64,000 bases of DNA, from positions 69,947-133,946 of the forward strand of contig NZ_QREG01000015.1 in NCBI RefSeq assembly GCF_003386095.1. Reading direction: 5' to 3'. Of the stretch, positions 1 through 64,000 are shown in pieces (within the stretch, counting starts at the first letter, position 1; the number at the start of each line of letters is the position of its first letter). The notes beneath the pieces were generated by a model. It was not told the DNA's origin and searched no databases. It was given only the letters and a program-made list of their open reading frames with translations. The stretch is from Marinoscillum furvescens DSM 4134 (GTDB lineage: Bacteria > Bacteroidota > Bacteroidia > Cytophagales > Cyclobacteriaceae). The position numbers and the translations under genes were made by a program.

Positions 1-104
1 AGTAGAACATATTAAAGCGGTGGGAGATCGGATTGAGTTAGATGTATTGTTGTTTACTGATGAAAGTTCTAGTGGGGTTTAGTATGCTTTTCCTCTGTTT
101 CATG

Positions 105-128
105 GCTGCAGGTGACAACACCTGTAGC
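105..128 (+). repeat. ACAA-loop hairpin upstream of the RAYT gene
   Basis: Arms GCTGCAGGTG and CACCTGTAGC enclose loop ACAA; ten pairs form with one G-T wobble. It matches the terminal hairpins at 898-921 and 1529-1552 and marks the left side of the segment that contains the transposase gene. Confidence 0.75.
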
Positions 129-173
129 GGCGAGGGATTGTGACGGTTAAATAGAATGTTGTAATTTAGTTAG

Positions 174-689
174 GTGGAAATATTAGATGATTATGCTCAG
201 TTTTTTACGGCTAGTATCCATGATTGGATACCGATATTGGCTGATAAAGAGGTGAAAGATATAATCTTAAACAGTCTAACTTTTCTGTCAAAGAACAATA
301 GAGTGTATATCTACGGATTCGTCATTATGAATCACCATATTCATTTGATTTGGCAGATGCGAGAAGGATTTAGTACTTCGAGTGTTCAACGTGATTTTTT
401 GAAATTCACCGCGCAGAAAATTAAGTTTTATTTGATAGAACATAACCCTGGAATCTTGAACCGGTTTGAAGTCGGGGCATCAGATAGAAAACATCAAATT
501 TGGCAAAGGCAATCGCTGAGCATTCCGCTTTATTCAGAACAGGTGTTTCAACAGAAGTTAGATTATATCCACAATAATCCAGTTGAGGCAGGGCTATGTT
601 CCTATCCCTGGGAATACGTCTATTCATCTTATAGTTTCTATAATACCAGTGAAAGTCGGTTTGATTTTTTGAGACATCATTGTGGGTAA
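174..689 (+). CDS. REP-associated tyrosine transposase (RAYT, Y1/HUH family)
   Basis: This 171-residue protein belongs to the Y1 transposase (IS200-like) superfamily, the group that acts on REP hairpins by single-strand cleavage and rejoining. The HUH metal-binding motif is His55-Ile-His57 in NHHIHLIW, and the RAYT signature YIHNNPVEAG begins at Tyr131, the probable catalytic tyrosine. The length fits a complete RAYT. The start is GTG at 174; a stop codon lies directly upstream in frame, so no longer product is possible. The gene sits between hairpins at 105-128 and 735-754, inside the first unit of the repeat array, which suggests the repeats are its substrates. No terminal inverted repeats or second transposon gene are present, as expected for a domesticated RAYT. 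Confidence 0.85.
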   Translation: MEILDDYAQFFTASIHDWIPILADKEVKDIILNSLTFLSKNNRVYIYGFVIMNHHIHLIWQMREGFSTSSVQRDFLKFTAQKIKFYLIEHNPGILNRFEVGASDRKHQIWQRQSLSIPLYSEQVFQQKLDYIHNNPVEAGLCSYPWEYVYSSYSFYNTSESRFDFLRHHCG

Positions 690-734
690 TTAAGTGGGTG
701 ATAAAAGCACACGACATTGTGTTGTTTTCGCTGT

Positions 735-754
735 TGCATGTGACAACACTTGCA
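735..754 (+). repeat. Imperfect ACAA-loop hairpin downstream of the RAYT gene
   Basis: Arms TGCATGTG and CACTTGCA flank loop ACAA, with one T-T mismatch. It is a diverged relative of the hairpins that end the other units and closes the transposase-containing unit on the right. Confidence 0.6.
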
Positions 755-1107
755 CCGCCCATGTTGGTCTTGTGACCGACATGAGAGAAAAGGAGTAGAA
801 CATATTAAAGCGGTGGGAGATCGGATTGAGTTAGATGTATTGTTGTTTACTGATGAAAGTTCTAGTGGGGTTTAGTATGCTTTTCCTCTGTTTCATGGCT
901 GCAGGTGACAACATCTGCAGCGACTCGGGGTGATATTTCTCCGCCCATGTTGGTCTTGTGACCGACATGAGAGAAAAGGAGTAGCGCATATTAAAGCAGT
1001 GGGTGATCGGATTGAGATAGATGTATTGTTGATTGCTGTTGATAGTTCTAGTGGGGTTTAGTATGCTTTTCCTCTGTTTCATGGCTGCAGGAGACAACTC
1101 CTGCAGC

Positions 1108-1195
1108 GGCTTTGGGTGATATTTCATCGGTCGCTGGCTACCGGTGACAACACCCGTGATAGGTCTCAAGAAGTGGTTTCGGCACTATGCTAATT
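1108..1195 (+). repeat. Additional 88-bp module of the array, copy A
   Basis: This segment starts at GGCTTTGGGTGATATTTC and ends near GGCACTATGCTAATT. It recurs almost unchanged at 1561-1648 and follows two of the five units but not the others. It has its own shorter and imperfect ACAA-loop hairpin at about 1140-1157. Confidence 0.7.
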
Positions 1196-1560
1196 TCTCC
1201 GCCCATGTTGGTCTTGTGACCGACATGAGAGAAAAGGAGTAGAACATATTAAAGCCGTCGGTAATCGGATTGAGATAGATGTATGGTTGTTTGCTGATGA
1301 TAGCTCTAGCGGGGTTTTAGTATGCTTTTCCTCTTGTTTCATGGCTGCAGGAGACAACTCCTGCAGCGGATTAAGTTAATTTCTCCGCCCATGGTGGTCT
1401 TGTGACCGACATGAGAAAAAAGGAGCAGTACATAATAAAGCCGTCGGTAATCGGATTGAGTTAGATGTATTGTTGTTTGCAGGTGATAGTTCTAGCAGCG
1501 GCTTAGTATGTTGTTCCATTGTTTCATGGCTGCAGGTGACAACACCTGCAGCGGCTTTGC

Positions 1561-1648
1561 GGCTTTGGGTGATATTTCATCGGTCGATGGCTACCGGTGA
1601 CAACACCCGTGATAGGTTTCAAGAAGTGGTTTCGGCACTGTAGTAATT
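1561..1648 (+). repeat. Additional 88-bp module of the array, copy B
   Basis: Second copy of the module at 1108-1195, with a few substitutions. It ends the repeat array. From 1649 to the tRNA at 1770 only a candidate promoter is seen. Confidence 0.7.
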
Positions 1649-1698
1649 GGGACACAAATCGGTTGCAGAAAAAATCCAATCATCGGAGCGATAGTCCA

Positions 1699-1729
1699 TT
1701 GGATTATTGTTGGTAATTCTCTAATATTG
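1699..1729 (+). promoter_or_regulatory. Candidate promoter of the tRNA gene
   Basis: TTG at 1699-1701, a 20-nt spacer and TAATATTG at 1722-1729 match the Bacteroidota form TTG-N19..21-TAnnTTTG, with one mismatch in the -7 element. Transcription would start near 1735, about 35 nt before the tRNA. Confidence 0.5.
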
Positions 1730-1769
1730 CACACCCAAATAAAGATGCCGTGCGAATAGCGCAGCATTA

Positions 1770-1843
1770 GGGCCTATAACTCAGTTGGTTAGAGTAACTG
1801 ACTCATAATCAGTAAGTCCCTGGTTCGAGCCCAGGTGGGCCCA
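1770..1843 (+). tRNA. tRNA with anticodon CAT (Met or Ile2)
   Basis: The cloverleaf is complete. The acceptor stem is GGGCCTA/TGGGCCC with one wobble pair, the D stem ACTC/GAGT, the anticodon stem ACTGA/TCAGT around loop CTCATAA, and the T stem CCTGG/CCAGG with loop TTCGAGC. The discriminator base is A, and CCA is not fully encoded. CAT occurs in elongator Met, initiator and Ile2 (lysidine) tRNAs. The acceptor stem begins with a normal G-C pair, which argues against an initiator, but Met and Ile2 cannot be separated by eye. The D stem has A-T where G-C is usual, with both sides changed. Confidence 0.93.
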
Positions 1844-1844
1844 C

Positions 1845-1872
1845 AAAAGGCGAAGCACATGCTTCGCCTTTT
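1845..1872. terminator. Bidirectional terminator between the tRNA and the convergent operon
   Basis: A perfect 12-bp inverted repeat, AAAAGGCGAAGC / GCTTCGCCTTTT with loop ACAT, lies directly after the tRNA and 6 bp beyond the stop of the minus-strand gene at 1878. The A and T runs at its ends allow it to work in both directions. Confidence 0.85.
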
Positions 1873-1877
1873 GCGTT

Positions 1878-3863
1878 TTAAGGCTTCAGAAATTTCTGTC
1901 TAATGTGCGTATCACCTGTAGTCACCCAAACAAAGTACTGTCCCGACGGTAAATGGCTAATGTCTACGGTTGTGATCCCCGATTCCCTCGTACTGCGATA
2001 GAGCACCTGGCCTGCCAGGTTCATGATGCGAACCATGCTCGCGTTAGGTAGCTGCATTTGAAATTGATCTTTTACCGGGTTGGGGAAGATGTGTATTTCA
2101 TTAGCATGACCTATTGAGGTAATCACTGCAGTGCGTAGGGTCAGTGTATCACCACCACAGTCATTCATAGCTATTAGTGCCACATCGTATGCTCCACTGC
2201 TGGCGTATTCGTGCACCGGGGAGCGTTCTTGAGAGGTTTCACCATCACCAAAGCTCCAGAGATAGGCGGTGGCGTGCTCACTCTGGTTGGTAAAGCTAAT
2301 GGTGCCGTTCGCTCCGCTTTCATAGGTATAGTTGGCTACTGGGAAGCTTCCAGATAAGGTATAGCTAGCTTCGAACGAATAATACGTATCTGTAGCCGTG
2401 GAAACCCTGCAGCGGAACGGGGTGCCCTCATTGAAGCGGTTGGCAGGAAATGAGATGCTGGCAGTTTGTGCACCTGAGGTTGTTACATCGTCTGCTATAT
2501 CAGTATATCGCTTGCCGTTGAATTTTTGCCATTGATAGCTGAGTCCATCACCTGCTGTTTGTATGCTAAAACGAGCGGTACCACCCTCACATATGGTTGA
2601 ATCTTTTGGGTGAGAAGCAATAGGGTCTTCCTTCGGACTGAGGCGCAGTAAAAACAGTCCATTATTCATGTCGGAGACAGCTATTGTGCCACTGGCAAAA
2701 TACGGGTAGCTGCTCCATGCTCCTCCAAAACTGATTTCATCCAGTTCGGGATAAGTGTCGAAATGAGCCACTTCACGTAGCTTTCCCTGCGCTATTTCAT
2801 TCATGTCCAGCACTCGAAGGCCGCTTTTGTAGTTGGCGGCATACACCAAACTATCGTGAGTGTAGAGGTTGTGATCTATGGCCACAGCATTGTGGTAGTA
2901 ATTCCCGATCAGTTTTGGATTTTCCAGATCTTCTACATTCCAAATGAGTGTCCGTGGGGTGTGTCCATATTCGCGCTCATCCAGCTCATCATTGATGATG
3001 AAAAAACGATGATCTTCAGAAAGCCACCCCTGATGCGTGTAGCGTACCTGATCATAGGTCTCTCGCCCGATCATTTTCAGGTCACTCTTGTCTGAAATAT
3101 CAACGATCGTTAGCGTGTTTTCATTGGATGCGAAGACGATTTCCTGCCCTTTATATCGGTTGTCCGGACCTTCATAAATGACGTACTGAGCATCATGAGT
3201 GTAGCCATCTGCGCTGAAGCAGGCTTCAAACTGTGGGTTTATAGGGTCGCTGACGTCTATGATGTGCAAGCCGCCGCTACAGGAGTTGGCGGTATTTCGC
3301 AAGCCTACGGCGATTACGTAGTTTGTTTGCTCGTTGGTAACCACATTGTGTGAAGAGCCCAGCCCGCGGTACCAGCCATCGGCCTCTAGTATATTGTCTA
3401 CGGCGGGTGTTTCATTTTTAAGTCTGGTAAGGTCAATCACCTGCATGCCATGGTCGGCATTGAGGTCACTTACGATATAGGCGTAGTTGTTGGCCACTTT
3501 AATGTCTCTCCAGGTCGATTTTTCGCCATGCATCACATGGGCAGTGCGCTGTGCGACGGTAGTAGGTTCGGGTAGTTTACCAATGATCACAGGGTTTAGC
3601 GGGTCTGTCACTTCTATGAAGGCCACGCCATCTTTTAACCCAAGTATGACATATTCCGCATTGGTGTCAGGGTCTGTCCATCCCCATAAGTCATTCAGGT
3701 AAAAGCCATTGTGTTCGGTAGCTTTTAGGTCAGAAGGAAAGAGGTGAGCCAGTAGGTCGATCTGGTTGCATGGGTATTCGCCAGCCAGCCCGTTTTCGCA
3801 AGGGGTCTGGGCAGCAGTCATCAGTGCAGTAGCTAGTGCAAAGCCAATAAATAATGCTTTCAT
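1878..3863 (-). CDS. Secreted choice-of-anchor B family protein with PKD and T9SS sorting domains
   Basis: The 661-residue product starts at MKALFIGFALATALMTAAQT, a clear signal peptide; an upstream in-frame start exists but would put 39 unlikely residues before it. Residues of about 30-450 form the LVIVD/choice-of-anchor B beta-propeller, recognisable from repeated phrases such as VAFIEVTDPLNPV and LHIIDVSDPINP. An Ig-like segment, a PKD domain (FGDGETSQERSP) and a C-terminal T9SS type A domain (HIFPNPVKDQF) follow. The protein is thus exported by the T9SS and probably attached to the surface; its ligand is unknown. Its start overlaps the stop of the rhodanese gene by 4 bp (ATGA), so it is the last gene of that operon. 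Confidence 0.88.
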   Translation of the reverse strand: MKALFIGFALATALMTAAQTPCENGLAGEYPCNQIDLLAHLFPSDLKATEHNGFYLNDLWGWTDPDTNAEYVILGLKDGVAFIEVTDPLNPVIIGKLPEPTTVAQRTAHVMHGEKSTWRDIKVANNYAYIVSDLNADHGMQVIDLTRLKNETPAVDNILEADGWYRGLGSSHNVVTNEQTNYVIAVGLRNTANSCSGGLHIIDVSDPINPQFEACFSADGYTHDAQYVIYEGPDNRYKGQEIVFASNENTLTIVDISDKSDLKMIGRETYDQVRYTHQGWLSEDHRFFIINDELDEREYGHTPRTLIWNVEDLENPKLIGNYYHNAVAIDHNLYTHDSLVYAANYKSGLRVLDMNEIAQGKLREVAHFDTYPELDEISFGGAWSSYPYFASGTIAVSDMNNGLFLLRLSPKEDPIASHPKDSTICEGGTARFSIQTAGDGLSYQWQKFNGKRYTDIADDVTTSGAQTASISFPANRFNEGTPFRCRVSTATDTYYSFEASYTLSGSFPVANYTYESGANGTISFTNQSEHATAYLWSFGDGETSQERSPVHEYASSGAYDVALIAMNDCGGDTLTLRTAVITSIGHANEIHIFPNPVKDQFQMQLPNASMVRIMNLAGQVLYRSTRESGITTVDISHLPSGQYFVWVTTGDTHIRQKFLKP

Positions 3864-4168
3864 GATTGGAGGGGTGAGGTATGAAATGATGCCAGTCCAC
3901 CAATCAGGCTGCGGACCTTTTTGAAGCCATTTTTTCGTAAGAATTTCTTGGCTTGACCACTTCTTTTGCCCGACTGGCAATGGACGATCACTTCTTGTTC
4001 TTGTAAAGGAGTGAGCTCTTCAAGCCGATCTGGAAGGTTGTATAGTGGATACAACGAAGCACCTATGTTAAACTCTTCATGTTCCCACGGTTCGCGTACA
4101 TCCAACAGGGTAAGCGGTTCGTTTTGAAGTAAGCGTTGTTTGAGTTCCTCGGGGGTAATGTCATTCAT
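3860..4168 (-). CDS. Single-domain rhodanese-like protein
   Basis: This 102-residue cytoplasmic protein is one rhodanese domain. It has the family phrase LLDVREPWEHEE near residue 21, and its active-site loop HCQSGKRS carries the persulfide-forming Cys64. Such single-domain proteins transfer sulfane sulfur, but the acceptor cannot be told. No signal peptide is present, although both neighbours encode secreted proteins. It overlaps the upstream gene by 8 bp and the downstream gene by 4 bp, so the three are almost certainly cotranscribed and translationally coupled. Confidence 0.9.
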   Translation of the reverse strand: MNDITPEELKQRLLQNEPLTLLDVREPWEHEEFNIGASLYPLYNLPDRLEELTPLQEQEVIVHCQSGKRSGQAKKFLRKNGFKKVRSLIGGLASFHTSPLQS

Positions 4169-6005
4169 GACGAATTATCAGTTTTTTGGGTGGGGAGTTG
4201 TTGTCTATTACCAACAAATATATTCCATCTTCCAAAAAACTAAGATCAAAAACGTCTGACTTGTAGGCGCTCGCTTCGATACTGGTGATGTATGCACCGG
4301 TAAGGTCAAAAACCTGTAGCTGATCAGGAGCATTGGTGACATGAATGATGCCATTGCCCGGGTTAGGATAGACCTTATGATTGGACAGGTGCCGGGCACT
4401 GAGCTCAGTAGTGATAAGCGTGTCGGCATCAAACACCGGACGGATCATGATAGCACCTTTCAGTTGGGTGTTTTGCTCCCAGCCATCGCTTACATTATAG
4501 TAGATCATGTCGCTGGCGGCAGGATTACTTCTGTCAAAGCCAACTCCGAGATAGTTGTCTGTGTTTTGTTGATAACCAATGTAAAAAGTGTCTTCAACCA
4601 GTATTGGCTCACTTAGCTGTATCCGTGTAAAGGCATTGAGCCCTGTAGGTGCTGGTACGGTAAATGGCTGACTAATTTTGATGCCACGGTCGCTAAGTTG
4701 ATTCCATACCTTGATGTCTATGGATTTGCTGGATGCATCCGGAGCAATGCTGGGAAAGTAGATGTCTATGTGCGAAAGGGTGTCAGGTGCTTCTAAGCCA
4801 AATTTTATAGCGAGCTGCCCTTGTAGTAGGTTGAGTGCGGCGGCAAATTCAGCGGTGCCATCATCGTAGGCGAGGTGGTTGTGCAGCGTGTATTGTGCAC
4901 GAATGGTGTCGTTTACTTTTAGGTCTATCGCTTCAAACACCGTGTCTGTGCCCACTACTTGTTCAAACAGGTGTTTGTCTCCCGTTTTGTAGTAAAAGGT
5001 GCTCTGTAGAACCAGTGAGTCTTCAGTGAGCTCAGGCCAGGCAAAGCTGCTGGCTCCTGTGACTCTACGCATCTCATAAGCTTTCAGGCCACCGCCACCG
5101 CCATTGTCGAGAAAAGCATCTGTATAATACTCGCCGGTAGCGAGGTTTTGAATTTGCTGGTAATATTCCAACGTGTGGAAAACCCCGTCCAGGTTAAATA
5201 CCTGAGTTTGCTGTGGGGAGAGGTAGCGCTCCGGGTTGGCATTAAACTGATGGATCGAAATCTCGTGATAGGGCGCAAATAAGTTGGTCAATACACCGGT
5301 CATGCCTCTGTCGAAGTGGCTGAGGTCATCGGATGAGCGGTTGTCGTTTAAGTAGATATAGTCGATGTGCCAGGTGTCAAAAGGACCTCTACGGCTGGTG
5401 AACGCCTGAAACTTGATTCGTAAGTTGTTATGGAAAAAGCGCTGATCATCGATTTTGATGATTTCCTGCTGAAAAGTTTCGAAAGCATTTTCTTCTCCAC
5501 CGACTTGCCCCCAGACGGTATGCCACACTGAGTCTACATCCAGCAGCTGTACGCGTATAGAATCATTATCATCGGGTAGCTCGCCGTAGCCTCCTGCCTG
5601 CCAAAAAAACGACAGGTAGGTGGAGTTTTGATCAATGGCATCCGTACCCATAGGTATGGGCTGGCTCACCAGCGAATCTGTGGGGGCATTGAACTCACTG
5701 GTTAGGTCGTAAGCGGCACCATTGCCCTGAAGGCCATCAAAAGTAGCTGCCTGATAAGTAGGAGGGTTTTTTGCTAGGCTGGGGCTGATGTATACATTGG
5801 CGCCGTATGCCCACTTGAGTGTGTCTGGAGTGCTGCCAGAGGTGGAGAAGTCTTCCCAAAAAGGAAACAGAACTTCAGCCTGAGTGGCTACTCGTGCCGA
5901 TGTGTTTTGCGCTTGAGGCGCCTCTGCTTCGATACCGAAAATGGTAAACTGTGCAGCTGCCTGCCAGCCTAATGCTATTGCTATGGTGAATAAAAGGTGT
6001 TTCAC
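4161..6005 (-). CDS. Secreted protein with C-terminal T9SS type A sorting domain
   Basis: A 614-residue protein with an N-terminal signal peptide (MKHLLFTIAIALGWQAAAQF) and a C-terminal T9SS sorting domain from about residue 545 (KVYPNPGNGIIHV). The middle is rich in beta structure; around residues 130-220 a jelly-roll-like stretch (SYLSFFWQAGGYGE, WHIDYIYLND) resembles segments of other T9SS cargo, but I recognise no catalytic motif. It is exported across the outer membrane and its function is unknown. Its start overlaps the stop of the PASTA gene by 4 bp (ATGA). Confidence 0.85.
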   Translation of the reverse strand: MKHLLFTIAIALGWQAAAQFTIFGIEAEAPQAQNTSARVATQAEVLFPFWEDFSTSGSTPDTLKWAYGANVYISPSLAKNPPTYQAATFDGLQGNGAAYDLTSEFNAPTDSLVSQPIPMGTDAIDQNSTYLSFFWQAGGYGELPDDNDSIRVQLLDVDSVWHTVWGQVGGEENAFETFQQEIIKIDDQRFFHNNLRIKFQAFTSRRGPFDTWHIDYIYLNDNRSSDDLSHFDRGMTGVLTNLFAPYHEISIHQFNANPERYLSPQQTQVFNLDGVFHTLEYYQQIQNLATGEYYTDAFLDNGGGGGLKAYEMRRVTGASSFAWPELTEDSLVLQSTFYYKTGDKHLFEQVVGTDTVFEAIDLKVNDTIRAQYTLHNHLAYDDGTAEFAAALNLLQGQLAIKFGLEAPDTLSHIDIYFPSIAPDASSKSIDIKVWNQLSDRGIKISQPFTVPAPTGLNAFTRIQLSEPILVEDTFYIGYQQNTDNYLGVGFDRSNPAASDMIYYNVSDGWEQNTQLKGAIMIRPVFDADTLITTELSARHLSNHKVYPNPGNGIIHVTNAPDQLQVFDLTGAYITSIEASAYKSDVFDLSFLEDGIYLLVIDNNSPPKKLIIRHE

Positions 6006-6853
6006 TCCTGATCAAGTAAGGTTGGGCTGGTGTTGAGCGAATCAGGGCTATAGATCCACAGGTCTACCATCTGCCCCAGTCGCATGGAACGACCTGAAGT
6101 TGGGCGCTGCTTGAATACTGCGCCGGGTGCTACAGGTTGCTCTTCATATTCGAAGGTGCCATCTTCCAGCTCCACCTTCACAACGGCAACTCCTTCTTTC
6201 TCGTGTGTGATTTCTCCTATTTTTAATCCCGAACCTACTATGGCAAACTGAGCACTTTCCAAATCCAGCCCTATGAGGTTGGGTGATTCGAGCGTTTGCT
6301 TGCCTAGTCCATCGCCTACTACCAGGTTGATTGTAGATCCTTTGGGGATGCGTTCGCCTTCAAGTACTTCCCGTTCCTCCAGTCGCTGCTCCAGTACATA
6401 GTTAAGGGCCAAGTCCGGTACATATTTGATCTCTCCGAGGTTTAGGTCATACGTTTTCAGTACAAACTGAGCGTTTTTTACCGATCCACCTACCAGTTTG
6501 GGCATACGCACAAGAGGAGGTTTTTCCGCATTTAGCGAAACGTATATTTTTCGATTTTCCTTCACTTTAGCACTGGGCAGCGGAAACTGGTGGAGCACTG
6601 TAAGCGGGGGAAGGTCGGCAGAAAAACCAGAGTCTTCCTGCACTTCGAAGCGCAGGTTGCGCACCTCCAAAAATTCATCCAAATCATCTACATGAACTCC
6701 TGTAACATCAGGTACTGTGATGGTTTCACCATGATTGGTGCTCATGGGCAGGTAGACGAAGAAAAAGATAAAAACAAAAAGCACTCCCAGGGTGACGATG
6801 ACACCTACGTGTAGTAGGAGGTCTTTCCAGGAATTGATTTTAAAAATCGACAT
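6002..6853 (-). CDS. PASTA-domain membrane protein
   Basis: The 283-residue protein has a short cytoplasmic N-terminus, one transmembrane helix at about residues 12-36 and three periplasmic PASTA domains (about 43-111, 112-183 and 184-270), each starting with a V/M-P-x-L/V phrase such as VPDVTGVHVDDL. PASTA domains bind muropeptides or beta-lactam-like ligands in Gram-positive kinases and PBPs; here there is no kinase domain. Lying 62 bp downstream of a D-Ala-D-Ala ligase homologue, it is probably part of a cell-wall-related group. That PASTA and ddl genes are commonly neighbours in Bacteroidota is from memory. Confidence 0.88.
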   Translation of the reverse strand: MSIFKINSWKDLLLHVGVIVTLGVLFVFIFFFVYLPMSTNHGETITVPDVTGVHVDDLDEFLEVRNLRFEVQEDSGFSADLPPLTVLHQFPLPSAKVKENRKIYVSLNAEKPPLVRMPKLVGGSVKNAQFVLKTYDLNLGEIKYVPDLALNYVLEQRLEEREVLEGERIPKGSTINLVVGDGLGKQTLESPNLIGLDLESAQFAIVGSGLKIGEITHEKEGVAVVKVELEDGTFEYEEQPVAPGAVFKQRPTSGRSMRLGQMVDLWIYSPDSLNTSPTLLDQE

Positions 6854-6915
6854 AGGTGTTGTTTATAAAACTGGTCTTTGGACGATCGAAGATAATCAAA
6901 CTATAAAATCCACAC

Positions 6916-9576
6916 TTAGCTTATTGGTGTTTTCAATTGCTTTCGGGCAAAACCAAACGCAATGATTTCATCTATAAACTCATAGGGCTTCATATTATTG
7001 AGTGCCGACTGGTGAAAAATAGCAGTGGCAGGTGTCATTCCCGGCAGGGAATTGATTTCAATAATGATTGTTTCCACTTTATGAGGGTAGATGCGCACAA
7101 ATGCATCGATACGGCAGTAGCCTTCCACACCAATGACTCGTGCCGTTTTTTCCAACACCTGCTTTACTTCTTTAGCTACGCGCTGGTATTCTTCACGGCT
7201 GTCGCCAAAACGGGCCGGAGTGATGTTTTGTCCTTCTCCAGCCAGGAATTTTTCTTCTAAAGACAATACCTCACCAGAAGCCAGAGCCTCAGAAGGCTCA
7301 AAAACCTCATAAGTTAAGTTGCCTTCATTATCCAGGCGAGTGAGCATTCCTCCTGTGATTTCCAAAAACCGGTCTGCACCTTCGGGGCCTATGAGTGATT
7401 CTACCAGGAAGTAGTTTTTTTGAGGAAACTCTTCATTGTCTTTGAGGTTGAGCGCTGCTTTTGGGCCTTGCGGGAATGCTTCAGTATCCCTAAACATCAT
7501 TTCGCAAAATGCTTCCAGCTCTTCAGGAGATTTGATCTTTTTTACAGCGCTAGAGCAGCCATCGTCCGCTGGTTTGGCAATCAAAGGAAATGGGAAGCGC
7601 TCGGCAATGGTTGCCAGTGTTTGAGCTTTGTCTTTTTGGTAATCCTCCTGATGGACCAGTAGGTGATCTGCTACCAAAATACCTTCTTTGCGCAGGCGTT
7701 CGTTGGTTTCGAATTTGTTGATGGACACCTGCGAGCTCGCTACTCCGGAGCCATTATAAGGAATGCCTCTTTGCTCGAGCTGCTGCTGTACGGCTCCATC
7801 TTCTCCCGGACGACCATGTAGCGCAATGAAAGCAAAGTCTACCCGGGCTGCCAGCTGATCATAGTCCAGCGTTTCGAGCTGAAGGGCTTCTCCCGAGGCA
7901 TACGTGTCCGTGATGTGGGCTGCACGTGTTCTGATCGCATCGATAACCGGGTGTGCAGCTTTATTGGCTTTGATTTTGTCACGGATGTCATCTGCATTGT
8001 CTTTCAGCATAATGTTTACCGGTAGCTGATAGAGCTCGTGTTGGTCTTCATTTCCCGTAAGGAAAATGGGGATGGGCAGGTACTTGTCTGAGGAAGCCAA
8101 CTTCTCAAAGATGTTGCGGCCGCTTTCCACGCTGATGTGGCGCTCGGAAGAAAACCCACCCATGATTACTGCTACTTTGGTGCGTTGTTCTTCAGCATTG
8201 GCAATGGCTTTGAGCTGCCCGTTGAGGTTAGCGCGCAGTTGGTTGAGCTGGTAAATGTGCTTGCCAGCCTGAGTGCGTGCTTCCAGACTTTTGGCAATAA
8301 TGTAGGTGAGAAACTGCGATGGGTTGAGGCCAATCTCTGCTGCCTGGTGGAAAAAGAATGAAGACGGAAGCATTCCCGAAGTGGTGTTGGGGTCGTTGAG
8401 ATAGATGGCTCCATCTTCCGTGTAAAACCCATCCAGACGGGCATATACCTGACTGTGTAGCGATGTGAACAGGCGTTCACATTTGCTCATGATCTCCTGA
8501 ATGGCCGTTTCGGGCAGTTCTATTGGTGTGATCTTTCGGCTAATGCCTGGTAGGTATTTAGAGCGGTAGTCAAACAGCGTGCTGGACTTGCGGATTTCTG
8601 TTGGAGGCAGTGCCAGTGGCTGGTTGTCCTGATCCGCTATCACGATGCACGAAAACTCCTTGCCTTTGATGAAGGACTCTATCAGAATGCCGGATTCTCC
8701 GTTTGGGGATTCCAGCGAAAGTTCATCTTTTTCGGACTCATCCAGCAGGAGCCACAACTCCTCCGGATGATGGATGAGCTTGCCATCTACCAGCACAGGG
8801 AAGCCCAGCCCTTCGCGGATGTCGGTAAACTGCAATAAGAAGTTTCGTTTTTGCTCGTCCGACCAGCTTTTCCACATGCCAGGCGCGATCTTTTGGATGA
8901 AGAAGGCGCGATTGATGCCATCAATCAGTTCTTGTTGGTTTTTGGCAATAGCCACTCCTATAGATGAGCCCTGATGTGGTGCTTTTACTACTACGGGATA
9001 GCTAAAGGATTTCTCGATCGATGAGATGACTTCTTGTGGTGACTGTACCCAACTGGTACGCGAAGTAGTGGTGAAAGCCGGTGTGTCGAAACCAGCAGAT
9101 GCCAGCACAGCCTTTTGGATTTCTTTATCTATACCGATGCTGCTGGGAAGGATGCCCGCACCTGTATAGGGGATGTTGTACCATTCCAGTATTCCCTGAA
9201 TGTTTCCATCCTCACCATAGGGGCCATGCAGGGCCAGGAATGCAAAATCTATGTGTTGGCTTAATTCGTCCGGCTGAAGTTTTTTACCTATTGCCGCTAT
9301 GCTCTTGTCGATGGCTTCCTGATCTTGAAGGGATTCGGCATAGATTTGGAAAAAATGAGGACTCGGTGGGAGCTGTTCGGCAGCTGGGTAAAAGTCACGA
9401 ATGGTGCCTTTATAGAGGTATTTCCAGTCCAGTAAAATAAAGTTTCCCAGGCTATCGATAAATATGGGTACTGGGGTGAAAAGTGCTTTGTTTAAGTTGT
9501 CATATACGGTGCGTCCACCGGCAAAAGAGATCTCTCGCTCACGAGACTGACCTCCAAAAAGTATTCCGATCCTCAT
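6916..9576 (-). CDS. Double-length D-alanine--D-alanine ligase homologue (tandem ATP-grasp fusion)
   Basis: D-Ala-D-Ala ligase joins two D-alanines for peptidoglycan and is normally about 300-370 residues. This 886-residue protein contains two complete ligase-like halves. Half one (about 1-440) begins MRIGILFGGQSREREISF and ends in the diverged loop LNDPNTTSGMLPSS. Half two (about 465-880) begins VAVIMGGFSSERHISVESG and ends in the canonical IEINSLPGMTP. In half one the metal-binding E of EINxxPG appears as D and the P as S, so the halves may differ in activity. The start at 9576 is chosen because the family begins directly with the MRIGILFGG strand. It precedes the PASTA gene on the same strand. 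Confidence 0.85.
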   Translation of the reverse strand: MRIGILFGGQSREREISFAGGRTVYDNLNKALFTPVPIFIDSLGNFILLDWKYLYKGTIRDFYPAAEQLPPSPHFFQIYAESLQDQEAIDKSIAAIGKKLQPDELSQHIDFAFLALHGPYGEDGNIQGILEWYNIPYTGAGILPSSIGIDKEIQKAVLASAGFDTPAFTTTSRTSWVQSPQEVISSIEKSFSYPVVVKAPHQGSSIGVAIAKNQQELIDGINRAFFIQKIAPGMWKSWSDEQKRNFLLQFTDIREGLGFPVLVDGKLIHHPEELWLLLDESEKDELSLESPNGESGILIESFIKGKEFSCIVIADQDNQPLALPPTEIRKSSTLFDYRSKYLPGISRKITPIELPETAIQEIMSKCERLFTSLHSQVYARLDGFYTEDGAIYLNDPNTTSGMLPSSFFFHQAAEIGLNPSQFLTYIIAKSLEARTQAGKHIYQLNQLRANLNGQLKAIANAEEQRTKVAVIMGGFSSERHISVESGRNIFEKLASSDKYLPIPIFLTGNEDQHELYQLPVNIMLKDNADDIRDKIKANKAAHPVIDAIRTRAAHITDTYASGEALQLETLDYDQLAARVDFAFIALHGRPGEDGAVQQQLEQRGIPYNGSGVASSQVSINKFETNERLRKEGILVADHLLVHQEDYQKDKAQTLATIAERFPFPLIAKPADDGCSSAVKKIKSPEELEAFCEMMFRDTEAFPQGPKAALNLKDNEEFPQKNYFLVESLIGPEGADRFLEITGGMLTRLDNEGNLTYEVFEPSEALASGEVLSLEEKFLAGEGQNITPARFGDSREEYQRVAKEVKQVLEKTARVIGVEGYCRIDAFVRIYPHKVETIIIEINSLPGMTPATAIFHQSALNNMKPYEFIDEIIAFGFARKQLKTPIS

Positions 9577-9634
9577 AGCGGGTAAAATTAAGGCAAATTC
9601 CTCAAGCAACTAGTGAGCTGAGTGGGATTAATGG

Positions 9635-12595
9635 CTAGCGTTTGATGAAGAGCCGCTCTACTTTTTCATATCCATCACCTTTGACATGCAAAACATAAAA
9701 GCCTCCCTGCGATGGTGCCTGGAAGCGCAGCGTCTGGTTGAGGATATTAGCATGTACTTGTTGGTAGATGATTCTGCCACTCATGTCCATGATTTGAATT
9801 TCCAGTTCTTTTTTCTCTGGCAGGTTAAAGGTCACCCTGAAATCTCCATGTGAGGGATTGGGGTATACGACGAGTTCTTGCTGAAACTCGGGTAGTTTAG
9901 GGTCATTTGTGGTGAGGATATCTATATCGTCCAGATACAGTTTGTTGCCATTGCCATTGGTAAAAACAAATGCCACTCGCAGGTCCGGGTATTTAAGGTG
10001 CTCAGTGATGTCTATAAATTCGGTGCGCCAAAGATCTTCACTTTCGGGATCCCATTCTGCTGAGCTGCTTACTATGGCCATTTGCTCAGAGTTTAGGTTG
10101 AGGAGCTCCACATCAAAGGTTCGTCCGCAGTTGTGCGAAAGCAGGACTTTGAGGTTGTCGTTAAATCCTGTCCGCTCTGCGTAAGAATAGCGAAAGCGAA
10201 TGGCAGCCTCAGTATATCCACTCGTGATAAGGGTGGGGGATACCAGATAGCTTCTACCAGTGACAGGGTTGTCATAGTTGTTGGTGGTGAGGGCCAGGTC
10301 ACCTTCTACCATCTGTGTGTAATAGAGGTTTTCACCCTCCGGGCTAAATGTCACCCACTGCATGTTTTCAAAATCTTCCTGAATAGGAATCACTTCTTCC
10401 TGTAGATCTACGAGTGTTCGGAAAGTGCGCTGGTTGTTGCCGGGCTGCAGGTCGGTTCGGCCATTTACGGTTTCTATAGTGAAAGTGATGTCGTTAGGGC
10501 CATCTTGTAGGTCGTCAGACAGGTTGAAAGTAAAGTTTTGATCATCACCGCTAGGTATGTTCAGGTCTGTATACTCAAATGTTTTCGTTGTTTCGTTTAC
10601 CTGTAGTTTGATGTGCAGCGAGGTGACATCCTCGTATCCATAGTTTTTGATTTCCAGACTGGGAAAAGAAAACTGGTCGCAAGTGACCACCGGGATGTTA
10701 TCCACGCCTCGTATCCCTACATCGTCTGCGAGCAATTCGCCTGAAGATACGGAGATGTTGTCGATGTAGATGTTGTTGCCTCCTCCGTTTACACCTATAA
10801 ATGCGATTTGAACATTTTCCTGACCTGCGTACTTGGTGAGGTTTAATGATACCGGGCTCCAGTCACTTTGCACCGATGGGGCAAAGCTGCTATCCTGGGT
10901 TTGTGTGGTGTTTAGGCCCAGTCCGTAGCGCTCAAATTCATAGTTGTGCAGGTGAAAGTTTTGACCACAGTCCGTGGATACGGCTACTATGAGCCCGTCC
11001 AGGTAAAAGTGAGAGGTGCCAGGTATACGCCGTGGGGCATAAGCATAATTAAACTCCAGCTGTGCGGAGGTAAGCCCGGAGAAGTCCAGGGTTTTGGTGA
11101 TCAGTCGGTCTTGCAAGCCAAAGTTGACTTCCTGATTGTAGTAGGGTGCCATGGCTGCCTGATTTCCACTGGTAGAGTCTGGTGCAGTACTAAAGGTCCA
11201 GGTGGAGGTGTTGCCCTGTTCTGCGCGTCGAAAATAGGTGTTTGATTCTTCAAAGTCTTCGTAAAAGGGGATGTTGTCGAGGGCAGAAGGTGCCAGCAAT
11301 ACTTCCTTGATGTCATTTTCTGGCTCTGCATCCGTAGTGCCATTTACGCTGATCACTTCAAAGCGCACATTGTTGCTTACAGTGTGGTCGATAGTAAGCG
11401 GAGAGAAGCTTACCTGGCTGGTTTCACCTGTAGCGAGGAGTACTTCTTTGGATTGCGTTTCAATCCGACTGCCATTCAGGTATAAGGCTACTTCAAAAGA
11501 AGTGATTTCATTGGTACCATAGTTGCGCACCTGTAGTGAGGGTGTGGTGGTCTCTGCACAGTCAGATTGCTGAGGAGCAATGATTGATCGGGCGCCGAGG
11601 TTGTTTGCGACAAGTACTGGCGTTTGCAGGCCGGGAGAGGTGAGCAGTGTTTTACGTCGTGGGCTCGTTTCCAGCACGGTACGCATGCGTTCTTTTTGAC
11701 ATACTGTAAACAGGTTCATACAGCGATCGTCAGTGTAGTCCATGTAGTTTTGGACCATGTCTTTGCTGTCGCAGGTGTTTTTATTGGTGGGACATCCGCT
11801 ACTGGATGAGGCAGCCTCAGGCGTGTCATCACAGTAATCTTGAGCAGAGCATCCGCCATCGCCCCAGATGTGTCTAAGTCCGAGGTAATGGCCCATTTCG
11901 TGGGTGGCTGTGCGGCCATGGCTATCAAAGCTTCCAGTGTTGGTGTTGCGCCCCACCCAGACATAGTCGATGACTATGCCATCGGTAGACCGGTAGTTTT
12001 CGAGCTCAGACGCAATTCCTTCCAGATTGGAAAAGGGAAATTGTGCATAGCCCAGATTGTTACCCGAAAGGTTGGTGATGTAAAAATTGATGTAGTGTTC
12101 GTGAGGCCAAAAGCTTTCGGCCATTAGGGCAGCATCGTCAGAGATGCTGTACTCGGATTTGGCACCTTGAATGCGTACTATGCCATCAGTGGGGAGTCCT
12201 TCCGGATCTTGCCGCGCAAAGACAAACTCGATTTCTGTGTCGGCTGCAACTGATAAAAATTCATTAGGCGTATCACTGGCATCTGCATTGGTTCGCCTAA
12301 AGTCTTCATTAAGGATTTCGAGTTGTTCAATGATGCGTTCGTCGGGGAGATTGCTGCCAAAACCCACATCGCTACCATCGTGAATCACATGAAAGACCAC
12401 CGGTATTTCGTAAACCTGTTGCTGTCTTCTGTGACTGGTGCTGAATTGTGATTTTCGGTTGCTCAGCCAGGCCTCAAATTCTGCAGTACTTTCTGATCTT
12501 AGCTTATTGGCCGGAAGCTGCATGGTAGCGCATCTTTCCTGAGCAAAGCTGGCCAAAGTCAGCAAGGTAAAAAGTACTGCAATGAGGGCTTTCAT
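9635..12595 (-). CDS. Secreted M43-family zinc metalloprotease with T9SS sorting domain
   Basis: This 986-residue protein has a signal peptide (MKALIAVLFTLLTLASFAQ), a pappalysin-like M43 domain to about residue 320 and a T9SS sorting domain near the end (LVVYPNPSHGDFRV). The zinc motif HEMGHYLGLRH spans His232-His242, with Glu233 as general base and a Met-turn at Met285. Conserved cysteines follow the zinc site (GGCSAQDYCDDT). Residues of about 440-900 hold two MAM/jelly-roll-like modules with CARDB-like segments between them. It is probably an extracellular endopeptidase. The start lies 4 bp after the nifU-like gene, which suggests cotranscription, though the functions seem unrelated. Confidence 0.9.
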   Translation of the reverse strand: MKALIAVLFTLLTLASFAQERCATMQLPANKLRSESTAEFEAWLSNRKSQFSTSHRRQQQVYEIPVVFHVIHDGSDVGFGSNLPDERIIEQLEILNEDFRRTNADASDTPNEFLSVAADTEIEFVFARQDPEGLPTDGIVRIQGAKSEYSISDDAALMAESFWPHEHYINFYITNLSGNNLGYAQFPFSNLEGIASELENYRSTDGIVIDYVWVGRNTNTGSFDSHGRTATHEMGHYLGLRHIWGDGGCSAQDYCDDTPEAASSSSGCPTNKNTCDSKDMVQNYMDYTDDRCMNLFTVCQKERMRTVLETSPRRKTLLTSPGLQTPVLVANNLGARSIIAPQQSDCAETTTPSLQVRNYGTNEITSFEVALYLNGSRIETQSKEVLLATGETSQVSFSPLTIDHTVSNNVRFEVISVNGTTDAEPENDIKEVLLAPSALDNIPFYEDFEESNTYFRRAEQGNTSTWTFSTAPDSTSGNQAAMAPYYNQEVNFGLQDRLITKTLDFSGLTSAQLEFNYAYAPRRIPGTSHFYLDGLIVAVSTDCGQNFHLHNYEFERYGLGLNTTQTQDSSFAPSVQSDWSPVSLNLTKYAGQENVQIAFIGVNGGGNNIYIDNISVSSGELLADDVGIRGVDNIPVVTCDQFSFPSLEIKNYGYEDVTSLHIKLQVNETTKTFEYTDLNIPSGDDQNFTFNLSDDLQDGPNDITFTIETVNGRTDLQPGNNQRTFRTLVDLQEEVIPIQEDFENMQWVTFSPEGENLYYTQMVEGDLALTTNNYDNPVTGRSYLVSPTLITSGYTEAAIRFRYSYAERTGFNDNLKVLLSHNCGRTFDVELLNLNSEQMAIVSSSAEWDPESEDLWRTEFIDITEHLKYPDLRVAFVFTNGNGNKLYLDDIDILTTNDPKLPEFQQELVVYPNPSHGDFRVTFNLPEKKELEIQIMDMSGRIIYQQVHANILNQTLRFQAPSQGGFYVLHVKGDGYEKVERLFIKR

Positions 12596-12599
12596 GGGT

Positions 12600-12887
12600 T
12601 TACATCATCGTTTCAGGAAGACGTGCGTTGGGGTCGTCGGGAGAAGTGATGTTGATGGCTTCCACTCCCTTGATTTCCGGGACTACTCGTTTGATCGCTT
12701 CTTCCACCCCTGCTTTGAGTGTCATGGTAGACATAGGACATGAGCCACAGCTGCCTAGCAGCTCTAGCATCACTACCTGATTGTCTGTAACCTCCAGGAG
12801 CTTTACATCTCCACCATCTGCTTCCAGATACGGCCTGATGTTGTTCAGTGCTGACTCTATTTTGTCTAAAAGTTCCTTGTCGGCCAT
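12600..12887 (-). CDS. NifU-like C-terminal domain protein (Fe-S scaffold or carrier)
   Basis: A 95-residue stand-alone NifU C-terminal domain (Nfu type), which carries or assembles Fe-S clusters for transfer to apo-proteins. The cluster ligands are Cys47 and Cys50 in GSCGSCPMST, and the phrase RPYLEADGGDV near residue 18 is typical of the family. It lies 2 bp downstream of the mrp gene. Mrp and Nfu proteins both act in Fe-S carriage, so the two probably work together. Confidence 0.92.
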   Translation of the reverse strand: MADKELLDKIESALNNIRPYLEADGGDVKLLEVTDNQVVMLELLGSCGSCPMSTMTLKAGVEEAIKRVVPEIKGVEAINITSPDDPNARLPETMM

Positions 12888-12889
12888 GT

Positions 12890-13984
12890 TTAGGTATTAA
12901 TTTCTACTTTTTTGGTTTTGGCAGCTGTAGCATTTCTAATGGCTACTTGCTGCGCCGTGTTTTCAGCTAAGTTTCTAAATGCCTCCGCGGTGACATCATC
13001 CTTCAATACAGCCGGGTATCCTGAGTCTCCGCTTTCGCGAATGCTCTGAACAATCGGTATCTGTCCCAGAAATGGAACATCATATTTCTCTGAGAGGTTT
13101 CGTCCTCCGTTTTCTCCAAAAATATAGTATTTATTGTTAGGAAGCTCAGCTGGGGTGAAATATGCCATATTTTCTATGATGCCCAGCACGGGAACGTTGA
13201 TCTGGGGCTGCTGAAACATGGTCAGTCCTTTTTTGGCATCTGCCAAAGCTACCTTTTGCGGGGTAGTCACTATGAGTGCGCCAGTTACCGGCACGCTTTG
13301 TACGAGCGTAAGGTGAATATCACTGGTACCCGGGGGAAGGTCTATCAGTAGGTAGTCCAGGTCACCCCAAAGTGTATCGCCCAGAAATTGCTTAAGAGCT
13401 GAGCTGGCCATAGGTCCTCTCCATACCACGGCATTTTCTGGTGGTGCCAAAAAGCCAATTGACATCAGTTTAACACCATACTGCTGGATGGGGATGAGCA
13501 TGTTTTTGCCATTTACATCCGTAACGCCCGGTTGTTCATGCTCACAGTTGAACATAGTAGGCACTGAAGGACCAAAGATGTCTGCATCAATGAGACCTAC
13601 TTCGGCACCTGTTTTGGCCAATGCCACAGCCAGGTTGGCTGCAGTAGTAGATTTGCCAACCCCACCTTTGCCTGAGGCCACTGCTATGATGTTTTTCACT
13701 CCGGGGAGCAGGGGCGCATTGTCGCGGATGGTTGTTACCGTGCTGGACATTTCTATTTCTGTAGCCACCTCTTCTCCGAAGTGTTTGGCGATGGCTTTTT
13801 CACAGTCACGCTTGATGAGCTCTTTGAGTGGACAAGCCGGAGTGGTGAGCATCACGGTAAATCGGATGATCCCGTCGGCAGTCTGAATGTTTTGAATCAT
13901 GTTGAGCGTTACCAGGTCTTTTTTGAGGTCAGGATCCTGTACTTCGCTCAGTGCTTTGAGTATATTTTCTCTTGTAATCTCCAT
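12890..13984 (-). CDS. mrp: Mrp/NBP35-family ATP-binding Fe-S carrier protein
   Basis: The 364-residue protein has an N-terminal MIP18/DUF59 domain (about 1-95) and a ParA/MinD-like P-loop ATPase domain. Its deviant Walker A motif is GKGGVGKST near residue 104, followed by DADIFGPSVPTMF. The start at 13984 matches the usual N-terminus MEITRENILKALSEV; a longer frame would overlap the divergent gene. The CxxC pair that follows the phrase ENMxYF in many Mrp proteins is absent here (ENMAYFTPAELPNN), so cluster binding must use other ligands or differ. It forms an operon with the nifU-like gene. Confidence 0.92.
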   Translation of the reverse strand: MEITRENILKALSEVQDPDLKKDLVTLNMIQNIQTADGIIRFTVMLTTPACPLKELIKRDCEKAIAKHFGEEVATEIEMSSTVTTIRDNAPLLPGVKNIIAVASGKGGVGKSTTAANLAVALAKTGAEVGLIDADIFGPSVPTMFNCEHEQPGVTDVNGKNMLIPIQQYGVKLMSIGFLAPPENAVVWRGPMASSALKQFLGDTLWGDLDYLLIDLPPGTSDIHLTLVQSVPVTGALIVTTPQKVALADAKKGLTMFQQPQINVPVLGIIENMAYFTPAELPNNKYYIFGENGGRNLSEKYDVPFLGQIPIVQSIRESGDSGYPAVLKDDVTAEAFRNLAENTAQQVAIRNATAAKTKKVEINT

Positions 13985-14028
13985 TTGATCGATATGAACC
14001 GCAAGTTTAATCAAGGTAACCTCGACAG

Positions 14029-14036
14029 CAAACTTA
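14029..14036 (-). promoter_or_regulatory. Candidate -7 promoter element of mrp
   Basis: TAAGTTTG on the minus strand is an exact TAnnTTTG match 45 nt upstream of the mrp start. No TTG is found at the expected -33 spacing, so support is limited to one element. Confidence 0.35.
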
Positions 14037-14144
14037 TGGTTCTTCAGATTACATATATGTCGGGATAAAACCAAAGAAAACCGGTATTGATGGTGTCTGT
14101 TTGGTTTAGATTTGTCCAATCTAAACCCAATACCCCATTTGCTA

Positions 14145-15944
14145 ATGACCTGGTTGCTTTCACTTTTCATCTTGCTCTATTCGCCACCAGTGGTGATCAC
14201 TCCGGATACGCGGGAGGTAGAGCTAAAGGTGACTGATTTGGATTTGTGGGAGGATGTGAAAGGTGATGCCTCCATTGCGCAGGTTTCTGACCCAGACTTT
14301 CAACCGCGGTTTAATAAGGACCTCAATTTTATACCTCAAGATTACAATACGTCATCAGCCTATTGGGTAAAACTCAAAGTGATCATACCGGACGTGCCCA
14401 AAGGGTATTTGTTGGAGTTTTTTGACCAGACGATTGATTCTTTGGATGTCTACATTCAATCCCCGGAAGCAGAAGGTTTTGACCGCTACCAAATGGGCGA
14501 CATGTTTCCCTTTACGGAAAAACCCTTTGCTCATAAAAACTTTGAAATACAGCTGCCGAGAGATGGAGAATACCTCATCTATTTTAGAGTGAAAAGCCAT
14601 GAATATGCGGATATCCGTGTAGCGATCAGGAGTTATTCGTGGTTTATGGAGTATGCGCTGGCTGAGTATTACCTGTATGGCATTTTCTATGGGATGATTT
14701 TGATCATCTCACTATATAACTTGCTCATCTACTCGGCCATTCGCGAGATCAAATACCTCTATTACACATTTTATATGATCAGTGGCGGAGCATTTGCCAT
14801 GAGTGTAGACGGGGTTGGGTTTCAGTACATATGGAGGGAGAGTCCGATGTTTAATCAAGTGGCTCATGGGATTTCCCTGTTTTTGATGATTTTTTGGGCC
14901 ATACTTTTTTCCAAAAAGTTTTTGAACCTGAAAATACGGGCACCCAAAATCGATAAAGTGCTCAACGTAGTATTTGCAGCACGTATCGGGGTGTTTATCT
15001 ATGCGCTGTTTATTAATAATGACCTATTTCAGTATCGGAATATTGAGCTGGTCCCACTTACCATTATATTCTGGGGGAGTATAATGGTGTACCGTAGAGG
15101 TTACCAGCCGGCACGTTTTTTTATTGTGGCTTTTGGTTTTCTTTTCCTGGGATTTATTCTGAAAGCGTTGCTGATGCTTTCGGTCATTCCTTTTTATATC
15201 CTCAGTTATTACAGTCTGCACATTTGTTTTGTGTTTGAGATGCTCTTTCTGTCGTTTGCCCTCAGTGACAGGGTGCGCATCCTCAAGGCCAACAGAGATC
15301 GTGCGCTGAGGCGAATTATCAGCCAACACGAAGAAACTGCGCGGCTCAAGGACGGCATTAATGCGCGACTAGAGCAGGAAGTGGCGCTCAGAACCAATGA
15401 ACTACGCGAAAAGAATGAGCTGCTTGAGCAGCAAAAAAGAGATATCTCGCAGATTAATTCCCTGCTGGACCTGGATAATTATCGTTTGCGCAACAACATT
15501 AAATCGATTCAGCGTGAACGAATTCAAAACAAAGAATTGACCTATGAGGAGTTTAAAGAAGTGTTTGGGTCGAGGGAGGAATGCCTAAAGGCACTGAGCA
15601 ACTTTAAATGGCGCGATGGGTATGCATGTTTCAAGTGTGGAGCCTCTACCCATAGCAAGGGTAGCTCGCCTATGAGCAGGCGCTGTACCAAATGTGGCTA
15701 CCAGGAATCACCCACGACTCATACGTTGTTTCACGGCATTCGATTTCCTTTGGAAAAGGCCTTTTATATCCTTTACGAAACCACCAATAAGGATCAATAT
15801 TCCCTCAACGAGCTTTCTGAAATTCTGGATCTGCGCAAAAACACTGTGTGGGAGTTTAAGAAACGCATAAAATCACAATCTGACAATCAATCGCCAGATA
15901 TTCACGAAATCTTCAATGACATCAGTTCTCAAGTAGAAGTTTGA
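14145..15944 (+). CDS. 7TMR-DISM sensor fused to IS1595-type transposase zinc ribbon
   Basis: This 599-residue protein has a signal-like N-terminal helix, a 7TMR-DISMED2-type extracellular domain (about 25-165), seven membrane helices (about 170-375), a coiled coil (about 385-460) and a cytoplasmic tail. The tail resembles the N-terminal part of IS1595-family transposases: a zinc ribbon with Cys495, Cys498, Cys514 and Cys517, the phrase HTLFHGIRFPLEKAF, then a helix-turn-helix-like stretch (SLNELSEILDLRKNTV, 553-568). No histidine kinase, GGDEF or transposase catalytic domain is present. It is probably a membrane-bound sensor with a DNA-binding output. It ends 270 bp before susC and may regulate the PUL, which has no other regulator nearby. 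The ATG at 14145 is preferred over an upstream TTG. Confidence 0.82.
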   Translation: MTWLLSLFILLYSPPVVITPDTREVELKVTDLDLWEDVKGDASIAQVSDPDFQPRFNKDLNFIPQDYNTSSAYWVKLKVIIPDVPKGYLLEFFDQTIDSLDVYIQSPEAEGFDRYQMGDMFPFTEKPFAHKNFEIQLPRDGEYLIYFRVKSHEYADIRVAIRSYSWFMEYALAEYYLYGIFYGMILIISLYNLLIYSAIREIKYLYYTFYMISGGAFAMSVDGVGFQYIWRESPMFNQVAHGISLFLMIFWAILFSKKFLNLKIRAPKIDKVLNVVFAARIGVFIYALFINNDLFQYRNIELVPLTIIFWGSIMVYRRGYQPARFFIVAFGFLFLGFILKALLMLSVIPFYILSYYSLHICFVFEMLFLSFALSDRVRILKANRDRALRRIISQHEETARLKDGINARLEQEVALRTNELREKNELLEQQKRDISQINSLLDLDNYRLRNNIKSIQRERIQNKELTYEEFKEVFGSREECLKALSNFKWRDGYACFKCGASTHSKGSSPMSRRCTKCGYQESPTTHTLFHGIRFPLEKAFYILYETTNKDQYSLNELSEILDLRKNTVWEFKKRIKSQSDNQSPDIHEIFNDISSQVEV

Positions 15945-16146
15945 TTTTTTCTGATTGTATTTTAAGAAGAATTTTTTCAGGGGTTTTTTAATGACACTCA
16001 AGCGTTACATCAACTAGTCTTTTTTGTGTATTTGAATTTTAATTAAAAATTATTGCTTGTTATTAAAGCGATACAGTTGTGTTTTTGCTGGTGGATTGTG
16101 TTTTCATTTATATTGTATTATTCTAAGATATTAATTTTTGAATTTT

Positions 16147-16177
16147 TTTGAAAACGATTGCAGATTCTCTAAAGTTG
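16147..16177 (+). promoter_or_regulatory. Promoter of the SusC-SusD operon
   Basis: TTTG at 16147-16150, a spacer of 19 nt and TAAAGTTG at 16170-16177 fit the Bacteroidota consensus, with one mismatch in the -7 element. The start of transcription would be near 16183, giving a leader of about 32 nt before susC. The surrounding region 15945-16214 is very AT-rich and holds no gene. Confidence 0.65.
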
Positions 16178-16214
16178 CATCATACAAAACCTATTAAAAT
16201 GTCAAATTCATAAT

Positions 16215-19200
16215 ATGAGAAAGCTTAAACTAAGTCTGATTTTCTCGCTCATGGTGACTTACGTCATGGGGCAGGATTTTACGCTATCCGGTAAGGTGAC
16301 GGATGCAGAAAATGCTGAACCACTGATAGGTGCCAGTGTGGTGGAGAAGGGTACCAGCAATGGTACTATCACTGATATAGAAGGAAACTATCAGCTGACA
16401 GTAGCTTCCGAAGATGCTGTACTGATGGTGTCTTATGTTGGCTATGGATCTCGGGAGGTTCCTGTAAATGGACGTACTTCGCTTGATATTTCCATGGACC
16501 TGGATCTTTCTGAGCTAGAGGAAGTAGTGGTCATCGGCTATGGTACTCAAAAAGAAAAGGACCTCACCTCTGCCATCACTACTGTAAAAGCCGACGAAAT
16601 AGCCAAGACTCCTACGGGGCAGGCGATGCAGGCACTACAGGGTAAAGTGGCTGGTGTGCAGATTGTGAGCAATGGCGTACCCGGTAATTCACCTACGGTA
16701 CGCGTGAGAGGTATTGGTTCATATCCAGGACAGGGCAATGCTGATCCGCTCTATGTGGTGGATGGGATGTTTTTCGACAATATCGATTTTCTAAATCCAT
16801 CGGATATAGCCAGCATATCAGTACTCAAAGATGCCTCAGCTGCAGCTATCTACGGTGTGCGGGCTGCGAATGGTGTGGTGCTCATAGAAACAAAGGCAGG
16901 GTCTTATAACTCTGCTCCTCAAGTGACCTATGACGGGTACTACGGTACACAGGTGCCGCAAAATGTGCTGAAAATGGCCAACGCAGAGCAGTTTACTCAA
17001 TATGCACTGGAAACAGGCAGCGCTGCAGATGCCAGCTATATAGACAATGCAATGCAGCGATACGGCAGAAGCCGAATCAACCCGAATGTGCCGGCTGTGA
17101 ATACAGACTGGTACGATGAAATCATGAAAGCTTCAGCGCCTATTCAAAATCACTCACTCAATGTAAGTGGTGGTACAGACAATACGGTGTATTCCATTGG
17201 TGCTAGTTATTTCCAGCAAGAAGGACTTCTGAAGGAAGCAAAAAACCAATACGACCGTCTGAATATGCGGGCAAAGGTGGATATTGATGCTACGGAGTGG
17301 CTCAAGGTAGGAGGTAACCTCAACGTGAGCAATGCTACGCGATACAGTGGAGAAAATGCTGCCTGGTTTAGAGCATACTATGCGGTGCCGATCATGCCGG
17401 TATTTGATGAGCAAAATACAGAAGCAACAAACAACTATGCGAATGCTCAGGATCTCGGATACCGAAGTGCCCAAAACCCATATACTACACTGGCCTTCAA
17501 TGATAACCGATTGAAGATTCGAAAAGTGTTGGCCAATTTTCATGCAGAAATTGAGCTGATACCCAATAAGCTGAAGTTTAGAACCGCATACAATTACAAC
17601 ACTCAGTCTCTAGAGGAGCGTTTGGTAGACCTGCCTTACAACACGGGCAGAACAGTAATCGATGCGGCCATTCAGAAAAAGGCTGAAGACGTGCTCAACC
17701 AGATTTGGGACAACACACTAACCTACAACGAATCCTTTGGCAAACACTCTGTGGTAGCTATGGCAGGTTACTCTTACCGTGACGAGTCTACACAGGCCAT
17801 CAACATCCGCGGAACGGATTTTGATAATTTTGGTGGTGAAGAGACCTGGTACATCGATCAGGCCAACACGATTGTGCAGGCAAGCTCTGGCGATTTTGGT
17901 TTCCGTGAGTATGGAGTTTCTTACTTTGGCCGCCTGGCTTACAATTTTGATGATCGCTATCTCCTGTATGGAACATTCCGGGCAGAAGGAACATCTCGCT
18001 ACCAGGAGAAATGGGGTTATTTCCCTACCATAGGTGCGGGATGGGTGATTTCTGAAGAGAAGTTTATGCAAAATGTGGCTCCAGTGAGTTTCTTGAAACT
18101 TCGCGGTAGCTGGGGTAAGCTGGGTAATGACTCTGTAAATCCAAGTGTTGGAGGAGCCACTACCTCAGTGGTCACTACAGCCATTGATGGAGAGCGCGTA
18201 ACCGGCCTGGTGGTGGACAACACCTATGACTCACTAGGGTGGGAAGTAGTAGCAGAAACCAACATCGGTCTGACGGCTAGATTCCTCAATAACCGACTCT
18301 CATTAGACGCAGATTATTACATCAGAGATACTGAAAACGCCGTAATCTCACTCCAAATCCCTGTGCAAGGTGGTTCGGTAAGAAGAAATAATGGTGTGAT
18401 CAGAAACGAAGGGTTAGAAGTAGCCCTCAACTGGTCGGATAATTTGTCTGATGATTTGAATTACAATTTCGGGCTGAATTTTGCCACACTCAATAATGAG
18501 ACACTTGACCTGGGAGGCCAGCCTTATATCGATGGCGGCTCGGCAGAGTTTCGTCAGCGTACATACGTAGGAGAGCCACTTTTGGCCTTCTATGGCAGAG
18601 AGGTGCTGGGTGTATACCAGACCGAAGAAGAAATTCTCAATAGCGGTTTGAGTGAAGAGTTTTTGGCGGATGCCAACCTGGAGCCCGGTGACTTTATCTA
18701 CAAAGATCAGGACGGAGATGGCGATATCGATGATGAAGACCGTGTGATTCTCGGTTCATACCTGCCTTCGTTTACCTATGGTTTCAATGTAGGGCTCAAC
18801 TACAAAAATTGGGAATTTACCGCAAACTTCCAGGGGCAGCGTGGCAACAAGATTCTTAACCGTAAGCGCGGAGAGATCATCTTTACCAATGATGCCAACA
18901 TAGATGCTGACCTGGCCACCAACCTGTGGAGAGGTGAGGGCACTTCGAATAAGTACCCGTCTGCTGCTGGCTTGCGCAAAGGCTGGAACCAGGCGCTGAG
19001 TGACTATTTTATCGAAGATGGTTCGTACTTCCGCGTACAAAATGTACGTGTAGCGTACCGAATACCCGCTTCGGAAATGCTAGGACGAAAAACACCAGAA
19101 ACCAAAATCACCTTTACGGCCGAACGCCCAATTACAATGTTTGATTACAATGGTTTCAACCCTGAAGTAAGCAACGGTATTGACCGTCAGGTCTACCCGA

Positions 19201-19241
19201 TACCTGCTGTATATACCATGGGTGTAAACATGAAATTCTAA
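16215..19241 (+). CDS. SusC/RagA-family TonB-dependent outer-membrane receptor
   Basis: The 1008-residue protein imports oligosaccharides across the outer membrane with energy from TonB. It has a signal peptide (about 1-19), a carboxypeptidase-regulatory-like domain (about 22-105, SGKVTDAENAEPLIGASV), a TonB-box region (EEVVVIGYGTQKEKDLT), the SusC plug signature (LQGKVAGVQIV, VRVRGIGS, YVVDG) and a 22-strand barrel. Length and order are typical of SusC. It is the first gene of the PUL, 21 bp before susD, and lies behind a good promoter. The family does not show the substrate; the enzymes downstream suggest a beta-1,2-glucan. Confidence 0.95.
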   Translation: MRKLKLSLIFSLMVTYVMGQDFTLSGKVTDAENAEPLIGASVVEKGTSNGTITDIEGNYQLTVASEDAVLMVSYVGYGSREVPVNGRTSLDISMDLDLSELEEVVVIGYGTQKEKDLTSAITTVKADEIAKTPTGQAMQALQGKVAGVQIVSNGVPGNSPTVRVRGIGSYPGQGNADPLYVVDGMFFDNIDFLNPSDIASISVLKDASAAAIYGVRAANGVVLIETKAGSYNSAPQVTYDGYYGTQVPQNVLKMANAEQFTQYALETGSAADASYIDNAMQRYGRSRINPNVPAVNTDWYDEIMKASAPIQNHSLNVSGGTDNTVYSIGASYFQQEGLLKEAKNQYDRLNMRAKVDIDATEWLKVGGNLNVSNATRYSGENAAWFRAYYAVPIMPVFDEQNTEATNNYANAQDLGYRSAQNPYTTLAFNDNRLKIRKVLANFHAEIELIPNKLKFRTAYNYNTQSLEERLVDLPYNTGRTVIDAAIQKKAEDVLNQIWDNTLTYNESFGKHSVVAMAGYSYRDESTQAINIRGTDFDNFGGEETWYIDQANTIVQASSGDFGFREYGVSYFGRLAYNFDDRYLLYGTFRAEGTSRYQEKWGYFPTIGAGWVISEEKFMQNVAPVSFLKLRGSWGKLGNDSVNPSVGGATTSVVTTAIDGERVTGLVVDNTYDSLGWEVVAETNIGLTARFLNNRLSLDADYYIRDTENAVISLQIPVQGGSVRRNNGVIRNEGLEVALNWSDNLSDDLNYNFGLNFATLNNETLDLGGQPYIDGGSAEFRQRTYVGEPLLAFYGREVLGVYQTEEEILNSGLSEEFLADANLEPGDFIYKDQDGDGDIDDEDRVILGSYLPSFTYGFNVGLNYKNWEFTANFQGQRGNKILNRKRGEIIFTNDANIDADLATNLWRGEGTSNKYPSAAGLRKGWNQALSDYFIEDGSYFRVQNVRVAYRIPASEMLGRKTPETKITFTAERPITMFDYNGFNPEVSNGIDRQVYPIPAVYTMGVNMKF

Positions 19242-19262
19242 TCAACTAATCCAGAAAGAATT

Positions 19263-20789
19263 ATGCAACGATTATATAAAGCAATACATGGATTGATGCT
19301 CGCCCTGGCGGTGGTTTCGTTTTCTGCCTGCGAGGATCGTCTGGAAGAACCGGATGAAAACACCGTGTTCAGTGAAGATACCGACTATACCAATTCGGAC
19401 AATATGCTGCCGGTACTCATCGGCGCATACGAAGGATTCTACACCCGGGGATGGGAAAATCACCTGCTGATTGGTGTACGTGGTGATGATGTAAATGCCG
19501 CGGGAGATCAGGTGCCACTGACCGAAACCGATCTGTATCGATATGACCCCAACTTCTGGCTGTACAACAGCACCTGGGAGGGATTCTACGGAGATATCTT
19601 AAATGCTCATGCAGCTATGGAAGAGCTCTCCAAATACAAAGAGTTTGCACCTAATCCCGCACTGGCAGATCAATATATTGCAGAAATCCGCGTGATGCGT
19701 GCCTATATGCTTTTGCAAGTGGCTCGTTTGTGGGGAGATGTATATGTGCCCCAAAGCTCAGAAGCTATTGCCTTGCTGGAGGCAGATGTGACTTCATTTG
19801 AAGGAGTGATGCAGCACATCTCTGAGCAAATGGACCTGGCTATCCCCAATCTGCCAACAGTGCATCCCAATCAGCGAACTGATATCCGAGGAGGAATGAC
19901 AGTATATACGGCTTATGCCGTGAAAGCACTGGCCAACCTTGAGATCAACAATTGGCAGGCCGTGGCTGATGCTACTTCAGAGATCATTGGGTCTGGTGAA
20001 TTTAGTTTGGAGCCTGATTTCTATAGCCTTTTCAAACTCAATGGAAAACTCAATGATGAAAATATACTGGAGCTACAATTTTCAGACTTTGGACAAGGTG
20101 AAGGCGATTCTTTTGATCACCTCTACGCCCCCTATGGTCCTTCCAACTGGACTCCAGCCGTAGAGTCAGCTTCTGGCGGATGGGGTTTTTATGAGCCATC
20201 TCTGGAGTACATAAAGTTCATGCTGGATAGAGATGAATCTGTTCGTTTGGAAACCAGTGTGCTGTTTACCCCCGCGGGTATCGAGGAATTGCAGGCTGAT
20301 CCGGCATACTCCACACTGCCAGATCATGTGTCAAGTGTCACTCGCGATGGAGATCAAATCAACAACAACGCCAGAGCGCTGTTTAGCAGCGGTAAGCACT
20401 ACCTGCCATCCAACCAACTGACTCCTGGTCGTACACGCTATGGTAGCAACAAAAACTTCCAATGCATTCGCTATGCGGAGATGTTGCTGGTACATGCCGA
20501 AGCGCTCGTCAATGGAGCCAATAGCAGCGTAATGTCAGCCGATGAAGCGGTGAATGCTGTGAGAAATCGAGCAGGGTTTGCCACACCACTTTCAGGTGTT
20601 ACCCTGGATGATGTGTTGAACGAAAAGCTGGCAGAGCTGGGCATGGAATGGGGCAACCGCTTCTACGATATGGTGCGCCATGGACGTGGAAGTGAACTGG
20701 ATGAGTCTGACAGGACTTTTGATGAATCCGACAGATTCTTGCCTTATCCACAAAACCAGGTAGACCAGCTCCCTAAGCTCAATCAGTAA
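19263..20789 (+). CDS. SusD/RagB-family glycan-binding lipoprotein
   Basis: A 508-residue lipoprotein with lipobox SFSAC (Cys23). It matches the SusD family: an N-terminal TPR-like helical region (WEGFYGDILNAHAAMEEL, EIRVMRAYMLLQVARLWGDVY) and a C-terminal part with the signature LAELGMEWGNRFYDMVRHG. SusD proteins form a lid on their SusC partner and hand over glycans. The gene follows susC directly and was certainly selected with it. Confidence 0.95.
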   Translation: MQRLYKAIHGLMLALAVVSFSACEDRLEEPDENTVFSEDTDYTNSDNMLPVLIGAYEGFYTRGWENHLLIGVRGDDVNAAGDQVPLTETDLYRYDPNFWLYNSTWEGFYGDILNAHAAMEELSKYKEFAPNPALADQYIAEIRVMRAYMLLQVARLWGDVYVPQSSEAIALLEADVTSFEGVMQHISEQMDLAIPNLPTVHPNQRTDIRGGMTVYTAYAVKALANLEINNWQAVADATSEIIGSGEFSLEPDFYSLFKLNGKLNDENILELQFSDFGQGEGDSFDHLYAPYGPSNWTPAVESASGGWGFYEPSLEYIKFMLDRDESVRLETSVLFTPAGIEELQADPAYSTLPDHVSSVTRDGDQINNNARALFSSGKHYLPSNQLTPGRTRYGSNKNFQCIRYAEMLLVHAEALVNGANSSVMSADEAVNAVRNRAGFATPLSGVTLDDVLNEKLAELGMEWGNRFYDMVRHGRGSELDESDRTFDESDRFLPYPQNQVDQLPKLNQ

Positions 20790-20810
20790 TAGTCCAAACG
20801 ATAAAAAGAC

Positions 20811-22586
20811 ATGAAAACAATATATAAAATCACATTTATGGCGGTGGCAGCTTTGTTCGCATTTTCCTGCGAGCAAGGCATAGACCCCATCACACCGATG
20901 GAGCCCGGAGCCGATGAGGCTGCCCCCACCGTGACGATCAACTACCCTCAGGAAGGAACGAAGATCAAGGTAAATGAGGCTGTGACTTCTATCAATATCA
21001 AGTTTGAGGTGGAGGACGATATTGAAATCGCGTCCATTAGTGTAAACCTCGACGGTACAGAAATTAGTAGCTACAATGAGTTTAAAGACTACCGACGCGT
21101 ACAAGAAGAGTATCTATACGAAGAGCTAAACGATGGAAGCCATGTGCTGACCATTACAGCCACAGACATAGAAGGGAAATCGACTTCCGAGTCTGTAAAC
21201 TTTGAGAAAGAGCCAGCCTACGTGCCTATGTACGATGGAGAGGTGTTTTACATGCCATTCGATGGCGACAACATCGAGCTGGTGAGTATCACACAGCCCA
21301 CAGTAGTGGGAAATCCCGGGTTTGCTGGTGAAGGCATACAGGGAGGAAATGCTTATGCAGGTGCTGAAGGGTCATACCTTACTTTCCCTACAGAAGGACT
21401 GCAAGGAAGTGAATTTAGTGCTGCATTTTGGGTCAAGGTAAATGCTACTCCTGATCGCGCAGGTGTGTTGGTCATGGGTCCCGAAGACAGTGCCAACCCC
21501 GATAATCAAAATGTACGAACCAGTGGTTTTCGTCTCTTCCGAGAAAATGCCGGAGGAATGCAGCGCTTTAAGCTAAATGTAGGAACAGGAGAATCGGATA
21601 GCTGGTTTGACGGTGGCGCTGCGGCGGATGTAGATCCCTCTGCTGACGAATGGACGCACATTGCCTTTACCATAGGAGCTTCTAAGGCTACTGTATACAT
21701 TGATGGTGTTGTTGCTAAAGAGGGAGAATTTGCAGGCGTAGACTGGACGGGGTGTGACGTGCTGTCTATCATGTCTGGAGCACCACGTTTTACCGGCTGG
21801 GGGCACCTGTCAGATCAAAGTTTCATGGATGAATTGCGCATTTTCAATAAAGAGCTATCTGCTCAGGAGATCGCAACGATCATCGAAAATGAATCAGGAA
21901 ATGCAGTAGATAGAAGCCAGTATGGCGAAGTATTTCACATGCCATTTGAAGGTGATTTGACTGAAACCATTGGCGACCTAAATGCCACAGCGGTAGGAAA
22001 CCCAGGCTTTGCTGGTAGTGGTAAAGTAGGAGCCAATGCTTATCAGGGAGCAGCTGACTCCTATGTGAGTGTGCCTGCTACCTCACTCCAAAGCGATGAG
22101 TTCAGTGCGACGTTTTGGTACAAAGTGAATGCTACGCCGGATCGTGCAGGGATACTGGTCATGGGCCCCAAAGATACGGATAACCCTGACGCCCAGAACA
22201 AACGAACCAGTGGATTCCGCTTTTTCCGCGAAGGAGGAGAGACCAACCAGATATTCAAGCTCAACGTAGGCTCTGGAGAAGCTGATAGCTGGTTTGATGG
22301 TGGCGCTGCAGCTACCATTGACCCTACGGCTAATTCAGGGTGGGTACACATGGCCTTTACCATTTCGGCTACACAATGCACCGTCTATATCGATGGTGAA
22401 GTGGTAGCTCAGGGTGATTTCACCGGTGTAGACTGGACGGGCTGTGACCTGTTGTCTATCGGATCCGGAGCACCTCGCTTCACTGGCTGGGGCCACGGCG
22501 CAGATCAGAGTCAGCTCGATGACCTGTTCATCTTTGATAAGGCACTAACGCAGGCAGAAGTGCAGGCGATAGCAAGCGGTAATTGA
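20811..22586 (+). CDS. Surface lipoprotein with Ig-like domain and two LamG-like domains (probable glycan-binding protein)
   Basis: The 591-residue protein has a lipobox at Cys20 (FAFSC), an Ig-like domain at about 38-133 (PTVTINYPQEGTKIKV) and two closely similar LamG/concanavalin-like jelly rolls at about 143-360 and 372-589. Both repeats share phrases such as DSWFDGGAAA, VYIDG and GAPRFTGWGH, so they arose by recent duplication. It occupies the SusE/SusF position after susD, where surface glycan-binding proteins are usual. No catalytic residues are recognised, so binding is inferred from fold and position. Confidence 0.82.
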   Translation: MKTIYKITFMAVAALFAFSCEQGIDPITPMEPGADEAAPTVTINYPQEGTKIKVNEAVTSINIKFEVEDDIEIASISVNLDGTEISSYNEFKDYRRVQEEYLYEELNDGSHVLTITATDIEGKSTSESVNFEKEPAYVPMYDGEVFYMPFDGDNIELVSITQPTVVGNPGFAGEGIQGGNAYAGAEGSYLTFPTEGLQGSEFSAAFWVKVNATPDRAGVLVMGPEDSANPDNQNVRTSGFRLFRENAGGMQRFKLNVGTGESDSWFDGGAAADVDPSADEWTHIAFTIGASKATVYIDGVVAKEGEFAGVDWTGCDVLSIMSGAPRFTGWGHLSDQSFMDELRIFNKELSAQEIATIIENESGNAVDRSQYGEVFHMPFEGDLTETIGDLNATAVGNPGFAGSGKVGANAYQGAADSYVSVPATSLQSDEFSATFWYKVNATPDRAGILVMGPKDTDNPDAQNKRTSGFRFFREGGETNQIFKLNVGSGEADSWFDGGAAATIDPTANSGWVHMAFTISATQCTVYIDGEVVAQGDFTGVDWTGCDLLSIGSGAPRFTGWGHGADQSQLDDLFIFDKALTQAEVQAIASGN

Positions 22587-22614
22587 CAACCAGTTCAATT
22601 TATCATAATTCCTC

Positions 22615-22640
22615 GGGGTTGCCTTGTTGAAGGCAACCCC
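22615..22640 (+). other. Perfect intra-operon hairpin before the first GH144 gene
   Basis: GGGGTTGCCTT and AAGGCAACCCC form an 11-bp perfect stem around loop GTTG. No T-tract follows, so it is not a classic terminator. It lies between the binding-protein gene (stop 22586) and the GH144 gene (start 22657). It may stabilise the 3' end of the susCD part of the message, attenuate transcription into the enzymes, or mark processing. Confidence 0.7.
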
Positions 22641-22656
22641 AATTCTACCTACTACT

Positions 22657-24621
22657 ATGAAACCATTGGTCTACTTTACGGTGCTTTTTTTGTTGCTCCA
22701 TTCCAGTTGCAAGCAACAGGATGAGGTGGAAGCATTACGCCTGGAAAACGCTTTCTTAGGTGATGTTGCCCTTAAGCTTGAGGCCATCACGGAGGACGCA
22801 CCAGTAGATCGATCTCTTTCACTTGTTTTTTCGGCTGCTATCAATCAATCTTCAGCAGAAGATGCATTGACGCTTACAACCGGTATTGATGAAGTCGATT
22901 TTACGCTTTCATTCCCATCGCCACATTCGCTTACCCTCAGGCCAACAGGAGGCCTGCAACATGCCACGCTCTATACACTACAGATTCAGGACGGATTTTC
23001 TGGCACGGAAGGCCAGCAGCTGACGCCTACCACCATACAGTTCAGAACGATCCGAGGTGAGTTGGTCATCCAGAAAGTAGTTCTCAATGGACAATCGCTC
23101 ACCAACGAGTTTAGGCAAACAGATGTGGCGCGTGACCTTGAAGTGGTTTTTGATTTTAGCGTGCCAGTGAGCGTGGAGGATTTAGAGCAAAACCTTAAGC
23201 TGAGTGGAGCAGGAAGCCCAAGCATTAGTATTTCCATTTCAGAAAATGAACAAAAGGCATCAGTTGCATCGAGTTCTACACTCGCAGAGTGGAACTTGTA
23301 CGAGCTTTCGTTGAGTGATGACTTTACCGGTCTGGAGGGTGAGCCCTTTGGCGGTTGGTCACTAGAGCTGGTTACGGAGCTGGATTCTACTCCAGTATTT
23401 CCTGAGATGACTGATGACGAATTGCTTACCTTGATTCAGCAGCAGACTTTTAAATACTTCTGGGACTTTGCCCACCCGGTAAGTGGCCTGGCTCGCGAGC
23501 GCAATACAAGTGGTGAAACCGTCACTACAGGAGGATCTGGGTTTGGCCTGATGGCCATTCTGGTAGGCATAGAGCGCGGGTTTATCACACGTGCAGCGGG
23601 TGTAGAGCGCCTTCAGACCATCGTCAACTTTTTGGCCGATAAGGCAGAGCGCTTCCACGGCGTATGGCCTCACTGGCTAAATGGCACCACAGGTAAAACG
23701 CGTCCTTTTAGTACCAAAGATGATGGAGGTGATCTGGTGGAAACATCCTTTTTGATGCAGGGTCTGCTGACGGTAAGGCAGTACCTGGATGCGACAGATA
23801 CCGAAGAAGCTAGCATCATTGCCACCATCAATCAGCTGTGGCATGGTGTGGAGTGGGAGTGGTACACCAAAGGAGGTGAAAATGTACTGTACTGGCACTG
23901 GAGTGAAACGTATGATTGGGAGATGAATCATAAGATTCAAGGGTGGAATGAGTCCCTGATCACCTATGTGTTGGCGGCAGCTTCACCCACCCACGGCATC
24001 AGCAAGGAGGTATACACCCAGGGCTGGGCACGTGGAGGAAATATGGTAAATGGTCAGTCGGTGAGCCATTTTGGATACACGATGCCTTTACGGTCTGATA
24101 GAGGAGGACCATTGTTTTTTTCGCATTATTCCTTTTTTGGGCTGGACCCAAGAAACCTGATAGATCAATATGCTAACTACTGGGACCAAAATGTAAACCA
24201 CAGCAAAATCAATCATGCATACTGCGCCGCGAACCCCAAGCAATACATTGGCTACAAATCCTACTGCTGGGGCCTTACTGCCAGTGATAATCATGAAGGA
24301 TACAATGCACATTCTCCAGACAATGACCTGGGGGTAATTACGCCCACGGCAGCCGTGTCTTCTATACCCTACACACCGGAAGAAAGCATGGCGGCTATCC
24401 GTCATTTCTATTACATCATGGGTGATGAGCTCTGGGGCGAATATGGGTTTTACGATGCCTTCAATGTGACGGAAAATTGGACTGCATCGTCATACCTGGC
24501 CATCGATCAGGGGCCGATTGTAATCATGATCGAAAACTATCGTACCGGATTGCTTTGGGAGCTTTTTATGTCAGCTCCTGAGGTGCAAGACGGGTTAGAC
24601 ATACTAGGATTTACTTATTGA
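22657..24621 (+). CDS. GH144-type (glycoamylase, PF10091) lipoprotein with N-terminal Ig-like domains
   Basis: The 654-residue lipoprotein has a lipobox at Cys18 (LHSSC), two Big_5-like Ig domains (about 40-135 and 140-240) and a catalytic domain of about 250-654. That domain matches the family annotated as glycoamylase, GH144 in CAZy, an (alpha/alpha)6 barrel whose characterised members are endo-beta-1,2-glucanases. Family landmarks are FKYFWDFAHPVSGLARER, GGSGFGLMAILVGIERGFI, KDDGGDLVETSFLMQGLL and the C-terminal AIDQGPIVIMIENYRTG. The acidic residues in KDDGGDLVE are the likely catalytic region. The start at 22657 gives a proper lipoprotein signal; an upstream TTG adds residues ahead of it. 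It probably cuts the polymer at the cell surface. Confidence 0.87.
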   Translation: MKPLVYFTVLFLLLHSSCKQQDEVEALRLENAFLGDVALKLEAITEDAPVDRSLSLVFSAAINQSSAEDALTLTTGIDEVDFTLSFPSPHSLTLRPTGGLQHATLYTLQIQDGFSGTEGQQLTPTTIQFRTIRGELVIQKVVLNGQSLTNEFRQTDVARDLEVVFDFSVPVSVEDLEQNLKLSGAGSPSISISISENEQKASVASSSTLAEWNLYELSLSDDFTGLEGEPFGGWSLELVTELDSTPVFPEMTDDELLTLIQQQTFKYFWDFAHPVSGLARERNTSGETVTTGGSGFGLMAILVGIERGFITRAAGVERLQTIVNFLADKAERFHGVWPHWLNGTTGKTRPFSTKDDGGDLVETSFLMQGLLTVRQYLDATDTEEASIIATINQLWHGVEWEWYTKGGENVLYWHWSETYDWEMNHKIQGWNESLITYVLAAASPTHGISKEVYTQGWARGGNMVNGQSVSHFGYTMPLRSDRGGPLFFSHYSFFGLDPRNLIDQYANYWDQNVNHSKINHAYCAANPKQYIGYKSYCWGLTASDNHEGYNAHSPDNDLGVITPTAAVSSIPYTPEESMAAIRHFYYIMGDELWGEYGFYDAFNVTENWTASSYLAIDQGPIVIMIENYRTGLLWELFMSAPEVQDGLDILGFTY

Positions 24622-24651
24622 TAAAACTTTAGATCACATTTTAGCTATACA

Positions 24652-25995
24652 ATGAAGAACGGATTATATATCTCACTTATGGCCTGCCTCTTACTGGCGG
24701 GAGCGTGCAGCAGCAGACAGCAGAATGAAGCAGCAAACACGACAGCTGTTTCTAAAGATTCATTGTTGACCCACGTACAATACCAGACTTTTCAGTACTT
24801 CTGGGAAGGTGCTGAGCCTAATTCTGGTTTGGCAAGGGAGCGCATACACATGGATGATATTTACCCCAGCAACGATCGTAATGTGGTCACCTCTGGTGGT
24901 TCAGGCTTTGGCGTGATGGCCATCCTGGTAGGAGTGGAGCGCGGATTTATTACTCGAGCGCAGGCAGTGGAGCGTTTTCAAAAAATTCTCAATTTCCTGG
25001 AAACAGCCGATCGCTTTCACGGTGTATACCCACACTGGTGGTTTGGAGATACCGGAAAAGTAAAAGCATTTAGCAAAAAGGATGATGGTGGAGACCTGGT
25101 AGAGACGGCCTTTTTGATGCAGGGGCTGTTGGCTGTTCGTCAGTACTTTCAGGATGGAAATGAAGCCGAAAAAGAAATAGCTCGCCGCATCGACGCTATC
25201 TGGAAAGATGTAGAGTGGGACTGGCACACCAAAGGCGGTGAAAATGTGTTGTACTGGCACTGGTCGCCAAATTATGGCTGGGAAATGGATTTTCCGGTAG
25301 GTGGCTACAACGAGTGCTTGATCATGTACATATTGGCAGCATCATCACCTACCCATGGGGTGTCTCCGGAAGTTTATCATGAAGGCTGGGCCAAAAATGG
25401 CGCCATCGAAACAGACGAGACCTACTATGGCTATGACCTGGTACTCAACCACTACGAGCACGATGCCAGTAAAGTTGGTCCGTTGTTTTGGGCACACTAT
25501 TCGTACCTGGGGCTGGATCCCCGCGGGCTCAAAGATCAGTATGGTGAGTACTGGACACTCAACACCTCCCATGCCAAGTCGCACTATGCCTACTGCGTAG
25601 AAAATCCAGAAGGGTACGAAGGCTATGGCTCCAACTGCTGGGGGCTGACTTCCAGCTACTCCATGAAAGGATATGCGGGTCACCGACCAGACAGGGATTT
25701 GGGGGTCATTTCTCCAACTGCAGCTCTTTCTTCCATTGCATACACACCGGAAGAGACCATGGCCATGATGGAATTTCTTTACGCCCCGGAGCGTGATTCT
25801 TTAGTGGGAAAATACGGTCCTTATGATGCGTTTAGCTTTGAAAATGACTGGTACCTGCCTCGCTACCTGGCCATCGATCAGGGACCTATTCCGGTCATGA
25901 TCGAAAACTACCGTAGTGGATTGCTGTGGGACCTGTTTATGTCTGCACCAGAAGTACAGGAAGGACTCAAAAAACTCGGTTTTAGCTATGAATAA
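24652..25995 (+). CDS. Second GH144-type (glycoamylase, PF10091) lipoprotein, single domain
   Basis: A 447-residue lipoprotein (lipobox LAGAC, Cys19) that consists of the catalytic domain only. It aligns with the preceding protein throughout: FQYFWEGAEPNSGLARER, GGSGFGVMAILVGVERGFI, KKDDGGDLVETAFLMQGLL, AIDQGPIPVMIENYRSG. It differs in a longer insert near the N-terminus of the domain (HMDDIYPSNDRN). The pair may split work between long polymer and shorter oligosaccharides, or between surface and periplasm. It is 30 bp after the first copy and overlaps the esterase gene by 8 bp. Confidence 0.87.
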   Translation: MKNGLYISLMACLLLAGACSSRQQNEAANTTAVSKDSLLTHVQYQTFQYFWEGAEPNSGLARERIHMDDIYPSNDRNVVTSGGSGFGVMAILVGVERGFITRAQAVERFQKILNFLETADRFHGVYPHWWFGDTGKVKAFSKKDDGGDLVETAFLMQGLLAVRQYFQDGNEAEKEIARRIDAIWKDVEWDWHTKGGENVLYWHWSPNYGWEMDFPVGGYNECLIMYILAASSPTHGVSPEVYHEGWAKNGAIETDETYYGYDLVLNHYEHDASKVGPLFWAHYSYLGLDPRGLKDQYGEYWTLNTSHAKSHYAYCVENPEGYEGYGSNCWGLTSSYSMKGYAGHRPDRDLGVISPTAALSSIAYTPEETMAMMEFLYAPERDSLVGKYGPYDAFSFENDWYLPRYLAIDQGPIPVMIENYRSGLLWDLFMSAPEVQEGLKKLGFSYE

Positions 25996-26776
25996 GGCGC
26001 TTTCAATTCTCAGCCTATTTCTGCTTTTTGGTACGGTTGCCAGCGCTCAGCTTGATAAATCAACATTTGAAAAGCAAGTCTACCAGAACGAAGGGTTTTC
26101 TCTAAACTACCGTATCCTTTATCCAGAGGGCTTTGATGCCAACAAAGAATATCCTGTAGTCCTTTTTCTGCACGGTGCAGGAGAGCGGGGTAGTGACAAT
26201 GAGCGCCAACTCATACACGGAAGTAAACTTTTTCTGGCGGAAGATTTTCGAGCAGATTATCCGGTAGTCGTAATTTTCCCACAGTGCCCAAGGGAGAGCT
26301 ACTGGTCTACTGTGGACGTGGAGCGTCAGCCGGGAAACAACAGGTTCACATTTAGAGACTCAGGAAAGGCACTGCCCCCTATGAAAGCGGTGGTGGCTCT
26401 TATGGATTCTATCCAATCGTTGGAGTATTCTAAAGACGATCAAATCTATGTTGGCGGACTGTCCATGGGAGGTTTGGGAACCTTCGAAATCCTTTGGCGG
26501 AGGCCGGAGATGTTTGCGGCTGCTTTCCCCATTTGCGGAGGGGGTAACCCCAGCACTGTAGATGCCTATGCTGCAAATACAAGTCTGTGGGTGTTTCACG
26601 GCGCCAAAGACGATGTGGTATTTCCTACTTACAGTACGGACATGGTCATTGCGCTCCAAAAGGCAGATGCTGATGTGAAATACACCCTGTACAAAAATGC
26701 CAACCACAATAGCTGGGGTCCGGCATTTGCAGAGCCTCAATTGTTTCCCTGGCTTTTTTCTAAATCCAAAAAATGA
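25988..26776 (+). CDS. Secreted alpha/beta-hydrolase esterase (CE1/PHB-depolymerase-like)
   Basis: The 262-residue protein has a signal peptide (MNKALSILSLFLLFGTVASAQ) and an alpha/beta-hydrolase fold. The triad can be read as Ser159 in GGLSMGG, Asp208 in HGAKDD and His240 in NANHNSWG; the oxyanion region is FLHGAGERG. Relatives are annotated as phospholipase/carboxylesterase, dienelactone-hydrolase-like or feruloyl/acetyl esterases. Within this PUL a role in removing acyl groups from the glycan is likely but unproven. The start at 25988 overlaps the GH144 stop; an earlier in-frame start would lack a signal peptide. It overlaps the next gene by 4 bp (ATGA). Confidence 0.85.
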   Translation: MNKALSILSLFLLFGTVASAQLDKSTFEKQVYQNEGFSLNYRILYPEGFDANKEYPVVLFLHGAGERGSDNERQLIHGSKLFLAEDFRADYPVVVIFPQCPRESYWSTVDVERQPGNNRFTFRDSGKALPPMKAVVALMDSIQSLEYSKDDQIYVGGLSMGGLGTFEILWRRPEMFAAAFPICGGGNPSTVDAYAANTSLWVFHGAKDDVVFPTYSTDMVIALQKADADVKYTLYKNANHNSWGPAFAEPQLFPWLFSKSKK

Positions 26777-28563
26777 AGATGAAATACCTCATTATACTTT
26801 TTTTAAGCTTAGTGGCTTTAGGTGGTTTTGCTCAAAAACAAACCTACTGCAACCCAGTGGATATTGATTATACCTACATGTCACACTATGCTTACCGCGG
26901 CGTTTCGTATCGTTCTGGAGCAGATCCGGCTGTGATCAACTACAAGGGCAAGTACTACATGTTTGTCACACGTTCGCACGGTTACTGGTATTCGGATGAT
27001 ATGAGCGATTGGAAGTTTGTGCGTCCGCAGAGTTGGTACTTCAATGGCAGCAACGCGCCAGCTGCAGCCGTGTACAAAGACGAGGTGATTGTGCTTGGAG
27101 ATCCCTCTGGGCGTGGAGCCGTGATCAAAACCGATGATCCCATCAAAGGAGACTGGAAAACCACCTATAGTGTCATTCCTTTAGGTATTCAGGACCCAAA
27201 CCTCTTTGTGGATGAAGATGATCGGGTGTACCTCTACGAAGAATCTTCCAACAAATGGCCGATTCGCGGTGTGGAACTGGATGCTGAAAACTGGTTTTTA
27301 CCCAAAACGGAAGAAAAAGACCTCTTTAAGCTACATCCCGAAGTGCATGGCTGGGAACGCTTTGGTCAAAACCATGAGTCGGACATGAAGCCGTTTATAG
27401 AAGGACCGTGGATGTCCAGACATGGTGATACTTACTACCTCGAATACAGTGCGCCTGGTACCCAGTGGAATGTCTATGCGGATGGGGTATATACCGCCAA
27501 AAGCCCCTTGGGGCCTTTTGAGTATGCTCCTTACAACCCCATTTCGTACAAGCCGGGAGGTTTTCTCACGGGGGCAGGTCATGGCAGCACGGTGAGAGAT
27601 AATCACGGACAATACTGGCACTATGCCAGCATGACCATTTCCGTAAACTACAAGTTTGAGCGCCGCATTGGTATGTTTCCCGCTGGATTTGAGGAGGACG
27701 GGCAGATGTATGTCAACACTGCTTACGGCGATTATCCTCACTTTTTACCAGATACTGAGGTGGATGATCATAAAGAGCGTTTTACCGGATGGATGCTTTT
27801 GTCTAAAGACAAGCCCATTACTACTAATAGTGTGCTTACAGGCGTAAAGCAAAATGTGGTAGATGAAACGGACTCTGGATATATGCTGGATCAGGAAAAG
27901 CCTGATTATACCGCTGGTCGTGCCAATGACGAAAACATGCGCACCCTTTGGGTGGCAGAAAACAATAGCGATTCGCTATACCTGCAAGTAGATCTTGGGG
28001 AGGTAATGGATGTGAAGGCTGTTCAAATCAACTTTATGGATTTTAATGCATACGTACTTGGTAAGCCGGACACCTTGCGTCAGCAGTTTGTAATAGAAAC
28101 CTCCAAAGACGGCAAAACCTGGCAGACGAGTGTTGATTTTTCGGATAACCAGCAGGACAGACCTCACGCTTACATAGAGCTGCCTGAGGCTGTAAAAGCA
28201 AGGTATGTACGCTATCAAAACGTCTATTTCCCTAATCAGTACCTGGCCATCGCGGAGTTTAGAGTGTTTGGAAATGGAAATGGCAAAGCACCGAAAACGC
28301 CTGCCGCTTTTGTAGCTGCCAGACAATCTGATGAGCGCAATGCAGACCTGAGTTGGAAACCCGTAAAAGATGCCATGGGCTATGTGGTTTATTGGGGCAT
28401 AGCTCCAGACCGCCTAAACAACTCTGTGATGATCTACGACCAGTCAGAGTATGCACTAAGAGCCCTCAACAAGGGCGTGGACTATTACTTGCAGGTAGAG
28501 GCATTTAACGAAAATGGAATTTCTAAAAAATCAAAGCTATTGACATGCGAGGCAAGCAAATGA
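26773..28563 (+). CDS. GH43-like glycosidase with discoidin (F5/8 C) and fibronectin III domains
   Basis: A 596-residue secreted protein with a signal peptide (MKMKYLIILFLSLVALGGFAQ). Residues of about 25-340 form a five-bladed propeller of the GH43/GH62 clan with the three expected acids: Asp51 in RSGADPAV (base), Asp141 in IQDPNLF and Glu210 in FIEGPW (acid). A discoidin-like carbohydrate-binding domain (about 385-510) and an Fn3 domain (about 512-596) follow. GH43 enzymes mostly remove arabinose, xylose or galactose units; the subfamily is unknown here. It may cut side chains from the target glycan. It is coupled by ATGA overlaps to both neighbours. Confidence 0.82.
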   Translation: MKMKYLIILFLSLVALGGFAQKQTYCNPVDIDYTYMSHYAYRGVSYRSGADPAVINYKGKYYMFVTRSHGYWYSDDMSDWKFVRPQSWYFNGSNAPAAAVYKDEVIVLGDPSGRGAVIKTDDPIKGDWKTTYSVIPLGIQDPNLFVDEDDRVYLYEESSNKWPIRGVELDAENWFLPKTEEKDLFKLHPEVHGWERFGQNHESDMKPFIEGPWMSRHGDTYYLEYSAPGTQWNVYADGVYTAKSPLGPFEYAPYNPISYKPGGFLTGAGHGSTVRDNHGQYWHYASMTISVNYKFERRIGMFPAGFEEDGQMYVNTAYGDYPHFLPDTEVDDHKERFTGWMLLSKDKPITTNSVLTGVKQNVVDETDSGYMLDQEKPDYTAGRANDENMRTLWVAENNSDSLYLQVDLGEVMDVKAVQINFMDFNAYVLGKPDTLRQQFVIETSKDGKTWQTSVDFSDNQQDRPHAYIELPEAVKARYVRYQNVYFPNQYLAIAEFRVFGNGNGKAPKTPAAFVAARQSDERNADLSWKPVKDAMGYVVYWGIAPDRLNNSVMIYDQSEYALRALNKGVDYYLQVEAFNENGISKKSKLLTCEASK

Positions 28564-30884
28564 AATTAGAGATGAAGGAATTGATGAAAATAAGTTGGTT
28601 GTTAGTGATGATCTGTATGGTAGGCTGTGGGCGCACTGAGCGTCCTCAGTCTCCATCAGATGTAGGTGCGCGAGTAGACTCGCTCATGCAGCTGATGACC
28701 CTGGAAGAAAAGATTGGCCAGCTGAATTTGCCTTCGGCAGGAGATATCAGCACGGGGGAGGCCACCAGCTCAGGCATAGGCCAAAAAATCAAGGAAGGAA
28801 AAGTTGGTGGGTTGTTCAACATCAAGACGGCAGAGAAGATCCGTGAAGTGCAGCGCATCGCTGTGGAAGAAAGCCGTCTGAAGATCCCATTGATCTTTGC
28901 CATGGATGTGATTCATGGCTATAAAACTGTCTTTCCGATACCATTGGGCCTGGCAGCCAGCTGGAACATGCAAAACATCGAGCGGTCTGCACGTATAGCA
29001 GCCAATGAAGCCACCGCTGACGGTATTGCCTGGACATTCTCACCCATGGTGGATATCGCCCGCGATCCCCGCTGGGGCAGGGTAGCCGAAGGTGCAGGAG
29101 AAGACCCTTTCCTGGGAGGGGAAATAGCCAAAGCGATGGTGCGTGGCTATCAAGGCGATGACCTTACGGCACCAAACACCATGCTGGCTTGTGTGAAGCA
29201 CTTCGCGCTCTACGGCGCTTCCGAAGCAGGTCGAGATTACAACACCACAGACATGAGCCGCCTGCGTATGTACAACGAATATTTCTACCCCTATCAGGCG
29301 GCCGTGGATGCAGGCGTAGGGTCTGTTATGGCTTCATTCAATGAAATTGATGGTATTCCAGCCACAGGAAATCGCTGGTTAATGACCGAGGTGCTTAGAA
29401 ATCAGTGGGATTTCAATGGATTTGTGGTTAGCGACTACACTGGCATCAATGAAATGATCGCTCACGGCATGGGTGATTTGGAGCAGGTCTCAGCGCTCGC
29501 TCTAAAAGCTGGAATAGATATGGACATGGTTGGCGAAGGGTTTTTGACTACTCTCCAAAAAAGTCTGGAGGAAGGCAAAATAACAGAAGCAGCTATAGAC
29601 CAGGCGTGCAGACGTATTCTGGAAGCTAAGTTCCGATTAGGGTTGTTCGAAAACCCATACCAGTATGCAGATCCAGAGCGGGCAAAGAAGGAAGTGTTTA
29701 CGGCTGAAAACAGAGCAGAAGCAAGAAAGATTGCTGCTGAGTCTTTTGTGCTTTTGAAAAATGAAAACAACGTGCTACCCATTCAGTCTGACCAGACGAT
29801 TGCTTTGGTGGGGCCACTGGCCGACAATAAAGAGAATATGGCGGGCACGTGGAGTGTAGCGGCAGATTTTGATCAGGCCGTATCGCTCAAAGAAGGAATC
29901 GAGCAAGTAATGCCCGACGCACGTATCTTACATGCTCGAGGGTCCAATATCTATGCGGATAAAGAGCTGGAAGCACGTGTAAGCATCTTTGGGAAACCCA
30001 CCTACCGGGATGAGCGCTCAGAAGCGGCTATGATCCGTGAGGCCGTGGCTGTGGCCAAAAAAGCCGACGTGGTGGTGGCCGCATTGGGTGAGGCTGCGGA
30101 GATGTCTGGTGAGAGCTCCAGTCGAACGGATATCGGACTTCCTAAGACGCAACAAAAATTACTGAATGCTCTGCTAAAGACTGGAAAGCCTGTAGTGCTG
30201 GTGCTCTTTACAGGCAGGCCACTCGCCATTAAGTGGGAGGCTGAGCATGTGCCTGCTATACTAAATGTTTGGTTTGGAGGTACGGAGGCCGGGCTGGCCA
30301 TTGCAGATGTGCTTTCAGGAGAGGTAAACCCTTCAGGTAAGCTACCTATGACGTTTCCTCAAAATGTGGGTCAGGTGCCTATTTTTTACAACCACAAAAA
30401 CACCGGACGTCCACTACCAGAAGGCAAGTGGTTTCAGAAATTCCGCAGCAACTACCTGGATGTATCCAATGAGCCGCTTTATGCTTTCGGCTATGGGCTC
30501 AGCTATACCACATTTGAGTATGGCGAAATATCGGTGAGTCACACCGCACCAGGTGCGTCGGATGTGGTGAAGCTCACGGTGCCCGTAACCAATACCGGCA
30601 AGGTGTCAGGCAAAGAGGTGGTACAGCTCTACATTCGGGATTTGGTAGGCTCCACCACACGTCCGGTTAAGGAACTTAAAGGATTTCAAAAAGTAGCGAT
30701 CAATGCCGGGGAGACTAAAGAAGTAACCTTCGAAATAACTACAGATGACCTGAAGTTTTATACCTACGACCAGTTTGCCAAAGACCAGAAGATCATTCAC
30801 ACCTGGGAGCCTGGCGTGTTTGAGTTGATGGTAGGAGGTAGCAGTGATGCCGTGCAAAAAGTAGAAATCACCTGGAGTAAGTAA
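28560..30884 (+). CDS. GH3-family beta-glucosidase lipoprotein (BglX-like)
   Basis: The 774-residue lipoprotein (lipobox MVGC, Cys23) has the full GH3 set: an N-terminal TIM barrel (about 35-370), an alpha/beta sandwich (about 400-620) and a C-terminal Fn3-like domain. The nucleophile is Asp292 in FVVSDYTG; substrate-binding phrases are DPRWGRVAEGAGEDP and CVKHFALYGASEAGRDY. GH3 enzymes release glucose from the non-reducing end. With GH144 next door it probably degrades beta-1,2-gluco-oligosaccharides to glucose in the periplasm, as reported for a GH3 enzyme of Bacteroides. The start at 28560 is chosen because its ATG overlaps the upstream stop (ATGA). Confidence 0.92.
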   Translation: MKLEMKELMKISWLLVMICMVGCGRTERPQSPSDVGARVDSLMQLMTLEEKIGQLNLPSAGDISTGEATSSGIGQKIKEGKVGGLFNIKTAEKIREVQRIAVEESRLKIPLIFAMDVIHGYKTVFPIPLGLAASWNMQNIERSARIAANEATADGIAWTFSPMVDIARDPRWGRVAEGAGEDPFLGGEIAKAMVRGYQGDDLTAPNTMLACVKHFALYGASEAGRDYNTTDMSRLRMYNEYFYPYQAAVDAGVGSVMASFNEIDGIPATGNRWLMTEVLRNQWDFNGFVVSDYTGINEMIAHGMGDLEQVSALALKAGIDMDMVGEGFLTTLQKSLEEGKITEAAIDQACRRILEAKFRLGLFENPYQYADPERAKKEVFTAENRAEARKIAAESFVLLKNENNVLPIQSDQTIALVGPLADNKENMAGTWSVAADFDQAVSLKEGIEQVMPDARILHARGSNIYADKELEARVSIFGKPTYRDERSEAAMIREAVAVAKKADVVVAALGEAAEMSGESSSRTDIGLPKTQQKLLNALLKTGKPVVLVLFTGRPLAIKWEAEHVPAILNVWFGGTEAGLAIADVLSGEVNPSGKLPMTFPQNVGQVPIFYNHKNTGRPLPEGKWFQKFRSNYLDVSNEPLYAFGYGLSYTTFEYGEISVSHTAPGASDVVKLTVPVTNTGKVSGKEVVQLYIRDLVGSTTRPVKELKGFQKVAINAGETKEVTFEITTDDLKFYTYDQFAKDQKIIHTWEPGVFELMVGGSSDAVQKVEITWSK

Positions 30885-30895
30885 CTATAGAAACT

Positions 30896-32389
30896 ATGAA
30901 AAACACTTTATTCATCGGCGCACTACTCACGCTCGCTGCGGCTTGCTCACCCAAAGAGCAAGCTGCAGTAGCTGAGCAGTCGGAAAAGAAAAACGTCATT
31001 TTTATTCTCAGTGATGACCATAGATATGATTTTATGGGATTCATGAACAAGGTGCCTTTTCTCGAGACACCCAATATGGACCGCATGGCGGCCGAAGGAG
31101 TGCACGTAGAGAATGCCTTCGTGAGTACTTCGCTATGTTCGCCTAGTAGAGCAAGTATTCTGTCTGGGCAATATGCTCATAATCATCGGGTGGTGGATAA
31201 TCAGTCACTCATTCCTGAGGGTACCACCTTCTTTCCAGAATACTTACAAGGTGAGGCTGGCTATCAGACAGCCTTTATAGGTAAGTGGCACATGGGCGAG
31301 CATCATGCAGCTCCCCGTCCAGGCTTCGATTACTGGGCGAGCTTTAAAGGTCAGGGGGTTTACTATAATCCAACCATCAATTTCAATGGTTCGGAGGTGA
31401 AGCATCCCGATTCGGCCTATGTGTCTGATGTACTTACGGACTATGCCCTTGATTTCCTTCAAAACCGTGACCGGGAAAAGCCATTCTTTGTTTACCTGTC
31501 TCATAAAGGAGTGCACGCAGATTTTAAACCAGCCAAAAGGCATTTAGGAAAATATGAAAACGAGCAGGTAGCCTATCCTCCGAGTATGTTTCCTCCAGGC
31601 CATGATCGAAGCACTGTCTCATCGGATGAGTACAACTATGAGGATCTGCCCAACTGGGTAAAAGCTCAACGCCATAGCTGGCATGGAGTAGACTATATGT
31701 ACCATGGCCATATCAGCTTCGAAGATTTCTATAAACGCTACTGCGAAACGTTGCTGGCTGTAGATGAAAGCATCGGGACGGTACTGGACTACCTGGAAAA
31801 TGAAGGATTGCTGGAAAATACACTGGTCATTTATATGGGTGACAATGGCTTTTCTTTTGGAGAACATGGACTTATTGACAAAAGGCAAGCTTATGAAGAA
31901 TCCATGAGGGTGCCGTTTTTGGCGATGGGCGCCGGGCTGCCCGCTGGCACCAAACTCACAGAAGTTGTACAAAATGTAGATGTAGGGCCCACCATCATGG
32001 ATTTTGCGGGGTTGTCCACCAAAAGCCACATGGATGGCAACTCCTTTAAGCCACTGCTTTATCAGGAAAATATTGCGTGGAGAGATACCGTGTATTATGA
32101 GTATTTCTGGGAGCGCCCTTTCCCGCAAACACCTACCGTACATGCTGTACGCACGTCTCAGTACAAGTTTATTCGCTATCACGGTGTTTGGGATATCAAC
32201 GAACTTTATGACATCCAGAATGATCCTGAAGAGATGAAAAACCTCATACGAGATCCTAAATATGCAGATGTAGCCAAAGGGCTACGAGATGCGCTCTTTG
32301 ATTGGCTGCAGGAAACAGGAGGCGAGTCTATGCCGCTAAAGCCCGACCATGGCAAGCGGTTTGATCATCGCTATCGGGGCACTTATTAG
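30896..32389 (+). CDS. Formylglycine-dependent sulfatase lipoprotein (S1 family)
   Basis: A 497-residue lipoprotein (lipobox AAAC, Cys17). The alkaline-phosphatase-fold sulfatase domain begins VIFILSDDHR (metal ligands Asp40, Asp41). It carries the maturation motif CSPSR with Cys81, which becomes formylglycine, and a second metal site in YMGDNGFSFGEHG. S1 sulfatases hydrolyse sulfate esters, and some relatives hydrolyse phosphonate or phosphodiesters. As the last gene of the PUL, 11 bp after GH3, it suggests that the glycan carries a sulfate or similar charged group. The activating enzyme is not in this window. Confidence 0.9.
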   Translation: MKNTLFIGALLTLAAACSPKEQAAVAEQSEKKNVIFILSDDHRYDFMGFMNKVPFLETPNMDRMAAEGVHVENAFVSTSLCSPSRASILSGQYAHNHRVVDNQSLIPEGTTFFPEYLQGEAGYQTAFIGKWHMGEHHAAPRPGFDYWASFKGQGVYYNPTINFNGSEVKHPDSAYVSDVLTDYALDFLQNRDREKPFFVYLSHKGVHADFKPAKRHLGKYENEQVAYPPSMFPPGHDRSTVSSDEYNYEDLPNWVKAQRHSWHGVDYMYHGHISFEDFYKRYCETLLAVDESIGTVLDYLENEGLLENTLVIYMGDNGFSFGEHGLIDKRQAYEESMRVPFLAMGAGLPAGTKLTEVVQNVDVGPTIMDFAGLSTKSHMDGNSFKPLLYQENIAWRDTVYYEYFWERPFPQTPTVHAVRTSQYKFIRYHGVWDINELYDIQNDPEEMKNLIRDPKYADVAKGLRDALFDWLQETGGESMPLKPDHGKRFDHRYRGTY

Positions 32390-32408
32390 GTTAGGTTAGT
32401 GTTAGATG

Positions 32409-32441
32409 AAAACGTCGGGGTATCTGCTCCGACGTTTTTTT
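32409..32441 (+). terminator. Rho-independent terminator of the PUL
   Basis: Stem AAAACGTCGG / CCGACGTTTT (32409-32418 and 32429-32438) with a 10-nt loop is followed by a T-run. It ends the susC-to-sulfatase transcript 20 bp after the last stop codon. Confidence 0.88.
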
Positions 32442-32481
32442 GTTTTTACTGATGTCTGATACCTTTTTTAAGTGGTTGCAG

Positions 32482-32489
32482 TAGTTTTG
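32482..32489 (+). promoter_or_regulatory. Candidate -7 promoter element of dnaG
   Basis: TAGTTTTG is an exact TAnnTTTG match 22 nt before the dnaG start. A TTG at the usual -33 distance is not seen. Confidence 0.35.
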
Positions 32490-32511
32490 CACCACTTGAG
32501 TCTTAAGTCTT

Positions 32512-34455
32512 ATGATTAGTCCCGCGACCATAGAAGAAATCAAAAACCACGTCGATATCATCGAGGTGGTAGGTGACTATGTCACGCTCAAGCGGTCAGG
32601 CTCTAGCTATAAGGCACTTAGCCCGTTTTCTACTGAGAAAACACCGTCTTTCTATGTAGTCCCTTCCAAGGGGATTTTTAAAGACTTTAGTAGTGGAAAA
32701 GGTGGGGACGCCATCACATTTCTCATGGAGATCGATGGGCTCACCTATGTAGAGGCACTCAAATACCTGGCGCAGAAGTATGGCATAGAGATCAAGGAAG
32801 AAGAGCAGAGTGATGAAGCACTGGAGGCTCAAAACCGCAAGGAAAGTCTCTTCATCCTTATGAATTTTGCCAAGGACCACTTTCAGCATCTGCTTTGGGA
32901 GGAAGAAGAGGGCAAGTCCATCGGACTTACCTATTTCCGCGAGCGAGGCTTTACCGATGAGTCTATCAAAGATTTTGAGCTAGGATATAGTGTAGAAGCC
33001 TGGGATCACTTGCTGAAAACGGCTGAAGCTAAAGGGTACAAGAGGGATTTGCTAGAGGAAGCCGGACTTGTGGTAACCAAAGAAGGCGGTAAGGTATATG
33101 ATCGCTTCCGGGCGCGGGTTATGTTTCCGATCCACAATATTTCCGGTAAGGTGGTGGCATTTGGAGCTCGAATGCTGGGCAAAGACAAAAAGCAACCGAA
33201 GTATCTCAATTCACCAGAAACCGAGCTTTACAACAAAAGCCGGGTGCTGTATGGGCTTTTTCAGGCCAAACAGGAAATCCGTAAGGAAGACCGGGTATAT
33301 CTGGTAGAGGGATATACGGATGTGATTTCCATGCATCAAACGGGCATCAAAAATGTGGTGTCGTCATCGGGTACCGCACTTACAGCGGATCAGATCAAGC
33401 TTATTAAGCGGTACACCGACAATGTTACGGTGATCTTTGATGGTGATGCTGCTGGTATCAGAGCTTCTATCAGAGGTATCGATATGCTGCTGGAAGGTGG
33501 CCTCAACGTACGCGCTGTGGCACTACCCGATGGAGAAGACCCGGATAGCTATGCCCGAAGCCTGGGAGCTACTGCATTTAGCCACTACATAGATGAAGAG
33601 TCGCAGGATATCATTCGGTTTAAGACCAAGCTCTTTTTAAAGGAGGCTAGTGATGACCCTGTAAAGCGTGCGGCGCTTATTAAGGATATCGTACGGACCA
33701 TTACCAAAATTGATGATCCGGTAAAACGTACTGTATACCTCAAGGAATGTAGTGATCTGCTGGGGATTAGTGAGCAGGCATTGGTAGCAGAGCAAAACAA
33801 GCTGCTCATTCAGAAAAGCCAGGAGCAGCGCAAGCCAAACGATCGGTTTGATGGCCCTCCGCCGGTGCAGCCACAGGATATGCTGATAGCCGATGGTCAG
33901 GAGGCAGATCAGCTGGATATTGTGAAGGTCATAGAGCTACAAGAGCGCGAAAGTGCCCGGGTGCTGGTGAACTACGGCAAAAGCAGTATCGTTACGCAAG
34001 AGGAGGTGAGTGAGGAGCTGTTGTCCTATTTCCTGGCTGAAGTTGAGGAGATTCAGTTTACCAACCCGGTGTACAAAGAGATTCTGGAAATTTTTAAGCG
34101 AAAGCTGTCAGAAGGAGTGATTGTAGATGGTGATTATTTGCTCGATCATGGGTCGGAGGCTGTAAAACGTGAGGTTGTAAACCTGATGACTTCTCGCTAT
34201 GAGGTGAGCGAAAACTGGGAGAAAAAATTTCAGATTTATATCCCAAAAGAGCAGGATCATCTAAAAGACATAACTTATTCGAATATATTGAGGTTGAAGT
34301 TTAGAATCGTGCAACATCTGATTGCGGAAGAAAATAAAAAGCTTAAAGAGGCTACAGATATTGAAGAAATCGATCAGTTGTTAGACGAAATTCATGAATA
34401 CAAAAAGATAGAGATGAGCATCGCTCAGAGTCTGGGCAATGTGACTGTCAAATAA
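32512..34455 (+). CDS. dnaG: DNA primase
   Basis: The 647-residue protein synthesises RNA primers for replication. It has the N-terminal primase domain (1-100), the catalytic core with TOPRIM (about 255-340, YLVEGYTDVISMHQ and FDGDAAG) and a C-terminal DnaB-interacting region. The zinc ligands are missing: where other primases have CPFH and CFxCG, this one has SPFSTEKTPSF and KDFSSGKGG. To my knowledge the same loss occurs in flavobacterial primases, so it is a lineage trait, not decay. It starts the ribBA group on the plus strand. Confidence 0.96.
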   Translation: MISPATIEEIKNHVDIIEVVGDYVTLKRSGSSYKALSPFSTEKTPSFYVVPSKGIFKDFSSGKGGDAITFLMEIDGLTYVEALKYLAQKYGIEIKEEEQSDEALEAQNRKESLFILMNFAKDHFQHLLWEEEEGKSIGLTYFRERGFTDESIKDFELGYSVEAWDHLLKTAEAKGYKRDLLEEAGLVVTKEGGKVYDRFRARVMFPIHNISGKVVAFGARMLGKDKKQPKYLNSPETELYNKSRVLYGLFQAKQEIRKEDRVYLVEGYTDVISMHQTGIKNVVSSSGTALTADQIKLIKRYTDNVTVIFDGDAAGIRASIRGIDMLLEGGLNVRAVALPDGEDPDSYARSLGATAFSHYIDEESQDIIRFKTKLFLKEASDDPVKRAALIKDIVRTITKIDDPVKRTVYLKECSDLLGISEQALVAEQNKLLIQKSQEQRKPNDRFDGPPPVQPQDMLIADGQEADQLDIVKVIELQERESARVLVNYGKSSIVTQEEVSEELLSYFLAEVEEIQFTNPVYKEILEIFKRKLSEGVIVDGDYLLDHGSEAVKREVVNLMTSRYEVSENWEKKFQIYIPKEQDHLKDITYSNILRLKFRIVQHLIAEENKKLKEATDIEEIDQLLDEIHEYKKIEMSIAQSLGNVTVK

Positions 34456-34492
34456 TTATCAGAAGCAAAAGCAATAAACAACAAGAAGATAT

Positions 34493-35710
34493 ATGAACGA
34501 AGAGCGTATGCTAGACCCGATAGAAGAGGCTATTGAGGCGATTCGCAAAGGTGAGATTATCGTAGTAGTAGATGATGAAGATCGAGAAAATGAGGGTGAT
34601 TTTATCTGTGCGGCAGAGAAGGTCACTCCCGAAATCATCAACTTTATGGCGAAGGAAGGACGAGGGCTGATCTGTGCTTCTCTGCTGGAGGAGCGCTGTG
34701 AAGAGCTGGGTCTGGAACTGATGGTGGGTAAAAATACGGCTGCTTATGAAACCCCCTTTACCGTATCTGTAGATCTCATAGGTCATGGTACTACCACAGG
34801 CATCAGTACGAGCGATAGGGCCAAGACAATTCAGGCTTTGGTAAACCCCGACACAAAGCCAGAAGAACTCGGTAAGCCCGGGCATATTTTTCCACTTAAA
34901 GCCAAACAGGGTGGCGTGCTGCGCCGCACAGGTCACACCGAAGCAGCTGTAGATTTTGCCAGGCTGGCAGGCCTACAACCAGCAGGGGTTTTAGTAGAAA
35001 TCCTCAAGGAAGATGGTACGATGGCTCGCCTCCCTGACCTGAGAGTGATTGCAGATAAGTTTAACCTCAAACTGGTAGCCATCAAAGACCTCATTGCATA
35101 TCGGATGAAGCATGAGTCGCTGATAGAGGAGGAGATTACCGTAGACATGCCCACCGAGCATGGCGATTTTAAACTGCGCGCATTTAAGCAAAAGAATACC
35201 GGAGAAACCCATCTAGCGCTCTACAAAGGCGAATGGGAGGAAAACGAACCTGTGATGGTACGTGTACACTCTTCCTGCATGACGGGTGATATTTTTGGGT
35301 CGTGTAGGTGCGACTGTGGACCACAGCTGCATGCAGCCATGGAAATGGTACAGCAAGAAGGCAAAGGTATCGTGCTTTACATGAATCAGGAAGGGCGCGG
35401 TATAGGGTTGGTCAACAAACTAAAAGCTTACAAGCTTCAAGAAGAGGGTCTAGATACCGTAGAGGCCAATGAACGACTGGGCTTCCAAATGGATCAGCGC
35501 GACTATGGTGTGGGGGCTCAAATACTACGCAAAATGGGCGTAACCAAAATCAACCTGATTACGAATAACCCTAAAAAACGAGTTGGACTCATGGGCTATG
35601 GCCTGGAAATTGTAGACAATGTGCCGATAGAGGTGGTGCCCAACATTCACAACCAAAGGTATCTGGAAACCAAACGTGATAAAATGGGGCACAATATTTT
35701 GAAAAAATAA
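34493..35710 (+). CDS. ribBA: Bifunctional 3,4-dihydroxy-2-butanone-4-phosphate synthase / GTP cyclohydrolase II
   Basis: This 405-residue fusion performs two first steps of riboflavin synthesis. Residues of about 5-205 form RibB ([31 protein letters not shown]), making the four-carbon unit from ribulose 5-phosphate. Residues of about 210-400 form RibA, opening GTP, with zinc cysteines in [17 protein letters not shown] and the phrase NQEGRGIGL. Both active sites look intact. The 37-bp gap after dnaG leaves no room for an FMN riboswitch, and none is seen. Confidence 0.96.
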
Positions 35711-35723
35711 GGGCTCCCAACTG

Positions 35724-36326
35724 ATGAATAAATTAATGTTGATATTTGGTCTGGTGCTGCTACTGAGCAGTGCCAGTGCTCAGGAGTTTTCGAGCGAACT
35801 GTGGCATGATGGCTATCTGGTGAGTACAGATCAGGATTCTATCTACGGATCCATCAAGTACGACATGGAGACCAACATCGTGCAAGTTCAACAGGGCAAC
35901 GTGGTGAAGACCTTTAGTAGCCATAAGCTCTTCTATTTTGAGATTTATGATAAGTTGCTCGAAAACTATCGTCAGTTTTACTCTATTCCCTACAACGTTA
36001 ATTACAATTACAAAATCCCGATACTTTTTGAAGTGCTCTATGAAGGGCCGCTTTCACTTCTGGCGCGTGAGGAAATTGTACAGGAAACTGTTTCCAACAG
36101 TTCTGCTTATTGGGGATCAACTTATATTCGGGATGTTGTCAGTTACACCTTTTACTTTTTGGATAAAGAAGGGAATATAGATGTCTTTACCGGCAAGCGA
36201 AACGACCTCTTGCAGATCATGAGAAAGCATCAGCATGATGTGAAAAGTTTTGTGAAGAAAAACCGATTGAAAACGGACGAAGTACCCGATCTGATTAGAA
36301 TTACAGCATTTTACAACTCACTATAA
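35724..36326 (+). CDS. Secreted protein of unknown function
   Basis: A 200-residue protein with a signal peptide (MNKLMLIFGLVLLLSSASAQ) and a mainly beta N-terminal half followed by a basic helical C-terminus (LQIMRKHQHDVKSFVKKNRLK). The phrase GYLVSTDQDSIYGSIKYD resembles small envelope proteins of Bacteroidota that I cannot name. It lies 13 bp after ribBA and 8 bp before surE, so it is probably cotranscribed with them. Confidence 0.75.
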   Translation: MNKLMLIFGLVLLLSSASAQEFSSELWHDGYLVSTDQDSIYGSIKYDMETNIVQVQQGNVVKTFSSHKLFYFEIYDKLLENYRQFYSIPYNVNYNYKIPILFEVLYEGPLSLLAREEIVQETVSNSSAYWGSTYIRDVVSYTFYFLDKEGNIDVFTGKRNDLLQIMRKHQHDVKSFVKKNRLKTDEVPDLIRITAFYNSL

Positions 36327-36334
36327 AAAACACT

Positions 36335-37108
36335 ATGGCTAAGCCACTGATTTTAGTTTCTAATGACGATGGTATCACTTCCCGAGGCATAAAAAAGCTC
36401 GTAGAGCTAATGAAGCAACTGGGAGAAGTGATCGTAGTAGCTCCTGATAGTCCTCAGTCTGGTATGGGGCATGCCATCACGGTAGGGGATACCTTACGGA
36501 TCAAAGAAAACCGCTTGTTTGGTGAGGAGGTGAGGTCATACGAATGCAGTGGTACACCTGCTGACTGTGTGAAATTGGCCAAGCACCATATTTTAAAAGA
36601 TCGAAAGCCTGATTTGGTAGTAAGTGGTATCAATCATGGTAGCAATAGCTCCATCAGCGTGCTGTACTCAGGTACGATGAGTGCGGCTATAGAGGCGGCC
36701 ATAGAGGGTACACCGGCTATTGGTTATAGTTTGTGCGATTATGACCCGGATGCTGAGATGGATCATGTAGACGAATACCTGCTGAAAGTAGCTCAGGAAG
36801 TGTTGGATAAAGGCATTCCAAAGGGCATAGCACTCAATGTGAACTTCCCGGCCAGCCAGTCACAAAAAATCAAGGGCATAAAGGTATGCCGGCAGGCCAA
36901 CGCACGCTGGGAGGAGGATTTTGATCAGCGAGTAGACCCAAATGGTCGGAAATATTTCTGGATGGTGGGCAATTTTGTCAACCATGACAAGGGAGAAGAC
37001 AATGACGAATGGGCCATTGCAAACAATTATGTTTCCGTGGTACCATGCCAGTTTGACCTTACGGGCCATCATGCCATCCGTGTGCTCAATGACGAATGGG
37101 ATATTTGA
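36335..37108 (+). CDS. surE: 5'/3'-nucleotidase SurE
   Basis: The 257-residue protein dephosphorylates nucleoside 5'- and 3'-monophosphates with a divalent metal. The metal site is in VSNDDGITS near residue 8, Ser in DSPQSGMGHAIT and Asn in VSGINHGSN; the phrase YSGTMSAAIEAAIEG is typical. The length is normal. Its TGA stop directly abuts the stop of the convergent gene at 37109, with no space for a terminator. Confidence 0.95.
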   Translation: MAKPLILVSNDDGITSRGIKKLVELMKQLGEVIVVAPDSPQSGMGHAITVGDTLRIKENRLFGEEVRSYECSGTPADCVKLAKHHILKDRKPDLVVSGINHGSNSSISVLYSGTMSAAIEAAIEGTPAIGYSLCDYDPDAEMDHVDEYLLKVAQEVLDKGIPKGIALNVNFPASQSQKIKGIKVCRQANARWEEDFDQRVDPNGRKYFWMVGNFVNHDKGEDNDEWAIANNYVSVVPCQFDLTGHHAIRVLNDEWDI

Positions 37109-37834
37109 TCAGAAAGGGTGAAACCGTAAGTAGATATTAAGTGCCGGGTTGGGGTTGTTGACCACACGGCCATAGCCTGGCACGCTGTATACATCGATTA
37201 CACTGTAGCGGTCATAAGTGGACATGAAGCGCATTCTAAACTGAAAACCGATAGAAAATAGTTGGTTGATTTTTGCCTCAGGTTCTTTTTTGTTTAGCCT
37301 TAGATTGCTCTCCGAAGTTATTGCCGCTTCTATCCATCGTGCTTCTCCCTGGCGTGGGCCAAAGTTATACTGATAGTCGTCCTGCACCCCTTCACTACTT
37401 TTTATCCATGCCGACCCACGATCTTCGAAGGTGCTAATGGCATAGTTTACACCTATTCCCAGCCTACTGGTCGCATTGATAGGTGCCATATATCCACCGC
37501 CTACTCTAAAGTATTCACCTTCCGAGGTATAAGAGCCGTTTTCGATGGCATTTTCGGGACTAAGACTTGCCTTTCCTGCTTCGCCTATGAGGTAATACCT
37601 TTCAAAAAACAACAGCGTAAGTGACCCTTCGTATTTCTGATCAAAGCCTGCAGCAGTGGTGATGGACTTGCCATAGTCCCAAAGCAGAGAAGGCTGTAAT
37701 AGCTGAGGAGGTGCTTGCTCTACAGGAAGTGTGGCCACTGAGTCTGAGGGTGCAGTCTGTGTGGTGTCTGCCACCTGGGCTAGTCCTATCAGGCTAATCC
37801 AGCTACTAAAAATATACAGTGACAGTCGTTTCAT
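37109..37834 (-). CDS. Outer-membrane protein, probably DUF6048 family
   Basis: The 241-residue protein has a signal peptide (MKRLSLYIFSSWISLIGLAQ), a low-complexity linker (about 22-48) and a beta-strand-rich body with alternating aromatic residues ending in YLRFHPF, as expected for an outer-membrane barrel. The fold and the partnership with the upstream lipoprotein resemble the Bacteroidota DUF6452-DUF6048 pair; this family name is a judgement from memory. It overlaps the upstream gene by 29 bp. Confidence 0.7.
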   Translation of the reverse strand: MKRLSLYIFSSWISLIGLAQVADTTQTAPSDSVATLPVEQAPPQLLQPSLLWDYGKSITTAAGFDQKYEGSLTLLFFERYYLIGEAGKASLSPENAIENGSYTSEGEYFRVGGGYMAPINATSRLGIGVNYAISTFEDRGSAWIKSSEGVQDDYQYNFGPRQGEARWIEAAITSESNLRLNKKEPEAKINQLFSIGFQFRMRFMSTYDRYSVIDVYSVPGYGRVVNNPNPALNIYLRFHPF

Positions 37835-38531
37835 TGCTTAGGCACGTTTCACAGTTGATCTTCAAGGAGTCAAATCCAGTATAGTTAGTAACGTTTACAT
37901 CGGTGGCGAGTACCCGCAATATCCGATCAGCTCCCATTTCCTCAAAGGTAGTGTATTCAAAAGCGATGGTATACTGTTCATCAGCAAGGGTGATTTCGAA
38001 ACTACTTACACCCGGCCCATCGGCCAGAAGTAAAGGAAACCCAAACGAACTCAATGTATCCTCGAATACCACCTGTTTATTGGCTTCTACCAGTATTACT
38101 TCATCAAGCTGTACTTTTCCATCACTGATTACCTTCACGATTGTATTTAGGTCCGATTTGAGGGTGTTGAGTTGTCGGTTCCAGGAGGATAGGGAGTCTG
38201 CACTGGTATCCAGACTATCTATGGTGTGGTTAAGAGCCTCCTGCTTGTCCAGGTATTCTGTTTCGCCCGCTTCTACCAGGCTGTCAATGGTTTCTAGAGA
38301 GTCAGCAAAAAACACTGAAGTATCTTTTAACAGTGCCAGTGTAAGCTTATTGTTGTCTATAGAGTCTGTAACCCTGCTGATACTATCTTCAAGATGTGCT
38401 GCACTGTCCTGGTTGATAAAAACCAGTTTTACCTTTGGGTCATAAACCAAAGGCTCACCACAATCGTCGCAGGGGTCACATGCCCATGCTACCAACAGCC
38501 AAAATAGAAGGATGTAAAATTTGTTTTGCAT
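37806..38531 (-). CDS. Cysteine-rich lipoprotein with coiled coil, possibly DUF6452-related
   Basis: The 241-residue lipoprotein begins MQNKFYILLFWLLVAWAC (lipobox Cys18), followed by the motif CDPCDDCGEP. A Ser/Asp/Leu-rich heptad segment at about 45-135 is probably a coiled coil. It is an insertion compared with the short DUF6452 proteins I recall, which have only the cysteine start and a beta domain such as residues 140-240 here. The gene directly abuts priA (stop at 38532) and overlaps the barrel gene, so all three may be cotranscribed. Confidence 0.65.
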   Translation of the reverse strand: MQNKFYILLFWLLVAWACDPCDDCGEPLVYDPKVKLVFINQDSAAHLEDSISRVTDSIDNNKLTLALLKDTSVFFADSLETIDSLVEAGETEYLDKQEALNHTIDSLDTSADSLSSWNRQLNTLKSDLNTIVKVISDGKVQLDEVILVEANKQVVFEDTLSSFGFPLLLADGPGVSSFEITLADEQYTIAFEYTTFEEMGADRILRVLATDVNVTNYTGFDSLKINCETCLSNETTVTVYF

Positions 38532-40994
38532 TTATACTGGGTCTACATCAAAGTATACGCGCACGCTTTTATACAAACGCTGACTTTGAAGCATATTACG
38601 CGAATTAAGCAGGAATTCTTTTAACGCACGCAGGTTGATGCCTTGTTTTTCAAATTTCACGGTGATTTCAAATAAGTATTGATTTCTGATTTTGCTCACC
38701 ATTGGCTCTACAGGGCCCATCACGCGATGGTCTCCCAACTGTTTGCGCAAAATTCCACCATAGTATCTTGCAGCATCGCCCACTACCTGCTTGTCAGGGT
38801 CTTTGAAAGTGATCTGGATGATTCTGTAAAACGGAGGGTAGCGAAACTGTTCACGTTCCAGTATTTCACTCCGGTAAAAGCCAATATAGTCCTGCCTGCG
38901 CAGGTAAGCCAGTAGTGGTTGCATGGGGTCGTTTGTCTGAATGACTACTTGTCCACGCACATCCCTGCGACCAGCACGTCCACTTACCTGGTGGATGAGT
39001 TGGTAGGCACGCTCATGGGAGCGAAAGTCAGGAAAATGAATCATACGGTCCGCATCAAACACACCTACAAGCTCCACATTTCCAAAATCGAGCCCCTTGC
39101 TTACCATCTGTGTGCCCACCAGAATGTCAATGTCACCCGCCTCGAATTCATCGATAATCTTTTGATAACTGTACTTACTGCGTGTGGAGTCCAGGTCCAT
39201 GCGACGAATCCGAGCGGTGGGAAGCAACAGCTCCAGTTCTTCTTCGATGCGTTCTGTGCCATAGCTCATCGTTTTGATTTCTGTAGACTGACACTGCACA
39301 CATTCGCTGAGCACTTCAGACTTATAGCCACAGTAGTGGCAGATGAGGAGGTTTTGATAGCTGTGAAAGGTGAGGCTTACATCGCAATGCGGACATTTGG
39401 GAATATACCCACAATTGTCACAGGTGAGGTAGGGCGCATAGCCCCTTCGATTTTGAAACAAAATGGCTTGTTTGTTTCGCTCTAGAATATCTTTCAATGC
39501 CCCTAAGAGCACTGAGCTGAAGTTGCCTTTTATTTTACGTTGCTTTCTTTCCTTTATGAGATCTGCAAAGGTTACTTCTGGCAGGTCTACATTGCTAAAC
39601 CTACTTTCCAGACTTACCAGCCCGTATTTGCCTTCGAGGGCATTTTTGTACGTTTCTAGCGCTGGGGTGGCGGTGCCTAGCAGCACTTTGGCGTGATACT
39701 TTGCGGCCAGGTAGATGGCCGCATCCCGAGCATGATAGCGGGGAGCAGGTTCGTATTGCTTAAATGAAGGTTCATGCTCCTCATCTACTATGATTAGCGA
39801 CAGGTCGTTAAAAGGTAGGAAAACAGCGCTCCGAACTCCTACCACAAAATTATACTCGCCTTGTAATACCTTTTGCCAAACCTCTACGCGCTCATTGTCC
39901 GAATATTTGGAGTGAAATACACCAAAGGTTTTTCCGAATACTCTCGTAAGCCGCTTGATGATTTGTGTAGTGAGGGCTATCTCTGGTAATAGGTAAAGTA
40001 CCTGCCCACCACTTTCCAGTATGTCCTGGATGATCGAAATATAGATTTCGGTCTTGCCGCTGCCTGTTACGCCATGTAGCAGTACAGTGCTTTTTGATTC
40101 GAACGCCTGAAAGATCTCATCTCTTGCCTGCTGCTGTTGTGTAGAAAGGTTTACGGTTATTTGAGAGGTGTCAGCTAGTGTGTCAAGCCTGGATACAGTT
40201 TTTTTCCATTCTTCAAAAACACCATTTTTGGTCAAGGTTTTCAGGGAGCTTATACTGATGCCTGTATTGGTGAGGTGTTTTTTGCTGATGCCCTCATCAT
40301 TGGAGCTGGGGTCGTCCAGTATTGGTACCATTTTTAGGTAAGTGAGTAGTACATCAAGCTGCTTTTTTTTGGTTTCGAGCTGGGCAGCCAGTAGATTCAG
40401 CTGGTCCTCCTGAGCGTAGTGCCCGGTTAGGCGTATCCACGTTTCCTGCTTGGGAGTGTATTTGTCTTTTACCTTTTCGAAAACCTGTATAGCATTCTTT
40501 TCTTTAAGCTTTTTCACATGTGCATAGGGCGACTTTATATCAAGTAGCTTGCCCATGTCATTCATGGTGACATCACCAGATTGAAGATGGTTGATGATGA
40601 TGCGTTCTTTTTCGGTGAGCTCCAGCTCTTCCACGTCTATATCAGGGTTGATAGACAAGTAGGATTCACTAGAGATTTTTAATCCTGCAGGCACGGCCGC
40701 ATTTACTACTTCTCCGAGGCTGCACATGTAATAGTCGCTTACCCACTCGAAAAAAGAAAGTTGTTCGGCGGTTACTACAGGAGTTTGGTCCACCATATCC
40801 AGAATTTCCTTGGGGTGGTACTGGTCAGGAACTGTGTCATGCACATGATGGATGATGCCTGTGTAGATTTTTCGTTTGCCAAACTGGACAATTACTCTGG
40901 CACCAATTTGTGGGTTGGGGAAAAGCACTGGCGAGTATCGGTACGTAAACGTGCCAGGCAGGGGAAGGGGTAATATGACTTCTAGGAAACTCAA
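38532..40994 (-). CDS. priA: Primosomal protein N' (replication restart helicase PriA)
   Basis: The 820-residue protein reloads the replisome at stalled forks. It has an N-terminal DNA-binding domain (1-105, PLPLPGTFTYRYSP), a winged helix, a helicase core with Walker A GVTGSGKTEIY and DEEH box (IIVDEEHEPSF), and the zinc-binding cysteines in CDNCGYIPKCPHCD, CHYCG and CVQC. Length and motif order are normal. Confidence 0.96.
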   Translation of the reverse strand: MSFLEVILPLPLPGTFTYRYSPVLFPNPQIGARVIVQFGKRKIYTGIIHHVHDTVPDQYHPKEILDMVDQTPVVTAEQLSFFEWVSDYYMCSLGEVVNAAVPAGLKISSESYLSINPDIDVEELELTEKERIIINHLQSGDVTMNDMGKLLDIKSPYAHVKKLKEKNAIQVFEKVKDKYTPKQETWIRLTGHYAQEDQLNLLAAQLETKKKQLDVLLTYLKMVPILDDPSSNDEGISKKHLTNTGISISSLKTLTKNGVFEEWKKTVSRLDTLADTSQITVNLSTQQQQARDEIFQAFESKSTVLLHGVTGSGKTEIYISIIQDILESGGQVLYLLPEIALTTQIIKRLTRVFGKTFGVFHSKYSDNERVEVWQKVLQGEYNFVVGVRSAVFLPFNDLSLIIVDEEHEPSFKQYEPAPRYHARDAAIYLAAKYHAKVLLGTATPALETYKNALEGKYGLVSLESRFSNVDLPEVTFADLIKERKQRKIKGNFSSVLLGALKDILERNKQAILFQNRRGYAPYLTCDNCGYIPKCPHCDVSLTFHSYQNLLICHYCGYKSEVLSECVQCQSTEIKTMSYGTERIEEELELLLPTARIRRMDLDSTRSKYSYQKIIDEFEAGDIDILVGTQMVSKGLDFGNVELVGVFDADRMIHFPDFRSHERAYQLIHQVSGRAGRRDVRGQVVIQTNDPMQPLLAYLRRQDYIGFYRSEILEREQFRYPPFYRIIQITFKDPDKQVVGDAARYYGGILRKQLGDHRVMGPVEPMVSKIRNQYLFEITVKFEKQGINLRALKEFLLNSRNMLQSQRLYKSVRVYFDVDPV

Positions 40995-40999
40995 GGAGG

Positions 41000-41031
41000 C
41001 AAATCTAACTTACATTCCTCCCTGAAAACAA
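41000..41031 (-). promoter_or_regulatory. Candidate promoter of priA
   Basis: On the minus strand TTG (41029-41031), a 21-nt spacer and TAGATTTG (41000-41007) fit the Bacteroidota consensus. Transcription would start at about 40995, practically at the priA start codon. Confidence 0.45.
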
Positions 41032-41049
41032 GCTCATTTGATAATGATA

Positions 41050-41274
41050 TCAGTGGCGCCGGGCATCGGCCATGTCTGTGGGTATTTGTTGTTTTAATTT
41101 GTCGTAGTTCTGCATGAGCCTATCTATGATTTTTACGGTGACAGTGGTCATTTCCACCATGTCTTCAAATTTTTCTGCCACTTCTAAAAGCTCTTCTTTG
41201 GTCATTTCCTGGTTAGCAAGCACCTTTTCCTTAAAGGCTTGCAAAAACGCTTTTTCTTCGTGATACAAGTTCAT
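41050..41274 (-). CDS. Small acidic helical protein of unknown function
   Basis: A 74-residue protein, entirely helical by appearance (EEKAFLQAFKEKVLANQEM, EELLEVAEKFEDMVEM), without signal peptide or membrane helix. It resembles helical segments that precede output domains in signalling proteins, but stands alone here. No function can be assigned. It lies 55 bp upstream of priA, and the candidate priA promoter falls in the gap. Confidence 0.6.
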   Translation of the reverse strand: MNLYHEEKAFLQAFKEKVLANQEMTKEELLEVAEKFEDMVEMTTVTVKIIDRLMQNYDKLKQQIPTDMADARRH

Positions 41275-41386
41275 GTGTCGGTCGGTTGATGGTGTTTGCT
41301 GGTCATTGATGGTATTAATCTAATCAATATTGAAGACTCTTGTGATGTTTTTTTGGATGAATCAGTCATCCATGCACATGAATCTA

Positions 41387-43492
41387 TCAATTTGAGGATT
41401 GAAGCTGAGACAGTACTGGTTCGATTTCGAATAGGGGTTGTTTGCACACTTTATTATAACAAATGAAATAAGTAACGCCATCACCAAGGTCAGACTTATG
41501 CTCCAGTAATGGAGGGTGATCGGTCTGCTGCTCTGTCGCCATCAATATTTTGTTGGGCAGGTAAGTGCTTTGAAGAGCGCTTACTCTGTTTAAGGCTTTA
41601 GCACCTACGAGTATTACTTCAGGGGTGTCTTCTGAGGCCATAAGCGAAACTGCCGCCCAGTTGCTCAAGTACTCAGCTTCCTGCTTGATGAGTTTGTTGA
41701 CTCGAAGGACCATTCCTAGTGCCGTTTTTTTATACTCATCGTTATCATACATCAAGCCTAGACGGTAGAGGTTTTTGGCCATTATGGAGTTAGAGGCAGG
41801 GATGACATTGTCAAAAACTTCTTTTTTTCTGGCAATTAGGTTTTCTGCCTGGTCTCCAGTGAAATAAAACAAGTGCTCTTTTTCATCAAAAAACTGTTCG
41901 AGTGTCTGGTTGGTCAGGTCACGAGCCAGATCCAGGTAGGATACATCAAAAAACGTTTCGTAATAGTCGGTAAATGCCTGGATGACAGCCGCGTAATCTT
42001 CCATATACCCTTGCGTGGACTGACCGTGTATTCGGAGCAGCCGTCCATTTTCTATCATTTCATTTTTTAGAAATGCGGCGTTTTTCTTCGCTAAATCAGC
42101 AAATAGTGGATCTTGAGTAGCCTGGTAGCTATCGCAAAGTCCAGATAGAGTTAGTCCGTTCCATCCGGAAATGATTTTGCTGTCAAGTCCCGGACGTACC
42201 CGCTTGGCTCGCTCTTCAAGTGCTTTGGCTGTGAAATCTGTCACCTTTTGTTGTAAGTCTGCCGAAGACAGATTGAGTTCATTGGCCAGGTCCTGGTGTC
42301 GTTCGAGTCTTCTCAAAACGTTTTTTCCATGTTCCCAGTTTCCATTTTGTTGGATGTCAAAGTACTCAGCGATCACTGAAAAGTCATCACCGGCAAGTGC
42401 TTTTACTTCATCAAACGTCCATACGTAGAACTTACCTTCTTCACCTTCACTGTCGGCATCCAGTGCACTGTAAAATCCACCCGTCTCGTCGAGCATTTCC
42501 CTGCTGATCCAGTTTGTAGTTCCCTTAATTACTTCCAGGTATCGCTCATCCTTGGTGAGTTTATATGCTTGTGCATAGAGACTCAGGAGCTGCCCATTAT
42601 CATAGAGCATTTTTTCGAAGTGTGGTACATGCCATTCGCCATCTACCGAATAGCGGGAAAACCCACCACCTATATGATCGTAGATGCCACCGTCGGCTAT
42701 TTTGTTGAGTGTGAAGAGCAAATGTGACTGAGCCTCCTGATGGTCATAAGCATGGCTGTAGGTGAGGAGCATGTTCCAAAGGGCAGGCATTGGAAACTTT
42801 GGCGCTTTCTTTAGGCCACCCCATTCCGAATCGAAGCGTTTAGCTAGCTGGTCGTATAAACTGTCAAAGTCAGCTTTTTCAAGCTCTTTACCAACTTCGC
42901 TCAGTCCGTATTTTTCTGATTCACTTTGCTGGATACTCGCTGCAAACTTGCTGGCCGATTCATAAAGCTTATCATAGTTGTTGGTATAGGCTTCATCTAC
43001 GGCGTTTATCAGTTTAGTCCACTGCTCAGGTGGAAAGTAGGTGCCCCCATAAAATGGCTTTTGGTCTGGGGTCAAGAAAACGTTTAACGGCCAGCCACCA
43101 TTGAGCCCCATGGCCTGGACAGCTTCCATGTAGATGTTGTCAATGTCTGGTCTTTCTTCCCGGTCTAGCTTGATGTTGATGAATTTTTCGTTCATCAGGG
43201 CAGCGATCTCTTCGTTTTCAAAGGATTCGTGTGCCATCACATGGCACCAGTGACACGACGAATAGCCTATGCTAAGAAGAACCGGTTTGTTCTCTTCTTT
43301 AGCTTTTGCAAATGCTTCATCACCCCAGGGATACCAGTCCACAGGATTGTGGGCATGCTGTAGTAGGTAAGGACTTGTGGCGTCTATCAGTCGATTCGTG
43401 TGTTTGGCGTTCTCTTGTGAAGTCATAGATTGTTTTTGCTGGCAGCTGATTACCAAAGTGAGAACCAGTAAAACGCTGAGTCTGTTTAGCAT
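41387..43492 (-). CDS. Thioredoxin-domain lipoprotein of the DUF255/YyaL (SPATA20) family
   Basis: The 701-residue protein has a lipobox (VISC, Cys17), a thioredoxin-like DUF255 domain (about 30-195) with CHWC at Cys80/Cys83, and a long (alpha/alpha)6 region similar to N-acylglucosamine epimerases (about 230-690, [16 protein letters not shown]). The family is widespread from bacteria to mammals and has no settled reaction. Most homologues I know are cytoplasmic; a lipoprotein signal is less usual. Its start codon overlaps the preceding stop by one base (TAATG). Confidence 0.9.
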
Positions 43493-44460
43493 TATAAGAG
43501 TTGTTTTTTTATAAGCTCGAGCTCGCTAGATACGTCCACTCTTGTGCCAAGCTTTTCAAGTTTTTGGATAGTGGATTTTAAGAATTTCTGATGGTTAGTT
43601 GCCTGGGGGTGAAAAGCCCTGTGTTCTAAAGATTTTTTGATTCTAGCCCATTCCTGGATGAATTTTTGACTATCTGTATCCATGTAGGTTTTGACAAACT
43701 GCTCCCAGATATAGGTGATGGCTTGTTCTGAGGGATGGATCATGTCCTCTTTATAAAAGCGGTAATCTCGGAGCTCATCGATCATGATCTCGTACGAGGG
43801 AAAATAGTAGGCGTTAGGGTCTTGATTTGTGATTTTGTGCACGGCCTGAAGCAGTGCCGATTTGCTGTAGTTGTTGGCTACCAGTCCCTCTCGTATGTGG
43901 CGTACAGGACTTACCGTCAGGATCACCTTTACATCTCCATTGATACTTCGAATCAATTCCATAGTCTGGCGGTAATCTTCGATTATTTCCGGAATTGAAA
44001 GCTCCATCTTTTCAAACTGCTGACTGGGTACTTTATGACAGTTCGCTACGATTTTTCCAGTCTTCAGGTATTTGTATACATAGATGGAGCCAAAGGTAAG
44101 GATCATCCAATTGGCATTGGTGAGGCTTTGGCGGGCATGCAGGCTTCGCTGTGCTAGTAAGTTTTTGAATGTGCCTAGGTCAGTGCCTGATATCGCACTA
44201 TGCGTGTCCCAGTGAAAGTACACACCATCATTTTGAATGAAGTTTTCAGGGTCAATACCTTCTGACAGTATGAGGCGAAGATTTTTGAAAATGGAGTAGG
44301 GGTTGTATATCACCCCGAGAGGGTTGGTAAGTATGTTGAACTTATGGTCTTTCAGTTGCTGACCAATGTTGTCAGAAAAGCAAGAGCCAATACTGAACAG
44401 CGTGTCTTTCAGACGGATTTTAAGCGTTGAGGGTTCCGGTGTGAAGGGCAGCGTAAACAC
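43492..44460 (-). CDS. GSCFA-domain protein
   Basis: The 322-residue cytoplasmic protein carries the motif that names the family, GSCFS near residue 26, followed by [13 protein letters not shown], and later [14 protein letters not shown] and [14 protein letters not shown]. These resemble SGNH/GDSL-like hydrolase blocks, with Ser27 and the DxxHP-like part as the possible catalytic residues, but no substrate is known. It is coupled to the DUF255 gene. Confidence 0.88.
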
Positions 44461-44487
44461 GTGCCAAAGTTAGTCGGTATTTCTATT

Positions 44488-44524
44488 AAAAAAAGCCCTG
44501 ATTTCTGAAGAAACCAGGGCTTTT
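44488..44524 (-). terminator. Terminator of the rpsF-rpsR-rplI operon
   Basis: On the minus strand the stem AAAGCCCTG (44515-44523, read in reverse complement) pairs with 44492-44500 and is followed by a run of seven T (44488-44494). The inner TTTC/GAAA pairing extends the stem. Confidence 0.88.
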
Positions 44525-44546
44525 AAGAATTGAGAAGTGACTGCTA

Positions 44547-44990
44547 TTATTCAGGCACTACGTTCAAAGTGATTTCGTGGTGTACTGCTTTGTGCAGGTC
44601 AAGTACTGCTTTGTGTTCACCAGTTTCTTTGATAGATCCTACGATCGTGATTTTCTTACGGTCTATGTCGAAACCTTTTGCACTAAGTGCATCAGCAATC
44701 TGAAGTGCTGTTACCGCACCGAAGATTTTGCCAGACTCACCGGCTTTAGTTTTGATTTCAAGCGTAAGGTCACCAATCTTTTTCGCTAGATCTTCAGCGT
44801 CATTTTTGATTTTCTCTGCTTTGTGAGCAGCTTGTCTTACGTTTTCAGCAATCATCTTTTTGTTGCTTTCGCTAGCAATGATCGCCATTCCTTGAGGGAT
44901 GAGGTAGTTACGGCCATATCCAGGCTTTACTGCTACTACGTCATTTTTATACCCCAGTCCTTTGATGTCTTCTTTTAATATGATATCCAT
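44547..44990 (-). CDS. rplI: 50S ribosomal protein L9
   Basis: The 147-residue protein has the L9 N-terminal signature DIKGLGYKNDVVAVKPGYGRN split across residues 8-28 and the C-terminal domain with GAVTALQIADAL. It binds 23S rRNA and stabilises the L1 region. It is the last gene of the rpsF-rpsR-rplI operon, 7 bp after rpsR. Confidence 0.97.
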   Translation of the reverse strand: MDIILKEDIKGLGYKNDVVAVKPGYGRNYLIPQGMAIIASESNKKMIAENVRQAAHKAEKIKNDAEDLAKKIGDLTLEIKTKAGESGKIFGAVTALQIADALSAKGFDIDRKKITIVGSIKETGEHKAVLDLHKAVHHEITLNVVPE

Positions 44991-44997
44991 CGATCGC

Positions 44998-45249
44998 TTA
45001 CTTTAAAGAGTCAGTAACATAAGGTAACAAAGCCAGGTGTCTTGCACGCTTTACGGCTTGAGCAACTTTGCGCTGATATTTCAGGCTAGTGCCGGTGATT
45101 CTTCTAGGAAGAAGCTTACCTTGTTCGTTTACAAAGGCTAGCAAGAAATCAGGGTTCTTGTAGTCGATGTATTTGATACCACTTTTCTTAAATCGGCAGT
45201 ATTTGTCTTTTTTCTGCTCTCTGTTGATAGGTTCGTTCTGCAATGTCAT
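44998..45249 (-). CDS. rpsR: 30S ribosomal protein S18
   Basis: The 83-residue protein carries the S18 core [19 protein letters not shown] and the basic phrase [17 protein letters not shown]. It binds the 30S platform as a heterodimer with S6. It overlaps rpsF by 4 bp. Confidence 0.97.
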
Positions 45250-45605
45250 GACGCCACCTCCTCTTTTTTCTTGTTAAACTCTCCTTTTCTTCTACGCTCG
45301 TTGTATTTCACAGCATGCTTGTCAAGTGCTGTAGTTAAGAAGCGCATGATTTTCTCATCCCTTCTGTATTCTGTCTCGAGCTTGTTGATTACGGATGGTT
45401 CTGCCTTGAATTCAAAGAGTTGGTAAAAACCAGTAGTCTTGTTGGTGATTGGGTATGCAAGTTTTTTCAAACCCCAGTTCTCGTCATTGACGATCTCTGC
45501 ACCAGCGTCTTTGATGACACCTCTGAATTTTTCGACAGCATCCTTCATCTGAGCTTCAGACAAAACGGGAGTTAAAATGAATACTGTCTCGTAATCTCGT
45601 TTCAT
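45246..45605 (-). CDS. rpsF: 30S ribosomal protein S6
   Basis: The 119-residue protein begins [17 protein letters not shown] and includes the family core [11 protein letters not shown] and [11 protein letters not shown]. It partners S18, whose gene follows with a 4-bp overlap. It is the first gene of the operon and lies behind a strong promoter. Confidence 0.97.
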
Positions 45606-45641
45606 AATAGATTAAATAAAGAACTAAAATTTTTCGATGTG

Positions 45642-45672
45642 CAAAAGTAGCCAAAGAATGTGTAATAGGCAA
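45642..45672 (-). promoter_or_regulatory. Promoter of the rpsF-rpsR-rplI operon
   Basis: On the minus strand TTG (45670-45672), a spacer of 20 nt and TACTTTTG (45642-45649) match the Bacteroidota consensus without mismatch. The leader before rpsF would be about 30 nt, too short for a folded S6:S18-binding leader. Confidence 0.72.
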
Positions 45673-45698
45673 TGGCCTTTAGCTATTCTTGAAGATCT

Positions 45699-46622
45699 CT
45701 ATTTTACAATAAAGGTTCCTTTGCCCATGAGATACTGGTCGGTGTAGACTTCTACCAAATGTTTGCCTTCGGCATATTCAGATCCTTTGTCATAAAAAAC
45801 TGTGACTTCCTGACTGTTTTTATCATACAGGATTTCCTGCTTTGCGGTGTAGAACATTTCTCGGCCTTCGTACATAAATGATCCTGAGCCTCTGGTTACA
45901 TCAAAAAGCACCTGTCCATCAGGAGCTACTACTCTGATCAAAAGTTCTTTTCCTTCAATAGGGGCCACTTCATTCGCGCCTACTGTAAAGTTTATTTTGA
46001 TCTGATCGATATGCCGATTTCTAAATTCTCCTTCTCGTTCGCGTCCATTTTCGTTCACCGCATATATACGCATGCCTTCTACTTTTAGCCGGGCAGCGAA
46101 GGCCACTTTTTCAGCAAGCTCTTCTTTTGCCTGGTTGATCTCTTGTATGCTGGCACTCAGTTCCTGCGTTTCATTTTTGAGCTCTGTGTTTTCAGACATC
46201 AGTTGTTCATTGATGAGGGTAAGTTGCTCTATTTCCTCATCTTTAGCCAGTAAGAGCTGTTGATAGCCACCCACACGAGCTCGCAATTCAGAGATCATGT
46301 TCTTTCTATTGTCAATTTCAGTAAGCAGCAGCTTTCTTTCAGATTGTAGCTTTTCGCGGATTTTGACGAGCGTATCAACTTCTCCACCCAACTGCTGAAT
46401 GGTGAGGATTTTGTTGTCTAGTTCAGAAGAAATGCTGTCTAGCTGCAGGAGGGTATTGTTGAGCTCCAGTGCTTGCGCCGCTTTTTCTTCTTTGAGGTTA
46501 GTGTTTACATAATAGAAAAATATAATGACTCCTAGCAGAGCCACTACTATACCTATAAAAAGTGGGGTTCTGTCTTTCGGTTTACGAGCTTCTGTAGAGT
46601 TATTCTCGGTTTGTTCGTTCAT
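45699..46622 (-). CDS. Membrane-anchored coiled-coil protein of unknown function
   Basis: The 307-residue protein has a short charged N-terminus, one transmembrane helix (about 22-42, LFIGIVVALLGVIIFFYYV), a long coiled coil (about 45-170) and a C-terminal beta domain (about 178-307, RIYAVNENGREREGEF ... GKGTFIVK). By topology the coiled coil and beta domain are periplasmic. It may have a structural or tethering role, but I recognise no family. Confidence 0.75.
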   Translation of the reverse strand: MNEQTENNSTEARKPKDRTPLFIGIVVALLGVIIFFYYVNTNLKEEKAAQALELNNTLLQLDSISSELDNKILTIQQLGGEVDTLVKIREKLQSERKLLLTEIDNRKNMISELRARVGGYQQLLLAKDEEIEQLTLINEQLMSENTELKNETQELSASIQEINQAKEELAEKVAFAARLKVEGMRIYAVNENGREREGEFRNRHIDQIKINFTVGANEVAPIEGKELLIRVVAPDGQVLFDVTRGSGSFMYEGREMFYTAKQEILYDKNSQEVTVFYDKGSEYAEGKHLVEVYTDQYLMGKGTFIVK

Positions 46623-46685
46623 CGCTTCTTCAATTTTGCGTGCAAAAATAGGGTAAACAGCGAGAATACAATAATTAGGCCCAAA

Positions 46686-47453
46686 TCAGAACTTCAAACA
46701 AAAATGTTGTTTGCGCATTGGGTGGTGAGGAAAAACCATACCAGCCTGAAATAGATCAATTGTCAGCTTATAGACCGGATTCTGGACGATTTCACTCCAC
46801 ACGTTGGCCATGTCTTCTGACCAGTAGATATCATGGATGATGATGCATTTTGTGCTGGGTGCGTGCTCTTCGATGGCTTTTAGGTAAAACCTTATGGTTT
46901 CACTGCGATGATCTGCATCCAAAAAGATAGCCTCAGGAGCGAGGCTTTGGAGTGTCGGGATAAAAGTATCCTGTACCTGACCTCTGATGATTTCATAATT
47001 GCCAGGTGAGAGTTGGTGGAGGAGGTGTTCCACATGGGTGGCTAACACGTCTGAACCTTCTAGTGAAAGGACGCGCTGAGCGCTGGTGTAACTAAGGTAG
47101 GCCAGAGTGGCTCCAGCACCTGTTCCGGTTTCCAAAACTCGGGAATAGCCTTGGTGATCGATTAGCCGAGCCAGGAAAAGTGAAAACTTATGCGTAGAAC
47201 TGATACGCCTTGCTCGTTTGCCAAATGGCTCGGCAATCTTTTCGCCTGTGCGTGGGTCTACAAACGTGACGATTTGCTTGTCGTTATAGAGCTCCTTTCG
47301 GATTTTGGTTAGCTTTCGGGAAAGGCTACGGTTGGATCTACGAATTAATTGCGTATACAAGGTATACACGAAAGGGGAGTGTAGATCGTGCGCATTTTGA
47401 GCGTGCCACCTGTACAGTAGGTAGGCTTTGATTCGAAAAAAAAGCTGCTGCAA
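46686..47453 (-). CDS. Class I SAM-dependent methyltransferase
   Basis: The 255-residue protein has the SAM-binding motif VLETGTGAGATLAYLS (about 111-126), an acidic loop in VLSLEGSD, and FLDADHRSETI as the catalytic-metal-like region seen in O-methyltransferases. The N-terminal phrase HDLHSPFVYTLY is typical of a Bacteroidota subgroup. The substrate is unknown. It lies 2 bp downstream of apaG. Confidence 0.82.
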   Translation of the reverse strand: MQQLFFRIKAYLLYRWHAQNAHDLHSPFVYTLYTQLIRRSNRSLSRKLTKIRKELYNDKQIVTFVDPRTGEKIAEPFGKRARRISSTHKFSLFLARLIDHQGYSRVLETGTGAGATLAYLSYTSAQRVLSLEGSDVLATHVEHLLHQLSPGNYEIIRGQVQDTFIPTLQSLAPEAIFLDADHRSETIRFYLKAIEEHAPSTKCIIIHDIYWSEDMANVWSEIVQNPVYKLTIDLFQAGMVFPHHPMRKQHFCLKF

Positions 47454-47455
47454 GC

Positions 47456-47842
47456 TTAGTTCATCTTGAAGGGTACCACCATATCAAAGGCGGGAATATT
47501 TACCTCAAAGGTTTTTCCGTCCACCAAACGCTCCATGGTGTATGAGCCAAACATTTTGCCAAAGCCGGATTTGAGATTGCAACCACTGACGTACTGGTGC
47601 ATTTGCCCAGGTTCCAATATTGGTTGTTTGCCTACTACGCCATCTCCATCTACTACTCGCCGTGGAAAAGTGAGGTCTATGATGTTCCAATGGCGAGAAA
47701 GCAACTGTATGGTTTTGTCACTCAAATTTTCAATGGTGATCTGATAGGTGAACACAAAATGCTTCTGCACAGGATTGGAATATTCCTGTTGATATTCAGT
47801 CTCTACTGTCACTTTGATCCCTTTGGTCGTGTCTGTTATCAT
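47456..47842 (-). CDS. apaG: ApaG-domain protein
   Basis: A 128-residue protein consisting of one ApaG/DUF525 beta-sandwich, with the phrases YQITIENLSDKTIQLLSRHW and GVVGKQPILEPGQMHQYVSGC split over residues 29-85. ApaG affects cobalt and magnesium sensitivity in enterobacteria; its molecular function is unclear. It is divergent from ung. Confidence 0.93.
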   Translation of the reverse strand: MITDTTKGIKVTVETEYQQEYSNPVQKHFVFTYQITIENLSDKTIQLLSRHWNIIDLTFPRRVVDGDGVVGKQPILEPGQMHQYVSGCNLKSGFGKMFGSYTMERLVDGKTFEVNIPAFDMVVPFKMN

Positions 47843-47922
47843 CGAAGCTGCTTTCAGTGGAGAAATTTAGAAGATTCACTTTAATTTGCCAACATTCATC
47901 AGAAAGTTTTCACCCGTAACAA

Positions 47923-48585
47923 ATGGAAGTAAAAATAGAACCTAGTTGGAAAGCACTTCTGGCAGAAGAATTTGATAAGCAGTACTTTAAGGATTTAGTG
48001 GCATTTGTAAAGGCTGAATATGCTTCACATACAGTATATCCTCCCGGTAATCAGATTTTCAACGCCTTTGATCACTGTCCTGTGGATGATACAAAAGTCG
48101 TGATTATAGGTCAGGATCCGTATCATGGTCCGGGGCAGGCTAACGGACTATGTTTTTCAGTGGCCGAAGGAGTACGAATGCCTCCATCCCTTCAAAATAT
48201 ATTCAAGGAGATCAATAATGACATTGGTACGGACTTGCCTCCGCATGGTAGTTTGGTGCGCTGGGCAAAACAAGGCGTACTTCTGCTCAATGCTACACTC
48301 ACGGTAAGAGCGGCCACACCGGGATCACATCAGGGAAAAGGCTGGGAGCAATTTACAGATGCCGCTATAAAAGCCCTGGCAGAGGAAAAGGATAATTTGG
48401 TGTTTATTCTCTGGGGAGCTTACGCTCAAAAGAAAGGAGCTATTATCGATACCAATAAACATCTGGTGATAAAATCTGCACATCCATCACCATTTGCAGC
48501 ACATCGAGGTTTCTTTGGAAGTAAACCGTTTTCTAAAACCAACGAATATTTATTGAAATATCACAAAAAAATCATAGATTGGTGA
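47923..48585 (+). CDS. ung: Uracil-DNA glycosylase (family 1)
   Basis: The 220-residue enzyme removes uracil from DNA in base excision repair. The water-activating motif is GQDPYHGPGQANGLCFSV with Asp65, and the DNA-intercalation loop HPSPFAAHRGF is near the C-terminus. Length and motifs are standard. Confidence 0.97.
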   Translation: MEVKIEPSWKALLAEEFDKQYFKDLVAFVKAEYASHTVYPPGNQIFNAFDHCPVDDTKVVIIGQDPYHGPGQANGLCFSVAEGVRMPPSLQNIFKEINNDIGTDLPPHGSLVRWAKQGVLLLNATLTVRAATPGSHQGKGWEQFTDAAIKALAEEKDNLVFILWGAYAQKKGAIIDTNKHLVIKSAHPSPFAAHRGFFGSKPFSKTNEYLLKYHKKIIDW

Positions 48586-48609
48586 TATTAATTCCCTAAA
48601 CATTCGCTT

Positions 48610-48762
48610 ATGAGCTTTTATAACCAGCTGGAGAGTCGTAGAGAGCGCCGGCATAAACTTCCCGGATTTTTGATACTTGTAGGTTTTATCATTTTTTCCA
48701 TCTGGTTGATTAGTCAGGTTGCGATCATGGTGAATACTTTTATGGCAGATACACCTGCATGA
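48610..48762 (+). CDS. 50-residue single-pass membrane protein
   Basis: An ATG at 48610 opens a frame for a 50-residue protein: a basic N-terminus (MSFYNQLESRRERRHKLPG), one hydrophobic helix (FLILVGFIIFSIWLISQVAI) and a short tail ending in TPA. The positive-inside pattern and the position 25 bp after ung, before a terminator, support it as a real gene cotranscribed with ung. Function unknown. Confidence 0.6.
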   Translation: MSFYNQLESRRERRHKLPGFLILVGFIIFSIWLISQVAIMVNTFMADTPA

Positions 48763-48774
48763 CTTCAATAGCGA

Positions 48775-48812
48775 AAGCCTGAACCAATGCACGATCAATT
48801 CAGGCTTAGTTT
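48775..48812. terminator. Terminator between the ung group and the convergent DUF4397 gene
   Basis: AAGCCTGAA (48775-48783) and TTCAGGCTT (48799-48807) form a 9-bp stem with a 15-nt loop, followed by AGTTTT on the plus strand. It can serve both convergent units. Confidence 0.65.
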
Positions 48813-48832
48813 TATGTTTCAAATATTTCTAC

Positions 48833-49522
48833 CTAGTTCACTAAAAGTTCGGCACTTAGGTGATTGCTATTACCGGCAGGTGGCGAAGCATAGCCTTTGA
48901 TCACCAGTGTGTAGAAAATGCCAGGGGAGAGGTAAAGGTCCTCTACATCCAGGACAGTACTGTCGGACTGTGCATTGTCCACTGCCAGAGAATATGTGCC
49001 AGCCGCTACTTCTTGAAATTCAGAAGCAGTGAGGTAACTCTGGGCTCCAATAGCTATTTCACTGCTTTGACTGGAGCTTACTGTTACATCCGGAGCATCT
49101 GGCGAAAGGTGTACTACACGGATTTTGGCATGGTCTGCAGTTGGTGCCTCACTATTATCTTCCAATATGAGCGTTTGCAAGTTGGGGTATTCGCCTACTG
49201 CAAATACACTGTAAGCATTGTTCGGCTCAAAATTTACCGTGGTGTCAGTCACTGTGTTGTTCGCATCATATGGGGTAAACTTTAGGGTACGTTCGCCGGT
49301 GTAGAACCGTAGGTATCCTGTACTCTCGCTATAGTCAAAAGAATACGAATTGATCTGACGCCCATCTACCAGTACATCCAGGCCAGTAGCGTTGGGGCTG
49401 GCATGATACAGCGATACATATGCAGTTTCTGGTACAGGAATCTGCTCACTTTCATCGTCATTGCAGGCCGTAAAAGACACAGCAACAGTAAGCAGTTCCA
49501 CTATAAATCCTAACCGTTTCAT
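48833..49522 (-). CDS. DUF4397-domain lipoprotein
   Basis: The 229-residue protein starts MKRLGFIVELLTVAVSFTAC (lipobox Cys20). It contains a DUF4397 domain, seen in YVSLYHASPNATGLDVLVDG and RVVHLSPDAPDVTV, two halves of a repeated beta-sandwich. The domain is common in surface proteins of Bacteroidota and Actinobacteria and has no defined function. An upstream in-frame start adds six residues before the signal and is less likely. Confidence 0.85.
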   Translation of the reverse strand: MKRLGFIVELLTVAVSFTACNDDESEQIPVPETAYVSLYHASPNATGLDVLVDGRQINSYSFDYSESTGYLRFYTGERTLKFTPYDANNTVTDTTVNFEPNNAYSVFAVGEYPNLQTLILEDNSEAPTADHAKIRVVHLSPDAPDVTVSSSQSSEIAIGAQSYLTASEFQEVAAGTYSLAVDNAQSDSTVLDVEDLYLSPGIFYTLVIKGYASPPAGNSNHLSAELLVN

Positions 49523-49617
49523 TTGTGTTGTCCACGTCATAAGTTTCTGTTTTTAAATTCAACAAAATCCTCATGAACGGAGATGCAAAGGCTATGCCAG
49601 GAAAGCGGTAGCAGTGA

Positions 49618-51465
49618 TTAGTTTAGGTCACTGTCGGAGGCAACATCTTCTTCCTGAATAGCAAAGTTTGGTTTCTTGATAAATACCAGGGTGTCTAACT
49701 TGTCAGATTTGCTTGAAAAACCGGAGATAAGCTGTATTTGGTCCTCATCGTTTTTGTAAAACAGTGGGATTACCTGAGTGGTATGTTTGTCCATGAACTC
49801 CTCATAGTGCACCGTATTTTCAAAAGTAATTTCTTCTACGGCTCCTTTACTACGCAGCAGTTGTACCAAAGCGACAAAATCTGTTCTCGTATTGAAAAGC
49901 ACATTTTTAGGCAGTGGAATGTTTGTGTTTTCGCTTTCCTCTTTACTTGCCAGTCTGAAGCAGTTGTGCTCACCTAGTTCTTTTTCAAACCAAGAACAGG
50001 CCAGGTCGTTGAGTCCAGAGTTGGAAGTAACTGCTACAAGTTTTCCAATTTTAGAAAGGTCTATCTCATCAAAAATATTGTCCGACAGGATGTTGGCCTG
50101 CATAGCACGCAATCCCATTTTCTTCGCTTCTCTCACATTAGGGATGGAGGTGTCTACCATTAGCGTGTAGATTCCCTGGCTGGCGATGATTTTGGCTATT
50201 TTTCTCGCAAGTTCATTGGCCCCTACGATGAGTACACCATGTGGCTCTTTGCGCCGAACACCTAGGAGTGATGCTACCCATTTGGCTGAAGAGCCTTGTA
50301 ATACCACAGTGCCTACTATGATGAGGAATACTAATGGCAAAAGCAACTCAGCCTCTCGAGGATCTACATAACCTCCCTCACGTACCAAATCAATAGAAAA
50401 CAGTGAGGCTACAGCTGCAGCTACTATTCCTTTTGGTCCTATCCAGCTTATGAATACTACTTCTTTCCAGTTGAGGTTTGCCTTTCTCGTACTGAGCAGC
50501 ACCCCGATAGGGCGGATTAGGAAGATTACGATCAAAAAGAGTACAATGCTTGGCCATCCTAGTTTTTCGATCTGCGCTATGTCTATCCGCGATGAGAGCA
50601 GAATGAACAACACAGAAATCAATATAACACTAACATCCTCTTTGAATGAGAGGATTTTTTTGAGTTCCTCGAGTTTTACATTCGCCAAAACAATTCCCAT
50701 TACCGTGGCTGCCATTAGTCCTGCTTCTGCGTGTATGAGTTCAGAAAAGGCAAAAGTGAATATGACTAAAGCCAGCGTAAATACATTTTGTAAATAACTC
50801 GGAAGTGAATTGTTTTTAATGAGGTAATAGAGGAATAGTGCTCCTAAACCACCCAATACGATCCCTGCTGATATGGTGATGAAGAAATCTTGAAAAACCT
50901 CTAGCTGATAGCCATTACCATGCTTAGATGACAAGATAAACTCATACATTAATACTGCCACAAGTGCTCCCAATGGGTCTATGAGTATGCCTTCCCATTT
51001 CAGGACGGTATTGACGTTGGTATTGGGTCGGACGTTGCGTAGTATTGGGATGACTACCGTAGGACCTGAAACGATGATCAGGGCACCAAACAAAAAGGAA
51101 ATCTCCCAGCTAAGGTTCATGATATAGTGAGCAGCAAATCCTCCACCTACAAAGGTCACCAGAGCGCCGATGATGAGCAGATTTCTTACCGTGCCCGCCA
51201 GACTCCTGATTTCTTTGATATTGAGAGTGAGCCCACCTTCAAACAGAATGACACCTACACTAATGGAGACAAAAGAAAAGAGTAAGTCACCCGTGAAAAT
51301 GGCGTCTCCATCGATCAGCTTGGAGCCGTCTTCAGTGAAAAAAGTAGAGAGCGGGCCTATAGCTAGCCCGATCAATATCAATGGTAGAATGGCTGGCTGT
51401 TTAATTTTCCATGCCAGCCATTGGGCAAAAATTCCTAAAACGAATATACTGGCTAACTCAAGCAT
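49618..51465 (-). CDS. Cation:proton antiporter (CPA family) with RCK/TrkA-N domain
   Basis: The 615-residue protein has 12-13 membrane helices (about 1-390), with EGILIDPLGAL as the ion-binding region and SWIGPKGIVAAAVASLF as a second family landmark. A cytoplasmic Rossmann RCK_N domain follows (about 400-520, GVLIVGANELARKIAKIIA), then a C-terminal tail of about 75 residues. It probably exchanges Na+ or K+ for H+ under nucleotide control. Confidence 0.9.
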   Translation of the reverse strand: MLELASIFVLGIFAQWLAWKIKQPAILPLILIGLAIGPLSTFFTEDGSKLIDGDAIFTGDLLFSFVSISVGVILFEGGLTLNIKEIRSLAGTVRNLLIIGALVTFVGGGFAAHYIMNLSWEISFLFGALIIVSGPTVVIPILRNVRPNTNVNTVLKWEGILIDPLGALVAVLMYEFILSSKHGNGYQLEVFQDFFITISAGIVLGGLGALFLYYLIKNNSLPSYLQNVFTLALVIFTFAFSELIHAEAGLMAATVMGIVLANVKLEELKKILSFKEDVSVILISVLFILLSSRIDIAQIEKLGWPSIVLFLIVIFLIRPIGVLLSTRKANLNWKEVVFISWIGPKGIVAAAVASLFSIDLVREGGYVDPREAELLLPLVFLIIVGTVVLQGSSAKWVASLLGVRRKEPHGVLIVGANELARKIAKIIASQGIYTLMVDTSIPNVREAKKMGLRAMQANILSDNIFDEIDLSKIGKLVAVTSNSGLNDLACSWFEKELGEHNCFRLASKEESENTNIPLPKNVLFNTRTDFVALVQLLRSKGAVEEITFENTVHYEEFMDKHTTQVIPLFYKNDEDQIQLISGFSSKSDKLDTLVFIKKPNFAIQEEDVASDSDLN

Positions 51466-51527
51466 ATGGTGTGTTTAAGTGATAAAACCAGACTTTTCAA
51501 CCAATATAACGGGTATTGGTTTAGAAA

Positions 51528-52988
51528 TTACTCAATAGGCTGAAATAATCTGCTCCATCTGATTTTGCTCAGGAATGAACCTTTGTCATCGAGAGACATC
51601 CAGATGAATGATGCTTCACCTACAATATAGTCTTCACTTACAAAACCCCAATACCTGGAATCTTCAGAGTTGTGACGGTTGTCACCCATCATGAAATAGT
51701 AATCTTTCGTGAAGGTGTAAGAGCTAACTTCCTGACCATCAATGATCAGTTTGTCTACGTCAATCTCTACATCGTCCAGGTCTTCATAGTTTTTGATCGT
51801 GCTGCCGTATTTGGCCAGTGTGTATTCATCCACATCGATGGTAAAACCTCGGCCTGGAATTTTGAGTGGTCCAAAATGGTCTGCATTCCAGCGGAAATAC
51901 CTGGAATCTGGAAATATTCGGGGTTCTGCATTGTCTTTGTCCATAAACATAGGCTCTGCAGATTTTATAAAGTCCAGGGCTTCGAGTTGTTTAGCAGCTG
52001 TACTTGTGGTGAGTGCTACATAGCCTTTTCGGCCATCGGGAGTAGCTGCCGGTCCATATTCCCATATTTTATAGTTGGTAAACACCCGGTCACGTATTAC
52101 CTGATCAGTTTCGATAAAGTATCGGTGCTGCATGAGCTCAGGATTTTCACCCATTTCGCCGTTGATGTACACCTGTCCATTTCGTACTTCTATTTCATCA
52201 CCAGGTATAGCCACGCATCGCTTGATGTAATGTGTTTTTAAGTCCAGCGGGTGGTAGTCTCCATCAGGTCGTCGGTTGTACTGGTCATTTACCGGGTAAT
52301 TAAAAACGACTACATCGTTGCGCTCTACCTTGCTCAGAGATGGTAGCCGAAACTGGGGAAGTTTAACAGACTCAATGTAAGAAGGGATTTCCGTGCCCCA
52401 AATTTTAGCATGAGTCAATGGCACCTGCAGGGGTGTTTTTGGCGTTCGTGGGCCGTAGTTGATCTTACTCACAAAGAGGAAGTCACCCACGAGGAGTGAG
52501 CGCTCCATACTTGGAGTAGGGATCACATAGGCTTCCATAAAGATCCAACGAATAAAGGTGGCGGCAAATACCGCAAATACGATGGCCTCAAACCACTCTT
52601 GACCAACCGTACGTTTGCGCTTGGGCATCTCCGCAGCTTTGCCCTGATAGGAAGTATCTCCCCACGCCACATACATCATATAAAAGGGAGCTAAAATGAC
52701 TCCCAGAGCTTGATCTACATAGGTGTACCGCCCAAAAGACTTTAGCAAATCCAGGTGAATGGTGAGTGCTATGAAAAAATTCACAACAGGTACAAAAAAC
52801 AAAATGATCCACCATTTTGGCCTTCCTACAATCTCTAGATGTATATAGTAATTGTAAAAAGGAACAAATCCGATCCATCCGGGCTGCCCTGCCTTTTCGA
52901 AAAACTTATAGTAGGAGAGGCTTTGTAGCAGGTACCAGCCGAGAACAAATATGATCGTAAAGGTCAGGCTAAAGTCGTTGAGATACAT
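51528..52988 (-). CDS. lepB: Signal peptidase I
   Basis: The 486-residue protein cleaves signal peptides at the outer face of the inner membrane. It has an N-terminal multi-helix region of about 120 residues (DUF5684-like), then a membrane helix and the protease domain with Ser160 in IPTPSMERSL, Lys256 in YIKRCVAIPGD and the late box GDNRHNSEDSRYWG. The extra N-terminal helices and a long insertion make it bigger than the E. coli enzyme, as is usual in Bacteroidota. Its start is directly next to dapB. Confidence 0.94.
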   Translation of the reverse strand: MYLNDFSLTFTIIFVLGWYLLQSLSYYKFFEKAGQPGWIGFVPFYNYYIHLEIVGRPKWWIILFFVPVVNFFIALTIHLDLLKSFGRYTYVDQALGVILAPFYMMYVAWGDTSYQGKAAEMPKRKRTVGQEWFEAIVFAVFAATFIRWIFMEAYVIPTPSMERSLLVGDFLFVSKINYGPRTPKTPLQVPLTHAKIWGTEIPSYIESVKLPQFRLPSLSKVERNDVVVFNYPVNDQYNRRPDGDYHPLDLKTHYIKRCVAIPGDEIEVRNGQVYINGEMGENPELMQHRYFIETDQVIRDRVFTNYKIWEYGPAATPDGRKGYVALTTSTAAKQLEALDFIKSAEPMFMDKDNAEPRIFPDSRYFRWNADHFGPLKIPGRGFTIDVDEYTLAKYGSTIKNYEDLDDVEIDVDKLIIDGQEVSSYTFTKDYYFMMGDNRHNSEDSRYWGFVSEDYIVGEASFIWMSLDDKGSFLSKIRWSRLFQPIE

Positions 52989-53708
52989 TTATTCGTTTTT
53001 TAAGAAATCTTTAATGGATAATATACCGGTCTGATTAGTCGCCCATTCAGCTACTTTTATTACACCTTCGGCAAAAACTTTTCGATCGTGTGCTGTATGC
53101 TTGATCTCTATAGTCTCCAGAGGGGAGGCATATGTTACGGTATGGGTTCCTGGTACACCTGGCTCTCGCTTGGAGACGATACCTAGCACACCGTCCTCCT
53201 TGCTTGGCTCGTTTACCCACTTGCTGATGGTAGGGTTTTCTTTCATGATGCCCTCACTTAGTGTAATAGCCGTGCCACTTGGCGCATCTTTCTTTTCGGT
53301 GTGATGAATTTCTTCCATGGCAGCTTCAAACCCTTCTAGCTGACTCATTTTTTTGGCAAGCCACTCGTTGAGTTCGAAAAACAGGTTAACCCCAACACTA
53401 AAGTTTGAGGCATATAAAAAGGTGCCGTTTTTCTCCTGGCAAAGCTGCGTGACTTCTTCATATCGGTCTAGCCAGCCAGTGGTACCAGCCAGTGTTTTTA
53501 CTCCTTGGTTGAGTAATGTGATGATGTTGTCCAATGCTGCATCCGGTTGTGAAAACTCAATGGCTACATCCGTGTTATCAGGAGAGATTTTCGAAATGTC
53601 TTCCGGGTTGTCCTGATCGATGATAAAACTTATTTGGTGTCCACGTGATTTGGCAATGGCTTCTATTGATTTACCCATTTTGCCATATCCTACAACGGCT
53701 ATATTCAT
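52989..53708 (-). CDS. dapB: 4-hydroxy-tetrahydrodipicolinate reductase
   Basis: The 239-residue enzyme reduces the dipicolinate precursor in lysine and diaminopimelate synthesis. NAD(P) binding is by VGYGKMGKSIE at residue 6. The catalytic motif is EEIHHTEKKDAPSGTA, with His and Lys in the expected places. It overlaps the DUF5683 gene by one base and abuts lepB. Confidence 0.95.
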   Translation of the reverse strand: MNIAVVGYGKMGKSIEAIAKSRGHQISFIIDQDNPEDISKISPDNTDVAIEFSQPDAALDNIITLLNQGVKTLAGTTGWLDRYEEVTQLCQEKNGTFLYASNFSVGVNLFFELNEWLAKKMSQLEGFEAAMEEIHHTEKKDAPSGTAITLSEGIMKENPTISKWVNEPSKEDGVLGIVSKREPGVPGTHTVTYASPLETIEIKHTAHDRKVFAEGVIKVAEWATNQTGILSIKDFLKNE

Positions 53709-54289
53709 TACTTAAGATTTAGTGATAGTGAAATACCTACTGAGTGCGAAAATAATGCAGTTGATTGAATCGACGGTTTTACCTGCATGGAAAGGTTGTC
53801 GTTTACTTCAAACTCGTGCAGGTGAGCAGATACGTGTGCATCTACAATATTGAGTAGGTAAAAGGCAGCGCCGATGATAATGAGCAGGTCGCGGTTGCGT
53901 CTGAAGGCATCCCGGTTTCTGGTCAGCGCACTTTCCTGAAACCTTTCGGCAAAGATGTTTTCGGTAGTGGGGTCATTGTCCTGCTCTGCTATGAGTGCAT
54001 TGCGCATCTCATGGTAGATTTTGTGGTTGTAGTTGATGTAATGGCCAATCAGCAGACCACCACCATAGACGATAGGTATTTTCCAGTACTGATTGTTGTA
54101 TGCCTGCCCGAGTCCTGGAAGAACAGCAGATAGGAGGGCGGCTTTGTTAGGGTCCAGGTCAGAGACCATCTTTATGGTCTCTATCTGGTCAGAATTAAGA
54201 AATACCGAGTCTGCACGGTTTTGCTGAGCAAAGCCGGCTATAGATAGCAAAATGCTAAGGGTAGCAAGGACAATTCGCGTATTACACAT
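53708..54289 (-). CDS. DUF5683-domain membrane protein
   Basis: The 193-residue product begins MCNTRIVLATLSILLSIAGFAQ, a signal peptide; a longer frame starting at 54391 would overlap parB by far more and is rejected. Residues of about 45-130 match DUF5683 (KAALLSAVLPGLGQAYNNQYWKIP split at residue 55), with two hydrophobic helices and the phrase YNHKIYHEMR. The family regularly lies between parB and dapB in Bacteroidota, but its function is unknown. It overlaps parB by 8 bp. Confidence 0.85.
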   Translation of the reverse strand: MCNTRIVLATLSILLSIAGFAQQNRADSVFLNSDQIETIKMVSDLDPNKAALLSAVLPGLGQAYNNQYWKIPIVYGGGLLIGHYINYNHKIYHEMRNALIAEQDNDPTTENIFAERFQESALTRNRDAFRRNRDLLIIIGAAFYLLNIVDAHVSAHLHEFEVNDNLSMQVKPSIQSTALFSHSVGISLSLNLK

Positions 54290-55175
54290 TGAGGAGCTCG
54301 AGGATACGATCCAGCTCTTCTGCATTGACGAACGGTATTTTGATCTCGCCTTTGTTTTTAGTGTCTGCTTTGATCTGAATCTTCGTTCCAAAATGAGAAG
54401 TTAATTTGTCCTGCAATTTAGTGATCTCAGGATTTACTTGAGGCTTTGGTTTTGCGGTTTCCTTTTTGCCTTGCACCAACTCGCGTACCAGTTGCTCTAC
54501 TTTTCTTACAGAAAGCCCTTCTTTGATAATCTTTTTGAAGATGTCTAGCTGTTGGTCTACATTCTCTATGTTGATGATAGCTCTTGCATGACCCATGGAG
54601 AGGTCTCCGTCTCGAAGCGCTATTTGGATGTCTGGTGGCAATTTCAGCAGTCGCAAATAGTTGTTTACAGTGGTGCGGTTTTTACCTACACGATCTCCGA
54701 GCTGTTCTTGCTTTAGGTCACACTCAGACAGCAAACGTTGATAACTCAAAGCTATTTCAATGGCGTTGAGGTTTTCACGCTGGATGTTTTCGATGAGGGC
54801 CATTTCCAGCATCTGCTGGTCATCCGCAGTACGGATGTAGGCCGGTACCATTTCCAAACCTGCACGTTTGCTGGCTTGTAGTCTACGCTCTCCAGAGATG
54901 AGCTGAAACTCATTTTCGCTTAGCGCACGGACTGTGATCGGTTGGATGATGCCTTGTACCCTTATGGATTCGGCTAGCTCTTCCAGTGCCTGTTCGTTGA
55001 AGTCCGTACGTGGCTGAAAGGGATTGACTTCTATGGATGCAACGGGTATTTCATTGATGGCCCCTTTGATCGTGGCACCCGAACCACTAATCTGTTCTTT
55101 CTCTTCCGAATCTTCCAATAAGGCACCAAGCCCTCTACCAAGTCCGGTTTTTTTCTTCCACTTTTTCTCTGCCAT
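54282..55175 (-). CDS. parB: Chromosome-partitioning protein ParB
   Basis: The 297-residue protein has a basic N-terminus (ParA-activating, KKTGLGRGLGALLED), the CTP-binding ParB/Srx domain with NPFQPRTDFNEQ and SGERRLQASKRAGL, a KorB-type helix-turn-helix (LGDRVGKNRTTVNNYLRLL) and a C-terminal dimer domain. It binds parS near the origin and loads SMC. No parS sequence is seen in this window. It lies 16 bp downstream of parA. Confidence 0.96.
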   Translation of the reverse strand: MAEKKWKKKTGLGRGLGALLEDSEEKEQISGSGATIKGAINEIPVASIEVNPFQPRTDFNEQALEELAESIRVQGIIQPITVRALSENEFQLISGERRLQASKRAGLEMVPAYIRTADDQQMLEMALIENIQRENLNAIEIALSYQRLLSECDLKQEQLGDRVGKNRTTVNNYLRLLKLPPDIQIALRDGDLSMGHARAIINIENVDQQLDIFKKIIKEGLSVRKVEQLVRELVQGKKETAKPKPQVNPEITKLQDKLTSHFGTKIQIKADTKNKGEIKIPFVNAEELDRILELLNV

Positions 55176-55191
55176 GCTATCTTCTAATATC

Positions 55192-55968
55192 TTAAACCGC
55201 TGTTACTTCGTTACGCTGCATAATTTCTCTGGCCAGGTTTAGATAGGCTAGAGAACCTTTACTTTCAGCATCATGGGAGATCGCTGGTAGCCCAAAACTA
55301 GGCGACTCACTCAGTTTAATGTTACGAGGAATTAAGGTGTCAAAAACCATCGATTTGAAGTGTGTCCGCACTTCTTCTACTACCTGATTGGAAAGGTTGA
55401 GGCGAAGGTCATACATGGTAAGCAGGATGCCTTCGATCTCCAAATCTGGATTCAGACGGTTTTGGATGATTTTAATGGTGTTGAGGAGCTTGCCCAGTCC
55501 CTCCAGGGCAAAGTACTCACACTGCACAGGGACTACCACAGAGTCTGCAGCTGTAAGTGCATTTACGGTAATAAGTCCAAGGGATGGAGAGCAGTCTATG
55601 ATGATAAAATCATACCGATCACTGACTTTGGCCAGAGCCAATTTCATTTTTTCTTCACGCTGAGAGATGCTGACCATTTCTACTTCGGCACCTACCAGGT
55701 CGATGTGCGAAGGCAGCAGGTCCAGGTACTTAATGTCTGTAGTGGTAATGCTACTTTCTACATCAGCATCATCTACCATACACTCATAAATACTTACCTC
55801 TACTTCTTTTGGGTTTAACCCCACACCAGAAGTGGCATTGGCCTGAGGATCTGCATCCACTATCAGCGTCTTAAATTCAAGCGCTGCCAGACTTGCTGCC
55901 AGGTTTATGGCTGTGGTTGTTTTACCAACTCCTCCTTTTTGGTTTGCTATCGCAATGATTTTACCCAT
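55192..55968 (-). CDS. parA: Chromosome-partitioning ATPase ParA (Soj)
   Basis: The 258-residue ATPase has the deviant Walker [16 protein letters not shown], Walker B in [13 protein letters not shown] and the Walker A' [13 protein letters not shown]. It drives origin segregation with ParB. It is the first gene of the group parA-parB-DUF5683-dapB-lepB, whose members overlap or nearly touch. Confidence 0.96.
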
Positions 55969-56012
55969 AATACAGTCGAAAAATTTTTGATCTTCCCTTT
56001 AGGACAAGGACA

Positions 56013-56020
56013 CAAATATA
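56013..56020 (-). promoter_or_regulatory. Candidate -7 promoter element of parA
   Basis: TATATTTG on the minus strand is an exact TAnnTTTG match 45 nt before the parA start. The -33 element is weak. Confidence 0.4.
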
Positions 56021-56158
56021 TCTAACATCAAGACAAGTTAAAGTGCACCGTGGAAAAGAAAAAAAGAAGTCTATAGTATGGATATGTTATCCTTTTAATA
56101 ATCAACTAATTAACACTCATAATGTGTATAATTGGTGAATTACTTTTCGCCAAACATG

Positions 56159-56188
56159 AAAAAGGGCGACCCGTATGAGCCGCCCTTT
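56159..56188 (-). terminator. Terminator of the pyrG-yidC transcript
   Basis: AAAGGGCG (56161-56168) and CGCCCTTT (56181-56188) form the stem. On the minus strand a T-run follows (complement of 56159-56163). It begins 8 bp after the yidC stop. Confidence 0.85.
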
Positions 56189-56195
56189 ATTTTGC

Positions 56196-58019
56196 TTATT
56201 TTTTCTTTCCTTTCTTTTTCTTTTGTTGCTGTGCTTTCATGGCTTCATCCAGCCGCTGCTGAAAGGATGACTTCTTTTTATTGGCGTTTTTCTTCTTGTT
56301 CTCTTCGAGTGTCCGCTTGATTTTGTCTTCATCTATAAACTTACGGAAAAGGGCAATCTGACCAAACGAAACGATGTTGGACACGAAGTAGTAAAATGTT
56401 AATCCTGCTGAATAACTATTAAGGAAAAACAAGAACATAATGGGCATGATATACTGCAGTGACTTCATCGGACCCTGTACAGTAGTCATCTGGCTGTTGG
56501 ACCAGGTGTACAGAATGGTAGAAGCTGTCATGAGTAGTGTAAATAAACTCACATGATCTCCATAAAACGGAATGGTGAACGGCAGATCTAGTATGCTGTC
56601 GTATGTAGACAGGTCATTGGCCCAGAGAAATCCTTCCTGTCTCAGCTCTATGGAGTTGGGGAAGAAGTAAAACATGGCAAAGAGGATAGGCATTTGCAAA
56701 AGCATTGGTATACAACCACTCAGTGGATTGATGCCTACTTTTTGATAAAGCGCCATTTGCTCCTGCTGCGCCTTTTGCATGTCGTCTCCATGCTTTTCTT
56801 TGATCTCGTCCAGCTCGGGCTTCATCACACGCATTTTGGCCATGCCCATGTGTGACTTGTAGGTCAAAGGTGCCAACACGATGCGTAAGATGATCACCAT
56901 GATTATGATGATGACGCCATAGTTGCTAATGTATTTTTCCAGAAAATGGAAAATTGGAATGATTGCGTACTTATTGATCCATGCAAGGATCGACCAGCCC
57001 AACTCCACGTTTTGAGAGAAATCAGCCGTTACATCCTTCAGGATGGCATAGTTATTCGGGCCGTAGTAGAATTTAAAGTCTAGCTCATTGCCGATAAATT
57101 CACCGTAAGGAAGGGTGAGTGACATCTGCGTGTTTTTCACCGCATTGGTATCAGCAAAATCGATGTGGCTACTCACATGCCCAGAAGGGAAAGGCGTTTC
57201 AGAAATAATGGCAGATGTAAAGAACTTTTGTCTAAAGGATACCCAGTTTGCTGGCAGTTCCAGAGTGGCTTCTTCCTTCTCAGTAGAAGTAGCCGAAAGC
57301 TCATCTACATCCCCGTCAGTGTATCGGTACTTTACCGTAGATCTGTTGCGGGCGTCTTTAAAGTCCTTCTCCAGACGGTTCATGCGCTGATTCCACGCAA
57401 AGCGCACATCCTGACCAATGACAGATTCCAGTCCTTTCTGATCAATAGACATTCCTATTTCATATCCACTTCCCGGAATGGTGTAAGTGTACGTCAAGGT
57501 TTGGCCTTCTGGCAGGCTAAGCGTATACTGAAGGGTGGTGGTGTCACCTGAGCTGATTTGGCTGTTGCTCGCATTAGAAGTGAAATAGAGCTCAGAGAGG
57601 TCTATTTTTCTAGACAGGTGATCCAGGTAGATGTGCTGAGCAGCATGCGCTTCATCGAGCAGAACGAGTGGATTGCCACGAAAATCTTCAAATTCTTTCA
57701 GCACTATTTTGTTGACCGTACCGCCGAGTGACGAAAATGAAATGATCATTTGCTCATTTTCGATGGTGGTGACCTGCTCCTGACCAGATGAAGCCACCGA
57801 AAACAATCCAAACTTCATTTCATTGAGGCGGGCTCTGGCACTATCAGAAAGGGTAGTAGTGGCAGCGGCCTCTGGCGCTACTTCTTCTGCTATCTGAGTA
57901 GAGTCACTTTGTGTGATTTGGCTTACCGGCTCCGGCTGTGGTTCGGGAGCGAAAAACTGAAAATAGATGGTGATGAACACCAACATCAGAATCAAGCCTA
58001 TTAATTGATTTCTGTCCAT
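56196..58019 (-). CDS. yidC: Membrane protein insertase YidC
   Basis: The 607-residue protein inserts and folds inner-membrane proteins. It has an N-terminal membrane helix (LIGLILMLVFITIYFQFF), the large periplasmic P1 domain (about 60-350), then the conserved five-helix core (about 355-560; YNYGVIIIIMVIILRI region, QKVGINPLSGCIPMLLQMPI) with the cytoplasmic hairpin. The C-terminus is a long Lys-rich tail (KKKKGKKK), common where YidC contacts the ribosome directly. It lies 39 bp after pyrG. Confidence 0.96.
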   Translation of the reverse strand: MDRNQLIGLILMLVFITIYFQFFAPEPQPEPVSQITQSDSTQIAEEVAPEAAATTTLSDSARARLNEMKFGLFSVASSGQEQVTTIENEQMIISFSSLGGTVNKIVLKEFEDFRGNPLVLLDEAHAAQHIYLDHLSRKIDLSELYFTSNASNSQISSGDTTTLQYTLSLPEGQTLTYTYTIPGSGYEIGMSIDQKGLESVIGQDVRFAWNQRMNRLEKDFKDARNRSTVKYRYTDGDVDELSATSTEKEEATLELPANWVSFRQKFFTSAIISETPFPSGHVSSHIDFADTNAVKNTQMSLTLPYGEFIGNELDFKFYYGPNNYAILKDVTADFSQNVELGWSILAWINKYAIIPIFHFLEKYISNYGVIIIIMVIILRIVLAPLTYKSHMGMAKMRVMKPELDEIKEKHGDDMQKAQQEQMALYQKVGINPLSGCIPMLLQMPILFAMFYFFPNSIELRQEGFLWANDLSTYDSILDLPFTIPFYGDHVSLFTLLMTASTILYTWSNSQMTTVQGPMKSLQYIMPIMFLFFLNSYSAGLTFYYFVSNIVSFGQIALFRKFIDEDKIKRTLEENKKKNANKKKSSFQQRLDEAMKAQQQKKKKGKKK

Positions 58020-58058
58020 AAGAATCTATCTACTTGTACTATAAGATTTTGATACGTA

Positions 58059-59684
58059 TTAGTTGCTTTCCTTTTCGCGGCTGTAGATGATAGCTGCTTT
58101 GATGAATTTCACAAAAAGCGGATGAGGGTTTACCACTCTGGATTTGAGCTCCGGGTGGTACTGTGACCCTACAAACCATGGGTGATCTTTGATTTCCATG
58201 ATTTCTACCAGATCAGTATCCGGGTTTTTACCCGAAGCAATCATTCCTGCATCTTCAAACTTCTGCAGGTACTTGTTGTTGAACTCATAGCGGTGACGGT
58301 GCCTTTCGGAAATTTTGGAATGCCCGTACACATTATATGCTTTGGTGCCTTTTTTGACGTTACAGTCATAAGCTCCCAGACGCATGGTGCCGCCCATATT
58401 TTTGATATTTTTCTGGTCTTCCATGATATCAATGACCGGATGCTTGGTTTTGGCATCCATCTCGGTGCTGTTGGCACCTTTGAGCTTGAGCACATTGCGT
58501 GCAAACTCAATCACGGCACACTGCATGCCCAGGCAAATTCCGAAAAATGGAGTTTTGTTTTCACGAGCATATTTCACTGTAGTGATTTTACCTTCGATAC
58601 CGCGCTCACCAAAACCTGGAGCTACCAAAATGCCGTCCAGCTCACTAAAGAGTTTGTCTGCATTGCTTTCTTCTACTTCCTCTGCATGGATCCAGTCGAG
58701 TACCACGTTGCATTCGTTTTCGGCTCCGGCATGCACAAACGCTTCAGCTATGGATTTGTATGCGTCTTTTAGTTCCACGTATTTTCCTACCAGGCCAATT
58801 TTGACCTGAGAAGTAGGGTTTTTGAGTCTGCCAAGAAATTCTTTCCAGGCATCTATCTTAGGTTCTTTTTTATGCGGCTGCTTAAACTTGGCCAGTACAC
58901 GTTCATCGAGCTTTTCCTTACGCATCAGGATAGGCACATCATAGATGGTCTCTGCGTCCAGTGCTTCAATAACGCCATTCATTGGGACGTTGCAGAAAAG
59001 GGCAAGCTTCTTGCGGATTTCGCTCGAAAGCGGAAACTCAGATCTACATACCAGGATGTCAGGCTGAATACCTGCTTCCAACAATTCCTTCACCGAATGC
59101 TGTGTAGGCTTGGTTTTCAGCTCGCCAGCGGTTTTGAGGTACGGTACCAGTGTAAGGTGTATCGCAATGCAGTTGGTGGGGCCGAGCTCCAGGCGTGCCT
59201 GACGAACGGCCTCAATAAACGGAAGTGACTCTATGTCACCTACACATCCGCCAAGCTCTGTGATGACAATGTCATAGTTTCCGGTTTCTCCCAGCTTGTA
59301 GATGTTGTTTTTGATTTCGTCGGTAATATGTGGAACTACCTGAACGGTTTTACCGAGAAACTCACCTTCACGTTCTTTGTTAATTACATTGTAGTAAATA
59401 CGTCCTGTGGTGACGTTGTTGGATTGTGATGTGGGTATGTTTAGGAAACGCTCATAGTGCCCAAGGTCAAGGTCTGTCTCTGCTCCATCGTCAGTGACAT
59501 AGCATTCGCCATGTTCGTAAGGGTTGAGAGTGCCCGGATCGATATTGATGTATGGGTCAAATTTCTGGATGGTGACCGAATAGCCACGAGCCTGAAGAAG
59601 TTTGCCTAAAGATGCTGAAATGATGCCTTTTCCCAGCGAAGAGGTTACGCCGCCCGTAACGAAAATGTATTTTACCTTGGACAT
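58059..59684 (-). CDS. pyrG: CTP synthase
   Basis: The 541-residue enzyme makes CTP from UTP, ATP and glutamine. The amidoligase half (about 1-270) starts [17 protein letters not shown] and contains [18 protein letters not shown]. The glutaminase half (about 295-535) has the nucleophile Cys in FFGICLGMQ and a His-x-Glu near QYHPELKS. The length is typical. Confidence 0.97.
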
Positions 59685-59720
59685 TAGGGTTGTTTAATCT
59701 GTTCGTATTGTTACGGGAGG

Positions 59721-59728
59721 CAAAGTTA
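59721..59728 (-). promoter_or_regulatory. Candidate -7 promoter element of pyrG
   Basis: TAACTTTG on the minus strand is an exact TAnnTTTG match 37 nt before the pyrG start. No TTG is seen at the ideal -33 distance. Confidence 0.4.
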
Positions 59729-59760
59729 GACTTTTCCATTCAATTTAAGCCAGCGAAGTG

Positions 59761-60813
59761 CTATTTATGTTTGAAAGGAAAAAGATAGGAAAGGCTTGCC
59801 CCCAGATAGCCAAGGGGTTCGAGGGTGATTTGTTCGCCAGGCAGGCTCACAGGTATGCTGTAGGTATAGCTGATCATCCACGAAAAGTTCTTGATAGTAA
59901 AGCTTACAGGAATGCTAAAGCTATAGTTCATTAGGCCAAAGGCACTTTCTTGCTTGATGTCATAGAGTAGCTCTGTAAGGCGAGCTTCTTGTTCTGGTGT
60001 AAGATTTTCTGAGGTAACCAGTCTACGAGTGCGTTCCATTTTACGAGCTTCTTCCCGGGTGATTTTACCAGTGCGGAATAGTTGGATTATGTCCTCTCTG
60101 GTCAGTTGCATAAGTGTGAGCAATTGCTGGCTGCGCTGACTCTCTGCAAATTTATATTGTGTAACCTGATCACTACCAAAGATCACGGAAGCAGAGGGTA
60201 GAATGGATATGCGGTCAAAAAACCATTTTTTGTTGAAGTGAAAATTGAGCGAGCTGCTCGCTACAACGCGGTGGGCAGTTTCTTTTCCAAATAAGAAACT
60301 GTAATCAACTGTGAGGTAGTGCCATTTGGAGGTGTAGGCTAATGTGGTTCCCAGGCTATTGTTGAGGGTGTTGTTGGTATGGTTGGAGTGATATATCCAA
60401 CGCTCGTAGTTCGGCGTAATGGAGATTTTGGGTGTTATGTTGGTGAGGTACCCTACAGCAACCATGCTTAGGTTGTATTTTGGGGTAGCGGCGGTGTTCC
60501 AAAAGCCAGAATAGTCTGCATAAAAACCTGAAGAGTGATAGTAAGAAATGTCGGGAGATACGCTTTTCTGACTTACATCGTAGGTGCGACCAGCACTCAT
60601 TACCGTGCTGTTATAAGATAGCCGGGCATAAAGGGCACTATGAGCAGACTTGTCTATGGCCAGTATGCTATCTATCAAACTAAAAATGGACATGCTATCC
60701 ATTTCAGCCTCGAGCATGGCGAGTTGTTCCTCCCAGGACAAGGAGTCTTCTTGGCTGTAGGCGACTAAAGTGAGTGATAGTGCTACACAAGCTATTGAGA
60801 GCCTTTTAAGCAT
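59761..60813 (-). CDS. Outer-membrane beta-barrel protein with a helical insert
   Basis: The 350-residue protein has a signal peptide (MLKRLSIACVALSLTLVAYSQ), a short acidic helical region (22-55), beta strands rich in aromatic residues and a C-terminal strand YLGASLSYLFPFKHK. An insert at about 221-292 is helical and charged (RSQQLLTLMQLTREDIIQLF, ITREEARKMERTRRL), with the motif LTPEQEARL. It is the last gene of the ECF-sigma group, 29 bp after the Spy-like gene, which has a similar LxPEQ motif. It may be an outer-membrane channel or sensor; the function is unknown. Confidence 0.75.
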   Translation of the reverse strand: MLKRLSIACVALSLTLVAYSQEDSLSWEEQLAMLEAEMDSMSIFSLIDSILAIDKSAHSALYARLSYNSTVMSAGRTYDVSQKSVSPDISYYHSSGFYADYSGFWNTAATPKYNLSMVAVGYLTNITPKISITPNYERWIYHSNHTNNTLNNSLGTTLAYTSKWHYLTVDYSFLFGKETAHRVVASSSLNFHFNKKWFFDRISILPSASVIFGSDQVTQYKFAESQRSQQLLTLMQLTREDIIQLFRTGKITREEARKMERTRRLVTSENLTPEQEARLTELLYDIKQESAFGLMNYSFSIPVSFTIKNFSWMISYTYSIPVSLPGEQITLEPLGYLGASLSYLFPFKHK

Positions 60814-60842
60814 AAAAGTATCAGGTAGGTAGGATAGGGGTG

Positions 60843-61340
60843 TTACTGGTCTCTCTTTCTTCTCATATGCTCCTGGTTGCGCTGTTGGTTGTCTCGCATT
60901 TGTCGTCTTTGTTGTTGTTCCTGTCTGATTCGTCTCAGGAGCATATCCTTGAAGTCATCCTCTGCTTTTCTGAGACTCATGATTTGTCGGGTACTAATGA
61001 CCTTTTGCATGCGTTCAGTATAGGTTTGTTCCAGCTGCAGTTGCCGTTCTTTTATTTTCATGCCACTAGCCAGGAGCTTTTGGTTTTCTTCCTCAGTGGC
61101 TGTTCGTGGATCATGGTTTTTGCGCATTTGCTGAAACTCTTTTCGCAGGGTTCGTCGTTGCTCTGAAAATTCACGATAGATAGGCCAAAATTTCTCTGCC
61201 TGCTCAGGGCTCAGCTCTAAACGCTCAGTAATGAGGGCTATACGCGCTGCTTCAAGCTTTTCCATCGTAGCCTTGCTTTGAGCTTTCGCACTTATACAAA
61301 TGCTCAAAAGAATAAATGTAAAGAGTAAGTGTGCTTTCAT
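60843..61340 (-). CDS. Spy/CpxP-like periplasmic protein
   Basis: The 165-residue protein has a signal peptide (MKAHLLFTFILLSICISAKAQ) and is otherwise helical, with LELSPEQAEKFWPIYREFSEQ (residues 41-61) near the LTxxQ motif of Spy/CpxP-type chaperones, and a very Gln/Arg-rich C-terminus. Such proteins bind misfolded envelope proteins or metals. In the ECF-sigma operon it is a plausible stress effector or sensor. Confidence 0.78.
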   Translation of the reverse strand: MKAHLLFTFILLSICISAKAQSKATMEKLEAARIALITERLELSPEQAEKFWPIYREFSEQRRTLRKEFQQMRKNHDPRTATEEENQKLLASGMKIKERQLQLEQTYTERMQKVISTRQIMSLRKAEDDFKDMLLRRIRQEQQQRRQMRDNQQRNQEHMRRKRDQ

Positions 61341-61352
61341 GTTCGTATAAAT

Positions 61353-61772
61353 TTAAATGGTTTCTTTCATGTCGTATAGCTCCAGGAGGAAGTCTAAATC
61401 TTCCTCGGGCAATTCCATTTCTTCCAAATGAGGAGTGGCGTGGAGGAGCTTTTCAGGTGTTCTGCTCAGTGAGGCTATTTCCTCATCAGTGAGTTCCATT
61501 GTTTCTAGATAGGCAATCACCTCATTAGTAGGCACCTCAGCTATGATTGTTGCGGCATTTTGTTGTGGTGTCTTTTGATATGTAATCCAGACAGTAGTCG
61601 CTAAAAGTAAAACAAACGCTGGCACAGCAGCCCATCGAACCGACAACCATTTTACCATGCTTTCGGGCTCAGCTACGCGTTCATGAATTTGTTTTTCAAG
61701 TTGCTCAAAATACCCGTCAGGCACTTCAAATGGTAGCTTTTTGGGGGCGTTATGTAAGTCGTTTGTATTCAT
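61353..61772 (-). CDS. Putative anti-sigma factor (single-TM protein)
   Basis: The 139-residue protein has a cytoplasmic N-terminus (about 1-45, FEVPDGYFEQLEKQIHERV), one membrane helix (about 47-64) and an acidic periplasmic tail (LEEMELPEEDLDFLLELYD). It lacks the zinc-binding HxxxCxxC of ZAS anti-sigma factors. The phrase VPxGYFExL is common in Bacteroidota proteins encoded after ECF sigma genes. An anti-sigma role is inferred from position (35 bp after the sigma gene) and topology. Confidence 0.68.
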   Translation of the reverse strand: MNTNDLHNAPKKLPFEVPDGYFEQLEKQIHERVAEPESMVKWLSVRWAAVPAFVLLLATTVWITYQKTPQQNAATIIAEVPTNEVIAYLETMELTDEEIASLSRTPEKLLHATPHLEEMELPEEDLDFLLELYDMKETI

Positions 61773-61807
61773 TGTTTAGCTCTTAGATATTTTTGAAGGT
61801 CGAAGGT

Positions 61808-62368
61808 TTAATCTTCACTCAATATTTTTTCAATTTTTTTCACAGCATGATGGTAGCTTGCTTTGAGTGCTCCTACCGATGTGCCCGTTATAGTAGCGAT
61901 TTCTTCAAACTTTAGCTCGTCAAAGTATTTCATGTTAAAAACCATTCGTTGCTTATCAGGGAGCTTAATCAAGGCTTTTTGAAGCTTGAGCTGAATTTCA
62001 TCTCCACTGATATAAGCGCCATGATCTACCTTGTGGCTCAGGTCATTTTCGAGTGTATCCATCGTTACCCAATAGCTACGCCTCTTTTTCTTTAAAAAAC
62101 TCAGGCATTCGTTGGTCGCTATTCGGTAGATCCAGGTAAATAGCCCTGATTCAGCCCTAAACCTCTCCAGGTTGTTCCAGACTTTTATAAATATGTTTTG
62201 AGTGAGGTCATTGGCATCTTCATGGTCGATGACCATTTTTCTCACGTGCCAATAGACTCGCTCTTGATAGGCTTTTACCAGCAGATTAAACCCATACCTG
62301 CGGGTAGATGGTTCGCGTATTCTGTCAACGATGTAGTTGTCTTCCAATAGTCTGTCAGGTAGTTTCAC
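61808..62368 (-). CDS. ECF-type RNA polymerase sigma factor
   Basis: The 186-residue protein has sigma region 2 (DANDLTQNIFIKVWNNLERF, TWIYRIATNECLSFLKKK) and region 4 (KLPDKQRMVFNMKYFDELKF, EEIATITGTSVGALKASYHH). It starts with GTG at 62368; an in-frame stop lies four codons upstream, so no ATG start is available. The start codon lies inside an inverted repeat (62367-62385). It heads a four-gene group with a putative anti-sigma factor, a Spy-like protein and an outer-membrane protein, which suggests an envelope-stress regulon that controls itself. Confidence 0.93.
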   Translation of the reverse strand: MKLPDRLLEDNYIVDRIREPSTRRYGFNLLVKAYQERVYWHVRKMVIDHEDANDLTQNIFIKVWNNLERFRAESGLFTWIYRIATNECLSFLKKKRRSYWVTMDTLENDLSHKVDHGAYISGDEIQLKLQKALIKLPDKQRMVFNMKYFDELKFEEIATITGTSVGALKASYHHAVKKIEKILSED

Positions 62369-62385
62369 CTTTAGATGCTAAAGGT
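62367..62385 (-). promoter_or_regulatory. Inverted repeat over the sigma-factor start codon
   Basis: ACCTTTAG (62367-62374) and CTAAAGGT (62378-62385) are perfect 8-bp arms around ATG. The minus-strand mRNA would hold the GTG start within the base of a hairpin. It could limit translation or be a protein-binding site. Confidence 0.5.
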
Positions 62386-62450
62386 AGCTGATAGTTTAAT
62401 TGAGGTTTAATTTTTTTTATTGAGCTGAACCTACATATATTTCATGTCGT

Positions 62451-62463
62451 TACATTAAATGTA
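62451..62463. promoter_or_regulatory. Candidate MarR operator palindrome
   Basis: TACATTAAATGTA is a perfect palindrome with 6-bp arms around a central A, ending 11 bp before the marR start. MarR proteins often repress their own gene through such sites; the shared intergenic region could also affect the divergent sigma gene. Confidence 0.5.
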
Positions 62464-62474
62464 GTTGTAATTTT

Positions 62475-62930
62475 ATGATTATGGGAATTTCTGAGGATAT
62501 CAAACAGCCAGTTTTTAAAAGTGAGCTGAACAAGGCTGTGATAAACATTATATATACCAATAGCTGGTTGAACCAAAAGCAAATAGCGTTTTTTAAGCCT
62601 CATGGGCTCACCACAGCTCAGTACAATATATTGCGCATTTTACGTGGACAATTTCCCAACCCGGCAACGGTCAACTTGCTCATTGAGCGGATGCTTGATA
62701 AAAGTTCGAATGCTTCGAGGATCGTGGATAAATTAGAGTCAAAAGGTTTGGTGGCTCGGAAGCAATGTGCCAATGACCGGAGGGCCGTAGATGTGCTAAT
62801 TACTCAAGCGGGATTGGACTTGCTTGGGCAGATAGACGATGAACTTAAGAAATGGGAAGAGACCATACGCAATCTGTCTGAAGAAGAGTGTGCGCAGCTC
62901 AATATGCTATTAGATAAAATGAGAGGGTAG
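62475..62930 (+). CDS. MarR-family transcriptional regulator
   Basis: The 151-residue protein has the MarR winged helix-turn-helix: LTTAQYNILRILRGQ, MLDKSSNASRIVDKLESKGL and the wing RKQCANDRRAVDVLIT. Such dimeric repressors respond to phenolic or oxidant ligands. The start at 62475 is followed two codons later by another ATG (62481) that could also serve. It is divergent from the sigma operon, so a regulated target cannot be named. Confidence 0.9.
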   Translation: MIMGISEDIKQPVFKSELNKAVINIIYTNSWLNQKQIAFFKPHGLTTAQYNILRILRGQFPNPATVNLLIERMLDKSSNASRIVDKLESKGLVARKQCANDRRAVDVLITQAGLDLLGQIDDELKKWEETIRNLSEEECAQLNMLLDKMRG

Positions 62931-62955
62931 CTCAGCTACCCTCTGAAAGGTTTTT
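62922..62955 (+). terminator. Terminator of the marR gene overlapping its stop codon
   Basis: AGAGGGTAGCT and AGCTACCCTCT form an 11-bp perfect stem (62922-62944) with one central base, followed by GAAAGG and five T. The TAG stop of marR lies in the left arm. On the other strand the stem would lie just beyond the stop of the universal stress gene. Confidence 0.8.
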
Positions 62956-63880
62956 ACAATTCTTTGATGTAATCGAGGATGCCTGCTTTTTTGTTTTTCG
63001 GTCTTACCACAAGCATAGGTATGGCTGAATTGACCTGAATGAGTTTTTCGGCCTTGCTACCAATAAATAAAGCGGTGGTAGCTGTTCGTCCTTTGGCGCC
63101 TATTACAATGAGGCTAGCCTTTCGTCTTTTAGATTCCCGGTGAATGTCTGAGATGATATCATCATCCTTATCCAGGCTGTAAATTTCTTTTACTTTCAAT
63201 TCGCCAAAATCGATATCGCTCACGAATTTTTGATAATCTTTTTTGGCGTGATCTTTCATAATATCACCAAACTCATCGAAGCTTTTGCCTGTATAATGAT
63301 AGCCCACTGGTACCTGATATACATTCTGTACCATGATGTGTTCTGCAGTCTTTGACTTTTTAGCAAGACTTACCGCTTTTTCCATGGCACTTTTGGAGTA
63401 TTCAGAATAATCTGTAGCCACCAGAATATTACTCATGTCTATCCGAGTGCCTTTTGGAAGGATCAGTAGTGAACATCCCACTCGTCTGGCAACTCTATTG
63501 ATAAGTACTCCTCCTCCTTTTCGTTCATTTTTACGTCCTAGTATGACCAGGTCGATTTTTTCCTTCGTAGTGAAATTGAGAATAGACTTAGTCACCTGAC
63601 CCTGGTCTACCATCACATGGATCACTACTTCTACATCCTGGCAGGAAAACCCCTCAGAGATGATGGTTTCTAGTTCCTTTTTGCGATCAGCGATAGCCCG
63701 GTCTAGTAGATCTGGAAATTCTTTTTGTACTTTCTCAGGCAAATGAACATCGCGGATCACATTTACAAAATAAACCACCCGGGACCCTGATAGCGTGCAG
63801 ATGTCAGAAGCAGCGCTGATAAGGTCCTTGTCCATTTCTGTATGGTCGAGACCTACAATTATTTTATTGTACTTGTACAT
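62954..63880 (-). CDS. Tandem universal stress protein (UspA family)
   Basis: The 308-residue cytoplasmic protein has two Usp domains, about 1-145 and 148-300. The second keeps the ATP-binding glycine pattern GAKGRTATTALFIGSKAEKL; the first has a diverged pattern (GRKNERKGGGVLINRV). This suggests that one half binds nucleotide and the other acts in dimer-like packing. It is monocistronic as far as the window shows. Confidence 0.9.
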   Translation of the reverse strand: MYKYNKIIVGLDHTEMDKDLISAASDICTLSGSRVVYFVNVIRDVHLPEKVQKEFPDLLDRAIADRKKELETIISEGFSCQDVEVVIHVMVDQGQVTKSILNFTTKEKIDLVILGRKNERKGGGVLINRVARRVGCSLLILPKGTRIDMSNILVATDYSEYSKSAMEKAVSLAKKSKTAEHIMVQNVYQVPVGYHYTGKSFDEFGDIMKDHAKKDYQKFVSDIDFGELKVKEIYSLDKDDDIISDIHRESKRRKASLIVIGAKGRTATTALFIGSKAEKLIQVNSAIPMLVVRPKNKKAGILDYIKEL

Positions 63881-63913
63881 ATTTAGGCTTTGAATCGAGA
63901 AAGTTTAAAACCG

Positions 63914-63921
63914 CAAAATTA
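63914..63921 (-). promoter_or_regulatory. Candidate -7 promoter element of the universal stress gene
   Basis: TAATTTTG on the minus strand is an exact TAnnTTTG match 34 nt before the gene. The -33 element is not clear. The rest of 63922-64000 is AT-rich with no gene seen. Confidence 0.35.
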
Positions 63922-64000
63922 ATCCTTCGTTAAGTTATTAATTCTTATACATAGGAGAAAGTTTCCGAATTTTTTCATAAAAAATAAGGTGTTCGCCTTA

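Follow-up and report, generated by a model that had tools for sequence, protein, structure and literature searches.

Which protein controls a PUL that has no recognised type of regulator among its scanned neighbours? The question was raised by a 64,000-nucleotide stretch of the genome of Marinoscillum furvescens DSM 4134 (the window), in which the gene directly before susC encodes a seven-helix sensor whose last part resembles the DNA-binding region of an IS1595-type transposase. The comparisons below make it very probable that this fusion sits in the inner membrane and controls transcription of the PUL downstream of it as a one-component regulator, equipped with a captured transposase DNA-binding domain.

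The open reading frame of the regulator starts with ATG; an alternative TTG at 14112 would add 11 residues. Both domains that mark a 7TMR-DISM protein, the 7TM domain and an extracellular DISMED domain, were detected with Pfam (Table 1), and a profile of the regulator family matched solved periplasmic sensor domains of the RetS type in its DISMED2 part. Within the predicted coiled coil, L441, N445 and L448 were invariant among 65 aligned homologues. The usual output of 7TMR-DISM proteins is a kinase, cyclase or phosphatase. As the family name permits diverse outputs, the DNA-binding-type output of the regulator is a variant. The fusion thus shares DISMED2 and 7TM domains with RetS, LadS and NicD and differs from receptors of that type in its output: no kinase, cyclase or phosphatase domain was detected by Pfam, and the helices were followed just by the IS1595 zinc ribbon. 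Helices combined with a DNA-binding-type domain are what would be expected of a transmembrane transcription regulator (TTR), and the predicted order, with the sensor outside and the DNA-binding-type end inside, is compatible with a SusR-like layout. NCBIfam returned nothing useful for the regulator. The AlphaFold models, computed from four-sequence alignments, were too weak for an informative fold comparison, with a mean pLDDT of 51 for the full-length protein and of 60 for the C-terminal domain, in which the zinc-ribbon blocks reached 76-85.

Table 1 Features of the regulator gene, the candidate operator and the downstream PUL (positions in the window)
Feature	Position	Strand	Evidence
Regulator gene, 599 aa: DISMED2 sensor, 7TM, coiled coil, IS1595 zinc ribbon and HTH	14145..15944	+	ORF, Pfam, homologues
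7TMR-DISMED2 domain, predicted periplasmic, residues 31-161	14235..14627	+	Pfam PF07696, E 2.1e-23
7TMR-DISM_7TM seven-helix region, residues 174-376	14664..15272	+	Pfam PF07695, E 2.5e-42
Long helix / coiled coil, predicted, ~residues 377-462	15273..15530	+	Alignment; low-confidence model
IS1595-type zinc ribbon, residues 476-520 (C495, C498, C514, C517)	15570..15704	+	Pfam PF12760, alignment
Helix-turn-helix-like region, ~residues 535-577, common to IS1595 transposases	15747..15875	+	Homology; low-confidence model
Distal candidate operator repeat AATGACACTCAAGCGTTA	15990..16007	+	9.5 bits, leave-one-out
Proximal candidate operator repeat CTTGTTATTAAAGCGATA, 66 bp from distal	16056..16073	+	19.9 bits, leave-one-out
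Promoter-like box TTTG-N19-TAAAGTTG	16147..16177	+	Scan of 35 regions
SusC-like TonB-dependent receptor	16215..19241	+	Pfam
SusD-like lipoprotein	19263..20789	+	Pfam
Surface protein, two Laminin_G_3 stretches	20811..22586	+	Pfam
PF10091 glycoside hydrolase with Big_5 domain	22624..24621	+	Pfam
Second PF10091 glycoside hydrolase	24652..25995	+	Pfam
Esterase / alpha-beta hydrolase (start approximate)	25994..26776	+	Pfam
GH43-like enzyme with F5/8 and Fn3 domains	26773..28563	+	Pfam
GH3 enzyme	28545..30884	+	Pfam
Sulfatase	30896..32389	+	Pfam

The two PF10091 enzymes of the PUL, which we take to be GH144-like, are encoded by the sole PF10091 genes of the genome, which contains 41 SusD matches. 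A Pfam scan of the first six PUL proteins and of ten flanking ones (6005-14170 and 26773-35707) found no HTCS, ECF/anti-sigma, AraC or other regulator. The pair of sigma-70 region 2/4 and FecR-like domains was absent from the regulator and the scanned flanking genes, and the histidine kinase, receiver and AraC domains of an HTCS were absent from the regulator (Pfam). One 897-aa open reading frame on the reverse strand (6916-9609) consists of two fused D-Ala-D-Ala ligase units, with two N-terminal and repeated C-terminal Pfam stretches; this double gene is kept at 71-72% in the Marinoscillum-type loci L003-L005.

The match to the zinc-ribbon model was weak when taken alone (E 1.3e-4): in two scans it scored just under the cut-off of 25.4 bits (22.3 and 25.3 bits) and in the genome search over it (27.3 bits). 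It is not a chance match, because short open reading frames of related genomes aligned with residues 463-579 of the regulator, the best two of them at 48% identity (E ~1e-30, ~117 residues). Two such short frames that were scanned with Pfam (L097, L102) encode the zinc ribbon followed by the DDE domain PF12762. This domain was not found by Pfam in the C-terminal part of the regulator, where the zinc ribbon was the sole match, and the protein ends about 20 residues beyond the helix-turn-helix region with no transposase catalytic domain after it. Since the homology spans both the zinc ribbon and the helix-turn-helix region, the captured part corresponds to the N-terminal region of the transposase up to its catalytic domain. 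C495, C498, C514 and C517 were invariant in 65/65 aligned homologues; so was T567 in the helix-turn-helix region, and L557 and F571 were almost as conserved as the cysteines. A divergent family member (L060) matched the NCBIfam model of IS1595 transposases weakly (22.3 bits against a cut-off of 75). In a FastTree phylogeny of this short domain, covering 133 sequences (126 fusions and 7 transposases), a single branch with a support of 0.93 parted the fusions from the transposases, which is compatible with one capture of the transposase domain. At the level of sequence, these comparisons show that the C-terminal domain descends from the DNA-binding region of an IS1595-type transposase and is missing the catalytic domain.

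The preliminary description had read the open reading frame as a 7TMR-DISM sensor with a coiled coil and a zinc ribbon formed by these four cysteines, followed by an HTH-like region without transposase catalytic residues. The ORF list and Pfam bear out this architecture, as do the invariant cysteines and the absence of PF12762. Its further observation that no HTCS, ECF/anti-sigma or AraC regulator lies near the PUL holds within the Pfam-scanned genes between 6005 and 35707.

A full-length fusion was present in at least 49 of the 98 genomes of the host's taxonomic family. Across the order, where the search scored six candidates in each genome, at least 57 of 194 genomes had a match that extended to the C-terminal end of the profile; one of these matches was without the N-terminal part. 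The phylum search, which scored three candidates per genome, gave the fusion in 11 of 395 genomes, none of them beyond the class. When the C-terminal domain was the sole query and at most 11 candidates were scored in each genome, an open frame of 617-718 aa, the size by which a fusion was judged in this search, was recorded for 16 of the 395 class genomes. A third type of carrier was not seen among the matches listed for these 395 genomes, in which the other frames were at most 428 aa long and mostly transposase-sized. Some genomes carry several copies: in one order genome (G590) all six candidates scored were full-length fusions, and one of its loci (L147) holds two fusions in tandem. The genome of M. 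furvescens contains one fusion and one other 7TMR-DISM match.

It could be argued that the regulator is a recent chance fusion of a sensor gene with an IS1595 element, or an assembly artefact, given that similar IS1595 elements exist in related genomes. However, the same fusion recurs in at least half of the family genomes as well as in other families of the order and class, and no other IS1595 zinc ribbon above the cut-off was found in the own genome. This explanation has next to no probability left, and we discarded it as refuted by the distribution.

Among named records, the fusion was found in Marinoscillum, in a MAG labelled Rickettsiales and on plasmids of Persicobacter, Aureibacter and Flammeovirga; where the plasmid matches were named, they were annotated as '7TM diverse intracellular signaling domain-containing protein'. 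The regulator of L005 (PBTY01000035.1), a record titled 'Rickettsiales bacterium', is 70% identical to that of the window and lies in the same Mrp and susCD neighbourhood as in Marinoscillum; its 'Rickettsiales' label is probably wrong. The record of a 1.6 Mb plasmid of Persicobacter sp. JZB09 (CP012852.1) contains 14 places that match the regulator at least partly, which suggests that this replicon bears many paralogues of 7TM sensors or regulators. One class genome (G256) contains eleven transposase-sized copies of the IS1595 domain that are close to the fusion profile, possibly a recent burst of the nearest mobile relatives.

Gene neighbourhoods were compared for 126 distinct fusions. Of these, 46 are close homologues with an identity of ~39% or more, 19 are divergent members of the family, and 61 come from 60 further stretches chosen among the listed best matches of the order and phylum searches; two of the latter loci, L197 and L198, are again from family members. 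As the genomes are related, the locus counts are not independent. Among the close homologues, susC was the next gene on the same strand in 38/46 and lay within four genes in 44/46, the exceptions being one locus with just a susD-like gene nearby (L074) and one with neither (L039). The typical order in the window's clade was regulator, susC, susD, surface protein and one or two PF10091 enzymes. Outside the Marinoscillum-like loci, what lies upstream of the regulator differs from locus to locus, and thus the linkage is to the PUL. In none of the 19 divergent family members was susC next on the same strand, and a divergent susC stood upstream in 8 of 63 loci of the family set. In the further set, which represents the order and class, susC came next in 6/59 (L156, L186, L195, L196, L197 and L198) and within four genes in 13/61.

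The immediate neighbours of this further set were scanned for 118 of 120 genes, the two left out being regulators, and the 25 commonest families of each scan were considered. They included at least ten sulfatases, seven GH3, six CBM6, four GH18, three GH9, two GH81 and one GH97, together with many proteins that have no evident link to glycans, such as Crp-type HTH (4), DUF2339 (3), outer-membrane efflux (3), ABC transporter (3) and chalcone-isomerase-like (3) proteins. GH10 and GH16 were among the recurrent neighbour clusters within three genes of fusions. As a control, we took sensors that have this 7TM type but no zinc ribbon: susC was next in 0/26 and within four genes in 2/26. Their neighbours were response regulators, kinases and housekeeping genes, with one GH3 and one sulfatase among the 45 of 52 genes scanned (the seven left out were regulator fusions, genes shared with a regulator and two adjoining 7TM genes). 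Judged from gene order, the linkage of the fusion to PUL and CAZyme genes is conserved. The expectation that the architecture repeatedly precedes susC was thus confirmed in the regulator's own clade; it held for none of the divergent family members and for few members of the order and class set. The stricter version, that it always precedes susC, was rejected outside the window's clade and replaced by the statement that it often lies beside polysaccharide-degrading genes.

Two similar boxes were first visible in the aligned gaps between regulator and susC of close relatives. Across 44 such gaps, a scan of spacings from 20 to 129 bp gave the strongest direct-repeat signal at 64 bp (mean z 1.28), followed by 65 bp (0.76), and when motif discovery was started at random 60 times, the eleven top-scoring distinct motifs listed were all shifts of TTGTTaTTaAAGCGttA. 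The candidate operator consists of two direct repeats of this motif, 64-66 bp apart, before susC. In a leave-one-out test, each locus was withheld when the matrix was retrained, although the starting point was the all-locus matrix; a forward site above 8 bits was found in 40/44 regulator-susC regions and a reverse site in 3/44. Direct pairs 62-68 bp apart (mostly 64-66 bp), with both sites above 7 bits for a matrix trained on all 44 regions, occurred in 34/44 compared to 3/194 of the other intergenic regions of the same loci; 10/44 were without such a pair.

The repeats were also recovered across SusC types. When the 23 loci that have the SusC type of the window served as training set, again with random starts, the matrices found pairs in 14/21 loci of the other type (controls 4/194), and matrices trained on those 21 found pairs in 16/23 (controls 3/194), at a threshold of 7 bits. 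Above 5 bits, pairs were present in 20/23 and 15/21 loci, respectively. Between these 35 loci, identity was 60% in the sites, 37% in the spacer (pairs of equal length) and 33% in the flank. Rearranged loci keep an intergenic pair with the operon: it lies before an esterase gene followed by susC in L003, before the operon in L053 (divergent susC) and L076 (other genes between regulator and susC), and likewise in L095, a stretch adjoining L090. Beside distant regulators, the pair precedes GH18-type genes in L141, assigned by Pfam, and in L143, typed by length and place only. The whole-locus scan also gave 12 pairs inside open reading frames and three other intergenic ones (L042 on the reverse strand, L163 and L173), which indicates that the matrix has a background rate.

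The own genome has 40 other SusD places; at the susC promoters of the 20 that were sampled, no site scored above 10 bits (highest 10.0) and no pair above 3. TGTTATTAAAGCG occurs exactly once in this genome, at the PUL promoter after the regulator; its matches with up to two mismatches (44 forward, 49 reverse) were not above those of the reversed control pattern (60 and 62), and a search of 98 genomes with a short IUPAC core pattern for the pair remained at chance level and was uninformative. In 71 promoter regions of members without susC next, neither a common de novo motif, mostly low-information G-rich columns being returned, nor a peak at a spacing of 64 bp was found; in a scan with the matrix derived before, a site above 10 bits was nonetheless present in 18/71, some of these loci being near-duplicates, compared to 16/431 controls from the same loci and 0/95 from 7TM-only loci. 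In the class-level member L195, the pair before susC (TTGTTTATAAAGCGTATT and TTGTTTACGAAACGTATT) is 76 bp apart, about one turn over the norm. A connection between the operator and IS1595 terminal repeats was considered and dropped, as the best matrix matches in two transposases fell inside coding sequence, while the search for repeats gave no clear result. From the alignments and scans, we conclude that candidate repeats six helical turns apart are conserved before the linked operon.

Given that the repeats were found by association only, they might be bound by a regulator encoded elsewhere, to which the 7TM protein signals or which it merely adjoins. Several observations make this improbable. 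The repeats occur with two SusC types, also in the cross-type held-out test, and before GH18-type genes beside distant homologues, while none was found at the 20 further susC promoters sampled in this genome. What such loci share is the regulator gene, and the flanking genes scanned encode no other regulator. The preliminary proposal of a membrane-bound one-component PUL regulator is thus strengthened by the susC linkage in its own clade and by the candidate double operator within 15945-16214, and qualified by the rarity of an adjacent susC in distant members.

Zinc ribbons can also bind proteins. The zinc ribbon and helix-turn-helix region could therefore have lost DNA binding and serve protein contacts, with the 7TM protein acting as a generic sensor, a reading that would fit the many members outside the family without an adjacent susC or listed CAZyme. 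It is a very remote prospect, as residues of the helix-turn-helix region are conserved as strictly as the cysteines (T567) or nearly so (L557, F571), and as it leaves the linkage to polysaccharide genes and the co-conserved candidate operator unexplained.

For the fusion as regulator of the PUL, the sign of control is a separate matter. In the window and, at an equal distance, in two close relatives, a promoter-like box of the Bacteroidota-type consensus begins 91 nt downstream of the point where the proximal repeat starts; hence, both repeats lie upstream of it. In total, the box was found in 5 of 35 regions and not in the other 30, compared to about two in shuffles, and is therefore weak evidence. 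The sequence does not fix the sign of control, and in many loci the proximal repeat is just ~100-200 bp from the start of susC, so that the fusion might instead be a repressor relieved by its ligand. The position of both repeats upstream of the box, weak as this evidence is, and a layout like that predicted for the activator SusR (PMC3878776) speak against repression, which we regard as unlikely.

The closest parallel in regulatory logic is SusR of Bacteroides, a membrane protein with a periplasmic sensor and a cytoplasmic DNA-binding domain, for which direct repeats with a spacing of 67 or 77 bp have been predicted as sites, read as dimers on one face of the DNA at a distance of six or seven turns (PMC3878776). 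The fusion shares with SusR the predicted layout of sensor and DNA-binding-type end, the association with PULs and a pair of similar spacing (64-66 bp compared to 67 or 77 bp, both predicted), and the 76 bp pair of L195 beside the 64-66 bp norm parallels the two forms of the SusR sites. The two proteins seem to differ, as far as SusR is described, in their DNA-binding domains: that of the fusion is of IS1595 origin, and that of SusR had no significant similarity to other known regulators according to the 2013 paper (PMC3878776). With SusR compared by description, the best reading is that the regulator is SusR-like in logic. HTCS likewise regulate PULs from the membrane as single polypeptides, and direct-repeat sites have been predicted for them too; however, the fusion contains no kinase, receiver or AraC domain, and the predicted HTCS repeats average 21 bp apart (PMC3878776) instead of 64-66 bp. 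Seven-helix 7TMR-DISM receptors fused to a DNA-binding domain of the ChiS family have been reported among proteobacterial genomes (PMC8092284); as described there, the ChiS domain is a cryptic HTH, whereas the fusion carries a transposase zinc ribbon. IS1595 transposases have the zinc ribbon and helix-turn-helix region in common with the fusion, at the identity given above, but possess the DDE domain PF12762 and fall on the other side of the branch that separates the C-terminal domains.

Regarding mechanism, an oligosaccharide released by the PUL enzymes would bind DISMED2 in the periplasm; the DISMED2 domain of NicD has reportedly been linked to direct carbohydrate binding (PMC8544897). A dimer would then relay the signal, by way of its seven-helix regions and coiled coil, to two zinc-ribbon/HTH heads, which may occupy the pair of repeats ahead of the promoter and, once bound, would most likely activate transcription of the PUL. 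It is likely, if somewhat less so than the function of the single regulator, that such proteins form a class of PUL regulators unrecognised so far, alongside SusR, HTCS and ECF/anti-sigma systems. This class would have arisen when a seven-helix sugar receptor captured one IS1595 DNA-binding region. Within the order it would since have spread and diversified, some genomes holding several copies, and each protein would read two direct repeats, separated by six turns, in front of a polysaccharide operon. In mainly open-access literature, judged largely by titles, we found no description of such a fusion protein and no link between 7TMR-DISM proteins and either PULs or transposase-derived DNA-binding domains; PMC6690266 and PMC9431278 hold both terms.

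The two-repeat layout that the fusion has in common with the predicted SusR sites, despite a different sensor and, as far as tested, a different DNA-binding domain, suggests a repeat geometry on which membrane-tethered PUL regulators converge. In the window, where the scanned genes flanking the PUL encode no recognised type of regulator, and in related loci, the fusion would fill this place. If this is true, the fusion is a marker for the regulator, its operator may be used to predict regulons, and the ligand of its membrane sensor should report the glycan. It would also be an instance of a membrane receptor that has acquired, as its output, the DNA-binding part of a bacterial DDE transposase.
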